Shown: piece by piece, positions 1 through 64,000 of the stretch
Layout: every line of letters starts with the position of its first letter
Numbering within the stretch: position 1 is the first letter of the stretch
Origin: Zygnema cylindricum
Lineage: Eukaryota; Streptophyta; Zygnematophyceae; Zygnematales; Zygnemataceae
Direction of reading: 5' to 3'
DNA: 64,000 nucleotides
Assembly: GCA_037447655.1 (NCBI GenBank)
Contig: JBBHKE010001884.1
Span: forward strand, 18,644-82,643
Notes under the pieces: model-generated
Told to the model about the DNA's origin: nothing
What the model saw: only the letters and a program-made list of their open reading frames with translations
Databases searched by the model: none
Made by a program: the position numbers and the translations under genes

Positions 1-972
1 CTCCTTCTTTGAATCTGAACTCCCACAATGTATTGTGCATCTCCTAAGTCTGTGATTTTAAAATACTTCCGAAATTCAATCTTTAATTCTCCAAGTAAAT
101 CGAAGTTGTGAGAGATAGAAATGAAATCATCTACGTAAACACTGAAATTACCATGTCCCTACCTTCTCCCCGAATATACACTCCACAATCTGCAGTAAGC
201 CTCTTAAATCCCAAAATTAGTAAGACCTTGTAAAGCTTATGGTTCCATGTTCTTGGTGCCTGCTTCAAACCATACAAAGACTTCCACAACCACCATACTT
301 TTCCATTTTTCCAGAAACTCCTTCTGAAATTTTCATACACACCTCCTCTTCTAATTCTCCATTTAAGAAAGTTGTCTCTACATCCATCTGTCGGACATGC
401 ATTCCTTCCGCCGCCGCCATTGCAATAATTGCTCGTAAAGAATCAAACTTAACCACAAGAGCAAAAGTCTCAGAATAATCAATACCCTCCTTTTGCTGAA
501 AGCCTTTACATACTAATCGCGCCTTATACTTAAGAATTTCTCCCGAAGCTCCCGTCTTTGTCTTAAAAACCCACTTTGAGTCAATCGCCTTCTTACCAAC
601 CGGTAAATCTACCTCTTCAAAACACCCATTCGATTTTACAGAATTAAATTCTTTGATAAACGCCGGTTTCCACTTCTCCTCCCATTCGTCCGAGTCTCGA
701 GCCTCTTGGTATGATTGAGGATCCGCCGGACGATTTTCTGTAATTGCCTTTCATAAGAGAAAGGATTCCGCCCTTCCTTCTCTAATTTCGGAAATTGCCC
801 TCTGGTAGCTGGTTTGCTTTTTATATGACAGTCCAGGTGAAAATCGTTTCGGTGCCTTCCCTTTAGTGGATCTTTTACTTCTCCGTACGTCATCTGCAAA
901 TTCTTTATCCGAATCACTGCTCTCAATCTTGTCATCATCCTCCTTCTCTAGGGTTGTTTCTTCTGATGTCAC
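1..972 (-). pseudogene. copia A reverse transcriptase, broken and cut by window edge
   Basis: Reading leftward, RT motifs appear in alternating frames: VVKFDSLRAIIAMAA with RQMDVETTFLNGELEEEV at about 330-450, KSLYGLKQAPRTW at about 230-290, then YVDDF near 135. All are diagnostic of Ty1/copia RT. At least three frameshifts or stops lie between them. RNase H would lie before position 1. Confidence 0.85.
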
Positions 973-2243
973 GTTGTCAATGCCTGTGGGTGATTCTCGG
1001 TGACCTTGTCTCCTTGTGACTTGGTGCCGCTAAGCTTAGGTGTCGAAACTTTCTCTAAAGGTTTCTCTACAAATCGCACCTTTTTCTTCGTCCCTACGTC
1101 TGACAAAACTTCGTCATCTTCCTCCTCCTCTCCAGTGAACTTCTCATAATGACTTTCCTCCTCATAATCTTGAGCTCGATTGGACTCATTAGCTCCCTTC
1201 ACCATCCATTCCAAGTTCTCATTAAATTCCACATTTTTAGACTCTTTAACCCTTCTAGTGACTGGGTTGTAAATTCTATATTGCATTGAGTTCTCACTAT
1301 ATCCCACAAAATATCCTTCCCATGACCGCGCAACAAACTTTCCCTCCCGATTTCTTTCCTCTATGTATCCCATAGCCTCATATCCCCAAATCCTTAAGTA
1401 TTTAACCGTAGGTGTTTGTCCACTCCAAAGTTCCTCCGATGTTTTGTTGCCAAAAGCGGAGTTTATTCTCCTGTTCGTTATATGGTTAGCTGCCCTGATT
1501 GCTTCTCCCCAAAGACGATGCGTGAGTTTCGTCATATGGAGCATGGCTTGTACCATCTCTTGTAATGTCCGATTCTTCCTCTTTGCAATTCCATTTGATT
1601 GTGGGAAATAAGGAGCCGTGAACTGCTGTTTAATCCCCGTCTCTTTACAGTAATCGGCGAAAGCAAGAAATTCACCTCCTCGGTCTGAGCGTACCGCCTT
1701 TACCTGCCTCCCGCTTTCCCTCTCAGCCATGACCACAAAGTCTTTAAATGTTTCAAGAGCGTTTGACTTAGCTTTTAAAAGATATACCCATGTCTTTCTG
1801 CTGAAAACATCAACTATCAGAATAATGTACTTGTTTTTTCCAATGGTTTCTAGATGTGTGTCCCCACAAAGATCTACATGGACTAGATCTAGAGGGGCAT
1901 TCGCTTTGAATTGAAGATCTTTCACCGGATGAGGCTTCCTTTTATGTTTCCCTTTTGTGCATCCAACACATACAATGACCTTCTCTCCTGTTGCCACATC
2001 TAGCCCTCGAACCGCCCCATGACGAATCATCTCCTTAATGTTACTCTCTGAAGTGTGACACATACGATGGTGCCTCAACGTGAGGTCCTCCTTGTTGACT
2101 TCTGCCGAATGGAGATGACCTTTTTCATCTGCCGTCCTATTTTCTGGTTTTCTCCAAATCAACCTACTTTGCATATTTTCAGTCACAATGCCTTCTGCAA
2201 ATGGCCCTTTTTTACTAGTGAAAATGATTCTTCCTCCTTCCAA
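969..2243 (-). pseudogene. copia A integrase region of pol
   Basis: One open frame of 424 codons holds the end of the protease linker, the zinc-binding HHCC domain (RHHRMCH, then CVGCTKGKH), the integrase core (LVHVDLCG and RSDRGGEF supply the first two acidic residues) and the copia-type C-terminal extension. The third acidic position, normally GVAERKNRT, reads GIAKRKNRT here, so the catalytic Glu is replaced by Lys. The same replacement occurs in copia element B. The downstream acidic linker leads to RT after a frameshift at about 970. Confidence 0.88.
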
Positions 2244-2284
2244 GCATGTGGCTCTTCCTCCTTTCTTTTGAAGCAGTGCGACAC

Positions 2285-2549
2285 TTAAGAGATTAATGCA
2301 CCCCCTGGATTATTGAGCACATTGTTAAAGCGTACTCTATTGATTATAGTTTTCCCTTCCCTATCTTGTGTTGGTAGATCCAACCGTACTGTTCCCAGTG
2401 TATCGATGACCATCATTGAACCATTAGCCACTATGATGGATTTTGGTATACTGAGTTTTCTAATGTCACTGAATAGTCCTGGATCTGAACACATGAGATG
2501 TGTGGCACCTGAATCTATGATCCAACTGTTTAATTTTCCCTTACTCTCC
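2285..2549 (-). pseudogene. copia A aspartic protease
   Basis: A minus-strand reading frame carries IIDSGATHLMC, the retropepsin active site (D-S/T-G-A) in the form usual for copia elements, followed by the hydrophobic flap region around VIDTLGTVRLDLP. It lies between the zinc knuckles and the integrase. A frame change near 2285 separates it from the integrase frame. The protease would process the Gag-Pol polyprotein. Confidence 0.8.
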
Positions 2550-3851
2550 TTGCCTCATGTGTGAAATAGAATATCTTCCTTTTCCTGTGATTCCTCGATA
2601 AGTGAAACGAAAAATTCTTGATCCTGTCCAATTGGCCCATCCCCAACAAAATCCCCTCTACCTGATAGGCTACTTCCACTTCCTCCACTTCCTCCGCCTC
2701 TAAATTGTCCCCCTCTGGGATTGTCTCCCTTGTTTTGATAACAACCGCGACCAGTGTGTCCCCATCTATGACAAACGTTACACTGCTTGCTTTTGTCTGG
2801 GCATTCAAAAGAGCCATGCCCAATCGCGTTACAATTGTAACAGGTCATCTGAGAGGTATCACGTTGATATGAGCCTCTCCCTGGGCCCTGTGACCTGCCT
2901 CCTCGTCCACGATGTCCATCTCCTCTCCCGCTAGATCCCCTAAAGTTGTAGGCTCATTTGTCATCCTCCTCTTGATAACTCTTGTAGGATGACCCCTTGT
3001 TTTCCTCTTTCGGTGTTGCTTTCTCCTTCTCCGTACTTTTAAAGTGATTGATAGCGTATGCCATTGTTGGTTTCTCTCGCCCCTTGATGACCTCTTTTGC
3101 TACCGCAAACTTGCTTGGAAGACTCCTTATGAAAACAAACAACCTCTCTTTTTCTGTAGGGAAGTTATTGTGTGAGTTAAGTTGTTCTATGATAACATTA
3201 AACCTTTTGACTCCATCATCAATGGACTCATTCTCCTTCATTCTTAACCCAATATACTCCTCAAAGGGATAATTTTCATTTGCCTCAAATCCTTTTTCAA
3301 ACGCATTTTGCAAAGCGGTCCAACAATCAAAAGCCCTATCATGAGTTAGAAGGTGTTCATGCATAGAACTAGCACAACTTTGTATAAGTGCGGTGGAGGC
3401 CGCCATATCTTTCTTGTCCCACTTATGTGCTCCGACTGGATCCACGGAAGGATCCGGTCGTGTTTCTTCCCCGACAACGATGTCCCAAAGTTTTTTCGGT
3501 GTGAATGCTCCTCGAATGTATCTCTTCCAAATTGCATAGTTGTAACCCGTGAAGACGATGGTTTTATTAAACACTTTAAAATCATCATCTTCGCTTTCCT
3601 CCTCTTCCTCATAAAGTTTAGATTTTCCCTTCTTTTTTTTATTTTCTTAGAGTTAAGTGAGTCTCCACTTACTCCTCCATCTCCATCATTTTCTTTTTTT
3701 TGAGAAACTCTTGAAAGCGTTCAAACTTTCCTTCGTCCATCTTCACATTTTTCTCCCCCCATTCGTCATACTCATCATATTGTGTCCCTGTAACTCCTCC
3801 TCCACTAACTCCCCCACTAGCTTCCGCCGGGGATTTTCCTTTCTCCGCCAT
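2550..3851 (-). pseudogene. copia A gag (nucleocapsid-like), frameshifted
   Basis: The ATG at 3849-3851 lies just inside the primer-binding site and opens an acidic N-terminus. The frame shifts near 3600 into the main gag body (3574 to 2954: capsid-type helices, with WTALQNAFEKG and the R..L..LP motif typical of copia gag). Two CCHC zinc knuckles follow at about 2740-2848: CYNCNAIGHGSFEC and CNVCHRWGHTGRGC. Gag packages the element RNA into cytoplasmic particles. The frame breaks make this copy non-functional. Confidence 0.85.
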
Positions 3852-3889
3852 ACCGGCAAATGTTGCCAGTAACCCGCTCCGATACCAAT

Positions 3890-4461
3890 TGAAAGGTTAC
3901 AAACCAAATAAAATACACACACAACAATGGTGTTCCTCCGAACAGATATTCAATATATTAAGTACAATGCAAATACAACTTCTTTTCTTCCTTCCTTTTA
4001 CTTCTGATCTTTCTACGCCTCCTTAACAAGCTACGCCTCCTTAAAGATAATTCTACCACGAAGTATCAACTAATATATATAGGTACACGACTAGAAACGC
4101 GTAGGAATCAACGTGGTAAAAAGCACGACCAATACGTTGAACCGACTTGAACAACACGGTACGACTAGGAAAGTCAACCGCGAACCAACTTGAATCACAC
4201 GGTATGACTTGAACTTACGTGAACCGAAACTACCAAGCAATTTCCACGTCACTTCTATAGTACTATTCAAACATACGTGAAACGAAACGAACACTTAATT
4301 TCTACGTCACTTCAAATATCCAGCGACGAAACTACTTCGTCGCTAACTTTCTACGTCACTTCAAATATCTAGCGACGAGACAACTTTCGTCGCTAGTCGT
4401 CGCTACTTTAGCTACGAGAGTATCTCGTCGCTAAGTAAGTGCTCAGTACAATATCCTAACA
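3890..4461 (-). repeat. 5' LTR of copia element A
   Basis: On the minus strand the LTR starts TGTTAGGATATTG and ends CCTTTCA just before the primer-binding site, giving about 572 bp with TG...CA ends. Inside, near 4310-4440, a short unit containing AGCGACGA and ACTTCAAATATC is repeated in tandem. The other LTR is outside the window, so the boundaries come from the TG/CA ends and the primer site only. Immediately outside, from about 4464, intron sequence of the LRR gene resumes; it matches the intron copy at about 6056. Confidence 0.8.
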
Positions 4462-4914
4462 GTGTCTAAAAGCATCATTACCTGATAATTCTCACAAGGT
4501 TAGAAGCTTCACCGTCTATGGTTATTATACTAGCGTAAACATTTTTTGACTCATCAAACAAACACTGGTATTGAAACTCTTACATTGTGGTTGTTATTCG
4601 GATGCATTTCATTTCTCTGTTTTTTTTCTATGTTGACTGTGATTCCAATTGTCAAAATTGAAAACACAGTATTTCGAATATCCACTAACTTTATCATCAC
4701 ATAGGTTGTTCATGCGGGGGTCAGATAATTAGGGATATTTACAATTGGATACGAATCTATTTCGATCTTAAGTGTCTGGTGCAAAACTAAACGATTTTCA
4801 ACTTTACAACATGAGATAACGCTTACATAATAATGTTAGGAGAACATTTCTCAACAATGTCAAACATAAGGCATGTAAACTTGCTTTTATTAAAAAATCC
4901 TTTCGCTTTTGCAG

Positions 4915-7900
4915 GGACTTGTCCAACAACAAGATTACAGGTGCATTGCCAACATCAATTGTCAGCTTGCAATATCTTCAGAATTTGTGAGTTACGTATA
5001 GTAACTTTTTCTGACTCGCCACACTGACTATGCTGTTAAAAATGTCATCTTTCGCAATTTCATTCATATGTATTTTATTTCACTTTTTGTTTTCTTTGGG
5101 AACTGTCATCTAAATTGCCAAAAACATAATACTACAAACAACTGTCTATACCATTTGGATTTTCACATTGGTTGTTATATGTTGGGGCTAAGTAATTAGA
5201 GATTTTTACAATTTGATTATGATCTTTTCCGAGATTCTGGTCTTCTATATAACATAAATGTTGAGAATATTTTACATAATGCAATTTTTTTCCAGCCTTT
5301 TAATACGACATAACGCTTCCATGGTTATATCACGAAATCTTTTCTCAACGATGTTAAACATAAGACCTCTAGAGTTTTTACAAAACAAAAACTCCTAAAA
5401 TCCTCCCTTGCTAATTTTCCTATTTCTGGGTCTATTGTCGGCATGGACTGCTGATTCCTTGGCATACCACTCTAGATTTTATTGATCCTTATCTTCTAAT
5501 TTTTTTTCTGTCATGGTTGTTAGTGTATTTAAAAGTTACGGCCAAATAGTTTTTAGTGTATTAGTGGAGGACCTTCAACATTTATGTTTAACAGAATCGG
5601 ATGGATTTTTTTTTATCGTCTTCTAAAAGCACAAAATTTTGTCATTCTAACTTAACTGCTCTGCGAACATTTTCCTTGCAATTCTGTTTATCTGTTTGTT
5701 ATTAAATCGTCGATTTTCCAGGCAAACTGCCATCCTAATCTTCGAAACAAAGACACAACACATGAAATAACGCTTTTTGGATTTTTGCACTTTATGTTTT
5801 AAGCGGAGGAAAGAGAAACAGAGCAAGTTGCAACTAGATGTTTTTAGGAATTATTCGTATTCTACATCACATAAAAGGTTCTCAAATATGTAAGAAGTTA
5901 TTTTCATTTTTGCAGGGATTTATCTGACAACAAGGTAACAGGTGGATTGCCAACATCGATTGCCAACCTGAAAAATCTTTATGTTTTGTGAGCTACCTAT
6001 ACCGAAATTTTTGTAGTTAGTATATGTTCTACAACTTTCATCTCCTTGCCAGTTAGTGTCTAAAAGCATCATTGCCAGATAATTCTCACAATGTTAGAAG
6101 CTTCACCGTCTATGGTTATCATATTAGAGTAAACTTTTTTTGACTCATCAAAACACACAATGGTATTAAAACTCTTACATTGTGGTTTTTATTCAGATGC
6201 ATTTCATTTCACTGTTTGCTTTCCACGTTTACCTGTGATTCCAATTGTCAAATTTGTGATTCCAATTGTCAAATTTGAAAACAGAGTATATCAAACAGCT
6301 GTATCCACTAACATTATCTTCACATAGGTTTTTTGTGCGGGGGTCAGATAATTAGAGATCTTTCCAATTGGATAAGAATATATTTCGATCTTAAGTGTCT
6401 TCTGCATAACATAAACGATTTTCAACTTTAAAACATGAGATAACGCTTTTATAATTATGTTTTTGAGAACCTTTCTCAACAATGTCAAACATCCGGCATC
6501 TAAACTTGCTTTTATTGAAAATTCCTTTCATTTTGCAGGGACTTGTCCAACAACAAGATTACAGGTGCATTGCCAAAATCAATTGCCAACATGCAAAATC
6601 TTGAGACTTTGTGAGTTACCTTTAGTAACTTTTTCTGACTCATCAGACCACACTGACTATAGTTATATCACGAAAACCGTTCTGAAAAATGTTAGGCATA
6701 ACACCTCTGGATTTTATATAAGACAAATTCTTAAAATCCTCCCTCCCTCCCTCCCTTCCTCTAGATTTTATCTAAAACTCCTTTCATTTTTGCAGGGATT
6801 TGTCCAACAACAAGATTACAGGTGCATTGCCAACATCGATTGCCAACATGCAAAATCTTGAGACTTTGTGAGTTACCTTTAGTAACTTTTTCTGACTCAT
6901 CAGACCACACTGACTATGCTTTTAAAAATGTTTAAAATCTGATCCTTTGCAGTTTCATTCCTATGCATTTTAATTCACTGTTTGTGTTTGTTTTCCATGG
7001 AAACTGTCATCTTAATTGTCAAAACAGTAAATACAGCACTGCAAACAACTGTGTATACTATTTGGATTTTCAAATTAATTGTTATATGCCGGGGTTAGGT
7101 AATTAGAGATGTTTACAATTTGATTAAAATCTTTTCGGAGATTCTGGTCTTTTACATGGCATAAATGTTGAGAATCTTTTACATAATGTAACTTTCAACC
7201 TTTTAATACAATATAACGCTTCCATATTTATGTCACGAAAATTTTCTCAACAATGTTATATATAAGGCCTCTAGATTTGCTTTTACATAAAATTCCTTAC
7301 GTTTTTGCAGGGTTTTGTCTAACAACAAGATTACAGGTGAATTGCCAACATCGTTTGCCAACCTGCAATATCTTGAGAAATTGTGAGTTACCTATACTGA
7401 AGTTTTGAAATTAATATATTTTCCACAACATTCATCGCCATGTTAGTCAGTGCGCAAGAGCGTCATTTCCAAAAACAATATCGCTCTTGAGAGGCTTCAC
7501 CATCTGGTATAATCCCAAAGGAGTGTTTTTATTTTTAATTCATAAGAACAAACGTTGATGTGAAGAATTTGATGCTCTGCATTTTTATTTGTATGCATTT
7601 CCTTTTACTCTTTATTTTCCATATTAACAATCATCCTAATTGTCAAAATAGAAAACGCAGTACTTCAAAGAACTGTATATGCTATTCCGAATTTTACATT
7701 AATTTTTTTATGCGGAGGTCAGATAATTAGAGCTCTTTATGAGCAGATGAGGATCTTCTTTGAGATTATGGGTCTTATGCATACCATCAAAGTTTCCCAA
7801 TATTGTATCATGATATAACGTTTACACAATAAAATTTTCTCAACAATGTTAGATATAAAACATGTATCTTTGTTTTGTCTAAAATTGCTTTCATTTTGTA

Positions 7901-7973
7901 GGTATTTGTCGAACAACACAATTACGGGTAAATTGCCAACATGGATTGCAAACCTGAAAAATCTTCAAACATT
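4915..7973 (+). other. Block of six 72-bp LRR exons (one repeat per exon)
   Basis: Each exon is exactly 72 bp and begins with the third base of a Leu codon, so each junction falls inside the first Leu of a repeat. Each encodes one 24-residue plant-type LRR of the form LxLSNNxITGxLPxSIxxLxxL. Examples are LDLSNNKITGALPTSI (exons at 4915 and 6796) and LYLSNNTITGKLPTWI (7902). A seventh exon of 72 bp (17550-17621, LDLSYNRLVGSIPTSV) and a degenerate repeat in exon 18543-18913 complete the solenoid. One LRR per phase-2 exon is the classic plant LRR gene structure. The exons at 6539 and 6796 are nearly identical and share their following intron sequence. Confidence 0.92.
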
Positions 7974-10900
7974 GTGAGTTTTCTATGTTCAGTTCGCGAA
8001 CAGACTTCTATAGGTTTCACCCATGGCGGTATGTCTTTGTCCGATTGAACAACAATACTTGAGATTCAAAGCTTGTCCTAGCATTTGCTTTTATTTTATA
8101 AGGAAAATTTGGCATTTATCTTGAGTATGCTCGTCGAAATGTCATGTCACTCTTTGGCCGACACTTGGGTACCTAATTTGTAATTTTTCCATGAGTAGAT
8201 CAGAAGGTCAATTCAATTTGGAAGTTATTTCATCAATTTTTGGTGTATTCGGTCAATGTCCAGCTCTGGTGTTAACCTATATTTTTGGGGATACTGAATG
8301 AACATTGTTGTTAGGTTATTCGACATTGTATCACCTGAAACTGCCACGTTGAAAATGTTATCTACATAAGTCATACTCTTTACTAGTGTTGTGTATCAAG
8401 GACCTTTTGCCGATATTCGATATATATCGAATTTCAGGTACCCGATAATAATCAAAATTTCGCGATATATCGCCAATATATGGTATCGCCGATATATCGA
8501 GGCATTAAAAAAAAAATGAAAATTTTCACAGGTCGACAAAGTCACGTGCCTTCAGAGAAGGTGACAGTTAATTTTTTGCCGAAAAGAAATACGATTTTTT
8601 CCTGAAAGTCAGCAAAGTGAAGGAGATCTTTGAGGTACATTGACACGGTACACTTGGGAAATACACGTACATAATACGCAAGTACGGATTCCTATACGAA
8701 AATGGTCGGTTCTAAGATTTTAGAGATTTGATCGTCAACTTACAAGGAACCACTCAAATCAAAACACGTATGTAAAAACTTGTTTACAGAAGATACGCGA
8801 TGTTAACCAAGGCCTCTGTAATATATAAATATAAATTTTGCTGTCCGTACTATTACAGAGACCTCATGTAACCATACCCCAAATAAGTAATTATATGAAT
8901 TACAAAATTTGTACTTTTTTGTCGGTTACATTTTGGGGCGTCTACCTTAAAGTCACGGAACGAAAATCACGTCGTACGTGGCGTATCAGACAATTTGTTT
9001 TTTTTGCAAATGACATTATATTTGAATATAAAATATAAAAAATTAAAAAATACTATATATCGCGATGATTAATGTTGGTCTCGGTACGATATATCGAGGA
9101 GTCTGCTCGATCGATATTCGAAATATCGAATTTTGAAATTATTGCGATATGAATTTACCCGATACCCAACACTACTCTTTACTACACGAAGAAAAAAGAA
9201 ACATTTTTCTATATTTTTGATTTAGTCATCATGATCAATGACAAAAGAAAAATTTGGAAGAGCTTGAAATGTTTGTTATTCAGACCACAGGTGACTTATT
9301 CGAAATAGCTAAGGAAAAAGAGTGACCATATTTAGAGTAGGAGCATTTTTGATGAAGTAAAAATGCATATTGAATTGGTATGAAAGCCTGATCATACAGC
9401 ACCCAGTCACTCGCTTTTATGTAAGTTCCATCCCTCGGCAAGGTAGAGTTCATAAATACCTATTTGTAACTCTTTTGTTCAAAATGATACCGTGATAACT
9501 TTTCAAACACTAAATAGAGTGGGCCCATCCTAAAGGATATTTCACTTTCTCCTTTGTTGTGTGCCCTATTCAACCTTATCCTGATGTAGCCATTGGATTC
9601 TCAAAGATGAGATGTATAAGCGTTCTTTTTTGTGCTGATTCATTCACTTGTTTTAAATGTTGCCTAAACGCTAAAGTCTAGAATGGACCTTTGGAAACTA
9701 CAAAATTTGCATTTGTTTTTTCCCGAATACATGCATACATTCGCAAAAATAGGAGAACTGTACCAATTTGGAAATATAGATGTCTAGTTGTTACGATTCA
9801 TTGAAAGAATAGTAAGCGCACGGAATCGGCTCGATTCACAAGTGTACTTTCTAGAATGTATCGCGAAAGAATTTTTTTTTAACGATTTCGATAAAGTTCT
9901 ATTATGTTTGTTTCGCGATACTTTTGTCGTTTCGTTTCGCGTCTAGAATTATCGTACGTCTGGTTTAGGACGATAGTACTTTAGTTTTGAGTAGTTTTTT
10001 CATTTTCATTTGTCGTTTTACAATGTTTTGAGTCCTTAGTAAAAATTAGAGTGTTTTAGTCTAATCTGCGAACAGGTGGCAAATTTCTAGAGGTTTCATG
10101 GCGGCGCACGCTCATACGTGCCGCGCCATGGCTAATGTGTATATAAGGGACACTATGAAATAGTGAAGGACAATCAATTGAGGAAATATACATTGAGGAA
10201 TAGAAGAGATAAAAAAGATAGAAGAGAAATTGTAATTTCTGTTATTTATTAATGTCAAAAACTTTCCAAAATTTCTTTGCAATGTTGATTCACTGACTTG
10301 TAATCTGAATGCTTTTGCTGCCAAAATTATTTTTTAGTGAAATTTGAATTTATTATCAATTCTTTCATTTGGTATCAGAGTGGGTAGAGGGCCATTGTAG
10401 TGTCACCTTCACTCATGGGGGGAAAGAACAAAAAAAAGCCCATTTTCACTCCCTCTTCTTCCGCTGCCTTTGTCGCGAATCTTTGCGATAATCTATCTCC
10501 GGAGAGCATCAGGACGAGCCTTAATGAGACAAGGGTCCTCGGACGAGCCTTAATGAGACAAGGGTCCTGTCCATTGCCATGCCGTACCTAGACCATACAG
10601 AAAGTACCACGAGACCAGTACCTTCTTGTACGGTACAGTCCTGTGATTGGTGCTCTACAACAGGATAGAAGGGTTTTAGAGAGAGGTTTAGGACTTAGTG
10701 TTTTTGTAGGTAGCCGCCTCTCTCCAAAGTGATTGTGTACAAATAGGCATTTTTGCCTCTTGATAACTAATCGCTTGGTTGGGCGTTTTGAGTGATTTCT
10801 TTCCATGTTAACTCAAAGGATTCCACACTACATAGGGGTGAAGTCATCTAGAAATTCTCTCTGCCAGGGAGGCAGCGGTTCCAAGAGCAAGTGAGCCATT

Positions 10901-13900
10901 GAAAATTCACTAGAGGCTTCATATACAAAAGGGAATTCTGTGATCCAATATTTTTTAGTGAGATTTGAATTTGTTATCGATCCTTTCATTTGGTATTGGA
11001 GTGGGTAGAGGGCCATTGTAGTGTCACCTTCACTCATGGGGGAAAAGAACAAAAAGAAGCCCATTTTCAATCTCTCTTCTTCCGCTGCCTTTGTCGCGAA
11101 TCTTTGCGATAATCTGCGGACTCTTGAGGATCCTCCCAAAAGAGGAAGAGTTCACCTTTCCTGGAGCCGCATTTGAGTCATCATTCCCCCACGGATTCAT
11201 TTGATCAAAATAGAGGTGTCGGTGGCTAGATGTCTCACAATCAATTGCGAGAGAATTTTGTGGATTCCATGCATCGGATCGATGAGAAGTTTTCTGCCGT
11301 GGATAGGAGGTTTGATGAACTAGCTCATGGTGAGCCGGATCTCGCTCCGGATGGAGGAGATTGAGATTCCAATGATGATGATGAGGGGGCGAAGAAAGGG
11401 AAAGATAAGAAGGGGAAACAAATGCTAGATGATGATTTCGATTTAGAGGAAGATAGTTAAGGAGTGGAGATGTTTCAAATGCCCGGCAAGACCTTTGTCT
11501 TCAATGGATCGAATTACCCTTCGTGGAAGAAGTACCTTCGAGCTCAATTTATTTTGAGGGGACTTTGGAAAGTTGTGAGATTTTGAGGGAACTTTGGAAT
11601 GTTGTGAATGGAGAGGAAAAAATTCTGGTTGAAGATGCAAAGGCTAGTCATTTGTGGAAGCGAAAGAATCACAAGGCCATTACCAGATTGATGCAAACGT
11701 GTTTGGTGTCTATGCATGACCATTTCCTCACGCATAGCACTGCACACGGATGCTAGAAGGCGCTGGAATCCCAATTCGAGAGGGGAATCCAATACAAGGG
11801 GCAATACATGTTCTCCGATTCATGCAATCACGGATGCTGGAAGGCGCTGGAATCCCAATTCGAGAGGGGAATCCAAAACAAGGGGCAATACATGTTCTCC
11901 GATTCATGCAATTCAAAACGAAATTTAATAAATCTACTGACTAGGCCGTGAAAAGGTTAAATATTATTGTGGAGCAGCTTCTTAACTATAGGAGAATTAT
12001 CAATGAGGAGGACAAAGTATCCGGATTTTTGAATGCATTACCGCATAAGTGTATCCACCTCAAGGAGATTTTACTCACGAGAAAGAATAATACTTACAAA
12101 TTTATTGTAAACTATTTGAAGTTGGCGGAGAGTAATCGTGTTAGTTCTTTGAAAGGCTCCTTAGACTTGAGATTGTTAAATGTGATTGCTCCCCAAATCG
12201 CGAATTTGAATTATTTCCAAGGAAGAGGGGGTGGAAAAGGAGGAAGATTGAGAGGTCGTAGAAAATGGCTTGACAGGGGTGGAAATCTGAAAGCTCGGTC
12301 TGTCCTGAATGACAATAACAATGTCTTGTGTTTTCGTTGCAAACGGCCTGACCATATTTTGGCTTCTTGTCCGGGAAAAGAAAGAGAATGCTTCAATTTT
12401 AGAAAATTAGGCCACACGAGCCAACAATGTTACTCTAAATTTAGTAGCAGAGGAGGAAGAGGCTGTCGCAATTTTGGTGGATGCAGCCGCCGGCGTCACA
12501 TTAGTCGTGGTTGTGGACGATATAGCGGCCATGGCGACAGCCATGGAAATTTCATCGACTTGGGAAATTTCGAAAGAGGCAAAGGTGAACAGACGTTCAC
12601 TTGTCTTTACCTCACAGTTCATTCACTAAGTGAATCGAATGACACACGCGAAAAAGAGTGGATAATTGACACGGGAGCGTCTCATCAGGTGTGTACGGAC
12701 GCTACACTTTTTTGATGACATGCGTTCACTTACCGCTTCAAAAGTTATTATGGTCTCAAGTGGACAAACTATTACGGTTGGTAGTGGATACTTTTCGATT
12801 GAATCTATCCACGGGGGATCTTCAAGGAACCGAATCGTTATCAGAGGCGCGTTTATTGAAAGTCCATAACATTTTGGACGGTTCAGTAAATTAACGAAGC
12901 GTTCCTCAAATTAACGTAGTCGCTTTAGGCGATTGAGCGATTGGAATATATTGCGCCCACGGCAAATTAATCGGCGAAGGTGAAGTCACAAGGTCTGTGC
13001 ACAGCCGACTTCTATGGAGTACTAAGGAAGAATGCTTACTCCACGGGCATTTTAAATCAAATCTCGGAATTAAAGGGAGATTTGACGTTATGACATCACC
13101 GGATGTGTCATACATCCGAGGGTAATTCGAGGAGAATCATAAAAACGGCATGCGTAAAGGGATTAGTTGCTACAAGCGAAAAAGTAAATGGATGCGATAG
13201 ATGTAGTGAAAAACGACAAAATCGGAAACCACATCCAAAGAAAGATGTGAAATTTCGGGCTCAACATTCTTTGGAGCTTGTCTATGTCAATTTTTGTGGA
13301 CAAATTAAGCCGGAGAGCATTAGAGGAAATCGATACATCATGGTAATCGTTAATGATTATGCGATTTTTTCGTGGGTAGGATAACTAATGAGGAAATCTG
13401 ATGCTATAAAAACTTTTATCGGGAGGCATTGCTGAAAGACAATGTGAACGGAAGTTGAAAGCCATTCATTCGGATAATGGAAGAGAGTTTATCACATTTG
13501 AGGGTATTGTAAGGAAAAAATAATTGCTTAAAAATTTACATCACCTTATTCTTCGTAATCGAATGGAGTAGCCAAAAAGAAGAATAAAGCTTTACAAAAA
13601 ATGGTGAGGGCGATAGTGCATTCAGTTGTTCAAAATATCACATTATGGGGAGATGTCAGCCTCACTGCCAATTGCATTTCTAATCAAAGGCTTACCACGT
13701 CTTCCGGTGACAAGACGCCAATTGAGTTACTTTATTGGCGAAAACTGACTTTCCATCATCTCCAAATTTTGGGATGTCGTGCTACGGTGTATGTGGATCA
13801 AGTGAAAAGGAAAGGGAAATTTGCAGTGAGTTGGCCCAGACTTTTCTTGGGCTATAGTACGAAAGGAAATCTTTACCGTGTATTTGATCCGGTTCGTCGC

Positions 13901-16900
13901 ATTGTGGAAGAATCTCGCAATGTTAATTTTCACGAAGATCTGAATTGGTTATTGAAAATCGGTAAAATTAAAGAAGAACTTGATTTCTATAAGGTGGACG
14001 ATGTTGCCAATTTCTCAAACATTGAGGATTTGGATTCGGATGAGGAGTCGGAATTATTAGCATCGTTAAGAAAGGGAAATCAAATGTTGATCCACGTTCG
14101 GAGAAATTAGACATTGATATCGATGTTTGAAGTAATGCAAGCCGAAATTCCAAAATTTCGACGGAAAGTCAAATATCTTGAGTTCAAAATCGAGTTTGGC
14201 AAATGTCAACAAATATGAGCAAAATGTGGAACAAATCTCGCTCTTAAGACGAAGTACTCGAAAGAATAGAGGAAGAAAATCGAATCGACTTTCTTATGAC
14301 AAAATTGGTGGAGATAATTCTTATTCCCATTATTTTGTTTCCAATGCTAAAGAGACGGAATTCCTTTTACAGAAAATAATGTGGGAGAATCTGGCCGGCA
14401 ATCCACAATCATACACCGAGGCCAGAAACTCGTGTGATTGGGAATCGAAGTGTACGCTGGCATGGGAGGAGTATTTGTGGAAAACCTGATATTTGAGGAG
14501 GAAGCATTATCGCAAGGGAAAAAAAAAATGACGCGAAATGGGTCTTCAAAACTAAAATTGGTGCATCGGGTGAAGCAGTTAAGTACAAGGCTAGGCTTGT
14601 ATTTAAAGGATTTCAGCAAAGAGAGGAGGTAAACTACACGGAGCCATATTCCCTTGTAAAATTGGACTCTCTAAGGATGATTATGGCGATTGCCGCCTTG
14701 AAAAAGCACGTTCATCAAATAGACGCCGAGACAATGTTTTTGAATGGAGACTTAGAAGAAGAGGTTTATATGAAAGTACTTGAGGGCGTGATGTCACGGG
14801 AAGGTACGGTAAGGCACCTTTGCAAATCACTCTACGGATTGAAGCTGGCGCCCCGCACTTGGTATCTACGCTTACATAAAGTCCTTTTGGACTTTGATTT
14901 CAAGCGTACAATTTCAGATTTTGGAATTTACGTACATGAAAAGACTAGGATTGTACTAAATTATATTTTCATCGAGCGTCAATGATTTCTTGATAACGTC
15001 ATATGTTTTTGAACGGATACGCAAATTGAAAGCATACATGTGTCAACATTTCAAAGATACAAATCTTGGCGAAGTAAAATACATCTTAGGGATTGAAATG
15101 ATTCGTCATGCGAACAGGGACATAAAGTTAATTCAGGCGCAATGTTGTGAGGAGGTCTTAACGCGGTTTTCTATGCTTGACTCAACCAATTTTAACGCCT
15201 ATGGACGCGAAAACGCAATTGTAAAAGTTAGAGGAAAAAGCGACGATTGATGTACCGTATTGCGAAGCCATTAGGAGTTTAATGAACTTAAGTGTTGGTA
15301 CACAGCTGGATATACGGGCGACAGTTTCAATTGTTAGTCAATATTGCCAAGCGCCCAAGAAATCGCATTAAGCCATCAAACGTATATTTCAATACTTGGC
15401 GGGTACTACAGATATTGGCCTCGTCTTCAAAACAGAAAGTGAATTGTTGGAGTGTGTCAGATATTGCGACGCCGATTAGGGCGGGGATTTCGTTTTGGGA
15501 AAATCCACGTCCGGATACTCATTTGTGTGTGGTGGAGCGACGATCTTGTGGTGTTCGCGTTTTCAACCAACTGTGGCACTATGTTTGACAGAGTTTGAGT
15601 ATCTGGCGTCGTGCCACGCGTGCCAGGCGTCTATATGGATAAAGGAAATGGTTTGTGAACTGGCATTTTCAATTGGATGTTTAAAAAAAGTTACAAATAG
15701 CATGAGTTCAATGGCTCTTGTGAAAAATATCGTTTTTCACAAACGCACTAAACATATAAGGATCCAATGGCATTTCGTACAAGATCTTGTAGCGGCCAAA
15801 GAAGTGGAATTTTTGTATGTATCGACACTTGAAAAAGCTGCCGATATGCTTACCAAGGCAGCGACGTTCGACGTAATTTTAAGAGGAAGATCTAACTTAG
15901 GGTTGTTGTGATGGAGACGATTCTTCAATGGAGAAGGGGAATGTTACGATTCATTGAAAGAATCGTAACCGCGCGGAATCAGCTCGATTTCGCAAGTGTA
16001 CTTTCTATAATGTATCGTGAAAGTACTTTCACTTACAATTTCGATAAGGTTCTATTATGTTTGTTTTGCAACATATTTGTCGTTTCGTTTCGTGCATATT
16101 TGTTCAAATCGCGCGTTTTTTTCAATTTTTCCGATCTTTACGTATTATTCGTGACTTTTGAAAAAATTGTAAAAAAACGCGATGTACTTCCTCTTCGGTA
16201 AACTGAACGGCCAATTGACGGAAACTGTACGGTTTTTTATGGAAATGTACGGAATATGACGAAAAGATACGCTGAACGTATTAGTACTTTCCGCCCGGTA
16301 ATCTGAAAAAAAAAATCACGGATAACGTACAGAATTTTATCGTTCATGTACGGACAATTTCGAAAATAGACGTTGCAGCATCACACTATTTGCGTGTGGG
16401 AAGTTTGAAATGTGTACAAACGCCTTCTTCATTTTTTTTTCAAAGAAGCCGCCATGAAAACTTGAAAGCAAACAGATTGTCTCAATATCCTAGGAGAGCG
16501 TTGTCCGTAACCAGTTGATGTAGATGTTCTGATACCTACATAGAGTGTGATAATTATTTAAATCATTACAATTTTTTATTGCTCATTTAACAAAAAACAC
16601 ACAAACTGCGTTACATGTTCAATTCAATTTTTTTTACATGTACGGAATTGTACGGACAAAAATTCATTAACAGTTTTTACTATTTTTTCAAATCGACCTC
16701 TCCGATTTCTACGTTGCGCGTTTAAATCGTGCGTAAAATGCGATTTGAACAACTATGGTTTTGCGTCTAGAATTTTCGTACGTCTAGTTTAGTACGATAC
16801 TACACCGCGAATTGTAATTAGAGTAATGAAAAGATTAGAGTACAAAAACTAAAAAAAAAAATTAGAGTAATTAACGCTAATTTATGTGATAGAGCTTTTT

Positions 16901-19900
16901 CAACTATGAAGTTCACTCTAATTTATTTAAGTACTCTAATTTGGCACGCTAATATCCTCTACTGTAAATAAGTATTCGTACAGAATTTGGCAAAACGTAC
17001 AGTTTATCGTCACTATGACGTTTGCACTACGCGGTTTGTTAAAACGCAGTTACATGATAACGGCCTGTATTAAATAATTATTTGTACTTTTTTGCTTAAT
17101 AAAGTACAATTTTGCACGGTCGGACACTGTCCGTACTCCACACTATTTGAAACGAACCTATACTAGAATTAAAAACGTTAATTAAACTTTACCTTAAATA
17201 GAATAATGAAAAAAATAGAATCGTTTGCTCTATTTCATGTTATAGAGTCGAAATTTCGAGCGACCGAATTAGAGCAACGATTCGCGGTGTACTTTAGTTT
17301 TGTCTAGTACTTTAGTTTCCACTTGTCGTTTTGCAATGTTTTGAGTCAATGAAAATTAGTGTTATAGTCTAATCTGCAGACAATAGCAGATTTCTAGAGG
17401 TTTCATGGCGGCGCACGCTCACATGTGCCGAGCCATGGCTAGTGTGTTATTTAGCTTTATGGGATTTGCACCTAAAATTCCACCCTATTCCCTGAAGAAA
17501 TTTTCTTAGTAGCAAAAGAAAATAAATGAATCTGGTGGCATGCTTGCAGAGATTTGTCCTACAATCGACTTGTTGGCTCTATACCAACATCTGTTGCCGA
17601 CATTCCATTTCTCTCTGAGCTGTGAGTTATTTCTATTGTGAATGTTTTGGACTTTGTTTGCTTAATGCGTCTAGCGTTGCTAGTTGACAACCCTTTTAAA
17701 ATTTTGCTTGGCTTTAGATCCGTTGTTCATCCTCGGAATAATACCTTGCCAATATAAAACCTGGAAATTCTCATATATTTTCTTATAGAACGTACTTGGT
17801 CTTCGACATCAGTATTTTAGACTGAAAAAGCAGATATAGGATGTATTTTTCGCGTAGGCTACAGAAAACTGGGTTTTAGTGTGACAACTTCGCCAATTGT
17901 ATACAAAAACGATGTTTCACCTTCCATTCCATTTTCAGAACTTTCCTATGAATATCAAAAAACTTAATAAACTTGGAAAAAGAGGCTAGAAAATTGACTC
18001 TATTAGAGAAGGAAATGAAAATGTGTGTGGCTAAGTTGTGAAATGTGACGAGGACTTGCGGTAGAATCCTGCAAAGGAAAAATCACATGTCGCACCTCGA
18101 CAAAGTTGGTCCATTTCCAAACTGGTCCACATTCTGCTAACTCGGTTGTCAGATGTAATAGAAAAATTTCAGCTTTTTTGGGACTTAACTAGAAATAATA
18201 TGAATTATCGGGTCAGTAATTATGGCTTTCTATTAGAAGTAAAAACCTGAAATTTTCCTTTGGTATACTACGTAATAAACAGGCGTATGAATATTGGTTA
18301 TGCTGATGCTACTTTTATACTCTCCTACCCTACCCTGTTTCTAAACTCAAACCTTTTTGTAACAAACGCTATGAAAATTTATTGATGGTTGCATTTGTAC
18401 TTCCTACGACACCTATTTTTGGCATTCGACTACAATGTATTTAACATGGGTAATAATAGGAGTAACAATGCCCAAAACTGGGAAAATATTCAATCTTTCT
18501 AAAACTAAGTTAGGGTTATCACCGTTCAATGGTGTTGTGCAGATATTTAAACGACAACCTTCTGAGTGGTCCACTCTTGCTTCAATTTGAAGTAGACGTT
18601 GGATGGTACGATTTTGAATGGATACTTAACTTCAAAAACAATTTTTTCTCTGGAAATCTTTCTCTCTTTGTCGGTAAAAGCATACTGGATGATTGTACTA
18701 TAATTTCTGGAAATTGTTTCGACTTAAATGCAACTCTTTTGCAAAATTGCACCCAAAGAACTCAGAGGCCCGACTCCGAATGTTCACAATTTTGCGACGC
18801 TCTTCAACCCATGGGAGCATGTGGAGGCCATGGCATCTGCCCCGGATTAAACGGCTCATGCATTTGCGAACCTGGATATGCAGTCGAATTTTTACCGAAC
18901 ACTTGCACTTTTGGTAGGCATTCTGGGTGTCCACCTATCCACACTCTACAAGTACTTTTAGCCTCTCATTTCTAACCCCACTTTTAACCCTTTCTTATGT
19001 CACGGAAATGTAAGCTCATGAACGTCCCAGTGGGAAGGGCAAGGTGCATGTGATGACTCCACATTGTAACAATACCATGGAGATTCTCGTGCAGTCTTCT
19101 TGTGCTTTATTTGTGTACAGTTGTCACAAAAAACAGGTGTATGAAAACCACCTTGTTTCGTAAACAAAACTGAAAATTTCGCCAAACCAAAATTTCAGAG
19201 ACCTGTTCAACCACATATGGCATGCATATTATAGAACCAGTGTTATAGCAGTGTAGTGGGTGTGAGACATTTAAGAGTTGAGAAAAACAATGGAGTCTGA
19301 GGGTAAAAATTGGTTTGAGGTTCAAGAAGGATTTTGAGGGCAATGGATTCTGGGTGTAAAAAATAGTTTGAGATCTAATAATGGTTTGAGTGGAAATAAT
19401 GGCTCTAAAATTAATCTGATATGCTCCAAGCTACGTCTATGCTTGGGGTTATTTATATAAAAAGAGTAACTTCCTTTTCGTTAACAGCAATCAGGGACGA
19501 GTTCTGAAAACTTTCCCGAAATATATATATACTGCTCTTCACTTTCCCAGCCCAACAGTATTGAACACAACCTAAAACCGAATGGAAGTGGTCAATGAGG
19601 CACTTATTATGCAGTGAAGAATTGTAGCTGCTAGGAGCGTGGGCTTTATCTTAACCCATAATATTAAGCTAAATATATTATATTAATATTAAGTAAATGA
19701 ATATGTTGTCTTTATACTTCTGTTATGTTGGAAGCATTACCTCGGTATTGTCATTCGTAAATTGATCATTGTTGAATTTGATTTCAGGTGTCCGTGGACG
19801 TGGGTTAACCACACCTCCTGAAGTGTTATCGCCAAAACTGAATAAGTTTTTCCGCTATGCTAGTGCCGGGTACATATCTTCTATGGACGAAAAGCCGTCA

Positions 19901-22900
19901 TGGCTTGTGGCAACTTCCTGGAATTGGTTAAAGCAGCGAGCAGTTCAAGGCGTTTATGACCAGTGGAACTGCAGTAAGTACCTTTTAGATGTTATACATT
20001 CTAGTAATTTCAATAAAAAAAAAAATCGTTTATCAGCAAATACACGTATTATCAAGGCATACATGTGTTAGCAATGAATGCACGTGTTACAAACATTGTC
20101 TACAATTCATTCGCCTGCATAGAACTGTTGGAGATGCGGATAATAATCCTGAATTTATTTAGAATAGTAAATCCTTCTCAAGGAAAATAATGTATCTGCT
20201 TGGTCTCCAGTAAAGGACAAGAGATAGTGCAAAAGTAATTTATCCACACACTTTCAAATTATTTTGTTTATATTTTTTTCGATAACCCTCCCCGCCCTTC
20301 CGTTCGTAAAGACGGTGCATCTTCAAATGCAACTGGCCAATATCTTTGTGGTTGAATAATTTTAATATTTCTTTGAATCTCCAGGTACATATCAAAATAT
20401 TTGTTTCTCACTGCAAGGGTCGCTATTGTAAAATCTGCTAATATTACCCAAAACTTCCAAGAATAAGCTGAAATAAAACAATAATTGTCATTGAAGTAAA
20501 ACTGAACAATTTGTGCATGATACCGGTCAATTTATGTTATTTGTTAAACATGAAATTCCAAGGTTGCAACAATGGTGGTCTGGTATATTAAAGATTTGGT
20601 ATTGAGACTTTCCAGTGTAAAGACTCAAATACCATCTCGAAAAAAGTTAATCATTGCAAGCCCAAACCTGATTAAAATCCTTTTCTGTATGTTCTTCAGA
20701 CACATGCTGGTTTGTCGCAGCTGCATCGGCAATAGAGAGTGCCTTTTACATTTCCAATGCTGGAAGAACCCCATTGCCTGCAATAGCGATGAATCAAACG
20801 CTCGAATGCTCAAAATTTAACTCAAACTGCAGCAGTGGAGGCTGGCCATCGACTGCGTTTGACTTTGCAACAGCCGATGGCCTCAGCCTATCTGCTAACT
20901 TTATCGGAACATCTAGTTGCACGATGACAAAGGTGAGGAACTTATGGGACATCATGACATTCTCTCTCCCTCACTCTCTCTCTGTCTGTCTCTCTTTCTC
21001 TCTCTCTCTCTCTCTCCTCCCCCCACTCCCCCCTCCCTCTCCCCCGCTTCTATAAAAATGCCTATTTGTCCATGTATGAAATTAGAATCGTGAAGTTGTT
21101 TTACCATTTATAGGCATTGATTTGTGGAAAATTGACTCCTTCCCATTGATTGATGGATTACGTGCAGGATAGCAAATTGTCCATTTTATCCTATGAGAGA
21201 ATCAAAATGAGTGGCTGGCTGGGCCTCTTACTCGCTCTACAGCAGCAGCCGGCAGTGGTGGCCATAGAAGCCAGCGCAGAGAGCTTTGTCAATTATAACC
21301 CTCTACTGGTGAGCACCTTCGCTTCTTTTCATTCTTTGGTCCTTCCCTCCTTCACCCTGAAATCACTTATGCCTTCGTCCTCTACCCCCTACCCCTCTGA
21401 TTAGCTTCTCTCATTTTGCCTCTTCCTCCTATCACCTCTTCATGATTGCTATAATTCAGAGTTTCCTCACACCTTTTTTTCCCTAATTATCATACCATAA
21501 CTTTCCTGTAGTATTGGACGCCCTTAGGAAATGGACCAAGTTTACAAATGAATGGGTTAAAAACTTTCATCTCTCATGTTTTGGTTGCCTGCAGATATTG
21601 AAATAACTAGGTACATGCTTACTAAAGGTATATTTTTAGTAAAACCATTCTTGGTGAAATTTGAGGACAAAATAAACTCACACAGGGCCCACCTTTTTTT
21701 TTTTTTGATAAAGGGTATTTACGATAATGAGACATGCTTTTCCAATGGAGTGAACCATGCGGTGGTGGTCGTCGGCTATGACTTGACGGCCGAAACGCCA
21801 TTTTGGCTGATTCGCAATTCGTGGGGACCACAATGGGGCGATAATGGCTATATGCGCATCAAAATCTCCGGCGGTTATGGAATATGTGGAATCAACACCC
21901 AGCCAGCCTTCATACCCATTATGAACATCAATGGTAAGCCCATTTTGCACCGTAACTTTTTTTGTATCGTTCACGTTTTTTGCTTGTATAAAGGAACCAC
22001 ACTTTATAGGGGAAATGTTCTCAAGTCACTGGTTTTCTTATGTTATGACATGTGTTTTGTCTCTATTTCATGTCACACCGGGTTTACAAAACATTGGTTG
22101 TATGATTCCTTGGATTACCTTTGCAGCCAGTGACCCTTGCAATTTGATGAGCTTTGCTCGAACACAACTTAAAGTGACTATCGGGCCTGGCATGATGAAT
22201 CCATGTGGCAACGGCATATGTATACCAAACAAAAGCAAGTACACATGCCAATGTATGGATAACTTTGTGGCAGTGAACAACACAGATGGAACAGCGACAT
22301 GTGCTCCAGGTAAAATATTTCCATACTTTTCTGTCGCTCTATTGCGCGTAAAAAAGAGGCTTTTAAAATATATCTTTTATAAGAGATTTTAGTTATCCAC
22401 TGTTTAGGTCCATTTAACGAAATAATATCCATTATAGGAAGATCTTCTTAGGTAAGATTCAGTATCAAAAGACGTCCTTCACATCATAAAATTGACAAGA
22501 CCTGGTATAACTCTAGATTTTCTGGTCGGAAAATTGTTTGGTTGGTGTATGGTTTGTTTCTTGTATGTTTGCATTGAGATTATCAAATTCTTCATTAGGC
22601 TGTAGTCTCTCAAAAACCTCTTGAAATTCCAAACATGGGCCCAACCTTTGAGCCCAATCCACCAGGTCACTGCAAAAATGGAAATAACTCACCATAACTT
22701 TTGGAACCACACCTAGAAATGTTTATAGCTTCTTTTAAAAATTGTAGATCTCCCACTAGAACGAAACACACAAATAACCTGTATCAAGTTACACTTTCTG
22801 ACTACGTTATGTGAACATTTTTACACAAGTTCTTTCGGTGAAACGCCTTATGCAAGCGGAAAGAAAGCTAATTTGACCTGTTTTCTGCAGTTTCCCCATG

Positions 22901-25900
22901 CACTTTCACATCCCGGAATCCTTGTGGTATGGGTACGTGCGTGGACTCCAATCAAAGTCCGGGCACCTATACCTGTTTGTGTATCGTCGGATATACACCT
23001 GATGACGTAGACGGCAGTCTCACTTGTGTACCAGGTGGGCTCATCTCATCTTTACATAGCCTGGTAACAGTAAAAATGATGCTCGACACAAAATTCTAAT
23101 ATTGTTAGGACTTGATATCGCGTATGACTGTAAATGGATCTACAGTAAATGGAACCAGCAGAAAATTTAAAAATCTGATGTTTTTTATCTACTTAAAAGT
23201 TATACATTACCTTGATTTTGTCATTTGGTTTAGGGTTCTTTAATAACTTGTATAATGAGTGGAAATAAAAAAGTTATTTACGTTTCTAGAGATATGCTGC
23301 TTAAACACACTGGAGTAGAAATGACCAAATCGACCTGATTGAACTAATGAACCAAGAAACATGCAAGTGTCCCTACAAAGGGATCTCGCTGAACGGTCAA
23401 TAACCCCAATTTCACCGTGCAGTTATGGTAAAATAATTTGAAAAATTACCTATTTTACAATGATATCTTATCAAGAGTTAACCCTGAGTTCATAAATTTC
23501 ATAGGAAAGTAAAGCTATAGTTTAGGGTGGGCATCCTTCTATATAAGTGGCTTGCCGTTTGATAAGGAAAAATCATATCCCTATCTTAATCTTCAGCTTC
23601 GAAAAATTGAGACAGTTGTGAAAGTTTGTGTTTTTACCATATCTCGATTCTGGAAACAACTCATATCCTGTCTCCACCCAGCAAACTACAAACAGACCAC
23701 TAAGGAATTTGATGACTACGTAATGTTATATACTTTTGTTGCAATGGCAGATATAGATGGGTGACTGTAGCAAACTAGGATCACAGAAAGGTCGGGTGTT
23801 GTTTTTGACCCCTTGTTTTTTTTACAGCTATATTTTCTTCAGGTCCGACGTACGTTGTGCCAGCTGGCGGGAACATCTCTTGTTCAACAATCAGCGACGT
23901 TTATGGCATTTTCCTGCAAATTTTTATCGACCAAAATAAAGAGTTACTCAACAATCAGGTCTTGCGCACCGAAAAATACTTTCAATTTATTATGCATAAC
24001 TAATCTTACTCCTTGTCACAATAAATCGGATCTCAAAACATTGTTTCTGTTTTTTACTATAGTACAAGTTTTTTTTCCTGGATTCGAACTTGTATTATGT
24101 TGCATTGGAAAAATTGTTTGGATGCAAGTTTGTTGAACTTATGAGAGGGTGAAAAATTTGTTGAATTTGTAGAATTTGACATGTGATCGGTTACTTCCGA
24201 ATGGCGCCAGCGTGAATGTGACAAATAGCCGAAATTGCGCTGTACTCTATGCTGTGAATGAGGTAAGCATTATACTACACTGGCTTTGCTGAACTCTATA
24301 GCCTGCGGTGGTAAACCAGTTGAGTTAGCCTTATTAGCAATTCGATTTGAAGTCTTATGCAGTCTGAACGAAAAACAGAGGACGAAGTGATAATAAGTGA
24401 GAATAGGAAGATTATAGGAAAAGAATACTACGTGGGAACCATTCAAACACGCTACAGTCATTATTGGTTGGTACATTTGTTTGCAGAGAAATCTTGTTTC
24501 GCGTTTTCCCACAGAATGTACCGTCGACTATTGTTTTGTGCAAAAATTCACTTCTACTGTTGATTCCTTTACTCCAACCAAAATATATTACTGTTCTAGC
24601 AGTCCATCTACATACATGTCCCTATTCCTTGTAATCGAGTCTCTTATCGGGTAATCATACATGCAAGTATTGGAATTCTAACTGCTAATTTACTACTAAA
24701 GGGTTGGTGATATATGGCTTTCACTTGTAAAAACGGTAACCCATAGTAGCTGATTCTAACCAAAAGCTCACATCATTGGCTTGTTGTTTTCTCATTACTT
24801 CATTCTTAAATAACCAATTATACAATTTAGGAACAATACAGTTTAGGACATATGATAGTGATGTATATCGAGGGCAACTTCCCAATATTTGACACGTGGG
24901 TTCTGTTTATCCCTGAACACGCATTTCTGCGTGTTTCCACATCAAGCGCAATATGCACTGCAACTCCCCAAAAAATTCCAAAAATGAATGCATCATAACA
25001 CCTTGTTCATGACTAGCTACTTTTTCCCCTGTAGCGAACATGTCAAGATTTTCCATGTGCGATACACCCTGTATCGCTATTAGGCTGCCAATCGGAAGGA
25101 GAGAATCTTACATCTGTATTGGGATAAAAATTTGTGTTGAGTGGCCGAAATATTTTTTTCGCAGATAGCATTACACACTGGACTTTTTGTACCATAATCT
25201 TACTTAAAATACTTTTGTACTATTTATGTTTTCCCTAACATATATTGTTGTATCGATTAATTATCGCTTGATATTACATCTCAATACGAAGTTCCATTGA
25301 GCTCAATAGGATACGGGAATTGTATTGTATCGTGATACTTATCAAGATTTGATGCAAATGTACAGCATTGAAATGTGTTTTCAGAGTACGCACAAATATT
25401 CAGTTCATACTTACAAGCAACAATTTTTATTGTCTATGACCTTGTTGATTTTGGTTGTTTTTCGTGTTGTGGAAAACACCAATTCAATTTCGGCATCACT
25501 ATGGCGTGGAGAATTTTAGACGTAAAAATCACGTTTCATAATGTGTGTTACAAAATAGAAGTAGAAATGTTACATAATGTTTGGAAAACTACAGATAAAT
25601 ACCTTTTTAACCTTACATTTCATGTGCGCTTCAAGTATAGCCACATCCACATCCGTTTTAAACCAATTGTTTAATAAACCTCAGTTTGGTCTGTGGGAAA
25701 GTGTTTGAGCATTAAATATCCGTTAATTATTTGCATTTTACATCAGACATTGCTCCTGAACGGCCTGGGTTTTTTTATTTTTTTTACAGGGTGACACTTG
25801 TGCTCTCATTAGAAATATGTTCAACATTTCAGACGACCCTGATAGCGATATCTCAGATTTAGAGACCCTAAATCCGAATCTGAATTGTTCGAACCTTCAG

Positions 25901-26943
25901 CCTTTTCAACAGGTGCGTAAAAACACGAACCTTCTTTCAATTCCACAAACCTTGCCAACTACACTGCCCATTGTTGTTAGAGTTAACAAAACTAAACTGG
26001 TCGCGAATTTATGTGGCCGAAAATCATAAAATATTGTTAACAACGATACTTGCGGGAGTGGCTTACAAACTGCCACGTCTCCTTGCACTAAATCAGTATA
26101 GTATACTCTAAGTTTGCATTAACATTGCTAAATCGTTAACGCTAGTATCGATGGCAGCGTACTATTACGATCCGTTCTACCCCTTTTTTCCTCACACTAT
26201 TGGCCTAACCTTCATTTTTGAAATTTTTCTCAACAACACTAAAAATTTAATTTAACCTTTCAGCTTTAAAACTCAGAAAAAAATGCCTTATTAGAAATCA
26301 GCTGGTGTATGATTTGTGGGAAATATTGCAGATATGTGTCCAAGAAGGGGAACCAACATATCCTGGACCTTGTACTCTGCCGTACAATGTCCAGCAAGGC
26401 GAAACGTGTTCTACGATTATCCAAAAATTTATGAACGGAAGCGCAACAGATTTCTATGCTTTGAATCCCGGTATTTATTGTGGCCGTCTGCAATCCTCAT
26501 CAACTGCCGAGGCTGATTTCAGTCAAGAGGTGATGCCAATTTTTCACAGCCTGTAATTCCTTTGGATGTTATTTTCTATTCATTCATGTGCTCTAAATTG
26601 TTTACAAACAAGACTCCTGAAGCTCAATCGATTATTTTGGTTTGTACGCTTTTTGTTAGTTTTACTGTTTGGTTTTCATCGTTTTGAGTCCTTGGCGTTG
26701 CATTCTCTTTTCATCCAGGTTTGTCTTCAAGCTTTGGATTTGGGCAGTAGAATGGCAAACTGCAAAGGAAAGCCAGCTGCCCTGGGTGCTAATGATAACT
26801 GTCCGTCTTTGAAAGAAAAGCATTTTAAAACAGAATCTTTCAAAGCCCTGAACGGTTCTCCATGTAGGGAAAGCTTCCTCAAAAAAATCCGTGAATACGC
26901 AAAAGGAAAGAAACTGACACCAAATATATGTGTCCCAAAATAA
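4915..26943 (+). CDS. LRR - EGF - papain-like peptidase - EGF2 - LysM multidomain protein (5' end not in view)
   Basis: Nineteen exons joined at GT-AG sites keep one frame for 910 residues to TAA at 26941-26943. Exons: 4915-4986, 5916-5987, 6539-6610, 6796-6867, 7311-7382, 7902-7973, 17550-17621, 18543-18913, 19788-19973, 20700-20932, 21168-21308, 21714-21933, 22127-22309, 22891-23034, 23843-23958, 24173-24262, 25790-25912, 26332-26529, 26719-26943. Residues 1 to about 240 are LRRs, about 262-290 EGF-like, about 330-550 a C1A peptidase (oxyanion Gln 350, Cys 356, His 493, Asn 513 of the visible part), about 555-660 two EGF-like modules, 661-910 LysM repeats. There is no C-terminal membrane helix, so a secreted or wall-bound protein is likely. 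The first exon found starts mid-codon, so 5' exons (signal peptide, more LRRs) are missing or lie left of copia element A. No peptidase propeptide (I29) is visible. The exon model is hand-built; frame continuity over 18 junctions is strong support. The biological role is not known to me. Confidence 0.85.
8385..9173. mobile_element. MULE-like non-autonomous DNA transposon, 789 bp
   Basis: A perfect 10-bp direct repeat, ACTCTTTACT, flanks the element (8375-8384 and 9174-9183). The ends are inverted: AGTGTTGTGTATC at the left, and the complement of the right end reads AGTGTTGGGTATCGGG. Both ends carry clusters of GATATATCG-type palindromes (about 8415-8500 and 9055-9150). No transposase frame is present. 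A 9-11 bp duplication points to the Mutator superfamily. It lies in the long intron after the sixth LRR exon. Confidence 0.85.
9789..10367 (+). repeat. 5' LTR of copia B
   Basis: The LTR is 579 bp and runs from TGTTACG to TTCTTTCA. A TATA-like TATATAAGG lies at about 10139 and would place the start of R soon after. Position 10361 onward leads into the primer site. This LTR is uninterrupted and so serves as the empty-site control for the MITE insertions in the 3' LTR. Confidence 0.88.
10340..11110 (+). repeat. Duplicated leader with a second primer-site-like sequence
   Basis: The stretch 10340-10498 (LTR end, primer site and the start of the leader) recurs at about 10950-11110 with modest divergence, including TTTGGTATTGGAGTGGG in place of the primer site. 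Between them, a 28-bp unit (GGACGAGCCTTAATGAGACA...) is repeated twice at 10512-10568. This is probably a rearrangement during reverse transcription or later unequal recombination. Confidence 0.8.
11471..12716 (+). pseudogene. copia B gag and start of protease
   Basis: Gag-like frames run from MFQMPGKTFVFNGSNYPSWK (about 11471) through the region after 11948 (VKRLNIIVEQL...FLNALPHK). Two zinc knuckles follow: CFRCKRPDHILASC (His present, Gly lost) and CFNFRKLGHTSQQC (first-pair Cys lost). The protease active site IIDTGASHQVC lies at about 12660-12690, then a stop at 12714. An in-frame 84-bp tandem duplication lies at 11747-11914. Confidence 0.82.
13080..14110 (+). pseudogene. copia B integrase, frameshifted
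   Basis: MCHTSEGNSRRI and CDRCSEKRQNRKPHP match the HHCC region of copia A. The core reads LVYVNFCGQ (first catalytic Asp now Asn), HSDNGREF (second Asp kept) and SNGVAKKKNK (Glu to Lys). Stops and frameshifts occur near 13382, 13520 and 13600. The C-terminal part (TVYVDQVKRKGKFAVSW...GYSTKGNLYRVFDP) is one frame. The copy is inactive. Confidence 0.85.
14178..15911 (+). pseudogene. copia B reverse transcriptase and RNase H, frameshifted
   Basis: The RT motifs are VKLDSLRMIMAIAA, HQIDAETMFLNGDLEEEV and KSLYGLKLAPRTWY. The catalytic YVDD box is degraded near 14975-15000. DTNLGEVKYILGIEMI continues RT. RNase H follows in several frames to the stop at about 15910, where AADMLTKAATFDVILRGR is the usual copia C-terminus. 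The polypurine tract and 3' LTR come directly after. Confidence 0.87.
16095..16757. mobile_element. hAT-like MITE inside the 3' LTR
   Basis: The ends are inverted: CATATTTGTTCAAATCGC at the left and the complement of GCGATTTGAACAACTATG at the right. The flanking 8-mers are GTTTCGTG and GTTTTGCG. The undisturbed 5' LTR reads GTTTCGCG at this place, so each flank differs from the original by one C-to-T change at a CpG. An 8-bp duplication with these ends fits the hAT superfamily. No coding capacity. Confidence 0.78.
16803..17289. mobile_element. Tc1/mariner-type (Stowaway-like) MITE inside the 3' LTR
   Basis: The element is flanked by TA on both sides (16801-16802 and 17290-17291). The 5' LTR has a single TA at the matching point. 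The termini are CACCGCGAATTGTAATTAGA and the complement of CAACGATTCGCGGTG. The right part matches the reverse complement of the copy at 59368 (shared interior AAATTTCGAGCGACCGAATTAGAG). Confidence 0.85.
18543..18913 (+). other. Exon with last LRRs, Cys-rich cap and first EGF-like module
   Basis: The exon opens with LYLNDNLLSGPLL (LRR-like), then NFKNNFFSGNLSLF, a second degenerate repeat. A Cys cluster follows (NCTQRTQRPDSECSQFC) that resembles the C-terminal LRR cap of plant LRR receptors, where an N-C-x(n)-QRP pattern is common. It ends with CGGHGICPGLNGSCICEPGY, an EGF-like six-Cys pattern. This exon links the LRR solenoid to the peptidase. Confidence 0.82.
19788..21933 (+). other. Papain-like (C1A) cysteine peptidase module
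   Basis: Four exons encode the catalytic domain. VYDQWNCNTCWFVAAASAIE carries the oxyanion Gln and nucleophile Cys (papain: NQGSCGSCW). GVNHAVVVVGYD carries the catalytic His, and WLIRNSWGPQWGDNGYMRI the catalytic Asn. The spacings (Gln to Cys 6, Cys to His 137, His to Asn 20) fit C1A. QQPAVVAIEASAESFVNY matches the strand before the His. Hydrolysis of peptide bonds is therefore plausible. The usual I29 inhibitory propeptide is absent between the EGF-like module and the catalytic domain; only about 40 residues separate them. Confidence 0.93.
22127..23034 (+). other. Two EGF-like modules
   Basis: Two exons of similar phase encode Cys-rich modules: NPCGNGICIPNKSKYTCQC and NPCGMGTCVDSNQSPGTYTC, each followed by a second half ending in TCAP or TCVP. 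The Cys-x-x-G-x-Cys...YxCxC pattern is EGF-like. Both exons end in CCAG before the donor, so they could have arisen by exon duplication. They act as rigid spacers between the peptidase and the LysM region. Confidence 0.85.
23843..26943 (+). other. LysM region (three clear repeats plus a degenerate fourth)
   Basis: Five exons encode LysM modules, a fold that binds GlcNAc-containing glycans (chitin, peptidoglycan, Nod factors). Repeat 1: YVVPAGGNISCSTISDVYG ... LTCDRLLPNG. Repeat 2 spans an intron: LYAVNEGDTCALI then LETLNPNLNCSNLQPFQQ. Repeat 3: PYNVQQGETCSTIIQKF then FYALNPGIYC. A last part (NDNCPSLKEKHF ... LTPNICVPK, then stop) looks like a decayed fourth. Cys residues flank the repeats, as in plant LysM proteins. 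No kinase, membrane helix or clear GPI signal follows. Confidence 0.87.
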
Positions 26944-29401
26944 TAGCTTTTGTCCTCGCTGTAATGGAGATGGAGGCCAGAGAAAGAGGCCACGTTTTAT
27001 GGTTCTTTTGCTTATGATTGGTTCCGTTATCCTGAAATTTACTTGTTCTTGGATAACTTACTTTCCAAAAAATTAAAGTACGTGTGGACATCACAAGATG
27101 GTTAACTATGGGATACCATGACTATCCTTTAGGAAAATAGTGTGGTATAAGATGTCATGATCCCAATTACCTAAAACTGGTAGCGTACGGATCCTAGAGT
27201 TTGTTTAGGTTTTTTTAGGTAGAATTCTTCAGTGATTATTAAGGGCAAAATTTTAGTGCATTAAAGTGGAAATGATGTGGGTTGAGGGGTATATGTTGAT
27301 TCACAGTCTAAATCAGTTTTACACTTGATGATGAAAATTCTGATGAAATGACCCTTCAAACCTTATGGAAGATCCTAGAGTATCGTGGAAAATTTGTTGT
27401 TTGATGGAATTTTCAATGTATTTTGTTTCATGTACCCATGTGTACCACTACTTGAACAAAGTCCACAAAACATTTTTTTTTTAATAAAACTTGTCTGGTT
27501 TTGTTCTGCAAGTTTCTACGCATGAGGAAAATGATAGTCCCAATAAGTTTGTGCGTGGAGTTTCATAAGTGTTCTACATTATTGGTGAATTCATTTATTG
27601 GAAGACTTAATTCCGTCCATTAAGCCCACAAAAAGTATTGAAACTAGGTTATAATGATGTTAGAGAACGACAGCGCACTTCGTGTCTTTATGTTTTGTTT
27701 TCTTGCAATTTTTTTACTTTTGTATCCATGCCCAGTTTGTCTGTAGCTTGGATTCAAACTGATTTCTTTTGTGGTTAACATTGTGAATGTAAAACCGTGT
27801 GAATGACAGTCCACATAAATCCATGGTATCTGTTGGACATGAAAAAATGAGTCATGAATTATTGTGTATTAAGTGTGAACTTGGATTTGGCGAGAATGAG
27901 GCAGTCCCACAAGACCAACAAGCCTTCGAAAGGCTTATTTTAGTCTGTATGTACATATTTTCCTAGTTAAACGGATTCATTTTCTAATTTAAGTGGATTT
28001 AGTTGACTAAGGCCTTAAAGGACAAAACGCACATTGATTGTTTTGGTATAAATAACCGAGCCAGAGGGTGAGTGGAGATGCTTTGGCCAACTTTTCTAAA
28101 TGCTATGACCCATAAAAAATTATTGTAAGAAGATATGCTTCCCCTACTCTCCGCCTTTGAAGGTAGAGAGAGGTGGAGAATGAGGGAGGGACCCGCCGCC
28201 TAACTAAAGTAGATGTAGACCCGAGAAATCAAAAAATAAGTTGAATAAAAAAACACGCGAGGGTAGAGCCATCAGCATCCTAGTTACTTCATGCGTGATT
28301 TTTTTTTAGTGTGAATATGCTTTATTTTTTGGACCATTTCGAACTTTTCTCAGAATTTGTATACTTTCCGCAAACAGGAAAATTTTGAAAAAGTGACTTC
28401 GTGTGACTTTTTTCCGTGAAATTTGACAGGGTTCAGACGGGGACTTGTTAGTTTTGGGCGACGAATATGGACAAAATGAAATGTAGTTAGGGATTGTTAT
28501 TTAAACTTAGCGCCGATATTGCATCGGACGGACGAGATGATACAAATCGAATCGACTTGGTTATCTTTGACGCGACAGACCTTGTTGGCCGTCCACGCAA
28601 CAACGATACAACTCGGTGTATATTGGCTACAAACCTCATCTCTTGTACGGACAAACCAACGAATTTTAAGGACATTCGTTCCATGCTATTATTCATTATT
28701 TCTTTTGCTGTTTTACCATGCGCTTTATGTTCATGACATAACTATGAATTCAGCGTACATGGAAACAAAAAAGAAAGGAAAAATACAAATACAAATATTG
28801 AAAAGAAAAATACAATCACAAATAAAAGTACAAATACAATACAAATATTGGAGATAGTTTTCTCACAACTCTAATGACTACTGGTGTTTTGGACAAAACA
28901 TACTTAAAACACGAAAAATCCCAATTGTGTATTCACATAATACTCGATACAAATGTTGTGGAGTCCAATTTCAGATAATGTAGTTTTGAAACAAACGAAC
29001 ATCGACAATTAACAAACTAAACAGTTCACATGCGTAATTATTCGTTCTTAAAAACGAAACCCGACACATTCAGTGACTATCATAACTGTTTTGAAATGAA
29101 TACCAAAATGAAATGTATTGTTGTACGGTAAGGGGACACTAGTCATTTGTCCTGATCTCCAATAAAATAAAATAATCGTAAAATAACCATAAAAATACTG
29201 AACCTAACCTCCATTTTCTGGTCATTCATCTTCACCTTCTGATATAACTCCTAATAGAACGTTTTCATCATAAATAACACAGCTCTGTTTTTTGTCCAGT
29301 AGAAAGAGAAAGGATTAAAAGATTTAGAATACCAATGAACATCATTTAAAAGCCAATATTCTGCTTCTGATCTGCCTTCAACAATTTTATCCACTGCCTT
29401 C
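26944..29401. other. Intergenic space between convergent genes
   Basis: About 2.46 kb separate the stop of the LRR/peptidase/LysM gene (+) from the stop of the receptor-like kinase (-). The sequence is AT-rich. Open frames at 28487-28857 overlap on both strands and match nothing I recognise; I do not call a gene. No clear inverted-repeat element was found here. Confidence 0.6.
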
Positions 29402-32400
29402 CTATCGCCCCCCATAGGTCTCCGAAAGTGGCGCGAGATGGTTTAAATCCTTGTTTTTTATGTTAAAAGCTGGATATGGCGTCGAAAGTACCGAGTCACT
29501 ATCTTCATGAGAAGAAAAAACTTCCGTTTCCGAAACTCCTGAAAGGGTATGTTTGACATGTCCGAGACGACGAGCGACTTCCTCGATACTAGGGCGGTAC
29601 CTTGCGGCTCTTTCGATACGAGCTGATGCCACTTTTACCAAATCTTTCATCGCTTCGTCGTTATAACTTCCCATCCTTGGGTCCACAATTTGGCCAATAT
29701 CGCTCAAGTACGGTTGGACCTGCAAAAAATTAGAAAAAGACAAAACAAATTAGTTAGGAAATAAAGGTGAAAACAAAAAAGTAAAATCAAGAGTAAGAGT
29801 GATACTACATTTTTACGTCCGTAATATTAATTTCACAATAACAAACAATTCCTTATCAGTATAGTCGATCGTGATTCCAGATTCACAAATTATTCTTGAC
29901 ATTGAAGAAGAGATTAAACTTTAATAGTTTTTCTACTCTTATAACAATGACAGTGTACTATGTAGCTAAAAAGTTCCTGTTAGGTTAAAGTAATATCTTA
30001 AAGTGAAAAATTGGGGGCCTACCCAATTGGGTAAAGTAGTCAAATCCATACTGTCAGAATCAGAAGTAGTTTTGCCTTTGATCAGAGCTGATTTCGCAGT
30101 GATAAGTTCAAATAGTACAACTCCAAAACTGTTACAAACACACATAAAAACCAATGTAATCAAAAGAAAAAATAGGGAAGAGAAGTCCATTTGCTGTTCA
30201 TTTGTTGAAAACTGCAAGGTGATTCATGTGTTCTTTAGTAAAAGAGTCGACAAAATCTCGACCTTTTATATGACCTTGCACAATCTGATTTTTTTAGAAA
30301 ATAAAAATGACCGACAGAAGACACGCTGATATGACCCAAGCTCTAACAGAACACACTGCAAAAACCTGCGACAATGAAATGAACTGCGAAAACCTCCCTG
30401 AAAAAATATATAATCGAAAACGCAACAAAAGGCCTCTCTTGCAAACATGCCATACTTGATCTTTGTCAAGAACGTAGAGAAGAGTTATCGAGAGTATATT
30501 TCATCGTTATCGTTTTTATTTTATTGATCACCTTTTTGCCATCCTTATTTTATTTCTTTCCATCCTCGCTAAAAGTTACTTAATGTAAACAAAAAAAAAT
30601 TACTTTCACATTCCCCTCAAGAGCTGAAAATCCCCATCGCCAGGAGAAAACAGATGCCTACCTGTAAACATCGCTTTTGGCAGTGACTTGGTAGTTGGTG
30701 TAATACTCGGGGTAAATATAACCAGGAGTTCCCGCTACACGAGTTTTCATAGCGTCTTCTGCGGAGCATGTGGGGTTATCCTTCACAAGTCCAAAATCTG
30801 CCAATTTCGCCTGCAAGGATAATGTGGAAGGACTTTGTCAAAAACTTTTTGCATGTAATCTTGGTTTCCACAAATTTACTGGATGAAAAATTGTTAGAAC
30901 CTGTAAGAAAATTTTGTATGCAAAAAATTATGTCAGAATATTCCTGCAACCATCTTATTTACTGCAGAGCATGTAATACTCCAAAGAAACAATTCTACAG
31001 CTCATAATCGCCAGAAATCATTCCCGTGAGCCTGTTCCATTTTTCTCTGTGGAATCAATTGTTAAATTAAAAGAAATGTTTGCACAAATAGAGTGAAAGC
31101 GAAGGCCAGAAAAGTTTGTTGATTAAAAAATTGTAAAAATAAGAAGGCAAAACAGAGTATAATTAGAAACAAGAAAAATATCCGAGAGAGACCTCTCAGA
31201 TCGTAAAAGGAACTTTCCTAACCTTTGGAGTCACATGACCCTTCGCTCAAAAGCTGCGATCAACATTTATAGACAGATCTTTGAATGAATTCTAAACGTA
31301 CCTAACGTATGTAGAAGCAAACTGACTAACAGAAATAAAGCAAACTGAGGATACCAAAATCTTAGATAACTAAACAGGCTACAGAATTCCGGATTTCGGT
31401 ATTCTAAAGCAGCTAGAATTTTAACAAGGTAAAGTTTCTATCAAATGCTACACTTCCAACATTAATGACGTCGTGAACGATAGAAATTCGACTCTCGAAA
31501 CTTGGCCACTTCAATTCAGAAAAAATCACACAAGCAGAATCAAAACAAAAACTAAATAACAAAAACAATAATGCTCAGTTTATCTTGAATCTGCAAAAGA
31601 AGTCGAGTCAGAACAAAGATTCCGCAGGGGATAGTGCGCGCTTAGTACAAAAAACGATATAACAACATACTGAAACAGGAAAGAAAAAAAAAAAATTGCA
31701 CCAGGTTTATTCGGTAGTCTAAGAAACGATTTTACAAATCCTGTCGAATTTTCTGCAATATCCCATCTACTCTAAGATCCATAGCATTACATACCAACAA
31801 AAACAAATTCACAAAGGCGACAAATTATCACCAAAACACCTAGATGTCACCCATCTCTTGACGAAACAACAGAAGAAAAAGTTTCATACAATTAAGGTTA
31901 TGGAATCGTGAATATTGGACAAAACAAAAACGAACGATGTTTGTGAGTTTTTACCATTAAATTCCCGTCAATCAAAATATTGTCCGATTTAACGTCGCGA
32001 TGGATAAGTGGAGGTGTTGCAAATTTATGCAAATAAAGGAGACCTTCAGCGGCTTCGATAGCGATATCCACACGTTCTTCAAAACTTAGAGGTTTTATGC
32101 TAGAATCTGTTGCTAAAAAAAAAAGAAAAAAAAAAATGAAGAAGAATAAGAGGCTTTTTGGATGTATCCTTTGCCCAAAAAAAAGAAAAAAAAATCCAAT
32201 AGAAATTTCCGCTCGTTAAAAAAAAGTAAAAAATGAAATAAAATAAAAAATTGATAGCAATATCCACACGTTTTTTGCAAGAAGAGACTAGGAGAGGAGA
32301 GGAGAGGAGAGAAGAAGAAAATAGAAGAATAGAAAAAGAAGAAGAAGAGAAGGGAATAGGAGAAGAGAATAGGAGAGGAGAGGAGAGGAGAGGAGAGAAG

Positions 32401-34013
32401 AGAAGGGAAGAGAATGGAAGTGAATGGAAGAAGAGAAATGAAGCGAAGAGAAGAGAAGAGAAGTGAAGAGAAGAAAAGGGAAGAGAATAGAAGAAGAGGA
32501 GAGAGGAGAGTTAGAGAGAAGAGAGGATAGAGGAGAATTAGATTTGAGGGAGAAGAAGGAGAGAGGGGAGGGGAGCTGGGTGAGGGGAGAGGAAAGGAGA
32601 GAAGAGGAAAGGGGAAGGGAGGGAGGGTAGGAGTGGGGGAGGGCGGGGAGGGGAGGGGGGGGGAGAGGAGAAGAGAGGAAAGGAGAGGAGAAAGGAAAAG
32701 AGGGGGGAGGTGAGGAGAGGAGAGAAGGGGAGAAGCGATGAAAGAGGAGATGAAAGGAGAGGAGAGGAGGGGAGGGGAGGAGAGGAGAGGAGAGGAAAGA
32801 TTGGAGAGGGAAGAGGGGCGAGGGAAGAGGGGGAGGCGGAGGGAGGGAAAAGGGGTAGGATTGAGAGGCGAGAGGGAAGGGAGCAGGGGAGGAGAGGATT
32901 GGGGAGGAGAGGAGATAAGAGAAAAGAAGAGAACGACAAGATAAGAGAAGAGGAGAGAAGAGGATAAAAGGAGAGGCAGAAAAAGAAGAGAGGAGAGGAG
33001 AAGAGAAGAGATGAGGATAAGAGAAGTGGTTGGAAGAGAATAATAGAGGAGAGAAGAAGAGGAGAGATACGAAGAGAAGAGAAAAGAAGAAGAGAGGAAA
33101 GAGAGGATTGGAGAGACTAGAGGGGAAGAGGAGAGAGGGGAGAGGAGGGGAGGATAGGAGAGATGGGAGGAGAGGGGGGGAGAAGAGGGGGGCCAAGGAG
33201 AGAGGGAGGAGAGGGGGAGAAGTGAGGAAAAGGGAGGAAAGGGAAGGAGATAGTGTTAGATCTCCGTGAAATCCGGGTTTCGGCATGTCCCATACTAGGG
33301 AAAATTGAGCCGGCCAAGGCTTGAACGTGGGACCTTTCACTTTAACCGTGAACACGCTAACCACTACGCCACCAACTCGATGTTGGGCCTGGCGGGTCCG
33401 TACCCATTTATTTCGGGCGGCTTCGAATGTGGGCGTACCATATTACACCCCGTCTTGAACCGACATCCACGTGCCAACCCAAGATAAATGGGCGGCTTCG
33501 AATGTGGGCGTACCATATTACACCCCGTCTTGAACCGACATCCACGTGCCAACCCAAGAGATAGGAGTGGAGGAGACGGGAAAGGGGAGAAGAGAGAGGG
33601 GAGGAGAGGGGAGAGAGCAGGAGAGGGGAGAGGGGAGAGGAGAGTGGGAAGAAGGGTGGAGAGGGGAGGAGAGGAGAAGAGAGGAGAGGAGAAGAGAGGA
33701 GAACCGAGAGAAGAGAAGAGAACCACATATCGAAAAAGTTCCATTAAAAATTTGCATCCTAGTCAATCACCCTGCCAGTTGTTGAATATCCACGATTAGT
33801 AGAAGAGTAAAAGGCCCTAGAGGAAATAAAATAAAGTAAATTAAAATAAAAAAACATTTTTTTTAAAGAATCTTTACCTTCTTGAGGACGCAACATGCTC
33901 TTTAGACTACCATTCACCACGAACTCGTATATCAAAGTTTGTTCATTTTTCCAGTCACAGAATCCCAAGAGCTTCACAATATTAGTGTGACTCAATCTGG
34001 AAATCAATGACAC
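29402..34013 (-). CDS. Receptor-like Ser/Thr kinase, C-terminal kinase exons (N-terminal part not found)
   Basis: Five exons on the minus strand, in transcript order 33878-34013, 31955-32112, 30662-30810, 30023-30128 and 29402-29719, join in frame for 288 residues to TAG. Subdomains in order are [17 protein letters not shown] (IV), [11 protein letters not shown] (V), [13 protein letters not shown] (VIb, catalytic Asp), LADFGLV (VII), [12 protein letters not shown] (VIII), [16 protein letters not shown] (IX) and [17 protein letters not shown] (XI). The HRD and DFG residues are intact. The sequence style is that of plant RLK/Pelle kinases. The Gly loop, the Lys of subdomain II and any ectodomain should lie right of 34013, but I could not find them before the IPUT1-like gene starts at 50246. 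They may lie in short exons among the repeats, or the gene may be 5'-truncated. It would phosphorylate proteins at the plasma membrane if complete. Confidence 0.88.
32282..33250 (+). repeat. ~970-bp purine-only tract (GGAGA-type) in a kinase intron
   Basis: The + strand is almost purely A and G for nearly 1 kb, dominated by GAGGAGAGGAGA and GAAGAGAAGA words. In the kinase transcript this is a CU-rich intron stretch. The long frames that cross it on either strand are low-complexity artefacts. It abuts the 3' end of the SINE at 33256. Confidence 0.95.
33256..33392 (-). mobile_element. tRNA-derived SINE, copy 1
   Basis: The minus strand reads GGTGGCGTAGTGGTTAGCGT (tRNA A-box-like) and, about 30 bp on, CACGTTCAAGCCTTGG (B-box-like), then CCGGCTCAATTTTCCCTAGT and GGGACATGCCGAAACCCGGA. 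The same order occurs on the + strand at 35157-35285. After the body, the minus strand continues as a long polypyrimidine tract. These A and B boxes would allow RNA polymerase III transcription. Confidence 0.8.
33415..33561 (-). repeat. 75-bp tandem unit upstream of SINE copy 1
   Basis: Two copies (33415-33489 and 33490-33561) share GGGCGGCTTCGAATGTGGGC and the complement of TTGGCACGTGGATGTCGGTT. A diverged single copy occurs at 34945-35000 on the + strand ahead of SINE copy 2. On the minus strand it contains GGTTCAAGACGGG, itself B-box-like. Beyond it lies another purine tract (33562-33723). Confidence 0.85.
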
Positions 34014-34200
34014 CTGAATTAAAAAAACAAAACCATAATGAACACAATCAGCAAAGAAGTAGCGCCGTTTATCTTTGTTTTGACATTCACATATAAGCAC
34101 GTATAGAAAAACCTCTTTCCTGATATTTACATTAGTGATTTTTTTTATTTAATAATTGTAGGAAATCATTTGAATAAAACACCTGTGAACAAATTTAGTC

Positions 34201-34935
34201 TCTTTTTATCTCTCGCTCTCTCACTCTCTCTCCCCCGCTCTCGTCTCTAATTCCCTCTCCTATCTCATCTCTGCTCTATCCTCTCCCCTCTTTATCGCCC
34301 CACTCTTTGCATTTCTCCTCTTTGCCTCTCCCTCTTCTCTTTGCCGTTCTCCTCTCTCCTCCTTTTGCTTGCTTCCCCACTCTTTCTAACTATGTCTTTT
34401 TCTCTATATCTCCTCTGTCCTCTCCTCTTTTCCGTCTCCCTTCCTATCTTTGTCTCACTCTGTCCCAATCCTCTCTGCCTTATCTCTCACTCATCTCCCC
34501 TCCAATTTTTCTTTGCCTCCTCCCTCCACTCACCATTCTCCTCTACTGCATTTTTCTCTATCCTCTCCCCTCTCCTCCTTGTCTCTCTGTTCCCTTTGCC
34601 TATCTCCTCTGTCCTCTCTCTATGTCCATTTCCCTTTTTTTTCTGTCTCTACCCTCTCTCCGTCCCTCTCTCTCTCCTCTCCTATTCCGCTCCTCTACCA
34701 CCGCCTGCCCCGTTTGTCTTACTCTCTCCAGTCTCCTCTCACTATTCCTTTCCTCTGTCTTGGTTTGTCTCTTTGCTCTCTCTCACTCTCTCTATCCCTT
34801 TCCTCTGTCTTGGTTTGTCTCTTTGCTCTCTCTCACTCTCTCTATCCCTTTCCTTTGTCTTTGTTTGTCTCTTTGCTCTCTCTCACTCTTTATTTGTGCC
34901 TATGTGCTCTCTCTCTCTCCCTATCCTCTCTGTCT
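34201..34935 (+). repeat. Pyrimidine-rich tract with 50-bp tandem repeat
   Basis: The tract is CT-rich, with TCTCTC and CTCCTCT words. From 34751 a 50-bp unit (TCCTCTGTCTTGGTTTGTCT...) is present almost exactly twice and a third time in part, to about 34890. Overlapping Ser/Leu-rich frames here are composition artefacts. Confidence 0.93.
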
Positions 34936-35156
34936 TATTCGATTGGCACGTGGCTGCCGATTCAATACGAGGTAGAATGTGGTCCGTCCACACTAAAAGT
35001 GGAAAGCTCTTCTTGGATATTTCGCAAAAGTATCTGTAGACATGTTAGCTCATTTTCCAAATCTTCTACTTCCCGAGGAAGTGCTCCTCTCATTTTAATA
35101 ATGTAAAAAACAAAACAATTAAAATACAATTGTTTTTTTTACCCGTCAGGCTCTAC

Positions 35157-35285
35157 TTAAAGGAGGTGGTGTAGTAGTTAGCGCGATCACAGCTTGAGTT
35201 AAGGTCTCAGGTTTGAGTCCTGGCCGGCTCAACTTTTCCCTAGTTTGGGACATATCGAACTCCGGATTTTCCGGAAATCAAATAA
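35157..35285 (+). mobile_element. tRNA-derived SINE, copy 2
   Basis: GGTGGTGTAGTAGTTAGCGC (A-box-like) and CAGGTTTGAGTCCTGGCCGG (B-box-like) are followed by CTCAACTTTTCCCTAGTTTGG and GACATATCGAACTCCGGA, matching copy 1 across the body. A pyrimidine tract starts within about 20 bp of the 3' end, as in copy 1. Confidence 0.8.
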
Positions 35286-35399
35286 GTTTCTCTGTTCTCC
35301 AATCTCCTCAAGCAGTTTGCCCTTCTCTTTTTTACACTCTGTCTAACTCCTTGTTCCGTCTCTCTCCACTTTGTGTTTTTCGTTTTCTCGATCACCCTC

Positions 35400-35735
35400 C
35401 ACTCTATGTTTCTCCTCTCAGTCCCTCTCCTATGTCACCTGTCTCTCTCTTTTTTTTGCTTCTCTCTCTCTCTCTCCTATCTATACCACTCTCCTTCCTT
35501 TCCCTCGTTCTCCTCCTTCTCCACCCCTCCCTCCCTCCCCCCTCCCCCCCTCCCCCCCTCCCCCCCTCCCTCCCTCCCTCCCTCCCTCCCCCCCCCCCCC
35601 CCCTCCCTCCCTCCCTCCCTCCCCCACTCCCCCACTCCCTCCCCCCCCTCCCCCCCCCTCCCCCCCTCCCTCCCTCCCTCCCTACCCCCCTCCCTCCCTC
35701 CCTCCCTCGCTCCCCCCCTCCCTCCCTCCCCATCT
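35400..35735 (+). repeat. C-rich CCCTCCC polypyrimidine tract
   Basis: Pure C/T sequence with runs of up to 15 C (about 35588-35602), mostly CCCTCCCTCCC and CCCCCCTCC. The complement is G-rich and could form quadruplexes. The Pro/Ser-only frames here are not genes. Confidence 0.95.
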
Positions 35736-36306
35736 TCTATCTCATTCTGCGTTCCACCACATATTATTCTTTTTAGTGCGATTCCGGGCCATTATTTCGT
35801 ACACGGTTTCGTACGATTTCATTGGTACTTCGAAATCGTATCGTCACATCATCATTATCGATTTTACAGTGGAACATCAAATTATGTGTCAAACATACGT
35901 GCAGACGTTCCCACGATATATTATTGCTTGTTGGCTTGTACACATGGCATTTGGTCATTTGACAGCCACTTAGTTCTTCTTTGTTTGCAGTAGAATAAAT
36001 AGAGTAGAACAACAAACAAGAATTATCATTCACAAACAAATTAAGCTTGGCAGTTTTAGCATTCAGAATCAGTTTATCATTGGACATTGTCCTTTCATTA
36101 CATTTGTATTCCTTTTCTATTATAATGGAATCTACTTGCTGAACGTCTATCTAATCTATGCCTTGCCACATGTGAATGCCTTTACTCTTCCCACCTACAC
36201 CTCTGTTTGTTTCTACCTCTGTGACTTATCAAGTTCGTCGCTTCTGCGAATCTTGTTAATCTGATCTGGTGCACGTGGTCCTAGGAAATCTTCCTAGTTA
36301 CTCGCA

Positions 36307-37260
36307 ATGTCTGATCAAGGTCAACAGGTCATGGGCCCGCTAGGCGCCCTTGATAAGTTCAAAGGATCAATTTATCAGTTGTGGAGGTGTCGGGCCGAAG
36401 CGGCCCTTGAGGAGAGGAATTGCTTGGGGATTGTTACTCGAGCAGAGACGCGTCCGATTCCTGCGGATGCAAACAGTGTGAAAGCACATGAGACAAAGGC
36501 GATGAAAGACTGTTACATGCGGGAGATTCGAGCTAAGAATTGCTTGATTCGCGAGCTGGCAGATAATTAGCTGAGAAATGTGACGAGACTCAAAACCTCT
36601 ACAGAGATTTGGGAATCCCTAGAGGTGACACACAAAATCTCAGGTATGCCAGCAAGAATCAAACTCGAAAAGACACTCATGACGACTGTCTACCAAGATG
36701 GCACATCTATGGAGGCTTACACCTCTCACTATGCCAACCTCTTGGCCGAAGCCGATGCTGTCGGTTTCATTCTCCCCACACACACCAAAATCACCCTTCT
36801 CATGCTTTTACTCCCAATCGAGTACAAACCCATACTCACTTGGTTGGATCAGAAAGAAGTCTCCACATGGAAGTGGAACGAAGTTGTCGAAGGACTACTG
36901 AAAGATGAATTTAACACAAAAATCATGACGAATCGCAATATGAACTCCGAAGGCTCCGCATTTGCATCTGGGAGCAGAATCAACAACTGAGACAGAAGGA
37001 ACAACAGAGACAGAAGGGGCAATCAGAACCGCGATAAGAAAGATGACAGAAAGTGTTTCTACTGTGACAAAATAGGTCATTTTATCTCAGTTTGCAAGAA
37101 ATACGCTCTGGACAAACAAATTGGAAAGGTGGATGAGTCTAAGCTGAAAAGGGGGAAGGGGAAAGGGAAAGAGATAGTGAGCTCGCAAGCGATGATGGCA
37201 TCATCCTTCGCAGTCGGCCCCAACGACTAGATGATCGACACATGTGCTTCAAAACACATG
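36307..37260 (+). pseudogene. copia C gag and protease
   Basis: The gag capsid region is in two frames (36307-36570 and 36580-36990), separated by a TAG at 36568-36570. RLKTSTEIWESLEVTH and LLMLLLPIEYKPILTWL are typical copia gag motifs. The zinc knuckle CFYCDKIGHFISVC sits in a short frame after a stop at about 36988. The protease active-site triplet D-T-G is D-T-C here, which should abolish activity. Confidence 0.84.
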
Positions 37261-37516
37261 TGTAACAGGCGCTAATGGTACACAATTTTCAACCAAACAA
37301 CCCCATCTCGAATTTTCATGGGAGACAATCACTCCACACTTGCAACTGGATCCAGAGACATAGAGATAGAGGCGTTAGGAAAAGGAAAACTAACATTTCG
37401 GACAATCACGTTTGTCATATATGTCCTAGATTTTAAGATAAACCTCTACTCTATCCCTCAAGCAGAGAATAGCAGCATCATACCAGTATGGCAAAAAGGA
37501 GGAAAGATCAAAACTA

Positions 37517-38785
37517 TTGAGGGAGGGGCTAATCATTGCAGAGGGAGAACGGATGGCACATCGGACTTACCGTCTCAAGTGTAACCCAAAGTTGAAGTCA
37601 ATTGCTCTCGCGGCAAGATCAACGCTTCAAGCGAAAAACTCATCGCCAACTGCAGGCACAGAAAACACCAAGATAAACATCACCGAAAAGGAGTTGATCG
37701 AAACAAAGACTCACAATTTATCAAAGCAGTTTTTGTGGCACTGCAGACTGGGTCACTTACATATAGAAGGGATGAGAAAAATGATCAAAGGAAACATGGC
37801 ACATGGAATCGGACTTCCATCAGTAAAGGACTCACCGTAACCGTGTCATGGCTGCGAGATGGGAAAGTCCCACCGTCTACCCTTTCCAAAAGGAGGTGCA
37901 CAAAGAGCTAGCCGACCACTTGAGGTCGTGCCCTCAGACATTTGGGGACCCACGAAAGTTGCGTCATGCAACGGTAAACGGTACATGGTTACATTCATTG
38001 ACGACTTCACTAGGATGACACACATCTTCCTACTCAGTCACAAGAGCAAAGTTTTCAGTCATTTCAAGGCATGCAATGCAGCCGTTGAGAACAAGCATGG
38101 CATGTCAATTACTTGTTTAAGAAGTGACAGGGCGGAGAGTACCTTTCGAATGAATTTAACGACTTCCTCACAACTGAGGGAATCAAACATCGTTTGACAG
38201 CACCAGCGACACCGGAACAGAACGGCGTGGCAGAGAGAATGAATCGTACACTCACCGAGATGATGACAAACATGATGGCTGTCGATAATACTAAGCCACA
38301 GTATTGGGGGGAAGCTTTGAGCACCGCCGCATACCTGCGAAGCAGATGTCCAACAAGAGTGTTAGATAACTCCACACCGTTCGAGCAATGGCATGGGTTT
38401 TCGACCGAACCTATCCCACCTGAAAGTATTTGGAAGCAGGGCCTACATTTATAACCACAACAACAAAGGTGGAAAACTGGGACGTAAAGCAATTGAAGGG
38501 ACATTTCCCGGTTACGACGAGCATAGCAAAGCATACAGGTTGCTAAACAATGCCACAAGAAAGATAATCATCAAGAGAAGTGTCAATTTTGGCGAAAAAC
38601 CACAGTCCAACAACAGTGGGAGTGAACAAGGAGGTGAGGCATTTACCTTTGATGAACAGGTGAAACCATCATCACCTAACCCATCAAATACTCCGCCAAG
38701 AGATAGTGATTTAGAAGAGAGGAAACAGATGATCACCTTCCGGAGCCGAAAACTCCCGAAAAGGTGCAACCACAACCAGAGGTAG
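37517..38785 (+). pseudogene. copia C integrase
   Basis: HCRLGHLHIEGM, then CEMGKSHRLPF, form the zinc-binding region. SDIWGPTKV (first Asp), RSDR (second Asp, followed by a frameshift at about 38145) and EQNGVAERMNRTLTEM (Glu present) make the core. The C-terminal part (SRAYIYNHNNKGGKLGRKAI...GYDEHSKAYRLLN) follows after another frameshift near 38430. Confidence 0.85.
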
Positions 38786-39125
38786 AGTTAGAAGGTGACC
38801 CCGTCGCACCCGCCGAGGAGATCACTGCATCAACAAAGAGAGACGAAGCTGAGAAAGCAGCGGAAGCATAAACAAAGAGAGACGAAGCTGAGAAAGCAGC
38901 GGAAGCAGTGGTGGAAAAGAGGAAGAAAAAACACTCAACAACAAACCTAATCGACAGACCGAGCCGGGTCAGAAACCCACCTAAGAAGTTCGTTGAGTGA
39001 TCGGAGACGTCAAAGGCTCCAACGAAAAAGTTTGCTGGTATCGCACAGGTTGAGGAACCGTTAACCCTCAAAAGCGCTCTTGTAGGTGAAGACTTTGACA
39101 AGTGGAAAGCCGCCACCAATGAGGA

Positions 39126-39752
39126 GTGCCAGAGGGGAGAAAACCAATTGGGAGTAAGTGGACTTTTAAGATAAAAAGAAACCCAGACGGAACAATTGAA
39201 CGCTACAAAGCAAGGTTGGTTGCTAAGGGGTACACTCAGAAGGAGGGCATAGACTACAAGGAGACATTCGCACCGGTCGTGAAATTTACCTTAGTACGGG
39301 CACTCATTGCCCTCGCCGCCATCCTCGACTTCGAAGTTGAACAGATGGACGTGAAGACGGCTTTCCTCCACGGAGAACTCGAGGAGGAGCTTTACATGAC
39401 CCAGTCGGAAGGGTATGAGGACCCGATGAACCCCCATAAGGTTTGCAAACTCTCCAAGGCCCTTTACAGCCTTAAGCAGTCTCCCAGATTATGGAACATT
39501 AAGATAGATGAATACCTGCAAAGAGAGCGATTTGTAAAGATTCAATCAGATAACTCAGTGTATTACCATCGTGAAAGCCAGATAATCATAGCAATCTATA
39601 TAGACGATTTGATGATACTAGGAAAAACCAAAGAGGTTATAGCAAAATTTAAACAGATGCTATCGCAAGCCTTTGAGATGAAGGATTTAGGTGAGATTAA
39701 ATATGTACTTGGCATTGAAGTGGTTAGAGATAGAGAGAACTGTTGTTTTTGA
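39126..39752 (+). pseudogene. copia C reverse transcriptase, 3' truncated
   Basis: One frame of 208 codons includes GSKWTFKIKRNPDGTIERYK, AFLHGELEEELYM, KALYSLKQSPRLW and the YIDD box (IYIDDLMILG). It ends with DLGEIKYVLGIEVVRD; four codons later comes a stop in unrelated sequence. Confidence 0.9.
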
Positions 39753-39754
39753 AA

Positions 39755-40870
39755 TGTTAGTTTCGTACTTACGCCACATTTTGTGTGCACGCGACGTTTC
39801 GTGCGTAGATTATTACCGTAAATATTGTGGTGGTACAAATGGAGGTTCGAATGGATTTGTGGATTGGGGGAGTAATTGTACGATTGAAATTAAAGGGATT
39901 AATTGAGTGGCTCGGAATACGTTTACAAATGGACGGCGGATCGCGAAGCGATCCGATGTGAAATTTATTAAATGTTGAATATGTACGCCGCCGGTACGAA
40001 GCGTCTTATTTGGACAAGTGTACTTTATTTGCGAGAGGCATATTTATTGCAAAGGACGCAAGTTCGGTACAGTTTAATTTCGGCAAGTGGTCCGTGGTAC
40101 ATTTGGAGGGCGGACGGCGTCCGCCAATATTTCTAAAGGATTGTATTTTGATAATGTGGTATCAAGTGGACCGTACGTATGTGATGTCGGTTCATGACGT
40201 GGTTTCGTCCTCAAGTGACTAATCAAGTTGATACTCAGTACGCGGATTTTACGGAAGCGTCGATGTAAATATTTGGTTGAATATTGATGTGTCTTTTGTG
40301 AATTAATTATTAGTGTAGATTTACTCACTTTGACATACCTTGAAGTATTCGGGTATACCGACATTAATAGAGGTAGCTGGTAGATAGCGTACGTCTGATA
40401 TGCCTCCCTACATTCAGCAGTAAGCTCTTGTATATATTTGTAGGACTTCGTCATTTTAGGACATAGGAACTTTTTGGACCAAAAACTGTTTATGGTTATT
40501 TTTGGTAATTTTATCTGAGGATTACTCTCAGATATGCAAGCGGAATTGTCTGAAATTCTGCATGTGAGTTCCTAATTATATTTTTAATATTGTCACAGAT
40601 TTTCAGGTCTATTGTGTGCCTGGTCTGTGTTTTACTTTATTGTGAAGTTAGTCTGTCTGATCAAAGTTTTGGCCGATTGTTTTTCTGCAACTTTGACTAG
40701 ATGATGTGATCAATCTATTCATTATTTTTGTCTGAAACTTTGTGAGGTCATTTTATATCCTAGATAATATGTGTAAATGTAATTTCAGCTTGTTTTGTTA
40801 ATTCTGTTGAATTCTGTGTTTATCCAAAGTAGGCTGTTTTTAGGGTAGTAAGTGGTGCTTCCTAGGGTGA
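39755..40870. other. Unassigned stretch with short perfect hairpins
   Basis: No gene recognised. The stretch contains CGGATCGCGAAGCGATCCG (an 8-bp stem, about 39939-39957) and GGCGGACGGCGTCCGCC (a 7-bp stem, about 40109-40125). A primer-site-like TGGTATCAAGTGG lies at about 40158. It separates the truncated copia C from copia D and could contain the 5' remains of D, but this is not shown. Confidence 0.5.
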
Positions 40871-40874
40871 ATCC

Positions 40875-42168
40875 ATGGCTAGAAATGGCTATGGACAACA
40901 ATATGCACCTGTGGTTAAGTTTGATAGTTTAAGGATGATTATTGCGATTGCTGCTGCTAAGAGAAAGCATATCCACCAAATGGATGTGGAAACTGCTTTT
41001 CTAAACGGAGAATTGGAAGAAGAAGTTTATATGAAGATTCCAGAAGGAGTTTCGGGCAAACCGGGACATGTGTGGAAGTTGAAGAAGTCGCTCTATGGAC
41101 TTAAGCAAGCTCCAAGGACATGGTACACTCGTCTCCATAAGGTACTTTTGGATTTTGGCTTTGTTCGTACGTTTTCAGATTTAGGTGTTTATGTGAAAGG
41201 AGAAGGAGTTGATCAAATTATTTTTAGTGTGTATGTTGATGATTTTATGATGATTTCAGAGTATTGAAAGGATTCAAGAATTGAAATGTTTTCTCAGTAA
41301 ATTCTTCAAAGTTACGGATTTAGGAGAAACTAAGGACATTCTTGGTATTGAGGTGATAAGAGATAAGTTTGGTTCTTTGAAACTTAGTCAAGAACAATAT
41401 TGTAAAGAAGTCTTAGCTAAGTTCTCTATGTTTAATGCTAAGCCTTTAAGTACACCTTTGGATCATAGAGTTCAGTTGAGTAAAGCAGAAAGTGAGTCAA
41501 CAATTGATGTACCTTATGGAGAAGTCGTTGGTTGTTTGATGTACCTTAGTGTTGGAACTAGACCAGATATTTCAGCTGCTGTTAGCATTGTGAGTAAGTA
41601 TTGTCAAGCACCTAAGAAGTGTCATTGGGAGAGTGTTAAAAGGATATTTAGATATTTGGTTGGAACCTTAAGTTATAGTTTAGTTTATAAGGCATATTCA
41701 GAGTTAGATTGTTTTGGATATTGTGATTCCGATTGGGGTGGAGACTTCGACACGAGAAAGTCAACATCCGGTTACGCTTTTGTTTTATGTGGAGGTGCGA
41801 TTTTGTGGAGTTCGAGACTTCAACCTACGGTGGCCTTGAGTTCGACGGAGGCCGAATATATGGCGGCTTGCCATGCTGCCAAAGCTTCAATTTGGTTAAG
41901 AGAAATGTTAAGTGAGTTGGAAATTATTATTAAATGTATGAAGTTGTTCTCAGATAGTATGTTTAGCATTGCATTGGCTAAGAATCCAGTGTTTCATAAG
42001 AGGACTAAGCACATTAGGATTCAATGGCATTTTATGAGAGATTTAGTAAATGCTGGTGAGATTAAGTTCATTTTTGTACCAACGAGTGAAGAAGCAGCTG
42101 ACATGTTAACTAAAGCTGCTATGTATGATGTCTTTGTGAGAGGAAGGCCTAAGTTAGGATTATTTTGA
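40875..42168 (+). pseudogene. copia D reverse transcriptase and RNase H
   Basis: Frame 1 (40875-41267): HQMDVETAFLNGELEEEVYM, KSLYGLKQAPRTWY and the catalytic SVYVDDF. One frameshift at about 41262 leads to frame 2 (to 42168): KVTDLGETKDILGIEVIRD, GCLMYLSVGTRPDISAAVS, then RNase H with YCDSDWGGD (acidic catalytic residues), STEAEYMA and the C-terminal AADMLTKAAMYDVFVRGR. A single frame break stands between this and an intact RT-RNase H. Confidence 0.92.
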
Positions 42169-42960
42169 GTTTGGTTAAGATTTAGTGTAGATTCAACATT
42201 GAGAGGGGGATTGTTAGGACGTACAATTTTTGAATCTACGTTTACGTTGGTTCGTTTTTAGTGTGGTTTAGATTTGGTCTCGCGTCACTTCGCGTATTTA
42301 GTTTGGTTTCATTTAGTACTATGTGCGTCGGTTTGCAAATTCGGTTTTGTTTTGTACAGTTTGATTTATTATTTCGTGCGTGCACTTTTCACACGTACAC
42401 GATTAGATTTGATTTCGTTTCGGTTAAGTTCTAGATTAATACTTCGGGAAGTTTTATTTCGCTCGATGTACATCTAGTATGTTCCTTTCGCATAAGTTAA
42501 TTTTGTCGTACAAGATTGTCAGTTTGGTTTCTAGTAGTTTCATTTTGTTTTGTACCACATTTACGTCTAAGTACATTTAGACACTTCTAGAGTTAGTGTT
42601 CTAGATTGTTTCTACGGCTAAGTTAAAAAGCCATTGTGTGAGTTAGATTGTACAACAATTTAGGAATCAATCAAGAGTCAATTAAGGAGGAATGAATTAA
42701 GAGAAGTGTAATGTTAAAGGATTGAGTTAATATGAGATTATGTTATTGAGTATTTAATTTCTTTCTATCTTGGATTATGAGCTTTCAATGTGTTATAATG
42801 TTTGATTTGATCTCAGTTTCGTTTCCGCATTAAGACATTTAAGTATTTGTGAGCGCATTCCGATTGACTCTTATTCCTATCAGAGATTTGCTTTTTAAGT
42901 TTTGAATTAATTGTTGGAGAGAGATTTCCTCTAGGCATTTTGGTTTAGTGACTGGAGAAT
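40875..42960 (+). mobile_element. Ty1/copia element D, 5' truncated (RT, RNase H, 3' LTR)
   Basis: The coding part begins inside RT (YAPVVKFDSLRMIIAIAAAK), close to the same position in copia A and B. It runs through RNase H to a stop at 42168. A purine tract, GAGAGGGGGA, at about 42201 is followed by TGTTAGGACGTAC, the likely LTR start. The LTR end is not defined; 42960 is approximate. The RT/RNase H sequence resembles copia B closely and is much better preserved, so D is the youngest of that lineage here. Confidence 0.85.
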
Positions 42961-43317
42961 AAAAATAAATAAATAAAAATGGTAAATGGTTTTCTGAAGA
43001 TTCCGCGATCGAGTCTAATCTAGAATCTTGGACAAGTCAAAATAAACTTTTGCGGAAATTTCCAAATTAGTGATTCTTAGCTTGATAGTACGGTAACTCT
43101 AAGGCAATGATTTTATCTCATTTTTATTAGAAATAATTGAATTTGACCAAAATAACGACAATCTTTTCCGCCTGTTCCCCTGTAAAAACTGGACGTTACG
43201 TCACAATGTATCTTTGAAATTGTTCGAATTTACTGCAAATTTGTCTAATTTTTTCAATTCAGCAAATTTTCAATCTTTGTTTTATGACAAGTGCTGAAGT
43301 TGGACACAAATAGATGC

Positions 43318-43318
43318 C

Positions 43319-43391
<73 letters not shown>

Positions 43392-43456
43392 ATATATATA
43401 TATATATATGTATATATGTATATATGTATATATGTATATATGTATATATGTATATA
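43318..43456. repeat. (TA)n microsatellite with TATATG variants
   Basis: About 60 bp of pure TA repeat is followed by TGTGTG and a TATATGTATA-type repeat. The Tyr/Ile frame read across it is an artefact. The surrounding 42960-44126 is AT-rich and I see no gene in it. Confidence 0.95.
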
Positions 43457-44126
43457 AATTAAAAAAAAAGCAAAACAAAAAACGATTTGCCTAAAATTGC
43501 CTTTTGCCTTTTTTTAATTGCCTTTTGTTTACCTACGTCATAGCAGGGAGGACAAAATATGATACAAATACTTGTTTTTTATTCCCCTGATCCATCCTTT
43601 AGATATAAATGGCCTCCCCATCTCCTTTCTCTCCACTCTTTATTTTCTCATGTGACGACCGATTCTTCTAGGATGAACGTCATCCATTTGTTCCAGATCT
43701 CCATGGAGAGAGTCTGATTAAGGCACACTATTTTATCCTGGAAAAATCTTCCTTTTATTGCTTATGAGGCAGATATTTGTATATGTATATTTTTTTTCTC
43801 TCGCTTTTTTTTTTTTGTATTTTTGTGTATTTTGTCCCTATGAGGTTTTAGTTTCACATATTAATATATATATATATATTCCTTTTATGGATTCAGATAT
43901 TATGCACGACGCAAGAATAGATTATTTCAAAAACGCCGATGGGTAAACTATCAAGTACAAAATATGATTGTTCACTAAAAGCATTGGCTGACCAACAAAG
44001 TAAAAAACCAAAACCCTAAAAGGACTAAAAGTAAAACACAAACAAAGGTGGTTCAAGCGCCAAAAAAAAAAAGGAAGAAAATAAAAGAAATAAAGCTAAG
44101 TACAACAAAAATGAAACCGTTGAAAC

Positions 44127-44479
44127 CATAGTTCAAAAGTAGGTGAAAGTCACCCATACAATATGCCTATTGTACGCAAAAAATACAATATACCTTTAAG
44201 ACCCATATTGTATTGGCCGCAAAATGAAATAAAATAGTAACAGGGTTGAGTTGCACATGGATCGATAAACGTCATGTCTAAATTTGAAAAAAAACCAGAC
44301 AAAAAGTCTTTTTCTGTGAGTTTTGAGCGACTTTTTATTTAAACTGTCAGATTTGGACGATCTGACGGTCGCTGATCAAAGTACCGATCTAAGAAGATCA
44401 CATGAAAAGCCCATAACACAACTTACAATAAAGGCGCCGACAAAAGGCCTACAATAGAAACGCCTACTTTTGACCAATG
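44127..44479 (-). mobile_element. hAT-type MITE 'CATAGTTCAAAAGTAGG', copy 1
   Basis: The left end is CATAGTTCAAAAGTAGGTGA; the right end is a diverged inverted copy (CGCCTACTTTTGACCAATG). The flanks are GTTGAAAC and ATTGAAAC (7 of 8 bases). The interior (GATCTAAGAAGATCACATGA, AAAGGCGCCGAC) is the reverse complement of copies 2 and 3. Confidence 0.82.
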
Positions 44480-44513
44480 ATTGAAACACTACACACTACC
44501 CTAGGCACTGAGG

Positions 44514-44793
44514 CATAATTCAAAAGTAGGCGATTTTATGGTAGGCCTTTGGTCGGCGCCTTTATCGTAATTTGTGTTATGGGTTTTTCATGTGATCTTC
44601 TTAGATCACTACTTTGATCAGCAACCGTCCGAATCTGACGGTGTAAATAAAAAAAAATGGTTCGAATGTTTTAATTGGTCCAATTTTTGGTCCGAATAGG
44701 TCTGAATTCAATATCGGTCTTAAGGTCATATTGTATGTTTTGCATACAGTAGGAATATTGCGTGGGCCTACTTTTACCTACTTTTGAACTATG
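44514..44793 (+). mobile_element. hAT-type MITE, copy 2
   Basis: The ends are CATAATTCAAAAGTAGGCG and CCTACTTTTGAACTATG. The flanks are CACTGAGG and CACTGAAG (7 of 8). The interior matches copy 3 (TTTGGTCGGCGCCTTTATCG, TGTGATCTTCTTAGATC). It lies 34 bp from copy 1 in the opposite orientation. Confidence 0.85.
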
Positions 44794-44811
44794 CACTGAA
44801 GCCTGGGACTA

Positions 44812-45018
44812 CACACCGTGAATCGCTATTAGCGTTAATATTTTTTTCGCTTCTAAAACATCTTTTCTCCGTACACACTTGTCCAGTTTTCAATTAAAGA
44901 CCGACATTCGTAAGATGAGAATGTTGCCTTTCGATCGCAACCGTCAGATCCACAACCCCACAAGTGTGTACGGGGAAAAGTAAAAAAACATTAACGTTAA
45001 TTACGATTCATGGTGCTG
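44812..45018. mobile_element. Mariner/Stowaway-like MITE, 207 bp
   Basis: TA on both sides; long inverted ends: CACACCGTGAATCGCTATTA and the complement of TAATTACGATTCATGGTGCTG. The two arms pair over some 60 bp (for example CTCCGTACACACTTGT against ACAAGTGTGTACGGGG). Confidence 0.85.
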
Positions 45019-45078
45019 TATGCCCGACTAAAGTTCGGAAGTATTAATATCGCCGATATGCATCTATATACTCGACGT

Positions 45079-45781
45079 CAGAGGTCGCAAACGGTCAACT
45101 GTAACCGTGACCGACTGTTAACCGACCGCCCGCGCCGGATCCGGAACGGATTCGGTTGCCAAATTTTAGGGGCCGGGCAGTCGCGGTCGGTTGATTCACC
45201 AAAAAAGAAAAAAAAAGTCGGTTACGGTCGGTCAAGCAAAAAACGATAAAAAATGAAAATTTTGTACTGGTCATACAATCCGACATTATTGTACTTTGTA
45301 CTCTTTGGTATCGTGGAAGTACGTGAATCATGATAAGCATCGAAAATCTGACACGGTAGTAACTCTATTCACTTCGCAAATCTTAGGGAACGCGACAAAG
45401 CGTCGCAAATTTGACACGGTACAGTACTGTAGTAAGTAGTAACTCTATTCATTTCGAAAACCTTTGAACGCGACAAAGCGTCGCAAATATGACACGGTAG
45501 TAACTATTCATTTCGAAAATCTTAGGCAACTTGACAAATCGTAATTATTGGCTTATTCATAAGTCGTACATTTATTAATTTTGTACTTTGTCGATTACGG
45601 GCGGGCACGGTTAGTCGCGAAAAATCGAGTTTCGGTTAAATTTTATTTTCGTAAACGCCGGTCGGTCAACGGTTAACAATTTTTGAGCGTGACATAACTC
45701 GGTCGGGCGTCGGTTACTCAGATTTTGAAAAAAAAAACGGTTGGTTTCGGTTATGTAAAATTTTGACTTTTGCGACCTCTG
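45079..45781. mobile_element. hAT-like non-autonomous transposon, 703 bp
   Basis: A perfect 8-bp duplication, CTCGACGT, lies on both sides (45071-45078 and 45782-45789). The termini CAGAGGTCGCAAA and the complement of TTTTGCGACCTCTG are typical hAT ends. Both subterminal regions carry many CGGTCGGT / ACCGACC words. The centre has about three tandem copies of a ~70-80 bp unit with GACAAAGCGTCGCAAAT and TGACACGGTAGTAACT (45345-45535). No transposase frame is present. Confidence 0.9.
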
Positions 45782-45956
45782 CTCGACGTACCCAACGGGC
45801 CAACGTATGTATGTACCCAACGTGCTTTCCAAGAAATTGCTTCGGCAAACCCTGACCCCGAGCCAATCCAAACAAACCCAAGCCGAGCTAAAATTGACCC
45901 CAAACCAACCCCGAACCTGCTTTGCTTTGACGCCTCGATTGGCCGATTGCAACCTA

Positions 45957-46187
45957 CACCGTGTATCGCTATTAGTGTTACTAACTTTCTCGCCACTTAA
46001 AACATCTTTTATCCGTTCACTTGTCCGATTTTTAATTTCAGAAAGCCAATCAAAAGCTGAAAATCTTACCTTTGCAGTTTTTTCTTTCAAACGCAACTGT
46101 CAAATTCACAATCTGGCATGTGTGTGTACGGAGAAAAGATGTTTTAAGCGACAGAAAAAACATCAACACTAATAGCGATTCACTGTG
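45957..46187. mobile_element. Mariner/Stowaway-like MITE, 231 bp
   Basis: TA flanks; ends CACCGTGTATCGCTATTAGTG and the complement of CACTAATAGCGATTCACTGTG. It shares the ACTTGTCCGATTTTTAATT-type interior with the copy at 44812. A partial relative lies at about 46267-46390 (ATCGCTATTACTGTGGTG, CCGTGCACACTTGTCGGATT). Confidence 0.86.
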
Positions 46188-46691
46188 TAGTGTCGCGCGG
46201 CTAGGAATGTTGGAGTGGTCGGACCGTGGACGGTGGTAGATACAAGGAGCGTGATTATTTGCGCCACGATATTAGTGTTAATATCGCTCATCGCTATTAC
46301 TGTGGTGTTAAAAGCTTTTTATCTTTTTCCGTGCACACTTGTCGGATTGTCAATCGGAGACCGCCAATAGGAAGGCGAGAATCTTGCCTTCCAAAAACTA
46401 CCAATGGTCTTTCTATTTGTGTGTTTTGTGCAATCTTCTTCCATCTTTCTTTGATCTATTGTTGTTGTTATGTATCGTCGATGTGTTATGGATCCCTCAT
46501 CTCCCTCAATGTCCCGAGCTAGGGTTTGGTGATTCGGTTTTTCGAGGTTTCTTTAAGTGCTTTTTCAAAAATTTCCATAATTGATTAAGAAGTTTTAATT
46601 TTGGTGTGTTTTTTTTTTGTTGGTTTTATGGTTGTTGTTTTTTTATACGTCCTTTATTAGTTTGCCGTTTTTGATGTGTTCAATTCTTTTG

Positions 46692-49324
46692 TCAAGGTTT
46701 TCGGGGTTTTGATATGTTTTTTCGAGTTTGTTCCCTTATTGCGGCTGGCACTGTCCCTTCACGTATTTGTGATCTCCTCACGGCCTCCCGCCTCGTAGCT
46801 GTCACCAAACCCAATGGGGGAATCCGTCTTATTGCAGTGGGCGAGGTTTTGTACCGATTGGTGGCCCGTGCCATCTGCATCCAGCTCCAGCCCGCTTTCC
46901 ATGATTACTTCTCTCCTCATCAGTTCGGAGTGGCAACCCGGGGGGTTGTGAGGCCGTGGTCCACGGGATCCGGGCTTTGTTAGATGCCCATCCGGATTGG
47001 TTAGTCCTCCAGGTGGATGTTTCTAATGCTTTTAACACAGTGGATCGGAATGCCATTTTTTCGGAGCTTATGGCTGCACCTTCCCCGATTGTCCAGATAT
47101 TTCCTTTTGTGAGAGCTTTTTATTCACTGAGCAGTAGCCTCTCTTTCTCCAGTGATGATAATTTGGTCCCTCTTTCCTCCACGACTGGCACTCGTTAGGG
47201 TGATCCTCTTGGGGGCCCTTTGTTTGCCCTAGCCTATTACCGCGCCCTCCGAGCTTCCGCAACTGCTTATCCATCTTGCCTCTTCCCTTCAGTTGCAGAT
47301 GACACACACATTATTGGTCCTTCAGATCAAATTATACCGGCCTATAATTTTTTCAAGGCTCGTTTGGCCGAACTCAATCTTTCGGTCCAGCCCTCTAAGT
47401 GTGTTGTCTGGTCCCCACGTCCTATTCCTCCTCCTTTCACTCCCCCTCCTGGTTTTCAGACTCCTCCTCCTTCCGAAGGCATTCGTGTGTTGGGTTGCCT
47501 GCTTGGTTCCGATCCGTTCGTCACGGCATTCCTTGATTTCGCTCTTCAGACAGATTTATCCCACGTGGACGACCTTCCTCACCTTTCTGATCCCCAGGTT
47601 GCCTTTGCTCTCCTGACTCGTTGTTTCCCTTACCGGCCCTCCTACCTTACTCGGACTTCCCCTCCCACCCCATCCTTTTTGTCCTCACTTTCTACCTTCG
47701 ATGATCGCCTTATGGATGTCCTCCACACTTTGTTGGGCCGTGGAGCTTTTGATCGCGAGGCTGGGCCTGCAGCACGCATCCAAGCCTCTCTTCCGGTCTC
47801 GGCTAGCGGTTTGGGTTTACTCTCGACGGCGCGTGTTGCTCCTGCCGCCTATGTGGGGAGTTGGTGCCTTGTTGCTTCCACTATTGTCTCTCGTTTACTG
47901 GCAGGGGACACTCCTATTCTTGCGGTCGTGGTTCCCCGTGTTTCGGATGGTGAGCTCGCCTTCCAGCGGTCCCTTTTGGATGCATCACGTTCTCTTAATC
48001 CGGCTGGTATCGAGGACATGCCAATTTTTTCCACTCTCGTTACGACATCAGCTGCACGTGTTCAGGAATCCATTACTGATCGGGTTGTCGCCGCTATTAA
48101 ATCTGAGCTTCTTCAGGCGCTTCCTTCCAATTCTTCGCGTGCACGTTTTCTGTCTTGTGGCGGACCTGGCTCTGGAGCTTGGCTATTGGCCGTCCCTATC
48201 TTATCCACTCTTCGTTTCACCCCGGCTCAGTTCACCACGGCCCTTAGATTCCGGCTTGGCCTCCCTCACCCACCTTTGCTTGGCTCACTTGTTTGCTCCT
48301 GCGGCCACGTTCTCGAGCCCGATGGGGTCCATTTACTTCGTTGCTCCCATGGGGGCGAGTTGATTCATGCGCACGACACGATTCGAGACACCATTGCTAC
48401 TATCGCTGCTGAGGGGGGATTTTCTGTTCGTCGCGAGGTCTCTCGCATTATTCCTTCGCGCCGGATCGACCTTGTATTACTTGATGGTGCGCGTCGTACA
48501 TTTGGTGACATTGTTTTGACGAACCCTACCTCAACTACAGTCGTCAACCAAGCGGCTCGGCATATGGGAGTGGCTGCCCGTGACGCAACTAAAAGGAAAG
48601 AGCGTGATTATGCCCATCGCGATGCTATGGATGGCTTCATTCCGATGGCGGTCAAGATATTTGGTTGCTTGGGTGTGGCTTTGGACGAGTTTTTCCGTAC
48701 TTGTGGTCGTCGCTCGTTTGAGAGGCGAGGACCTTGGAGCCCTCCTGTTTCAGTCCTTACTTCCTTTTATCGTCAACGTTTTTCCGTGGCCCTACAACGG
48801 GTGTTGGCTTCTATATTACTTCGATCGTCTATTGCCGTTATGGATCGACGAAGTGTTCCGGAACTTCCTCCTCAAGCTCCTCCGGGATTCGGGGACTTAC
48901 GTGGTTGTTTTCCGTAAATTTTTTAGCTATGTTGGGGGGTTTTTGGTACGTGTTTGCTTTTTTCTTTGATGTTTTGTTTGTTGGATTTTGCTTTTTTGGG
49001 TGTTTTCGACTTCCCTGCCATCCTTTCGTATTTTCGTTGTTTTTGCCTTGAATTTCCCTTCTGTTTATTCCCTTGTTATGTGGTTTTCAGTTTTAGCAAT
49101 GCTACTTCCTTTTGTTCTTATAGACTCAGATGGTTTACCATCGCGCTTTTTAATAAAGTCGGCCACAGTTTTTTTCATTTATTCACTTTCATGTGAGTTT
49201 TTCCTGTTTCAGTTTTGGCTTTTTTTATCCTTAGTGCCCTTATACTCAGATATAATCGCAGGATATATGGTCTAACATAACGCTTTCTTAATAAAGCTCA
49301 AAAAAAAAAAAAAAAAAAAAAAAA
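46692..49324 (+). mobile_element. Non-LTR retrotransposon with restriction-like endonuclease, 5' truncated
   Basis: The RT part runs from SRLVAVTKPNGGIRLIAVGE through VLQVDVSNAFNTVDR and GTR(stop)GDPLGGPLFALAY to VADDTHIIGP (catalytic Asp pair). The C-terminus has CSCGHVLEPDGVHLLRC (a Cys/His knuckle) and RRIDLVLLDGARRTFGDIVL, which fits the PD-(D/E)XK restriction-like endonuclease of early-branching non-LTR elements. There is no AP endonuclease upstream. AATAAAG and a ~25-base A run end the element at about 49324. The 5' end is not complete. The coding sequence is clearly richer in G+C than its surroundings. Confidence 0.87.
46714..48917 (+). pseudogene. Reverse transcriptase / restriction-like endonuclease ORF
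   Basis: Three frame segments: 46714-46950 (fingers and first RT motifs), 46956-47198 (palm, FNTVDR), then 47220-48917 (565 codons: VADDTHI, thumb, zinc knuckle, endonuclease). A frameshift near 46945 and a TAG at 47197-47199, standing where Gln of the usual R-Q-G-D-P motif should be, are the main defects. The last segment is intact over 1.7 kb. The protein would nick target DNA and prime reverse transcription from it. Confidence 0.86.
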
Positions 49325-50245
49325 CTCACCCACAAAATGAGCCATCTAAAAAACGTCGATATTTCCCTGTTTGCCGCTCCACTGCTTCACTACTTTACTA
49401 TTTTACTATTTTACTATGTGCTATTTTTTAGCTTGAGATTCTGAAACTTATTCAGGCAATACTTTGTCCAAGGTCACCACAAATACTGTGATTTGCTTCT
49501 ATTTTAGAGTAAAGACATAAGGTTTGAGTCTGTTTTAGGGTAAAGTCAATTTTAAGAGTTGATCTTACTTTTTGCACACAAATTGTTTCCTTGTGAAAGA
49601 AAATGGTCATGCGAATTGCACCCGATTTAAAAACATCACACGTGAATTGGTGTTGAAAAAAATGTAAATGAACTCATTGAGAAAATATCCACACTAATAA
49701 CTGTGGAAATATAGACAAATTCTCGAACTTGGTTTGTGCGTTTCCAACATTTTTTTTTCAAAAGAGAAAAAAAAAACAAAAAAACAAAAAGTGAAAACAA
49801 ATCCCAAAGGCACGGTGAACACGAGAGTCGTGATAAGATAAAAAGGAAAAAACAAACAAACAAGCTTTTTAATGGAAAACATTTCTTGTCAAAACCTCTG
49901 TACAAGTGCAAAAAAGAAAAAAAAATGACCCGAAAACCAATACTAGATTGTATAATTAAAATACAAAACAATTCTATTACTGCATAACGAACCTACGTGA
50001 AATAACTCAGAAATACCGTTTACTCTTATTCGCCAAAAAAAAGAAGATATATTGACCTCCCATCTCTATCAACACAAAACTAAATCTCTTGCATAGAAAA
50101 AGTGAGAATAAAAAAAAGAAGAGGGAGGAAAAAAGAGCGGGAGAGAGAGAGAGAGGAGTATTCGGCCATTGCCCTCCAAAACTGAGTTCCTAACGCAAAA
50201 GAGAGAGGAAAAAAGATTCCCAACTCTATTTAATAGTCACTTGTC
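49325..50245. other. Spacer without recognised gene
   Basis: AT-rich, with A runs and a purine patch at 50104-50160. It lies between the poly(A) of the non-LTR element and the stop of the IPUT1-like gene, so it should hold that gene's 3' untranslated region and polyadenylation site. I cannot place the site. Confidence 0.5.
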
Positions 50246-53200
50246 TCACGAAACCATCAGATCACATAAAGTGTGGACATGTATTTGTGCCCAGTCTTCT
50301 CGTCCCAGGACATACCACCTCATCGCCAATCGTTGACTAATAACGGTAAAAGTAATCGCCATAAAAATCCCTCCAACAACAAATAATCCCAATCTGTTCC
50401 CATTCAACCAATCAAGAGTCAGAAAAAAAATGGCTTCATAAAAAAAAATTCACTTTCTTTAAAAAAAAGACAAAAAAATTCCTTTAGAAAACCTCAAAAA
50501 CAAATCTCAAACTGTTCCTATCCAAACCGAGCAAGAGTCAGGAAAAAAAAAAAAAAACTTTAAAAGAAAACCCAAAAAAATCCTTCAAATAATCCTCCAA
50601 TGACAAACAATCTCAATCAGTTCTCATCGAAACCGAGAAAGAATAAAAAAAAAAAATTCCTTCACAAAACACAAAAAAAATCCTTCAAAGATACTCTTCC
50701 ATTATTTCCTCTCTCACCTCCCTCTGTCCTCACTTACTTCTTGCTTGTCTATCTTTTCCATTTTGTTATCTCCCCGATCACCTCTCTCCTTCCCCTTTTT
50801 TCCTCCCTCCTTCCTTGCGCCTCCCTCGCTCATTCTCTCTTCCCTCTCTACCCCGTCCAGCCTTTCTCTCCTCGTCTCCCTCTCTTCCCTCTACCTCATT
50901 TCCTTTCTCCTTGCTCTCTCCCCTCTCTGCCCCCTCCAGCCTCTTTCCTCCCCATCTCTCCCCCCCCTCTCTCTTCCCCCTCTCTCTCTCTTTCCCCTCT
51001 CTCACCTGGCAAAAAGTGCCGTAACTCCGAGTGCATATGGGAGACTGGGAACCACAATGGCCATAACAGCCATGGATAGGCAATAAAAAAAGGTATTTGT
51101 ATCCCATTTTGTCCATTCTCTACTATGACCTGTAATAAAAACAAGGCAATTTTCTTTGTTTGTATCCCATTTTGTCCATCCTCTACTAGGACCTGTAGTA
51201 GAACAAAAAAAGAAACTGCCTAATTCTAAACAAAATTAGGAAAAATTACAGTTAAATTCAGACAATTTAAGCATATATTGTTAAATATTTCCAGTATTTT
51301 ATGAATGATATGGGTGAATAGGAAGACAGGATTGTCGTCAAATTCGATCAAAATCAATCATTTTCAAAAACAAATGAGAAGTAGAGCACATGATCTCTAC
51401 CATGAATCATTGTCAGTGTCAATAAATATATTCCAGAGACAGTTTTTTATGCCACACTGAACACAAAAATAGAGTTAATAATACTGACTGTTTTTTTTTT
51501 AATGCAAATAATTTGAATGGTTCAAAAACAGCCACGTCATTCGGAACTGAATTAGTATTAATGACATTAAGTTCTTTACTCTAAAATTGATTCACAGTGT
51601 ACCTTCAAACAGGACGATGTTTAATGAGAGAATGATCTCCCTTGATACATTCATATTTTTTTATTCATATTCATAAAGGATACTTCTGAAAAACATTCTC
51701 CTTCAAAACTTCTCAAAAACTTCTCCTTCAAGTTCCGAAGTTCCTTGAAAATCAATCAATAAGACTCACACACTGAGTTTAGGAAAGCTCTCATATGTTT
51801 TACTAATAAATAAAAAAAAACTTCAGATGACAACCGGAAAAATTAACAATTTAAAATCAAAGGTCAAAAACTCACCTTTTGTTGAAGTGCTGTACTTCAA
51901 ATCTCCTTCTTCTTTCTCAGCATTAGTTCTCCCCCAACTCCTCATTAAAATTAAAAAATTGCCATAAACTGACGCAAAGAGGAAAAATGTCCATTCATAA
52001 ACAAGAAGCAATCCTGTCCATGGCCGAACCTAAAATGCCAAAATAATGCCAAAACAGCAAGCATTGTATAAGAATTAATATGTGAATTAACTTTAAAAAA
52101 AAATGCAAAACAAAAGAGATTGCATTTGAATTAACATGTGAATTAATTTAAAGAGCATTTATGCAGGTACGTCCCTACATAATTAGAAAGTGGAAAGAGA
52201 TTTTATGTGATTAATTTGGACTGCACTACTGCGGTATTCTAACAATGTTGGAAAGTCTCAAGTGTCATATTAAACATCAATCGATTGAGTTTCCAATAAC
52301 AATTTAGACTTTGGCGATTGGAGCATAGTTCAAAAGTAGGCGTTTTTATGGTAGGCCTTTGGTCGGCGCCTTTATCGTAAGTTGTGTTATGGGCTTTTCA
52401 TGTGATCTTCTTAGATCGCTACTTTGATCAGCGACAGTCCGATCGTCCGAATCTGACGGTGTAAATAAAAGTTTTTGGTCCGAATTTTTTAATTGGTCCA
52501 ATTTTTGGTCCGAATGTTTTAATTGGTCCGAATAGGTCCGAATACAATATGGCTCTTAAGGTCATATTGTATGTTTTGCATACAATAGGCATATTGTATG
52601 GGCCTACTTTCACCTACTTTTGAACTATGGATTGGAGTCAAACTTAAACCAGAATATCGGTTCGAAAAATCGAACCAAACACAAAGTTTCCTGCCCCAAC
52701 CAGCCTGTGTTATGATAATATCGCCAAATTACTACATTAATCGCAGTTAACGTTTATAACACTAATTTGCTCCCAGTTTTTTTTTTGCCTTCTGAACATA
52801 AAATAGCGTTAACAAAAATGATGTTCTATTAATTTTCTGTTCTGAAAATAAATGATCTTGCATTGCACCAAATGTCTTTCATATCATGAATTTCATAAAT
52901 TTCATCAATCATTCTTCAGGAAATCTTGGAGGAAGACGTTGTTTTAGGATTTTTTTTGCCAGATGAGACCAGAATCTTCCTATTTAACATCAAATTTGCC
53001 AACTGTTAACAAATCAATTCATAGGTAGTTTCCTTTTCATTGACAAAAACCAAACGCTTATCTTTTTTTTAAAACACACATCATAACTTCATTTTCGCAA
53101 AACAAGTCTTTTCATAAACAGAACTGCATCTTGCAATCGGGACCTTTTATAAATCACAAACTCCCTTAGTTTTCTCCCACCTTCCAAAGAAATTTGAATC

Positions 53201-53753
53201 GTTTCCGAATCTCGAGCAGAAAAAAGCCTAAAAACCCTTGAAAACTCGAAACAACTCTAAAAACCCTAAAAACCGTGAAAAATCCTAAACAAACCAGAAA
53301 CCCTAAAAAACTTAAGTCTCACCTGACTCGGTACCAGAAAAAAAGCTGTTCCCAGTGAAACAAATCCAATGGAAAAACACGCCAAGACCGCAATGGTGTT
53401 AAAGTACGATGGGAACTGCAAAAGAGTTCATAAAACATTTTATAAAAAACAGCTCATAAAAACCAATTAACAAAGTCACAAAAGCCACAAAACATCCAGT
53501 GATATTCCCAAAGTGTGCAATTTGTAGAAGTAAAGTCCACCCAAAAAAAAAAAAACGTCCATTCAAAAAAAAACTTCATATTGACTTGAGACAAGAGTGG
53601 GGCACCATGTCAAACACAAAAATTAAAGCCACGGCAAAAAAAATCAAGGGAAAACAAAAAACAAATTCAAAACAGTAAATCGAATGATAAACCTAAAAAA
53701 CTTGACATCATAGGCATACTACAAAAAAAACACAAGATGAATATATACATCCA

Positions 53754-53806
<53 letters not shown>

Positions 53807-56800
53807 ACTCTACAGACATACAAATACATATAGAAATAAACTATTAATAAAAAAAATAAAAAAAATAAAAATAATAACTTACAGGGGCAAAACCTGCTTT
53901 AAGTTTTCGTCCTTTACTGAGAATCTGACCATCTCTCAGGTAACTTCCGACCTCTGCAGATAACTGTCACATACTCCCACAAGTAAAACAAAGTCAATAC
54001 AAAAATTAGAGTGGACACCTCTTCTGGACTTTACACAAATAACTCTGTCCTCTGGGAACCCTTTCGATAAAACAACCAAAAAAAAATAAAGAAAAGGTTA
54101 AAAGGAAAAAAAAGAAAAGGAAAAAGGGGCAAAAGAGGGGAATAAAAAAGTGAGAGGGACGGGGAAGAAATACAAAGACATTGAACAAGAAAAAGAAGGA
54201 AAGGGAGGGAAGGAGGGAGGGAGAGAGGGAGAGGGAAACAGAGGGGAAGAGGAGAGGGAGAGGGAACAAGAGGGAGAGAAAGATCCTTCTTTTTATTTTC
54301 TTTTCCTTTAATTGTTCCATTTTCTTCCTTCTTTTGCTCCTCATAGGGTGTTCACAGAGTACAACACTACTCATATCCTACTGCATAGTAAAAAAAACCT
54401 CTTCATGGGTAATAATAAATATAATTTGCTTACATTTAATAAACATCCGTTTTTTCCCCAAAAAAACCCCACAAATGGCAAAAAAATTGTGAAAACTCCA
54501 AAAAGCCTTTTTGATAAAACCACCACATTGTTATGATCACAGTCTATCTTCATCAGTAATTGAATCCTCACCACAAGTATTAGTTTGACTATGTCTAGGA
54601 CGAATTATCAGAAAAGAAAAGTTGTTACAATTAACAGAAAAAGGGGAAAATTGTAGCCACACCAAAATCTTTCGTTCAACTTACCTCTAGGAGTAGTTCT
54701 CGATAAAGAAAAGTTGTGACAATAAACGGAAAAAGAAGAAGAAGCCACATATAACTCCATAAAGAAGGATCAGAACCTCCACCGGATCCCGGAATAGAGT
54801 CCGGAAGTTCGAATCTCAATTTCTGCATTTCTCAACGATTCCCTCCATGACCACTCATAACACATTTAAGTATGATTAATCACCGAGAAGAATGACAAAA
54901 ATATACTAAGTCCACTTTAAATTATGAGGTTTGCTTCTTACTCTAAACTAAATTATGAGATTCGCATCTTAGTCGAAACTTAATTATGAGATTTGCCTCT
55001 TAATTGAAATTTAATTATAATATTTGCCTCTTAGTCTACACTAAGTTATGAGTTTTGCCTCTTATTATGACATTAGCCTCTTAGACTAAACTAAATTATG
55101 AGATATGAAACTTCCTGTAGCATGGGCAAACGGACGGTATGAATGAGATAACTCTATCACCGACATCAATTTGTGCACCAAAAAAAAAAGAGTTGGTCCA
55201 AACTTTTGCTGTCCACTATTTGTCCTTAGTGATTATTGTGGTCACATTAGATTATTTGTGACTTTCAAAAAATCCAAAGAATAACACACTCCATACAAAC
55301 TGTAATAAACAATGTGTCATTTGGTCAAATAAAAAACAACTGAAACTCTCACCAACCAAAGGCTTTAACATGGTAATGCAAAAAGACTGAGCGAAGGAAA
55401 AGTAAGTCTGACTGATCTGAGTTGACTTTTACATGATCCGAGAAACCTTTTTGTTTTGGCCTAATCAAAAAACTCAATCACTACACTCGACATCGCTATT
55501 AGCACTAAACATTTTTCAGGCACTCAAAAACACTTTTTTTTATTATAGGGTTTTCCAATTTTCAATCGTGACATCATGGTCCTTCTAAAAAAAAACCCAA
55601 TGGTTGTGAATGATCTAAAGAGGCGAGTCCTCAAAGAACATCTAACACTAATAGCAATGGGCACTGTACTGTTATATTGTTCTACATCGAGGTCCACAAA
55701 GAAGTTGTGAGAGATACCAGCGCATAAAAAAGATTGTGAACGGAAGAAAAATAACAGCATAGAATAAAAGATTGAGAAAGGGAAAAACTAACCTGCCATT
55801 GGGTAACAGGAGCTACTAGCCATTCAGTCCACCAATCCCACGGTTTGAGAGGACCGAGTGTATAATGAATGACTTTTAGGAGACTCCCGTCCATCATCCA
55901 CTGCCATACAAATTCACAAAGTTAAAATTTGAAAAAAAAAATCAAACATTTTCTATTTCAAAATTGAAATGGAAAGATATTCAAAACAACGGATTCATAT
56001 ATCAAAGATAACAAACCAATTTGCCAAGGGAAAGCGTAGAAGACTCCACAGACTTAAACCTGTTTTCGATACGACATGATTGCTCAAAATTGCCTGAAAT
56101 TGATATTGACTAATATTGAGATATTGATCTTAATAAGGATCTCTCAAGAGATTTAATCAAAAGGGAGCACTGTCACAGATAGATTTATACAAGCAACTGA
56201 ACTCAAAAAGCAAAAACCCTCCCTCCTCCAACCATTGAAAAATTGAGTAACCATCGGAAAACTGAGTTACTAACAGTGAAAATGATTAAAAAGGAAAGGA
56301 GACATAACCAATTCAGAAAAAAAGCAGAATCCGGCGATTTTTGTCGAGAATACAGAAGCAACCAAAAAACAGAATTCCTAAATATAATCTTTAAGCTGTT
56401 GGGAACTAATAACAACTACCAGACTACCATACAATTTTCTCTTGGGCCCGACTGTCATATATAACATCTCTTTCTCCCTTACCTTATTTGCCAACATATA
56501 TAGACCCACATCCGCATTATATATTGTTGGTAAACGCTCCATTTTTGGTGTAGGTTTTTCTTTTTCTCTTTCTGTAGGTGATAATTTTGAATCAAATAAT
56601 TTAGCGTTTATAAAATCTCCATAGTACTCATTCAGAAATCCCTGGTCCCCTACACAGGCAACAACCTCCACCCAATGAGGAAACGCCGCATTTGTTTGCT
56701 TAAAAATAAAATAAAAAATGCTTCATTTGTTCGCTATGCCGTGTATCTTCATAAGATAGAAGAAATTATGCCAAATAAGAACCAATTGGTGCAGATTCGG

Positions 56801-58136
56801 TATGGCTGCCATGGACAATTCTCGGCCGCCTGTGTGATTATTGTTATTAGTGTTATTTCCATGGTGAAAGAATAGGAAAAAAAGGGAGACCAGAATAATG
56901 TACTTAACCCTGATGCAGATCTGTGCACTACGCCGGGTACAGTTATTAGCATTGCTGCTCCTTTCTCCGGTTAAATCAACTTTTCTCCGTGGACACGTTT
57001 TCAGCATTCTTTTGGAGTCAACCAATTGTAAGGTTACACTCTTACCTTTCCATCGCAACCGTCGAATTTATAATCCGACAAATGTACACGGAGAAAAGTT
57101 GATTTAAACGTCAAAAAAACATTAAAGCTAATAATGATACAAGGAGTACTGAAAAGCTCTACACTATTTTTTTAAAAGAACATAATACTAGAAAAATTCC
57201 TGATTTAATTTAATGATAGCCAATCAACTACATCATTACAGCATGCTACACCGTGAATCGCTACTAGTGTTAATAACATTTATATTTTTTTTTCTGGCTC
57301 CTAATCATAAATTAGCGTTAATAGTTTTTTTTTATGGTATTCTCTTCATCAAAATTGTGTCATGGTGCCAAAAACATTAACTTGTATGATTTGACATGCT
57401 ACGTTTCTTTTCCTGGCTCAGAGACATATTTTAAAGACAATACAAAAAGTCGAAAAATTGTTTCACATGATTGGAATGGTTGTTGCTCAAAATTATAGAT
57501 TGAGAAAACAAAAAGGAAAGGGGATAAATTTGCCAAAGATTCTAATCTAATCGTCTGGAAGGGCAACTATTTAAAGGGCTTTTCATATTCCTAAAATGTT
57601 TTCACATTTTCCCCAAGATTTTGTGAAAATAGACAAATTTCTCCGCCAGGACTTCATTTGTGGTACAGGCACAGATAATGGGGTAATTTAATTAAATTAT
57701 TCCCCTCAGGGAAACTCTTTCAAAAACAAACAGGAAATATTACAATTTAATGAGAATTTTGCTGTTTTCTGGACTCGTTTAGATGTGAACTATTGTTAAA
57801 TTGTCGTTTACACTCACTTTAACTAAAAAACAAACAGCTGCCGCAATTAATTGCAATCTAGATTTTAAAACGACACTTATTTAAAACGAAACTTTCTAAT
57901 TGAAGTCAGATATCGTTCTTCAATGCGAGAAAGGATGTCTGTGAGCTTACCTCCGGTATATGACGGGAACACCTCAATATTTTTCATCATGTCGACAAAA
58001 ACCTCGGCCGATGGTTCGACAACCATAACTCCGGTGTTAAACCTCTCCGAATGTCGTAAAGTAGCGCAAAAGCCGCGGCAAAAAAATAAGTCTCTGACGT
58101 CGTTTACAACAATGGTATCAGCATCCAAATATACCA
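50246..58136 (-). CDS. IPUT1/PGSIP6-like GT8 glucuronosyltransferase, nine 3' exons
   Basis: Exons in transcript order: 57951-58136, 56483-56649, 55793-55900, 54685-54822, 53883-53963, 53323-53415, 51876-52029, 51006-51129, 50246-50393. All junctions are GT-AG, and one frame runs 398 residues to TGA. The GT8 core shows VVYLDADTIVV (metal-binding DxD), LRHSERFNTGVMVVEPS, YTGGDQGFLNEYYGDF and VIHYTLGPLKPWDWWTEW. Five hydrophobic segments follow (LWSYMWLLLLFPFIVTTFLY, TIAVLACFSIGFVSLGTAFF, LLLVYEWTFFLFASVYGNFL, the region from FFYCLSMAVMAIVV to GVTALFA, and GLFVVGGIFMAITFTVI), as in plant IPUT1, a Golgi enzyme that transfers glucuronic acid to inositol phosphoceramide. Family members are about 540 residues, so about 130 N-terminal residues are missing; their exons were not found to the right. 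The introns carry several MITEs. Confidence 0.9.
52324..52629 (+). mobile_element. hAT-type MITE, copy 3 (in an IPUT1-like intron)
   Basis: 306 bp from CATAGTTCAAAAGTAGGCG to CCTACTTTTGAACTATG, flanked by a perfect 8-bp duplication, GATTGGAG, on both sides (52316-52323 and 52630-52637). This is the best-preserved copy and fixes the family as hAT-like. It lies between IPUT1-like exons 51876-52029 and 53323-53415. Confidence 0.92.
53757..53806. repeat. (AT)n microsatellite in IPUT1-like intron
   Basis: About 50 bp of pure AT repeat in the intron between exons 53883-53963 and 53323-53415. Confidence 0.95.
54080..54290 (+). repeat. Purine-rich tract in IPUT1-like intron
   Basis: An A/G-rich stretch (GGGAGGGAAGGAGGGAGGGA and similar) lies between exons 54685-54822 and 53883-53963. 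It is pyrimidine-rich in the transcript. The frames on it are composition artefacts. Confidence 0.85.
54915..55110. repeat. Minisatellite, ~40-45 bp unit
   Basis: A unit containing AATTATGAGATTTGCCTCTTA and a variable GTCTAAACT part is repeated about five times with divergence and shortening, in the intron between exons 55793-55900 and 54685-54822. Confidence 0.8.
55484..55666. mobile_element. Mariner/Stowaway-like MITE, 183 bp
   Basis: TA on both sides; ends CACTCGACATCGCTATTAGC and the complement of CACTAATAGCAATGGGCACTG. Same terminal family (…ATCGCTATTAG) as the copies at 44812 and 45957. In an IPUT1-like intron. Confidence 0.78.
56931..57146. mobile_element. Mariner/Stowaway-like MITE, diverged, 216 bp
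   Basis: TA flanks; imperfect ends CGCCGGGTACAGTTATTAGC and the complement of GCTAATAATGATACAAGGAG. The inner arms still pair well: TTAAATCAACTTTTCTCCGT against ACGGAGAAAAGTTGATTTAA. Confidence 0.75.
57249..57340. mobile_element. Mariner/Stowaway-like MITE fragment
   Basis: The left end TA-CACCGTGAATCGCTACTAG is present. A recognisable inner segment (AAATTAGCGTTAATAG) follows, but no clear right end. A similar fragment without termini lies at about 52740-52815 (AATAGCGTTAAC). Confidence 0.6.
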
Positions 58137-58574
58137 CTGCATCCACATACATATATTTCACCTCAATAAGTCTTGAATACATCCATATACATAATAATTG
58201 GCCTTGATGAATATTGAATACTGCATAAATTGGCTTGATAAGTATTAAAAATAGGCAGACATTTTAGCAAAACTTTTACCTATGTCCCAAACTTATAACA
58301 CTGACCAATATTAGTGAGAAAAATGCGAAATAATAGACTTTAAATATGGTTCATATCAAAAAATGGAAACAAATTGAGGAATAAAAATCGAGAATTTAGA
58401 AGTTTCAAATGTGACTCTGACAATTTTAAAACTAGAAAAACAAATTAAAAAAAAGTAAAATAAAAAAGCTCGTCAAATATACAAATCGAAAAACAACTTT
58501 GAGAGTTTGGAAAAATAACTCCTTCAATTTACAAAGAGGAAAAAAAAAAACACGAAGTCTCAGAATAAATTGTC

Positions 58575-58770
58575 AAAAATAAATTTGGAAGAATAGTTTT
58601 CGAAAAAGTTTTGAAAAAAAACGTGGAAGAAATTTCTGGAAGAAGTTTTGAATTTTTTATTTTGAAAAAACCGTGGAGGAAGGAAATTTCCGGAAGAAGA
58701 TTTGAAAAAAGTTTTGAAAATAACGTATAGGAAGTTTCTGGAAGAAACGTATAATTTTTTTTTTGGAAAA
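58575..58770. repeat. ~50-bp minisatellite containing heat-shock-element matches
   Basis: A unit of the type GGAAGAAATTTCTGGAAGAA followed by GTTTTGAAAAAA recurs three to four times. Three places fit GAAnnTTCnnGAA exactly: 58629-58641, 58683-58695 and 58731-58743. It lies between the IPUT1-like exons and the GAF gene. Confidence 0.75.
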
Positions 58771-59045
58771 GTTTTCAAGTGTACGGACTCGGGTATAGAT
58801 TCGTGCGATAAAAATCGAAGACCGACAATTGATGCACCGATGCGATTTTCCGATGTACTTTTCCTAGTTCCCGATACACATCCAATGTTTTCTAAATCCA
58901 CGACGCGATGTGTCGATAGCGACGCACTTCATGAAATCTCCTCGATACGTACGGATGACTGTAGCCGGAAGTCCGGAACTGAAAAGGTGTGTAGACTGAT
59001 ATTTTTACTGAGTGTACTCCAAGTGCTACGCACGACGTGCTGAAA

Positions 59046-59310
59046 AAGAAACTGGCTGCCCGGCGCTCACCCAGAGGTCGGAAGAATCGTAAAAATTCTC
59101 TGCGGCGGCGTCCAAAAAAAATAAAGCAGTTGACTGCCCGGCAAAAAAAAAACTGACTTCCCGGCAGAAACAAAACTGACTGCCTGGCAAAAAAAAAAAC
59201 TGACTTCCCGGCAGAACAAAACCGTTTTTCCGGCAAAAACAAAACTGACTGCCAGCAAAAATAAAACTGACTGCCTGGCAAAAGAAACTGCCTGCTCGGC
59301 AAAAAACATT
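59046..59310. repeat. Minisatellite of CTGACTGCCNGGCA units
   Basis: About nine units of 25-35 bp, each with a core such as CTGACTGCCTGGCA or CTGACTTCCCGGCA, are separated by A runs. The TGCCNGGCA core is palindromic. The Phe-rich minus-strand frames across it are artefacts. Confidence 0.85.
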
Positions 59311-59367
59311 TTAACCGCTAATTATTATTAGTGAAAAAATTATCCGCTTAGGAAAAAAAGTACTTTA

Positions 59368-59934
59368 CACCGCGAATCGTAATTAGAGTAAATAATGCTA
59401 ATTCGGTCGCTCGAAATTTCGACTTCTATCACGTCAAATCGAGTAATTGATTCTAATATTTTCATTATTCTAATTTAGGTAAGGTTTAATTAGCGTAAAA
59501 AAATCTAATACAGGTTCGTTTTAAATAGTGTGGAGTACGAACGACGTCCGACCGTGCAAAATTGTACTTTTATAAGTAAGAAGGTACAAATAGGGATTTA
59601 ATAGAATCACGATCGCACGTGAAATCGCACTAAACAGAAAATAAAATTACATCGAAAAAAAGTCGTTCGCATAACTCTCGTCCGTCGACACCATCGTCGT
59701 CAGTGTGAACATTAAGGGTACGTCCCCATGTAATCGGTACTTTGATAAAGTATTTTGGACTGTAGTAAGGATTCTCCGTACTACTTTGAAGAGCGTCCCT
59801 ATGTGCGAAAATGAAATCGGAACTTTAGAATGTGACGGTTGTAGACGAAAATTTTCAAATTCTTAAATAGCGTACACCACGGTAATTATTTGTATACGCT
59901 AATGAAACCTACACGCTAATAGCGATTGGCGGTG
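59368..59934. mobile_element. Mariner/Stowaway-like MITE, long form, 567 bp
   Basis: TA flanks; ends CACCGCGAATCGTAATTAGA and the complement of GCTAATAGCGATTGGCGGTG. Its left 200 bp match the reverse complement of the right part of the copy at 16803-17289, including GTTTTAAATAGTGTGGAGTA and CGTCCGACCGTGCAAAATTG. Confidence 0.83.
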
Positions 59935-60391
59935 TAGTGTACACGGGGGAAAAAATGATTTTAAAGGCCACAAAAAACTCTAACGTGACAGCGGTAGACA
60001 GTATCACTGTAGGCATCTACAGTCGCTAGACTATAACTACAGTAACTTGGATTTTATTTACCGATATTGTCACACTAAATCCTGTATAAAAATATGTAAC
60101 ACGAAACAAAGTAACAAACGGGAAAATTCAAAATTGTAAGCGAAAAAAAGTTGGTAATAACGGCTCCTCCACATGTAAGTAGATCTCGTCTTGTATAACT
60201 GTGAAAAAATCTAAGAAGCAGTCATGGACGGTCTCGATCATATCGTTCAAAAGGAACGCACAGGTCAACATCTGTATACGTGGCGGACGTGCGGCGGGCC
60301 TGGACGACTGGACCGGAGCTTTCGCACTTTCTCAGATGTTTCCAGGTATTAGTGACATCATTCGCCGTACACTAGAGAAACTGACAGGTGC

Positions 60392-60716
60392 CACGTGAAT
60401 GAAGTACTCGGAGAAGCGTTTAGAATTATGCCACGTGTCAGTCATCTCTGGAGGTTCTACATGAATAAAACCAGCAAAACTCAAAACTCAAAAGTGCACG
60501 ATTTTAATTTTAATTTTTACAGCAGCACTTTACCGTACCGTAAAAGTACAAAAACTAAAAGCCGTCTGACTTTCATCAACCGAACTTTCGACGGTTCGAC
60601 TTTCAAATTCGGCAGCCGTAAACGGTTTGCGGTTCGATACGTGTCACTACAGCACGCCTGAAACCTTCCGTACCAATCACGACGCAGCCATGCAGATCTT
60701 GTCAGGCCGCCACGTG
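60392..60716. promoter_or_regulatory. Three G-box (CACGTG) matches around the GAF gene start
   Basis: CACGTG occurs at 60392-60397 (GCCACGTGAA), 60432-60437 (GCCACGTGTC) and 60711-60716 (GCCACGTGGC, a 10-bp palindrome, inside the first coding exon). In plants G-boxes bind bZIP and bHLH factors. The first two lie 250-300 bp upstream of the proposed ATG at 60690. Confidence 0.45.
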
Positions 60717-62676
60717 GCAGATGGCCTGCGGGAAGCTTCGCTGCAGGGTCACGGGCGCGAAACATTATTACGTCAAGCAGCCAATGGAATCGCGGCAGCT
60801 GGCGAACCTTTTACGGGCGTTTACATGTACATGCTGCATGGCGACCAACTGGAACTAGAGGCGCACAGCGGGAGAGACACCGAACACACGCGAATTAAGG
60901 CGGGAAAATCTATTCCTCCCTTTTGTTTTGGATTTAATTTCTGGATTTAAATTTTGGATATAATTATTGGATTTAAATGTTGGATTTAATTATTGGATTT
61001 AAATTTTTGATTTAATTATTTTATGGGATTGAAACATCACTGGAATGTGCGGTTTTTTGGGAATTTGAACTTGAAAATTGGGAGTTTTGAATTTTGGGAG
61101 GTTTGAATTTTGGAAGGGAATTTTTGAATTTTGAAAGGTGTTTCGGATTTTAGAAGGAAGGTTTTTGAATTTTTTTATTTGAGTTGTTGAAATGTTCCAA
61201 TGTTGGGGAGTTTGGTAGAGTTAAGAATGTTGGAATTAGAGGGAATGAATTAATAAACCCTAGTGAAAACCTCCTCAAAAAAGTTGGAGAAAAGATTAAA
61301 AATGAGTATAATACGGTATTCTTAATATTGTTTATGGTTTTAAACCAACGTGAATTCGATCAATTTGTGATGAAAAGTCATCTTGAATCTACATTTGTCA
61401 CCAAAACCCTAATTACTCTTTCTCTTCCATTTTTTTCGGGATTTTTTTTTGGGTTGTTGCTTTTCCGTGTAGGTTTTGATAGGATTTTTTTTTCAAGAAA
61501 TAATTGAGGTCACGTTTTTGAAATTTATTTATCTCCCTCCTTTTTTTGTTTTTTTGTCACACCATTCACAATTATTAGTATGGGTCCGAATTTGTCTTCC
61601 AAATGGTTTTCCAAAGCCATTAGGCATGTAAAACCATGAATTAGCTTGGAATATATCTATTCTGTGACGTTTCTATGGATGTTACGCTATTCGAGTGAAT
61701 TAAAAGCCAAGATATTTTTAAATTTGCAAATACAATCCACACTAATAATGGTGAACAATGTAGAGTTCCAAAATTTGACCCTTGCCGTAAACAAGTGTGA
61801 ATAGCATTTTTCCCGGCATTTAAACGAACTTTCTAAAACATTAAATTTTGGATTATATTTGTTGCATCATGGAACTAAATCCGATTTAATGTCAAAATGT
61901 CATTTACCCAACTTCAAGAGCTAAGAAACATACTTTATGTATTAGGTCAAGTCATGAATTCAGTCTGCTAAAGTACAATTCTAACTAAAATTAACCTGAA
62001 GGGTCCATAGTACGGATGGAAGGGCTTTATATTGTTAGTCGTATTCCGGTATTAGAATCAATAACTATAATTCAAGGTTTAGTGACGTGACGTGGTGACT
62101 CGCTACCCAACCTTCTTTATCTTCTCTGTCCTCTTTTTTTAATCCTTTTAATTCTCTTTATTCTCTTTATCCTCTTTGTCCTATTTAATTCATGATTTTA
62201 TGTGAAAAAAAAAAAAACTCAAATTAGGATTATGACTCTAATAGAGATGAAATTTAGCTACCTCAAGTTACATTAAGTTAACGTCAGATTACATTCAAGT
62301 TACACTGAACTACGCTAAAAATTATATTAAAATAAATGTACAATCGAGCCATTTTCTTGTTAATTTGAGTCCTTATAATTTTGAGTCCCTTTTTCTTATT
62401 AGTTTTATCTCTTTTTTTATCCATTTACAGGTTGGCCATGGAGTTTGCGGGACAGCTGTCGCCACAGGGCTGGATCAAAATGTTCCGAACGTAACGGAAC
62501 GGGAAAATTATATTGCATGTAACCGTTTTACAAAGGCAGAATTAGTCATTTTAATTCGTAAAAAAGGTGAAATAATAGGGCAAATCGACATCGACAGTGA
62601 CACATTGGATCCCTTTAAAGAAGGGGAGGTAGAGGCTGTTAAAGAAATTGCTGATGCATTAGGGGAATTGTTGTGA
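60690..62676 (+). CDS. Free methionine-(R)-sulfoxide reductase-like GAF protein
   Basis: Two exons, 60690-60899 and 62431-62676, encode 151 residues, close to the ~165 of bacterial and yeast free-Met-(R)-O reductases. The GAF fold shows FTGVYMYMLHGDQLELEAHS, HTRIK joined to VGHGVCGTAVATG, VPNVTERENYIACNRFTKAE, then IGQIDIDSDTLDPF. The Cys in GVCGTA and in YIAC correspond to the redox pair of the family. The further Cys that usually sits in the …ACxRIP segment is replaced by His. The enzyme would reduce free methionine (R)-sulfoxide in the cytosol. The alignment needs exon 1 to end at AAG 60899, where the intron begins GC, not GT: a GC-AG intron of 1,531 bp. The ATG at 60690 is the first in frame. 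Additional 5' exons cannot be excluded (a possible one at 60240-60350). Confidence 0.8.
60940..61025. repeat. Short tandem repeat TGGATTTAATTA
   Basis: A 12-14 bp unit (TGGATTTAAATT / TGGATTTAATTA) is repeated about seven times at the start of the intron of the GAF gene. The rest of the intron (to 62430) is AT-rich with no recognised gene. Confidence 0.85.
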
Positions 62677-63245
62677 GGTTTTTTTTTTTTTTTCTTTTTT
62701 TTTCTTTTTTTCCGTTTTCGATTTTTTTTCTCGATTTCACGGGTGAATCGTGGAGGAGGATTTAGGGAGAGGATATAAGACCAGGGTCGAGTCGCATCTG
62801 AATTTCTGACTTTCTTTTTCTTTTTTTTCTTTTTTTTCTTTTTTTTTGTTCGATAAAGGATAATATCTATCACCCTATTGTATATTACTTTGAAGAGTTT
62901 GTAAAATTTTAAACGGAATAAAAAAAGAGGTTCCGGAAACTGTTTGTTAAAACAACCACATCCGTTCTTGAAAAGTACACCGTAAATGAGTGCATTTTTT
63001 TTTTCTTTTTTCTTTTTTTCTCAATATCTAATGCGGTGTTGTTTATATATAAATAACTGCATTCGAGCTTTTATTGAACTATCCACGCTATTTTTCCATC
63101 ATATGAGGGAGTGGTTCGTATTCATCTCTCTCTCTCTCCCTCTCTCACTTTTTTTTTTCGGTTTCGTGTGTTTCAAGAATCTTTGTAACAGATTTTTGGT
63201 TTTGTCTGGAGACTTTTGGAAAACTGCGCACCTTAATTAGTGTGG
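62677..63245. other. Downstream region of GAF gene, T-rich
   Basis: Two poly(T)/TTTTTCTTTT runs (62682-62712 and 62813-62848) and T-rich stretches at 62996-63022 follow the stop. These probably include the 3' untranslated region. No further gene seen. Confidence 0.5.
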
Positions 63246-63249
63246 GCTT

Positions 63250-63760
63250 TCTCGAGAAGAGGGCAGAGGGGGAGATGGAAAGAGGGAGAGTCAGAGAGGG
63301 AGAAAGGAGAAGGTAGGAGAGAGGGGGAGGGAGGAAGAGAGTGAAATAGGCAGAGAGAAGGAGATCAAAAGGGATATGGGGAGAGGCAGATAGCGAAAGA
63401 GTTTTGGAGGGAGAGAAGGGGAGAGGAAGAGGGAGGGGAAGAGGGAAAAGGGGAGGGGGCAAAAGATGGAGAGAAGACAAAGAGAGAGAGGGAGACGTGA
63501 GAAGGGGAGTGGCAAGGAGTGTGGTGAGAGGAGAGAGGCAAAGAGAGAAGAAGTGGGGAGAGAAGATGGGCAGAGAGAGGGAGGGAATGGGAGAGGAGAG
63601 ATAAAGGAGAGGCAGAGAGGAAACAGGAGAGGGAACAGAGAGAGTGGTGAGGGGCGAAGAGAGGGGAGGAGAGAGAAGAGAGCGGAAGAGTTGTAAGTGG
63701 GCAGGGGGGGGGGTAGACGAAGGGAAGGGAGAGAGAGATGGGGGAAGGAAAATTTTGACT
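63250..63760 (+). repeat. Purine tract (GAGAGGGAGA type)
   Basis: Over 500 bp of nearly pure A/G, with no coding support despite long frames on both strands. It resembles the tract at 32282-33250. Confidence 0.93.
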
Positions 63761-63889
63761 ACTGGCCAAAGTGAAATCTTGGTAATAAAGTAAAGAAAAA
63801 AAGTCTTAAAATCTTTCTTAAATGTTGGGGAGGGAGGGAGAGACGGATGGGAGAAATAGGAGATGGAGAGAGGTTTCTGAAAGGAGAGG

Positions 63890-64000
63890 AAATTCTCCTC
63901 CCTCCTCCCTCCCCCTCCCTCCTCCCTCCCTCCTCCCTCCTTCCCTCCTTCCCTCCTCCCTCCTCCCTCCTTCCCTCCTTCCCTCCTCCCTCCTTCCCTC
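63890..64000 (+). repeat. Pyrimidine tract (CCTCCCTCC type) to window end
   Basis: Pure C/T sequence with a ~15-24 bp unit (CCTCCCTCCTTCCCT) begins about 50 bp after a second purine patch (63830-63890). Purine and pyrimidine tracts therefore face each other on the same strand and could fold back. It continues beyond the window. Confidence 0.93.

What the first reader, a model, noticed from the sequence alone, without database searches (positions are those of the whole stretch)
4915..26943. One gene joins LRRs, a papain-like peptidase, EGF modules and LysM repeats
Nineteen exons keep a single frame for 910 residues through LRR, EGF, C1A peptidase (Gln, Cys, His, Asn all present with papain-like spacing), EGF-EGF and LysM. 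LysM modules bind chitin- or peptidoglycan-type glycans in known families, and plant LRRs bind peptides or proteins. A secreted protease carrying both would be a self-contained microbe- or wall-targeting enzyme. I recall LysM combined with cysteine peptidases in some algae and lower plants, but not this LRR-headed order. The exon junctions are seen; the function is inference.
Basis: partly seen in the sequence, partly recalled or inferred. Interest (0 to 1): 0.92.

Follow-up and report, generated by a model that had tools for sequence, protein, structure and literature searches.

The report
LRR-headed, LysM-tailed algal papain protease
A gene, probably from a pond alga related to land plants, encodes what looks like a secreted protein-cutting enzyme joined to a plant-receptor-type recognition arm and to sugar-binding modules; related algae share this combination, and we came across no paper that describes it.

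Summary
Nineteen exons (4915-26943), all GT-AG, keep one frame for 910 residues to a stop: about eight LRRs, EGF, a papain-type (C1A) domain with Gln, Cys, His and Asn in place, two EGFs, then LysM units. A transcript ORF from an unnamed eukaryote (P0001, 1041 aa) is colinear at 38% through every module; P0029 matches the last 480 residues at 70%. So it is very probably one gene, though no same-species transcript over the LRR-C1A junction was found. Its 5' end lies left of the window. I count 43 relatives: 36 named Closterium, none named as a land plant; 20 of 43 have LRRs, 23 of 43 a legume-lectin domain. Seven of 39 readable relatives have Ser for the catalytic Cys. No I29 propeptide was found. 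C1A+LysM in green algae is published; I did not see the LRR-headed form in the capped listings of ten paper searches. Best reading: a secreted, glycan-anchored protease whose LRR arm selects partners; the function is inferred. New variant of a known kind.

The parts
4915..4986 (+). LRR exon 1 seen (72 nt, phase 2-2); gene continues to the left outside the window
   Evidence: GT-AG, frame; LRR_8/LRR_1
5916..5987 (+). LRR exon 2 (72 nt)
6539..6610 (+). LRR exon 3 (72 nt), 96% identical to exon 4
6796..6867 (+). LRR exon 4 (72 nt)
7311..7382 (+). LRR exon 5 (72 nt)
7902..7973 (+). LRR exon 6 (72 nt)
9788..17450 (+). Copia-type retroelement inside the intron between LRR exons 6 and 7 (limits approximate, 3' LTR broken); not part of the protein
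   Evidence: LTR-like direct repeats 9789-9939/15942-16092 and 9976-10144/17289-17450; gag-pol-like ORFs between 11945 and 15911 read by eye, no domain search
17550..17621 (+). LRR exon 7 (72 nt)
18543..18913 (+). Exon 8: last LRR, LRR C-terminal region and first EGF-like module in one continuous exon
   Evidence: junction motif C-x2-FC...CxGxGxC shared with relatives
19788..19973 (+). Exon 9: linker and start of C1A domain, catalytic Gln350 at 19961-19963
20700..20932 (+). Exon 10: C1A, catalytic Cys356 at 20705-20707
21168..21308 (+). Exon 11: C1A
21714..21933 (+). Exon 12: C1A, catalytic His493 (21756-21758) and Asn513 (21816-21818); AAG acceptor
22127..22309 (+). Exon 13: EGF-like module 2
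22891..23034 (+). Exon 14: EGF-like module 3
23843..23958 (+). Exon 15: LysM-like unit 1 (alternative start 23828)
24173..24262 (+). Exon 16: end of LysM-like unit 1, start of LysM 2
25790..25912 (+). Exon 17: LysM 2
   Evidence: PF01476 at residues 725-773
26332..26529 (+). Exon 18: end of LysM 2, LysM 3
26719..26943 (+). Exon 19: degenerate LysM-like unit 4 and stop

Best explanation
One nuclear gene, probably of a zygnematophyte alga, encodes a secreted modular cysteine protease: (signal peptide and LRR cap, expected outside the window) - LRR arm - EGF - C1A papain-type catalytic domain - EGF - EGF - LysM units. Likely working: the protein is exported to the wall or mucilage; the LysM tail holds it on GlcNAc-containing glycans (chitin- or peptidoglycan-type); the LRR arm, of the plant receptor-ectodomain kind, binds a peptide or protein and so brings substrate, or a regulator, to the catalytic domain. 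Shown: gene structure, modules, catalytic residues, family. Inferred: the organism, secretion (from relatives), protease activity, both binding functions, biological target.
For: Single frame, GT-AG throughout; Pfam domains; papain residues and alignment to solved plant papains such as ervatamin C and ficin. P0001, a transcript ORF labelled complete, is colinear at 38% over window residues 1-891 and has a hydrophobic start and LRRNT_2. P0029 is 70% identical over residues 431-910; at the exon junctions it covers it differs in length only at 14/15, by 3 residues. LysM 2 resembles LysM of chitinase A structures (5bum, E 4.7e-05). The window protein has no hydrophobic 19-residue stretch. The model of P0001 matches LRR receptor ectodomains (FLS2, MIK2) and papain/cathepsin folds. 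36 of 43 relatives are named Closterium.
Against: No transcript from this species was found across the LRR-EGF-C1A junction; the search for one returned none. No I29 propeptide, normally used for folding and latency of papains, was found in the window protein or P0001, so activation is unexplained. Seven of 39 readable relatives have Ser for the catalytic Cys, so activity is not kept by the whole family. Four of the 15 sequences scanned (P0001, P0002, P0023, P0033) have a hydrophobic stretch inside the tail, none in the last 60 residues; a membrane link there is not excluded. No binding or activity data. The LRR-protease geometry is not resolved (pTM 0.56). Species not identified.
Confidence: 0.6

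Rival explanations
1. Same protein, but its work is on the alga's own wall, mucilage or mating proteins (turnover, release of daughter cells or gametes), not on microbes; LysM and LRR only position it.
For: Many relatives in one algal genus, several per strain: 36 of 43 named Closterium. The Penium secretome contains cysteine proteases and an LRR-extensin (passages seen).
Against: LysM suggests chitin- or peptidoglycan-type ligands; zygnematophyte walls are not known for these (recalled).
Confidence: 0.25
2. LRR and papain parts form a receptor-bait in one chain: pathogen protease inhibitors bind the papain part and the LRR part senses or reports this, as tomato Cf-2 does with the separate protease Rcr3.
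For: Rcr3/Cf-2 precedent (abstract). LRR relatives with Ser for the catalytic Cys (P0002, P0003) would fit baits. LRR units in the window are tandem duplicates.
Against: No kinase and no membrane helix in the window protein, so a partner would be needed. The window copy has all catalytic residues. No evidence of inhibitors or signalling.
Confidence: 0.1
3. Two or three neighbouring genes were joined by wrong splicing or by mis-assembly.
For: A 9.6-kb intron with a retroelement splits the LRR exons; 5' end missing; no same-species cDNA.
Against: Last LRR and first EGF share exon 8; P0001 and P0035 (transcript ORFs) and Closterium models have LRR before C1A in one protein, 20 of 43 relatives; 19 of the 20 LRR relatives keep the LRR-EGF junction motif.
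Confidence: 0.04
4. A decaying copy: 5' part cut off or silenced by retroelements.
For: One Copia element in an intron and another just left of the first exon seen; weak AAG acceptor at exon 12; last LysM unit degenerate.
Against: No stop or frameshift in 910 codons, all introns GT-AG, catalytic and cysteine positions kept.
Confidence: 0.07

Closest known systems
LRR + C1A + LysM / legume-lectin proteins of Closterium and transcriptomes (unnamed or hypothetical; P0001, P0012, P0018, P0033, P0035 and others)
   Same: Same module order and, in 19 of 20 with LRRs, the junction motif; P0001 38% colinear over residues 1-891
   Different: 23 of 43 relatives carry a legume-lectin domain, absent in the window; in the three where I placed it (P0002, P0016, P0018) it lies before C1A. 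Some have Ser for the catalytic Cys
C1A+LysM proteins of green algae and charophytes (Chlamydomonas and others; PMC2728734 and PMC6362431, passages seen)
   Same: Papain-type peptidase joined to LysM
   Different: LRR head not mentioned in the passages seen
Plant papain-like proteases (ervatamin, ficin, vignain type)
   Same: Catalytic domain, Q-C-H-N
   Different: P0046-P0053 carry an I29 propeptide (PF08246); this family shows none and adds LRR, EGF, LysM
Plant LRR receptor ectodomains (FLS2, MIK2) and LRR receptor proteins
   Same: LRR type, and LRRNT cap in P0001
   Different: No kinase and no membrane helix in the window protein; a catalytic domain follows the LRR
Tomato Cf-2 with Rcr3 (PMC7468133, abstract)
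   Same: An LRR protein and a secreted papain-type protease work together
   Different: Two separate proteins there; one chain here. Functional likeness only

Membership tests
Peptidase family C1A (papain) | Peptidase_C1 domain above curated cut-off | tested here: met
   137.9 bits vs 20.7
Peptidase family C1A (papain) | Catalytic Gln, Cys, His, Asn in order | tested here: met
   Q350 C356 H493 N513
Peptidase family C1A (papain) | I29 inhibitor propeptide (usual in plant papains; recalled that not all C1A have it) | tested here: not met
   No PF08246 in the window protein or P0001, nor in the precomputed domains of the 43 relatives
Peptidase family C1A (papain) | Thiol-dependent proteolysis | not testable with these tools
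   needs protein
LysM proteins | LysM domain above cut-off | tested here: met
   44.7 bits vs 20.9, two stretches
LysM proteins | GlcNAc-glycan binding | not testable with these tools
   similarity to chitinase A LysM only
Plant extracellular LRR proteins (RLK/RLP type) | 24-residue LRRs | tested here: met
   seven 72-nt exons, LRR_8 5.6e-52
Plant extracellular LRR proteins (RLK/RLP type) | LRRNT cap and signal peptide | tested here: inconclusive
   outside the window; LRRNT_2 and a hydrophobic start in P0001
Plant extracellular LRR proteins (RLK/RLP type) | Transmembrane helix (RLP) or kinase (RLK) | tested here: not met
   no kinase in Pfam, no hydrophobic 19-mer in the window protein, whose C-terminus is complete
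LRR-C1A-EGF-LysM/lectin algal family (grouped in this work) | Colinear LRR-EGF-C1A-EGF-EGF-LysM and LRR-EGF junction motif | tested here: met

The most novel reading that the evidence does not exclude
Zygnematophyte algae carry an expanded, unnamed family of extracellular LRR-papain fusions with differing glycan-binding modules (LysM, legume lectin), including members with Ser in place of the catalytic Cys. [quoted passage not shown]
Probability: 0.12. Interest if true: 0.85.

Novelty: new variant of a known kind. Interest (0 to 1): 0.6.

Why it matters
[quoted passage not shown] A secreted family that joins receptor-type LRRs, a papain-type catalytic (or Ser-substituted) domain and glycan-binding modules would be a ready system to ask how early streptophytes recognised microbes or wall fragments outside the cell, and whether the protease-LRR pairing used in tomato immunity has a fused analogue. 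It also shows papain-type domains without a detected I29 propeptide, so latency must be handled otherwise.

Tried and rejected
Separate genes: rejected because exon 8 joins LRR and EGF and relatives are colinear. Land-plant or fern origin (my first thought from the Copia-rich, intron-rich sequence): dropped after the relatives proved mostly algal. A third protein search for a same-species 5' transcript (window residues 60-445, words from 174-445) found nothing at E 0.001 among 2148 candidates. Searching the window's own genome never worked: the machine was busy. The retroelement's target-site duplication could not be established, as its 3' LTR is broken. Gain versus loss of LRR, lectin and the Cys/Ser change cannot be told: the fewest changes on the quick tree are 11, 6 and 3, some LRR 'losses' may be short gene models, and the tree warns of long branches meeting.

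Papers: ten searches; two searches were on other questions. One search found no paper. Listings were capped in five of them (20 of 409 papers, 15 of 358, 15 of 168, 10 of 37, 8 of 19), so papers may have been missed; subscription papers are not held and supplements could not be read. In titles, abstract starts and the passages that I opened I saw no LRR+C1A+LysM protein. Passages that bore on nothing: PMC7289718, PMC11289646, PMC10834447 and PMC9915684.

Counting notes: the family of 43 is P0001-P0025 and P0028-P0045, chosen by me (27 hits, E 0.001; 55 hits, E 1e-10). P0026 and P0027 and P0046-P0082 were left out as generic C1A. For the Cys/Ser count 4 of 43 were left out (P0021, P0029 and P0032 have no residue there; P0006 starts inside the site and reads Ser), leaving 32 Cys and 7 Ser of 39; P0028 also has Glu for Gln and P0043 a gap at His. 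For the LRR and lectin changes P0006, P0026, P0029 and P0032 were left out. Both family searches scored only the 7996 and 7995 candidates sharing most words, so absence of land-plant relatives is not proven.

Full report
Observation. I rebuilt the gene exon by exon. After boundary corrections all 18 introns are GT-AG and phases agree at all junctions. The frame runs 910 residues to TAA at 26941-26943. The seven first exons are each 72 nt, phase 2 to 2, one LRR each. Exon 8 (18543-18913) holds the last LRR, the end of the LRR solenoid and the first EGF-like module without any splice between them. Pfam finds LRR_8 (5.6e-52), Peptidase_C1 (6.8e-40) and LysM (1.3e-11) above their cut-offs; the EGF models match weakly, below their cut-offs. 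Gln350, Cys356, His493 and Asn513 align with the papain residues. The catalytic part aligns with solved plant papains such as ervatamin C (E 4.6e-28).

What is missing. The first exon in the window is an internal LRR exon. To its left lies a Copia element on the minus strand (integrase in 969-2309). Aligned to the relative P0001, window residue 1 meets P0001 residue 105, which suggests that a signal peptide, an LRRNT cap and about one LRR lie outside the window. The 9576-nt intron between LRR exons 6 and 7 contains another Copia-type element (LTR-like repeats; gag-pol-like ORFs read by eye).

One gene. P0001 is a transcript ORF of 1041 residues, labelled complete by its source, from an unnamed eukaryote. 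It is colinear with the window protein at 38% over residues 1-891, through LRR, EGF, C1A, EGF-EGF and LysM. P0035, another transcript ORF labelled complete, has LRRs before the C1A domain and covers 95% of the C1A-to-LysM query at 37%. P0029 (source lgn, contig of 1664 nt) matches residues 431-910 at 70%; from junction 11/12 to 18/19 it has gaps only at 14/15 (3 residues) and inside the C-terminal unit. At 14/15 an upstream acceptor with a better polypyrimidine tract (exon start 23828) would add five residues. A search aimed at a same-species transcript over the LRR-EGF-C1A junction found none.

Family. Two protein searches gave 43 relatives that I count as family (P0001-P0025, P0028-P0045). 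36 of 43 are named Closterium, from several strains. Of the other seven, two have identifiers that I recall as Mesotaenium (P0006) and Spirogloea (P0030), and five bear no species. None is named as a land plant, but the searches scored only the best word-sharing candidates. By the sources' precomputed Pfam domains 20 of 43 have LRRs, 23 of 43 a legume-lectin domain and 4 of 43 LRR with C1A and LysM (P0001, P0012, P0018, P0033); P0035 is a fifth by alignment. Where I placed it (P0002, P0016, P0018) the lectin domain sits before the C1A domain. A motif at the LRR-EGF junction (Cx2FC...CxGxGxC, with S allowed for the first G) occurs in 25 of 43 and in 19 of the 20 with LRRs, P0034 lacking it; the window has it at residue 248. 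This points to one origin of the LRR-EGF-C1A join.

Catalytic state. In 39 relatives with a readable site, 32 have Cys and 7 have Ser (P0002, P0003, P0009, P0013, P0015, P0017, P0028), at least three changes on a quick tree (the tree carries long-branch warnings). Some LRR members (P0002, P0003) may thus be non-proteolytic. The window copy has Cys. No I29 propeptide is detected in the window protein, in P0001 or in the precomputed domains of the 43. A short linker stands before the catalytic domain; it holds FRYAS exactly in 6 of the 12 members printed and a related form in the other six.

Tail and arm. LysM 2 resembles the LysM domains of chitinase A structures (5bum, E 4.7e-05; 4pxv, E 0.0018). 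A model of P0001 (mean pLDDT 78.6, pTM 0.56, 32 sequences) shows an LRR solenoid, a papain fold and, in the tail, strand-helix-helix-strand runs that I read as four LysM units; the arrangement of the domains is not reliable. Its best matches in the PDB are LRR ectodomains of FLS2 and MIK2, with procathepsin and papain-type enzymes from rank 14 on. By hydropathy the window protein has no membrane-helix-like stretch. Of 15 sequences scanned, P0001, P0035, P0030 and P0031 start with a hydrophobic, signal-like stretch; P0001, P0002, P0023 and P0033 also have one inside the tail; none has one in its last 60 residues.

LRR growth. Exons 1 to 6 and parts of their introns are tandem copies: 4461-5031 and 6055-6660 are 84% identical, 6510-6660 and 6766-6917 are 95%. 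The arm appears to lengthen by exon-unit duplication.

Function. Established knowledge of the modules gives: LysM, GlcNAc-glycan binding; plant LRR, peptide or protein binding; C1A, proteolysis. The most economical mechanism is a secreted protease held on a glycan by its tail, with the LRR arm choosing the substrate or a regulator. Whether the glycan is microbial or the alga's own is open. The Cf-2/Rcr3 pair (abstract of PMC7468133) suggests the bolder reading that the papain part is bait and the LRR part its guard in one chain; nothing here tests it.

Known or new. PMC2728734 (passages) reports peptidase_C1+LysM in Chlamydomonas and the loss of peptidase+LysM in angiosperms. PMC6362431 (passages) reports C1A with LysM, and EGF with lectin domains, in algae and early plants, with C1A-lectin combinations not kept in vascular plants. 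PMC11096116 (passages) counts 209 Pfam combinations unique to Zygnematophyceae and 26 legume-lectin architectures without naming this one in the passages seen. Ten paper searches (two on other questions, five with capped lists) showed me no paper that describes the LRR-headed form; supplements were not readable. I rate it a new variant of a known kind, with related sequences already in databases under no functional name.

Noticed in passing
window 4461-7986: LRR exons with parts of their introns are tandem copies of each other, some 95% identical: an LRR arm expanding by exon-unit duplication.
   Followed up: partly
window 1-4465 and 9788-17450: Two Copia-type elements, one left of the first LRR exon (minus strand) and one in the intron between LRR exons 6 and 7 (plus strand); limits approximate.
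   Followed up: partly
window 29402-34148, minus strand: Pieces of a receptor-like kinase (PF07714 in 31898-32215 and 33759-34148) convergent with the protease gene, with long CT/GA-rich tracts between 32 and 36 kb.
   Followed up: no
window 57877-58263 minus; 62251-62676 plus: A glycosyltransferase family 8-like exon (below Pfam cut-off) and a GAF-domain ORF.
   Followed up: no
window 33306-33378: ARAGORN calls a tRNA with a stop anticodon; probably false.
   Followed up: no
relatives P0002, P0003, P0009, P0013, P0015, P0017, P0028: Ser replaces the catalytic Cys in seven algal relatives, P0002 and P0003 among them with LRR and lectin domains: possible pseudo-proteases.
   Followed up: partly
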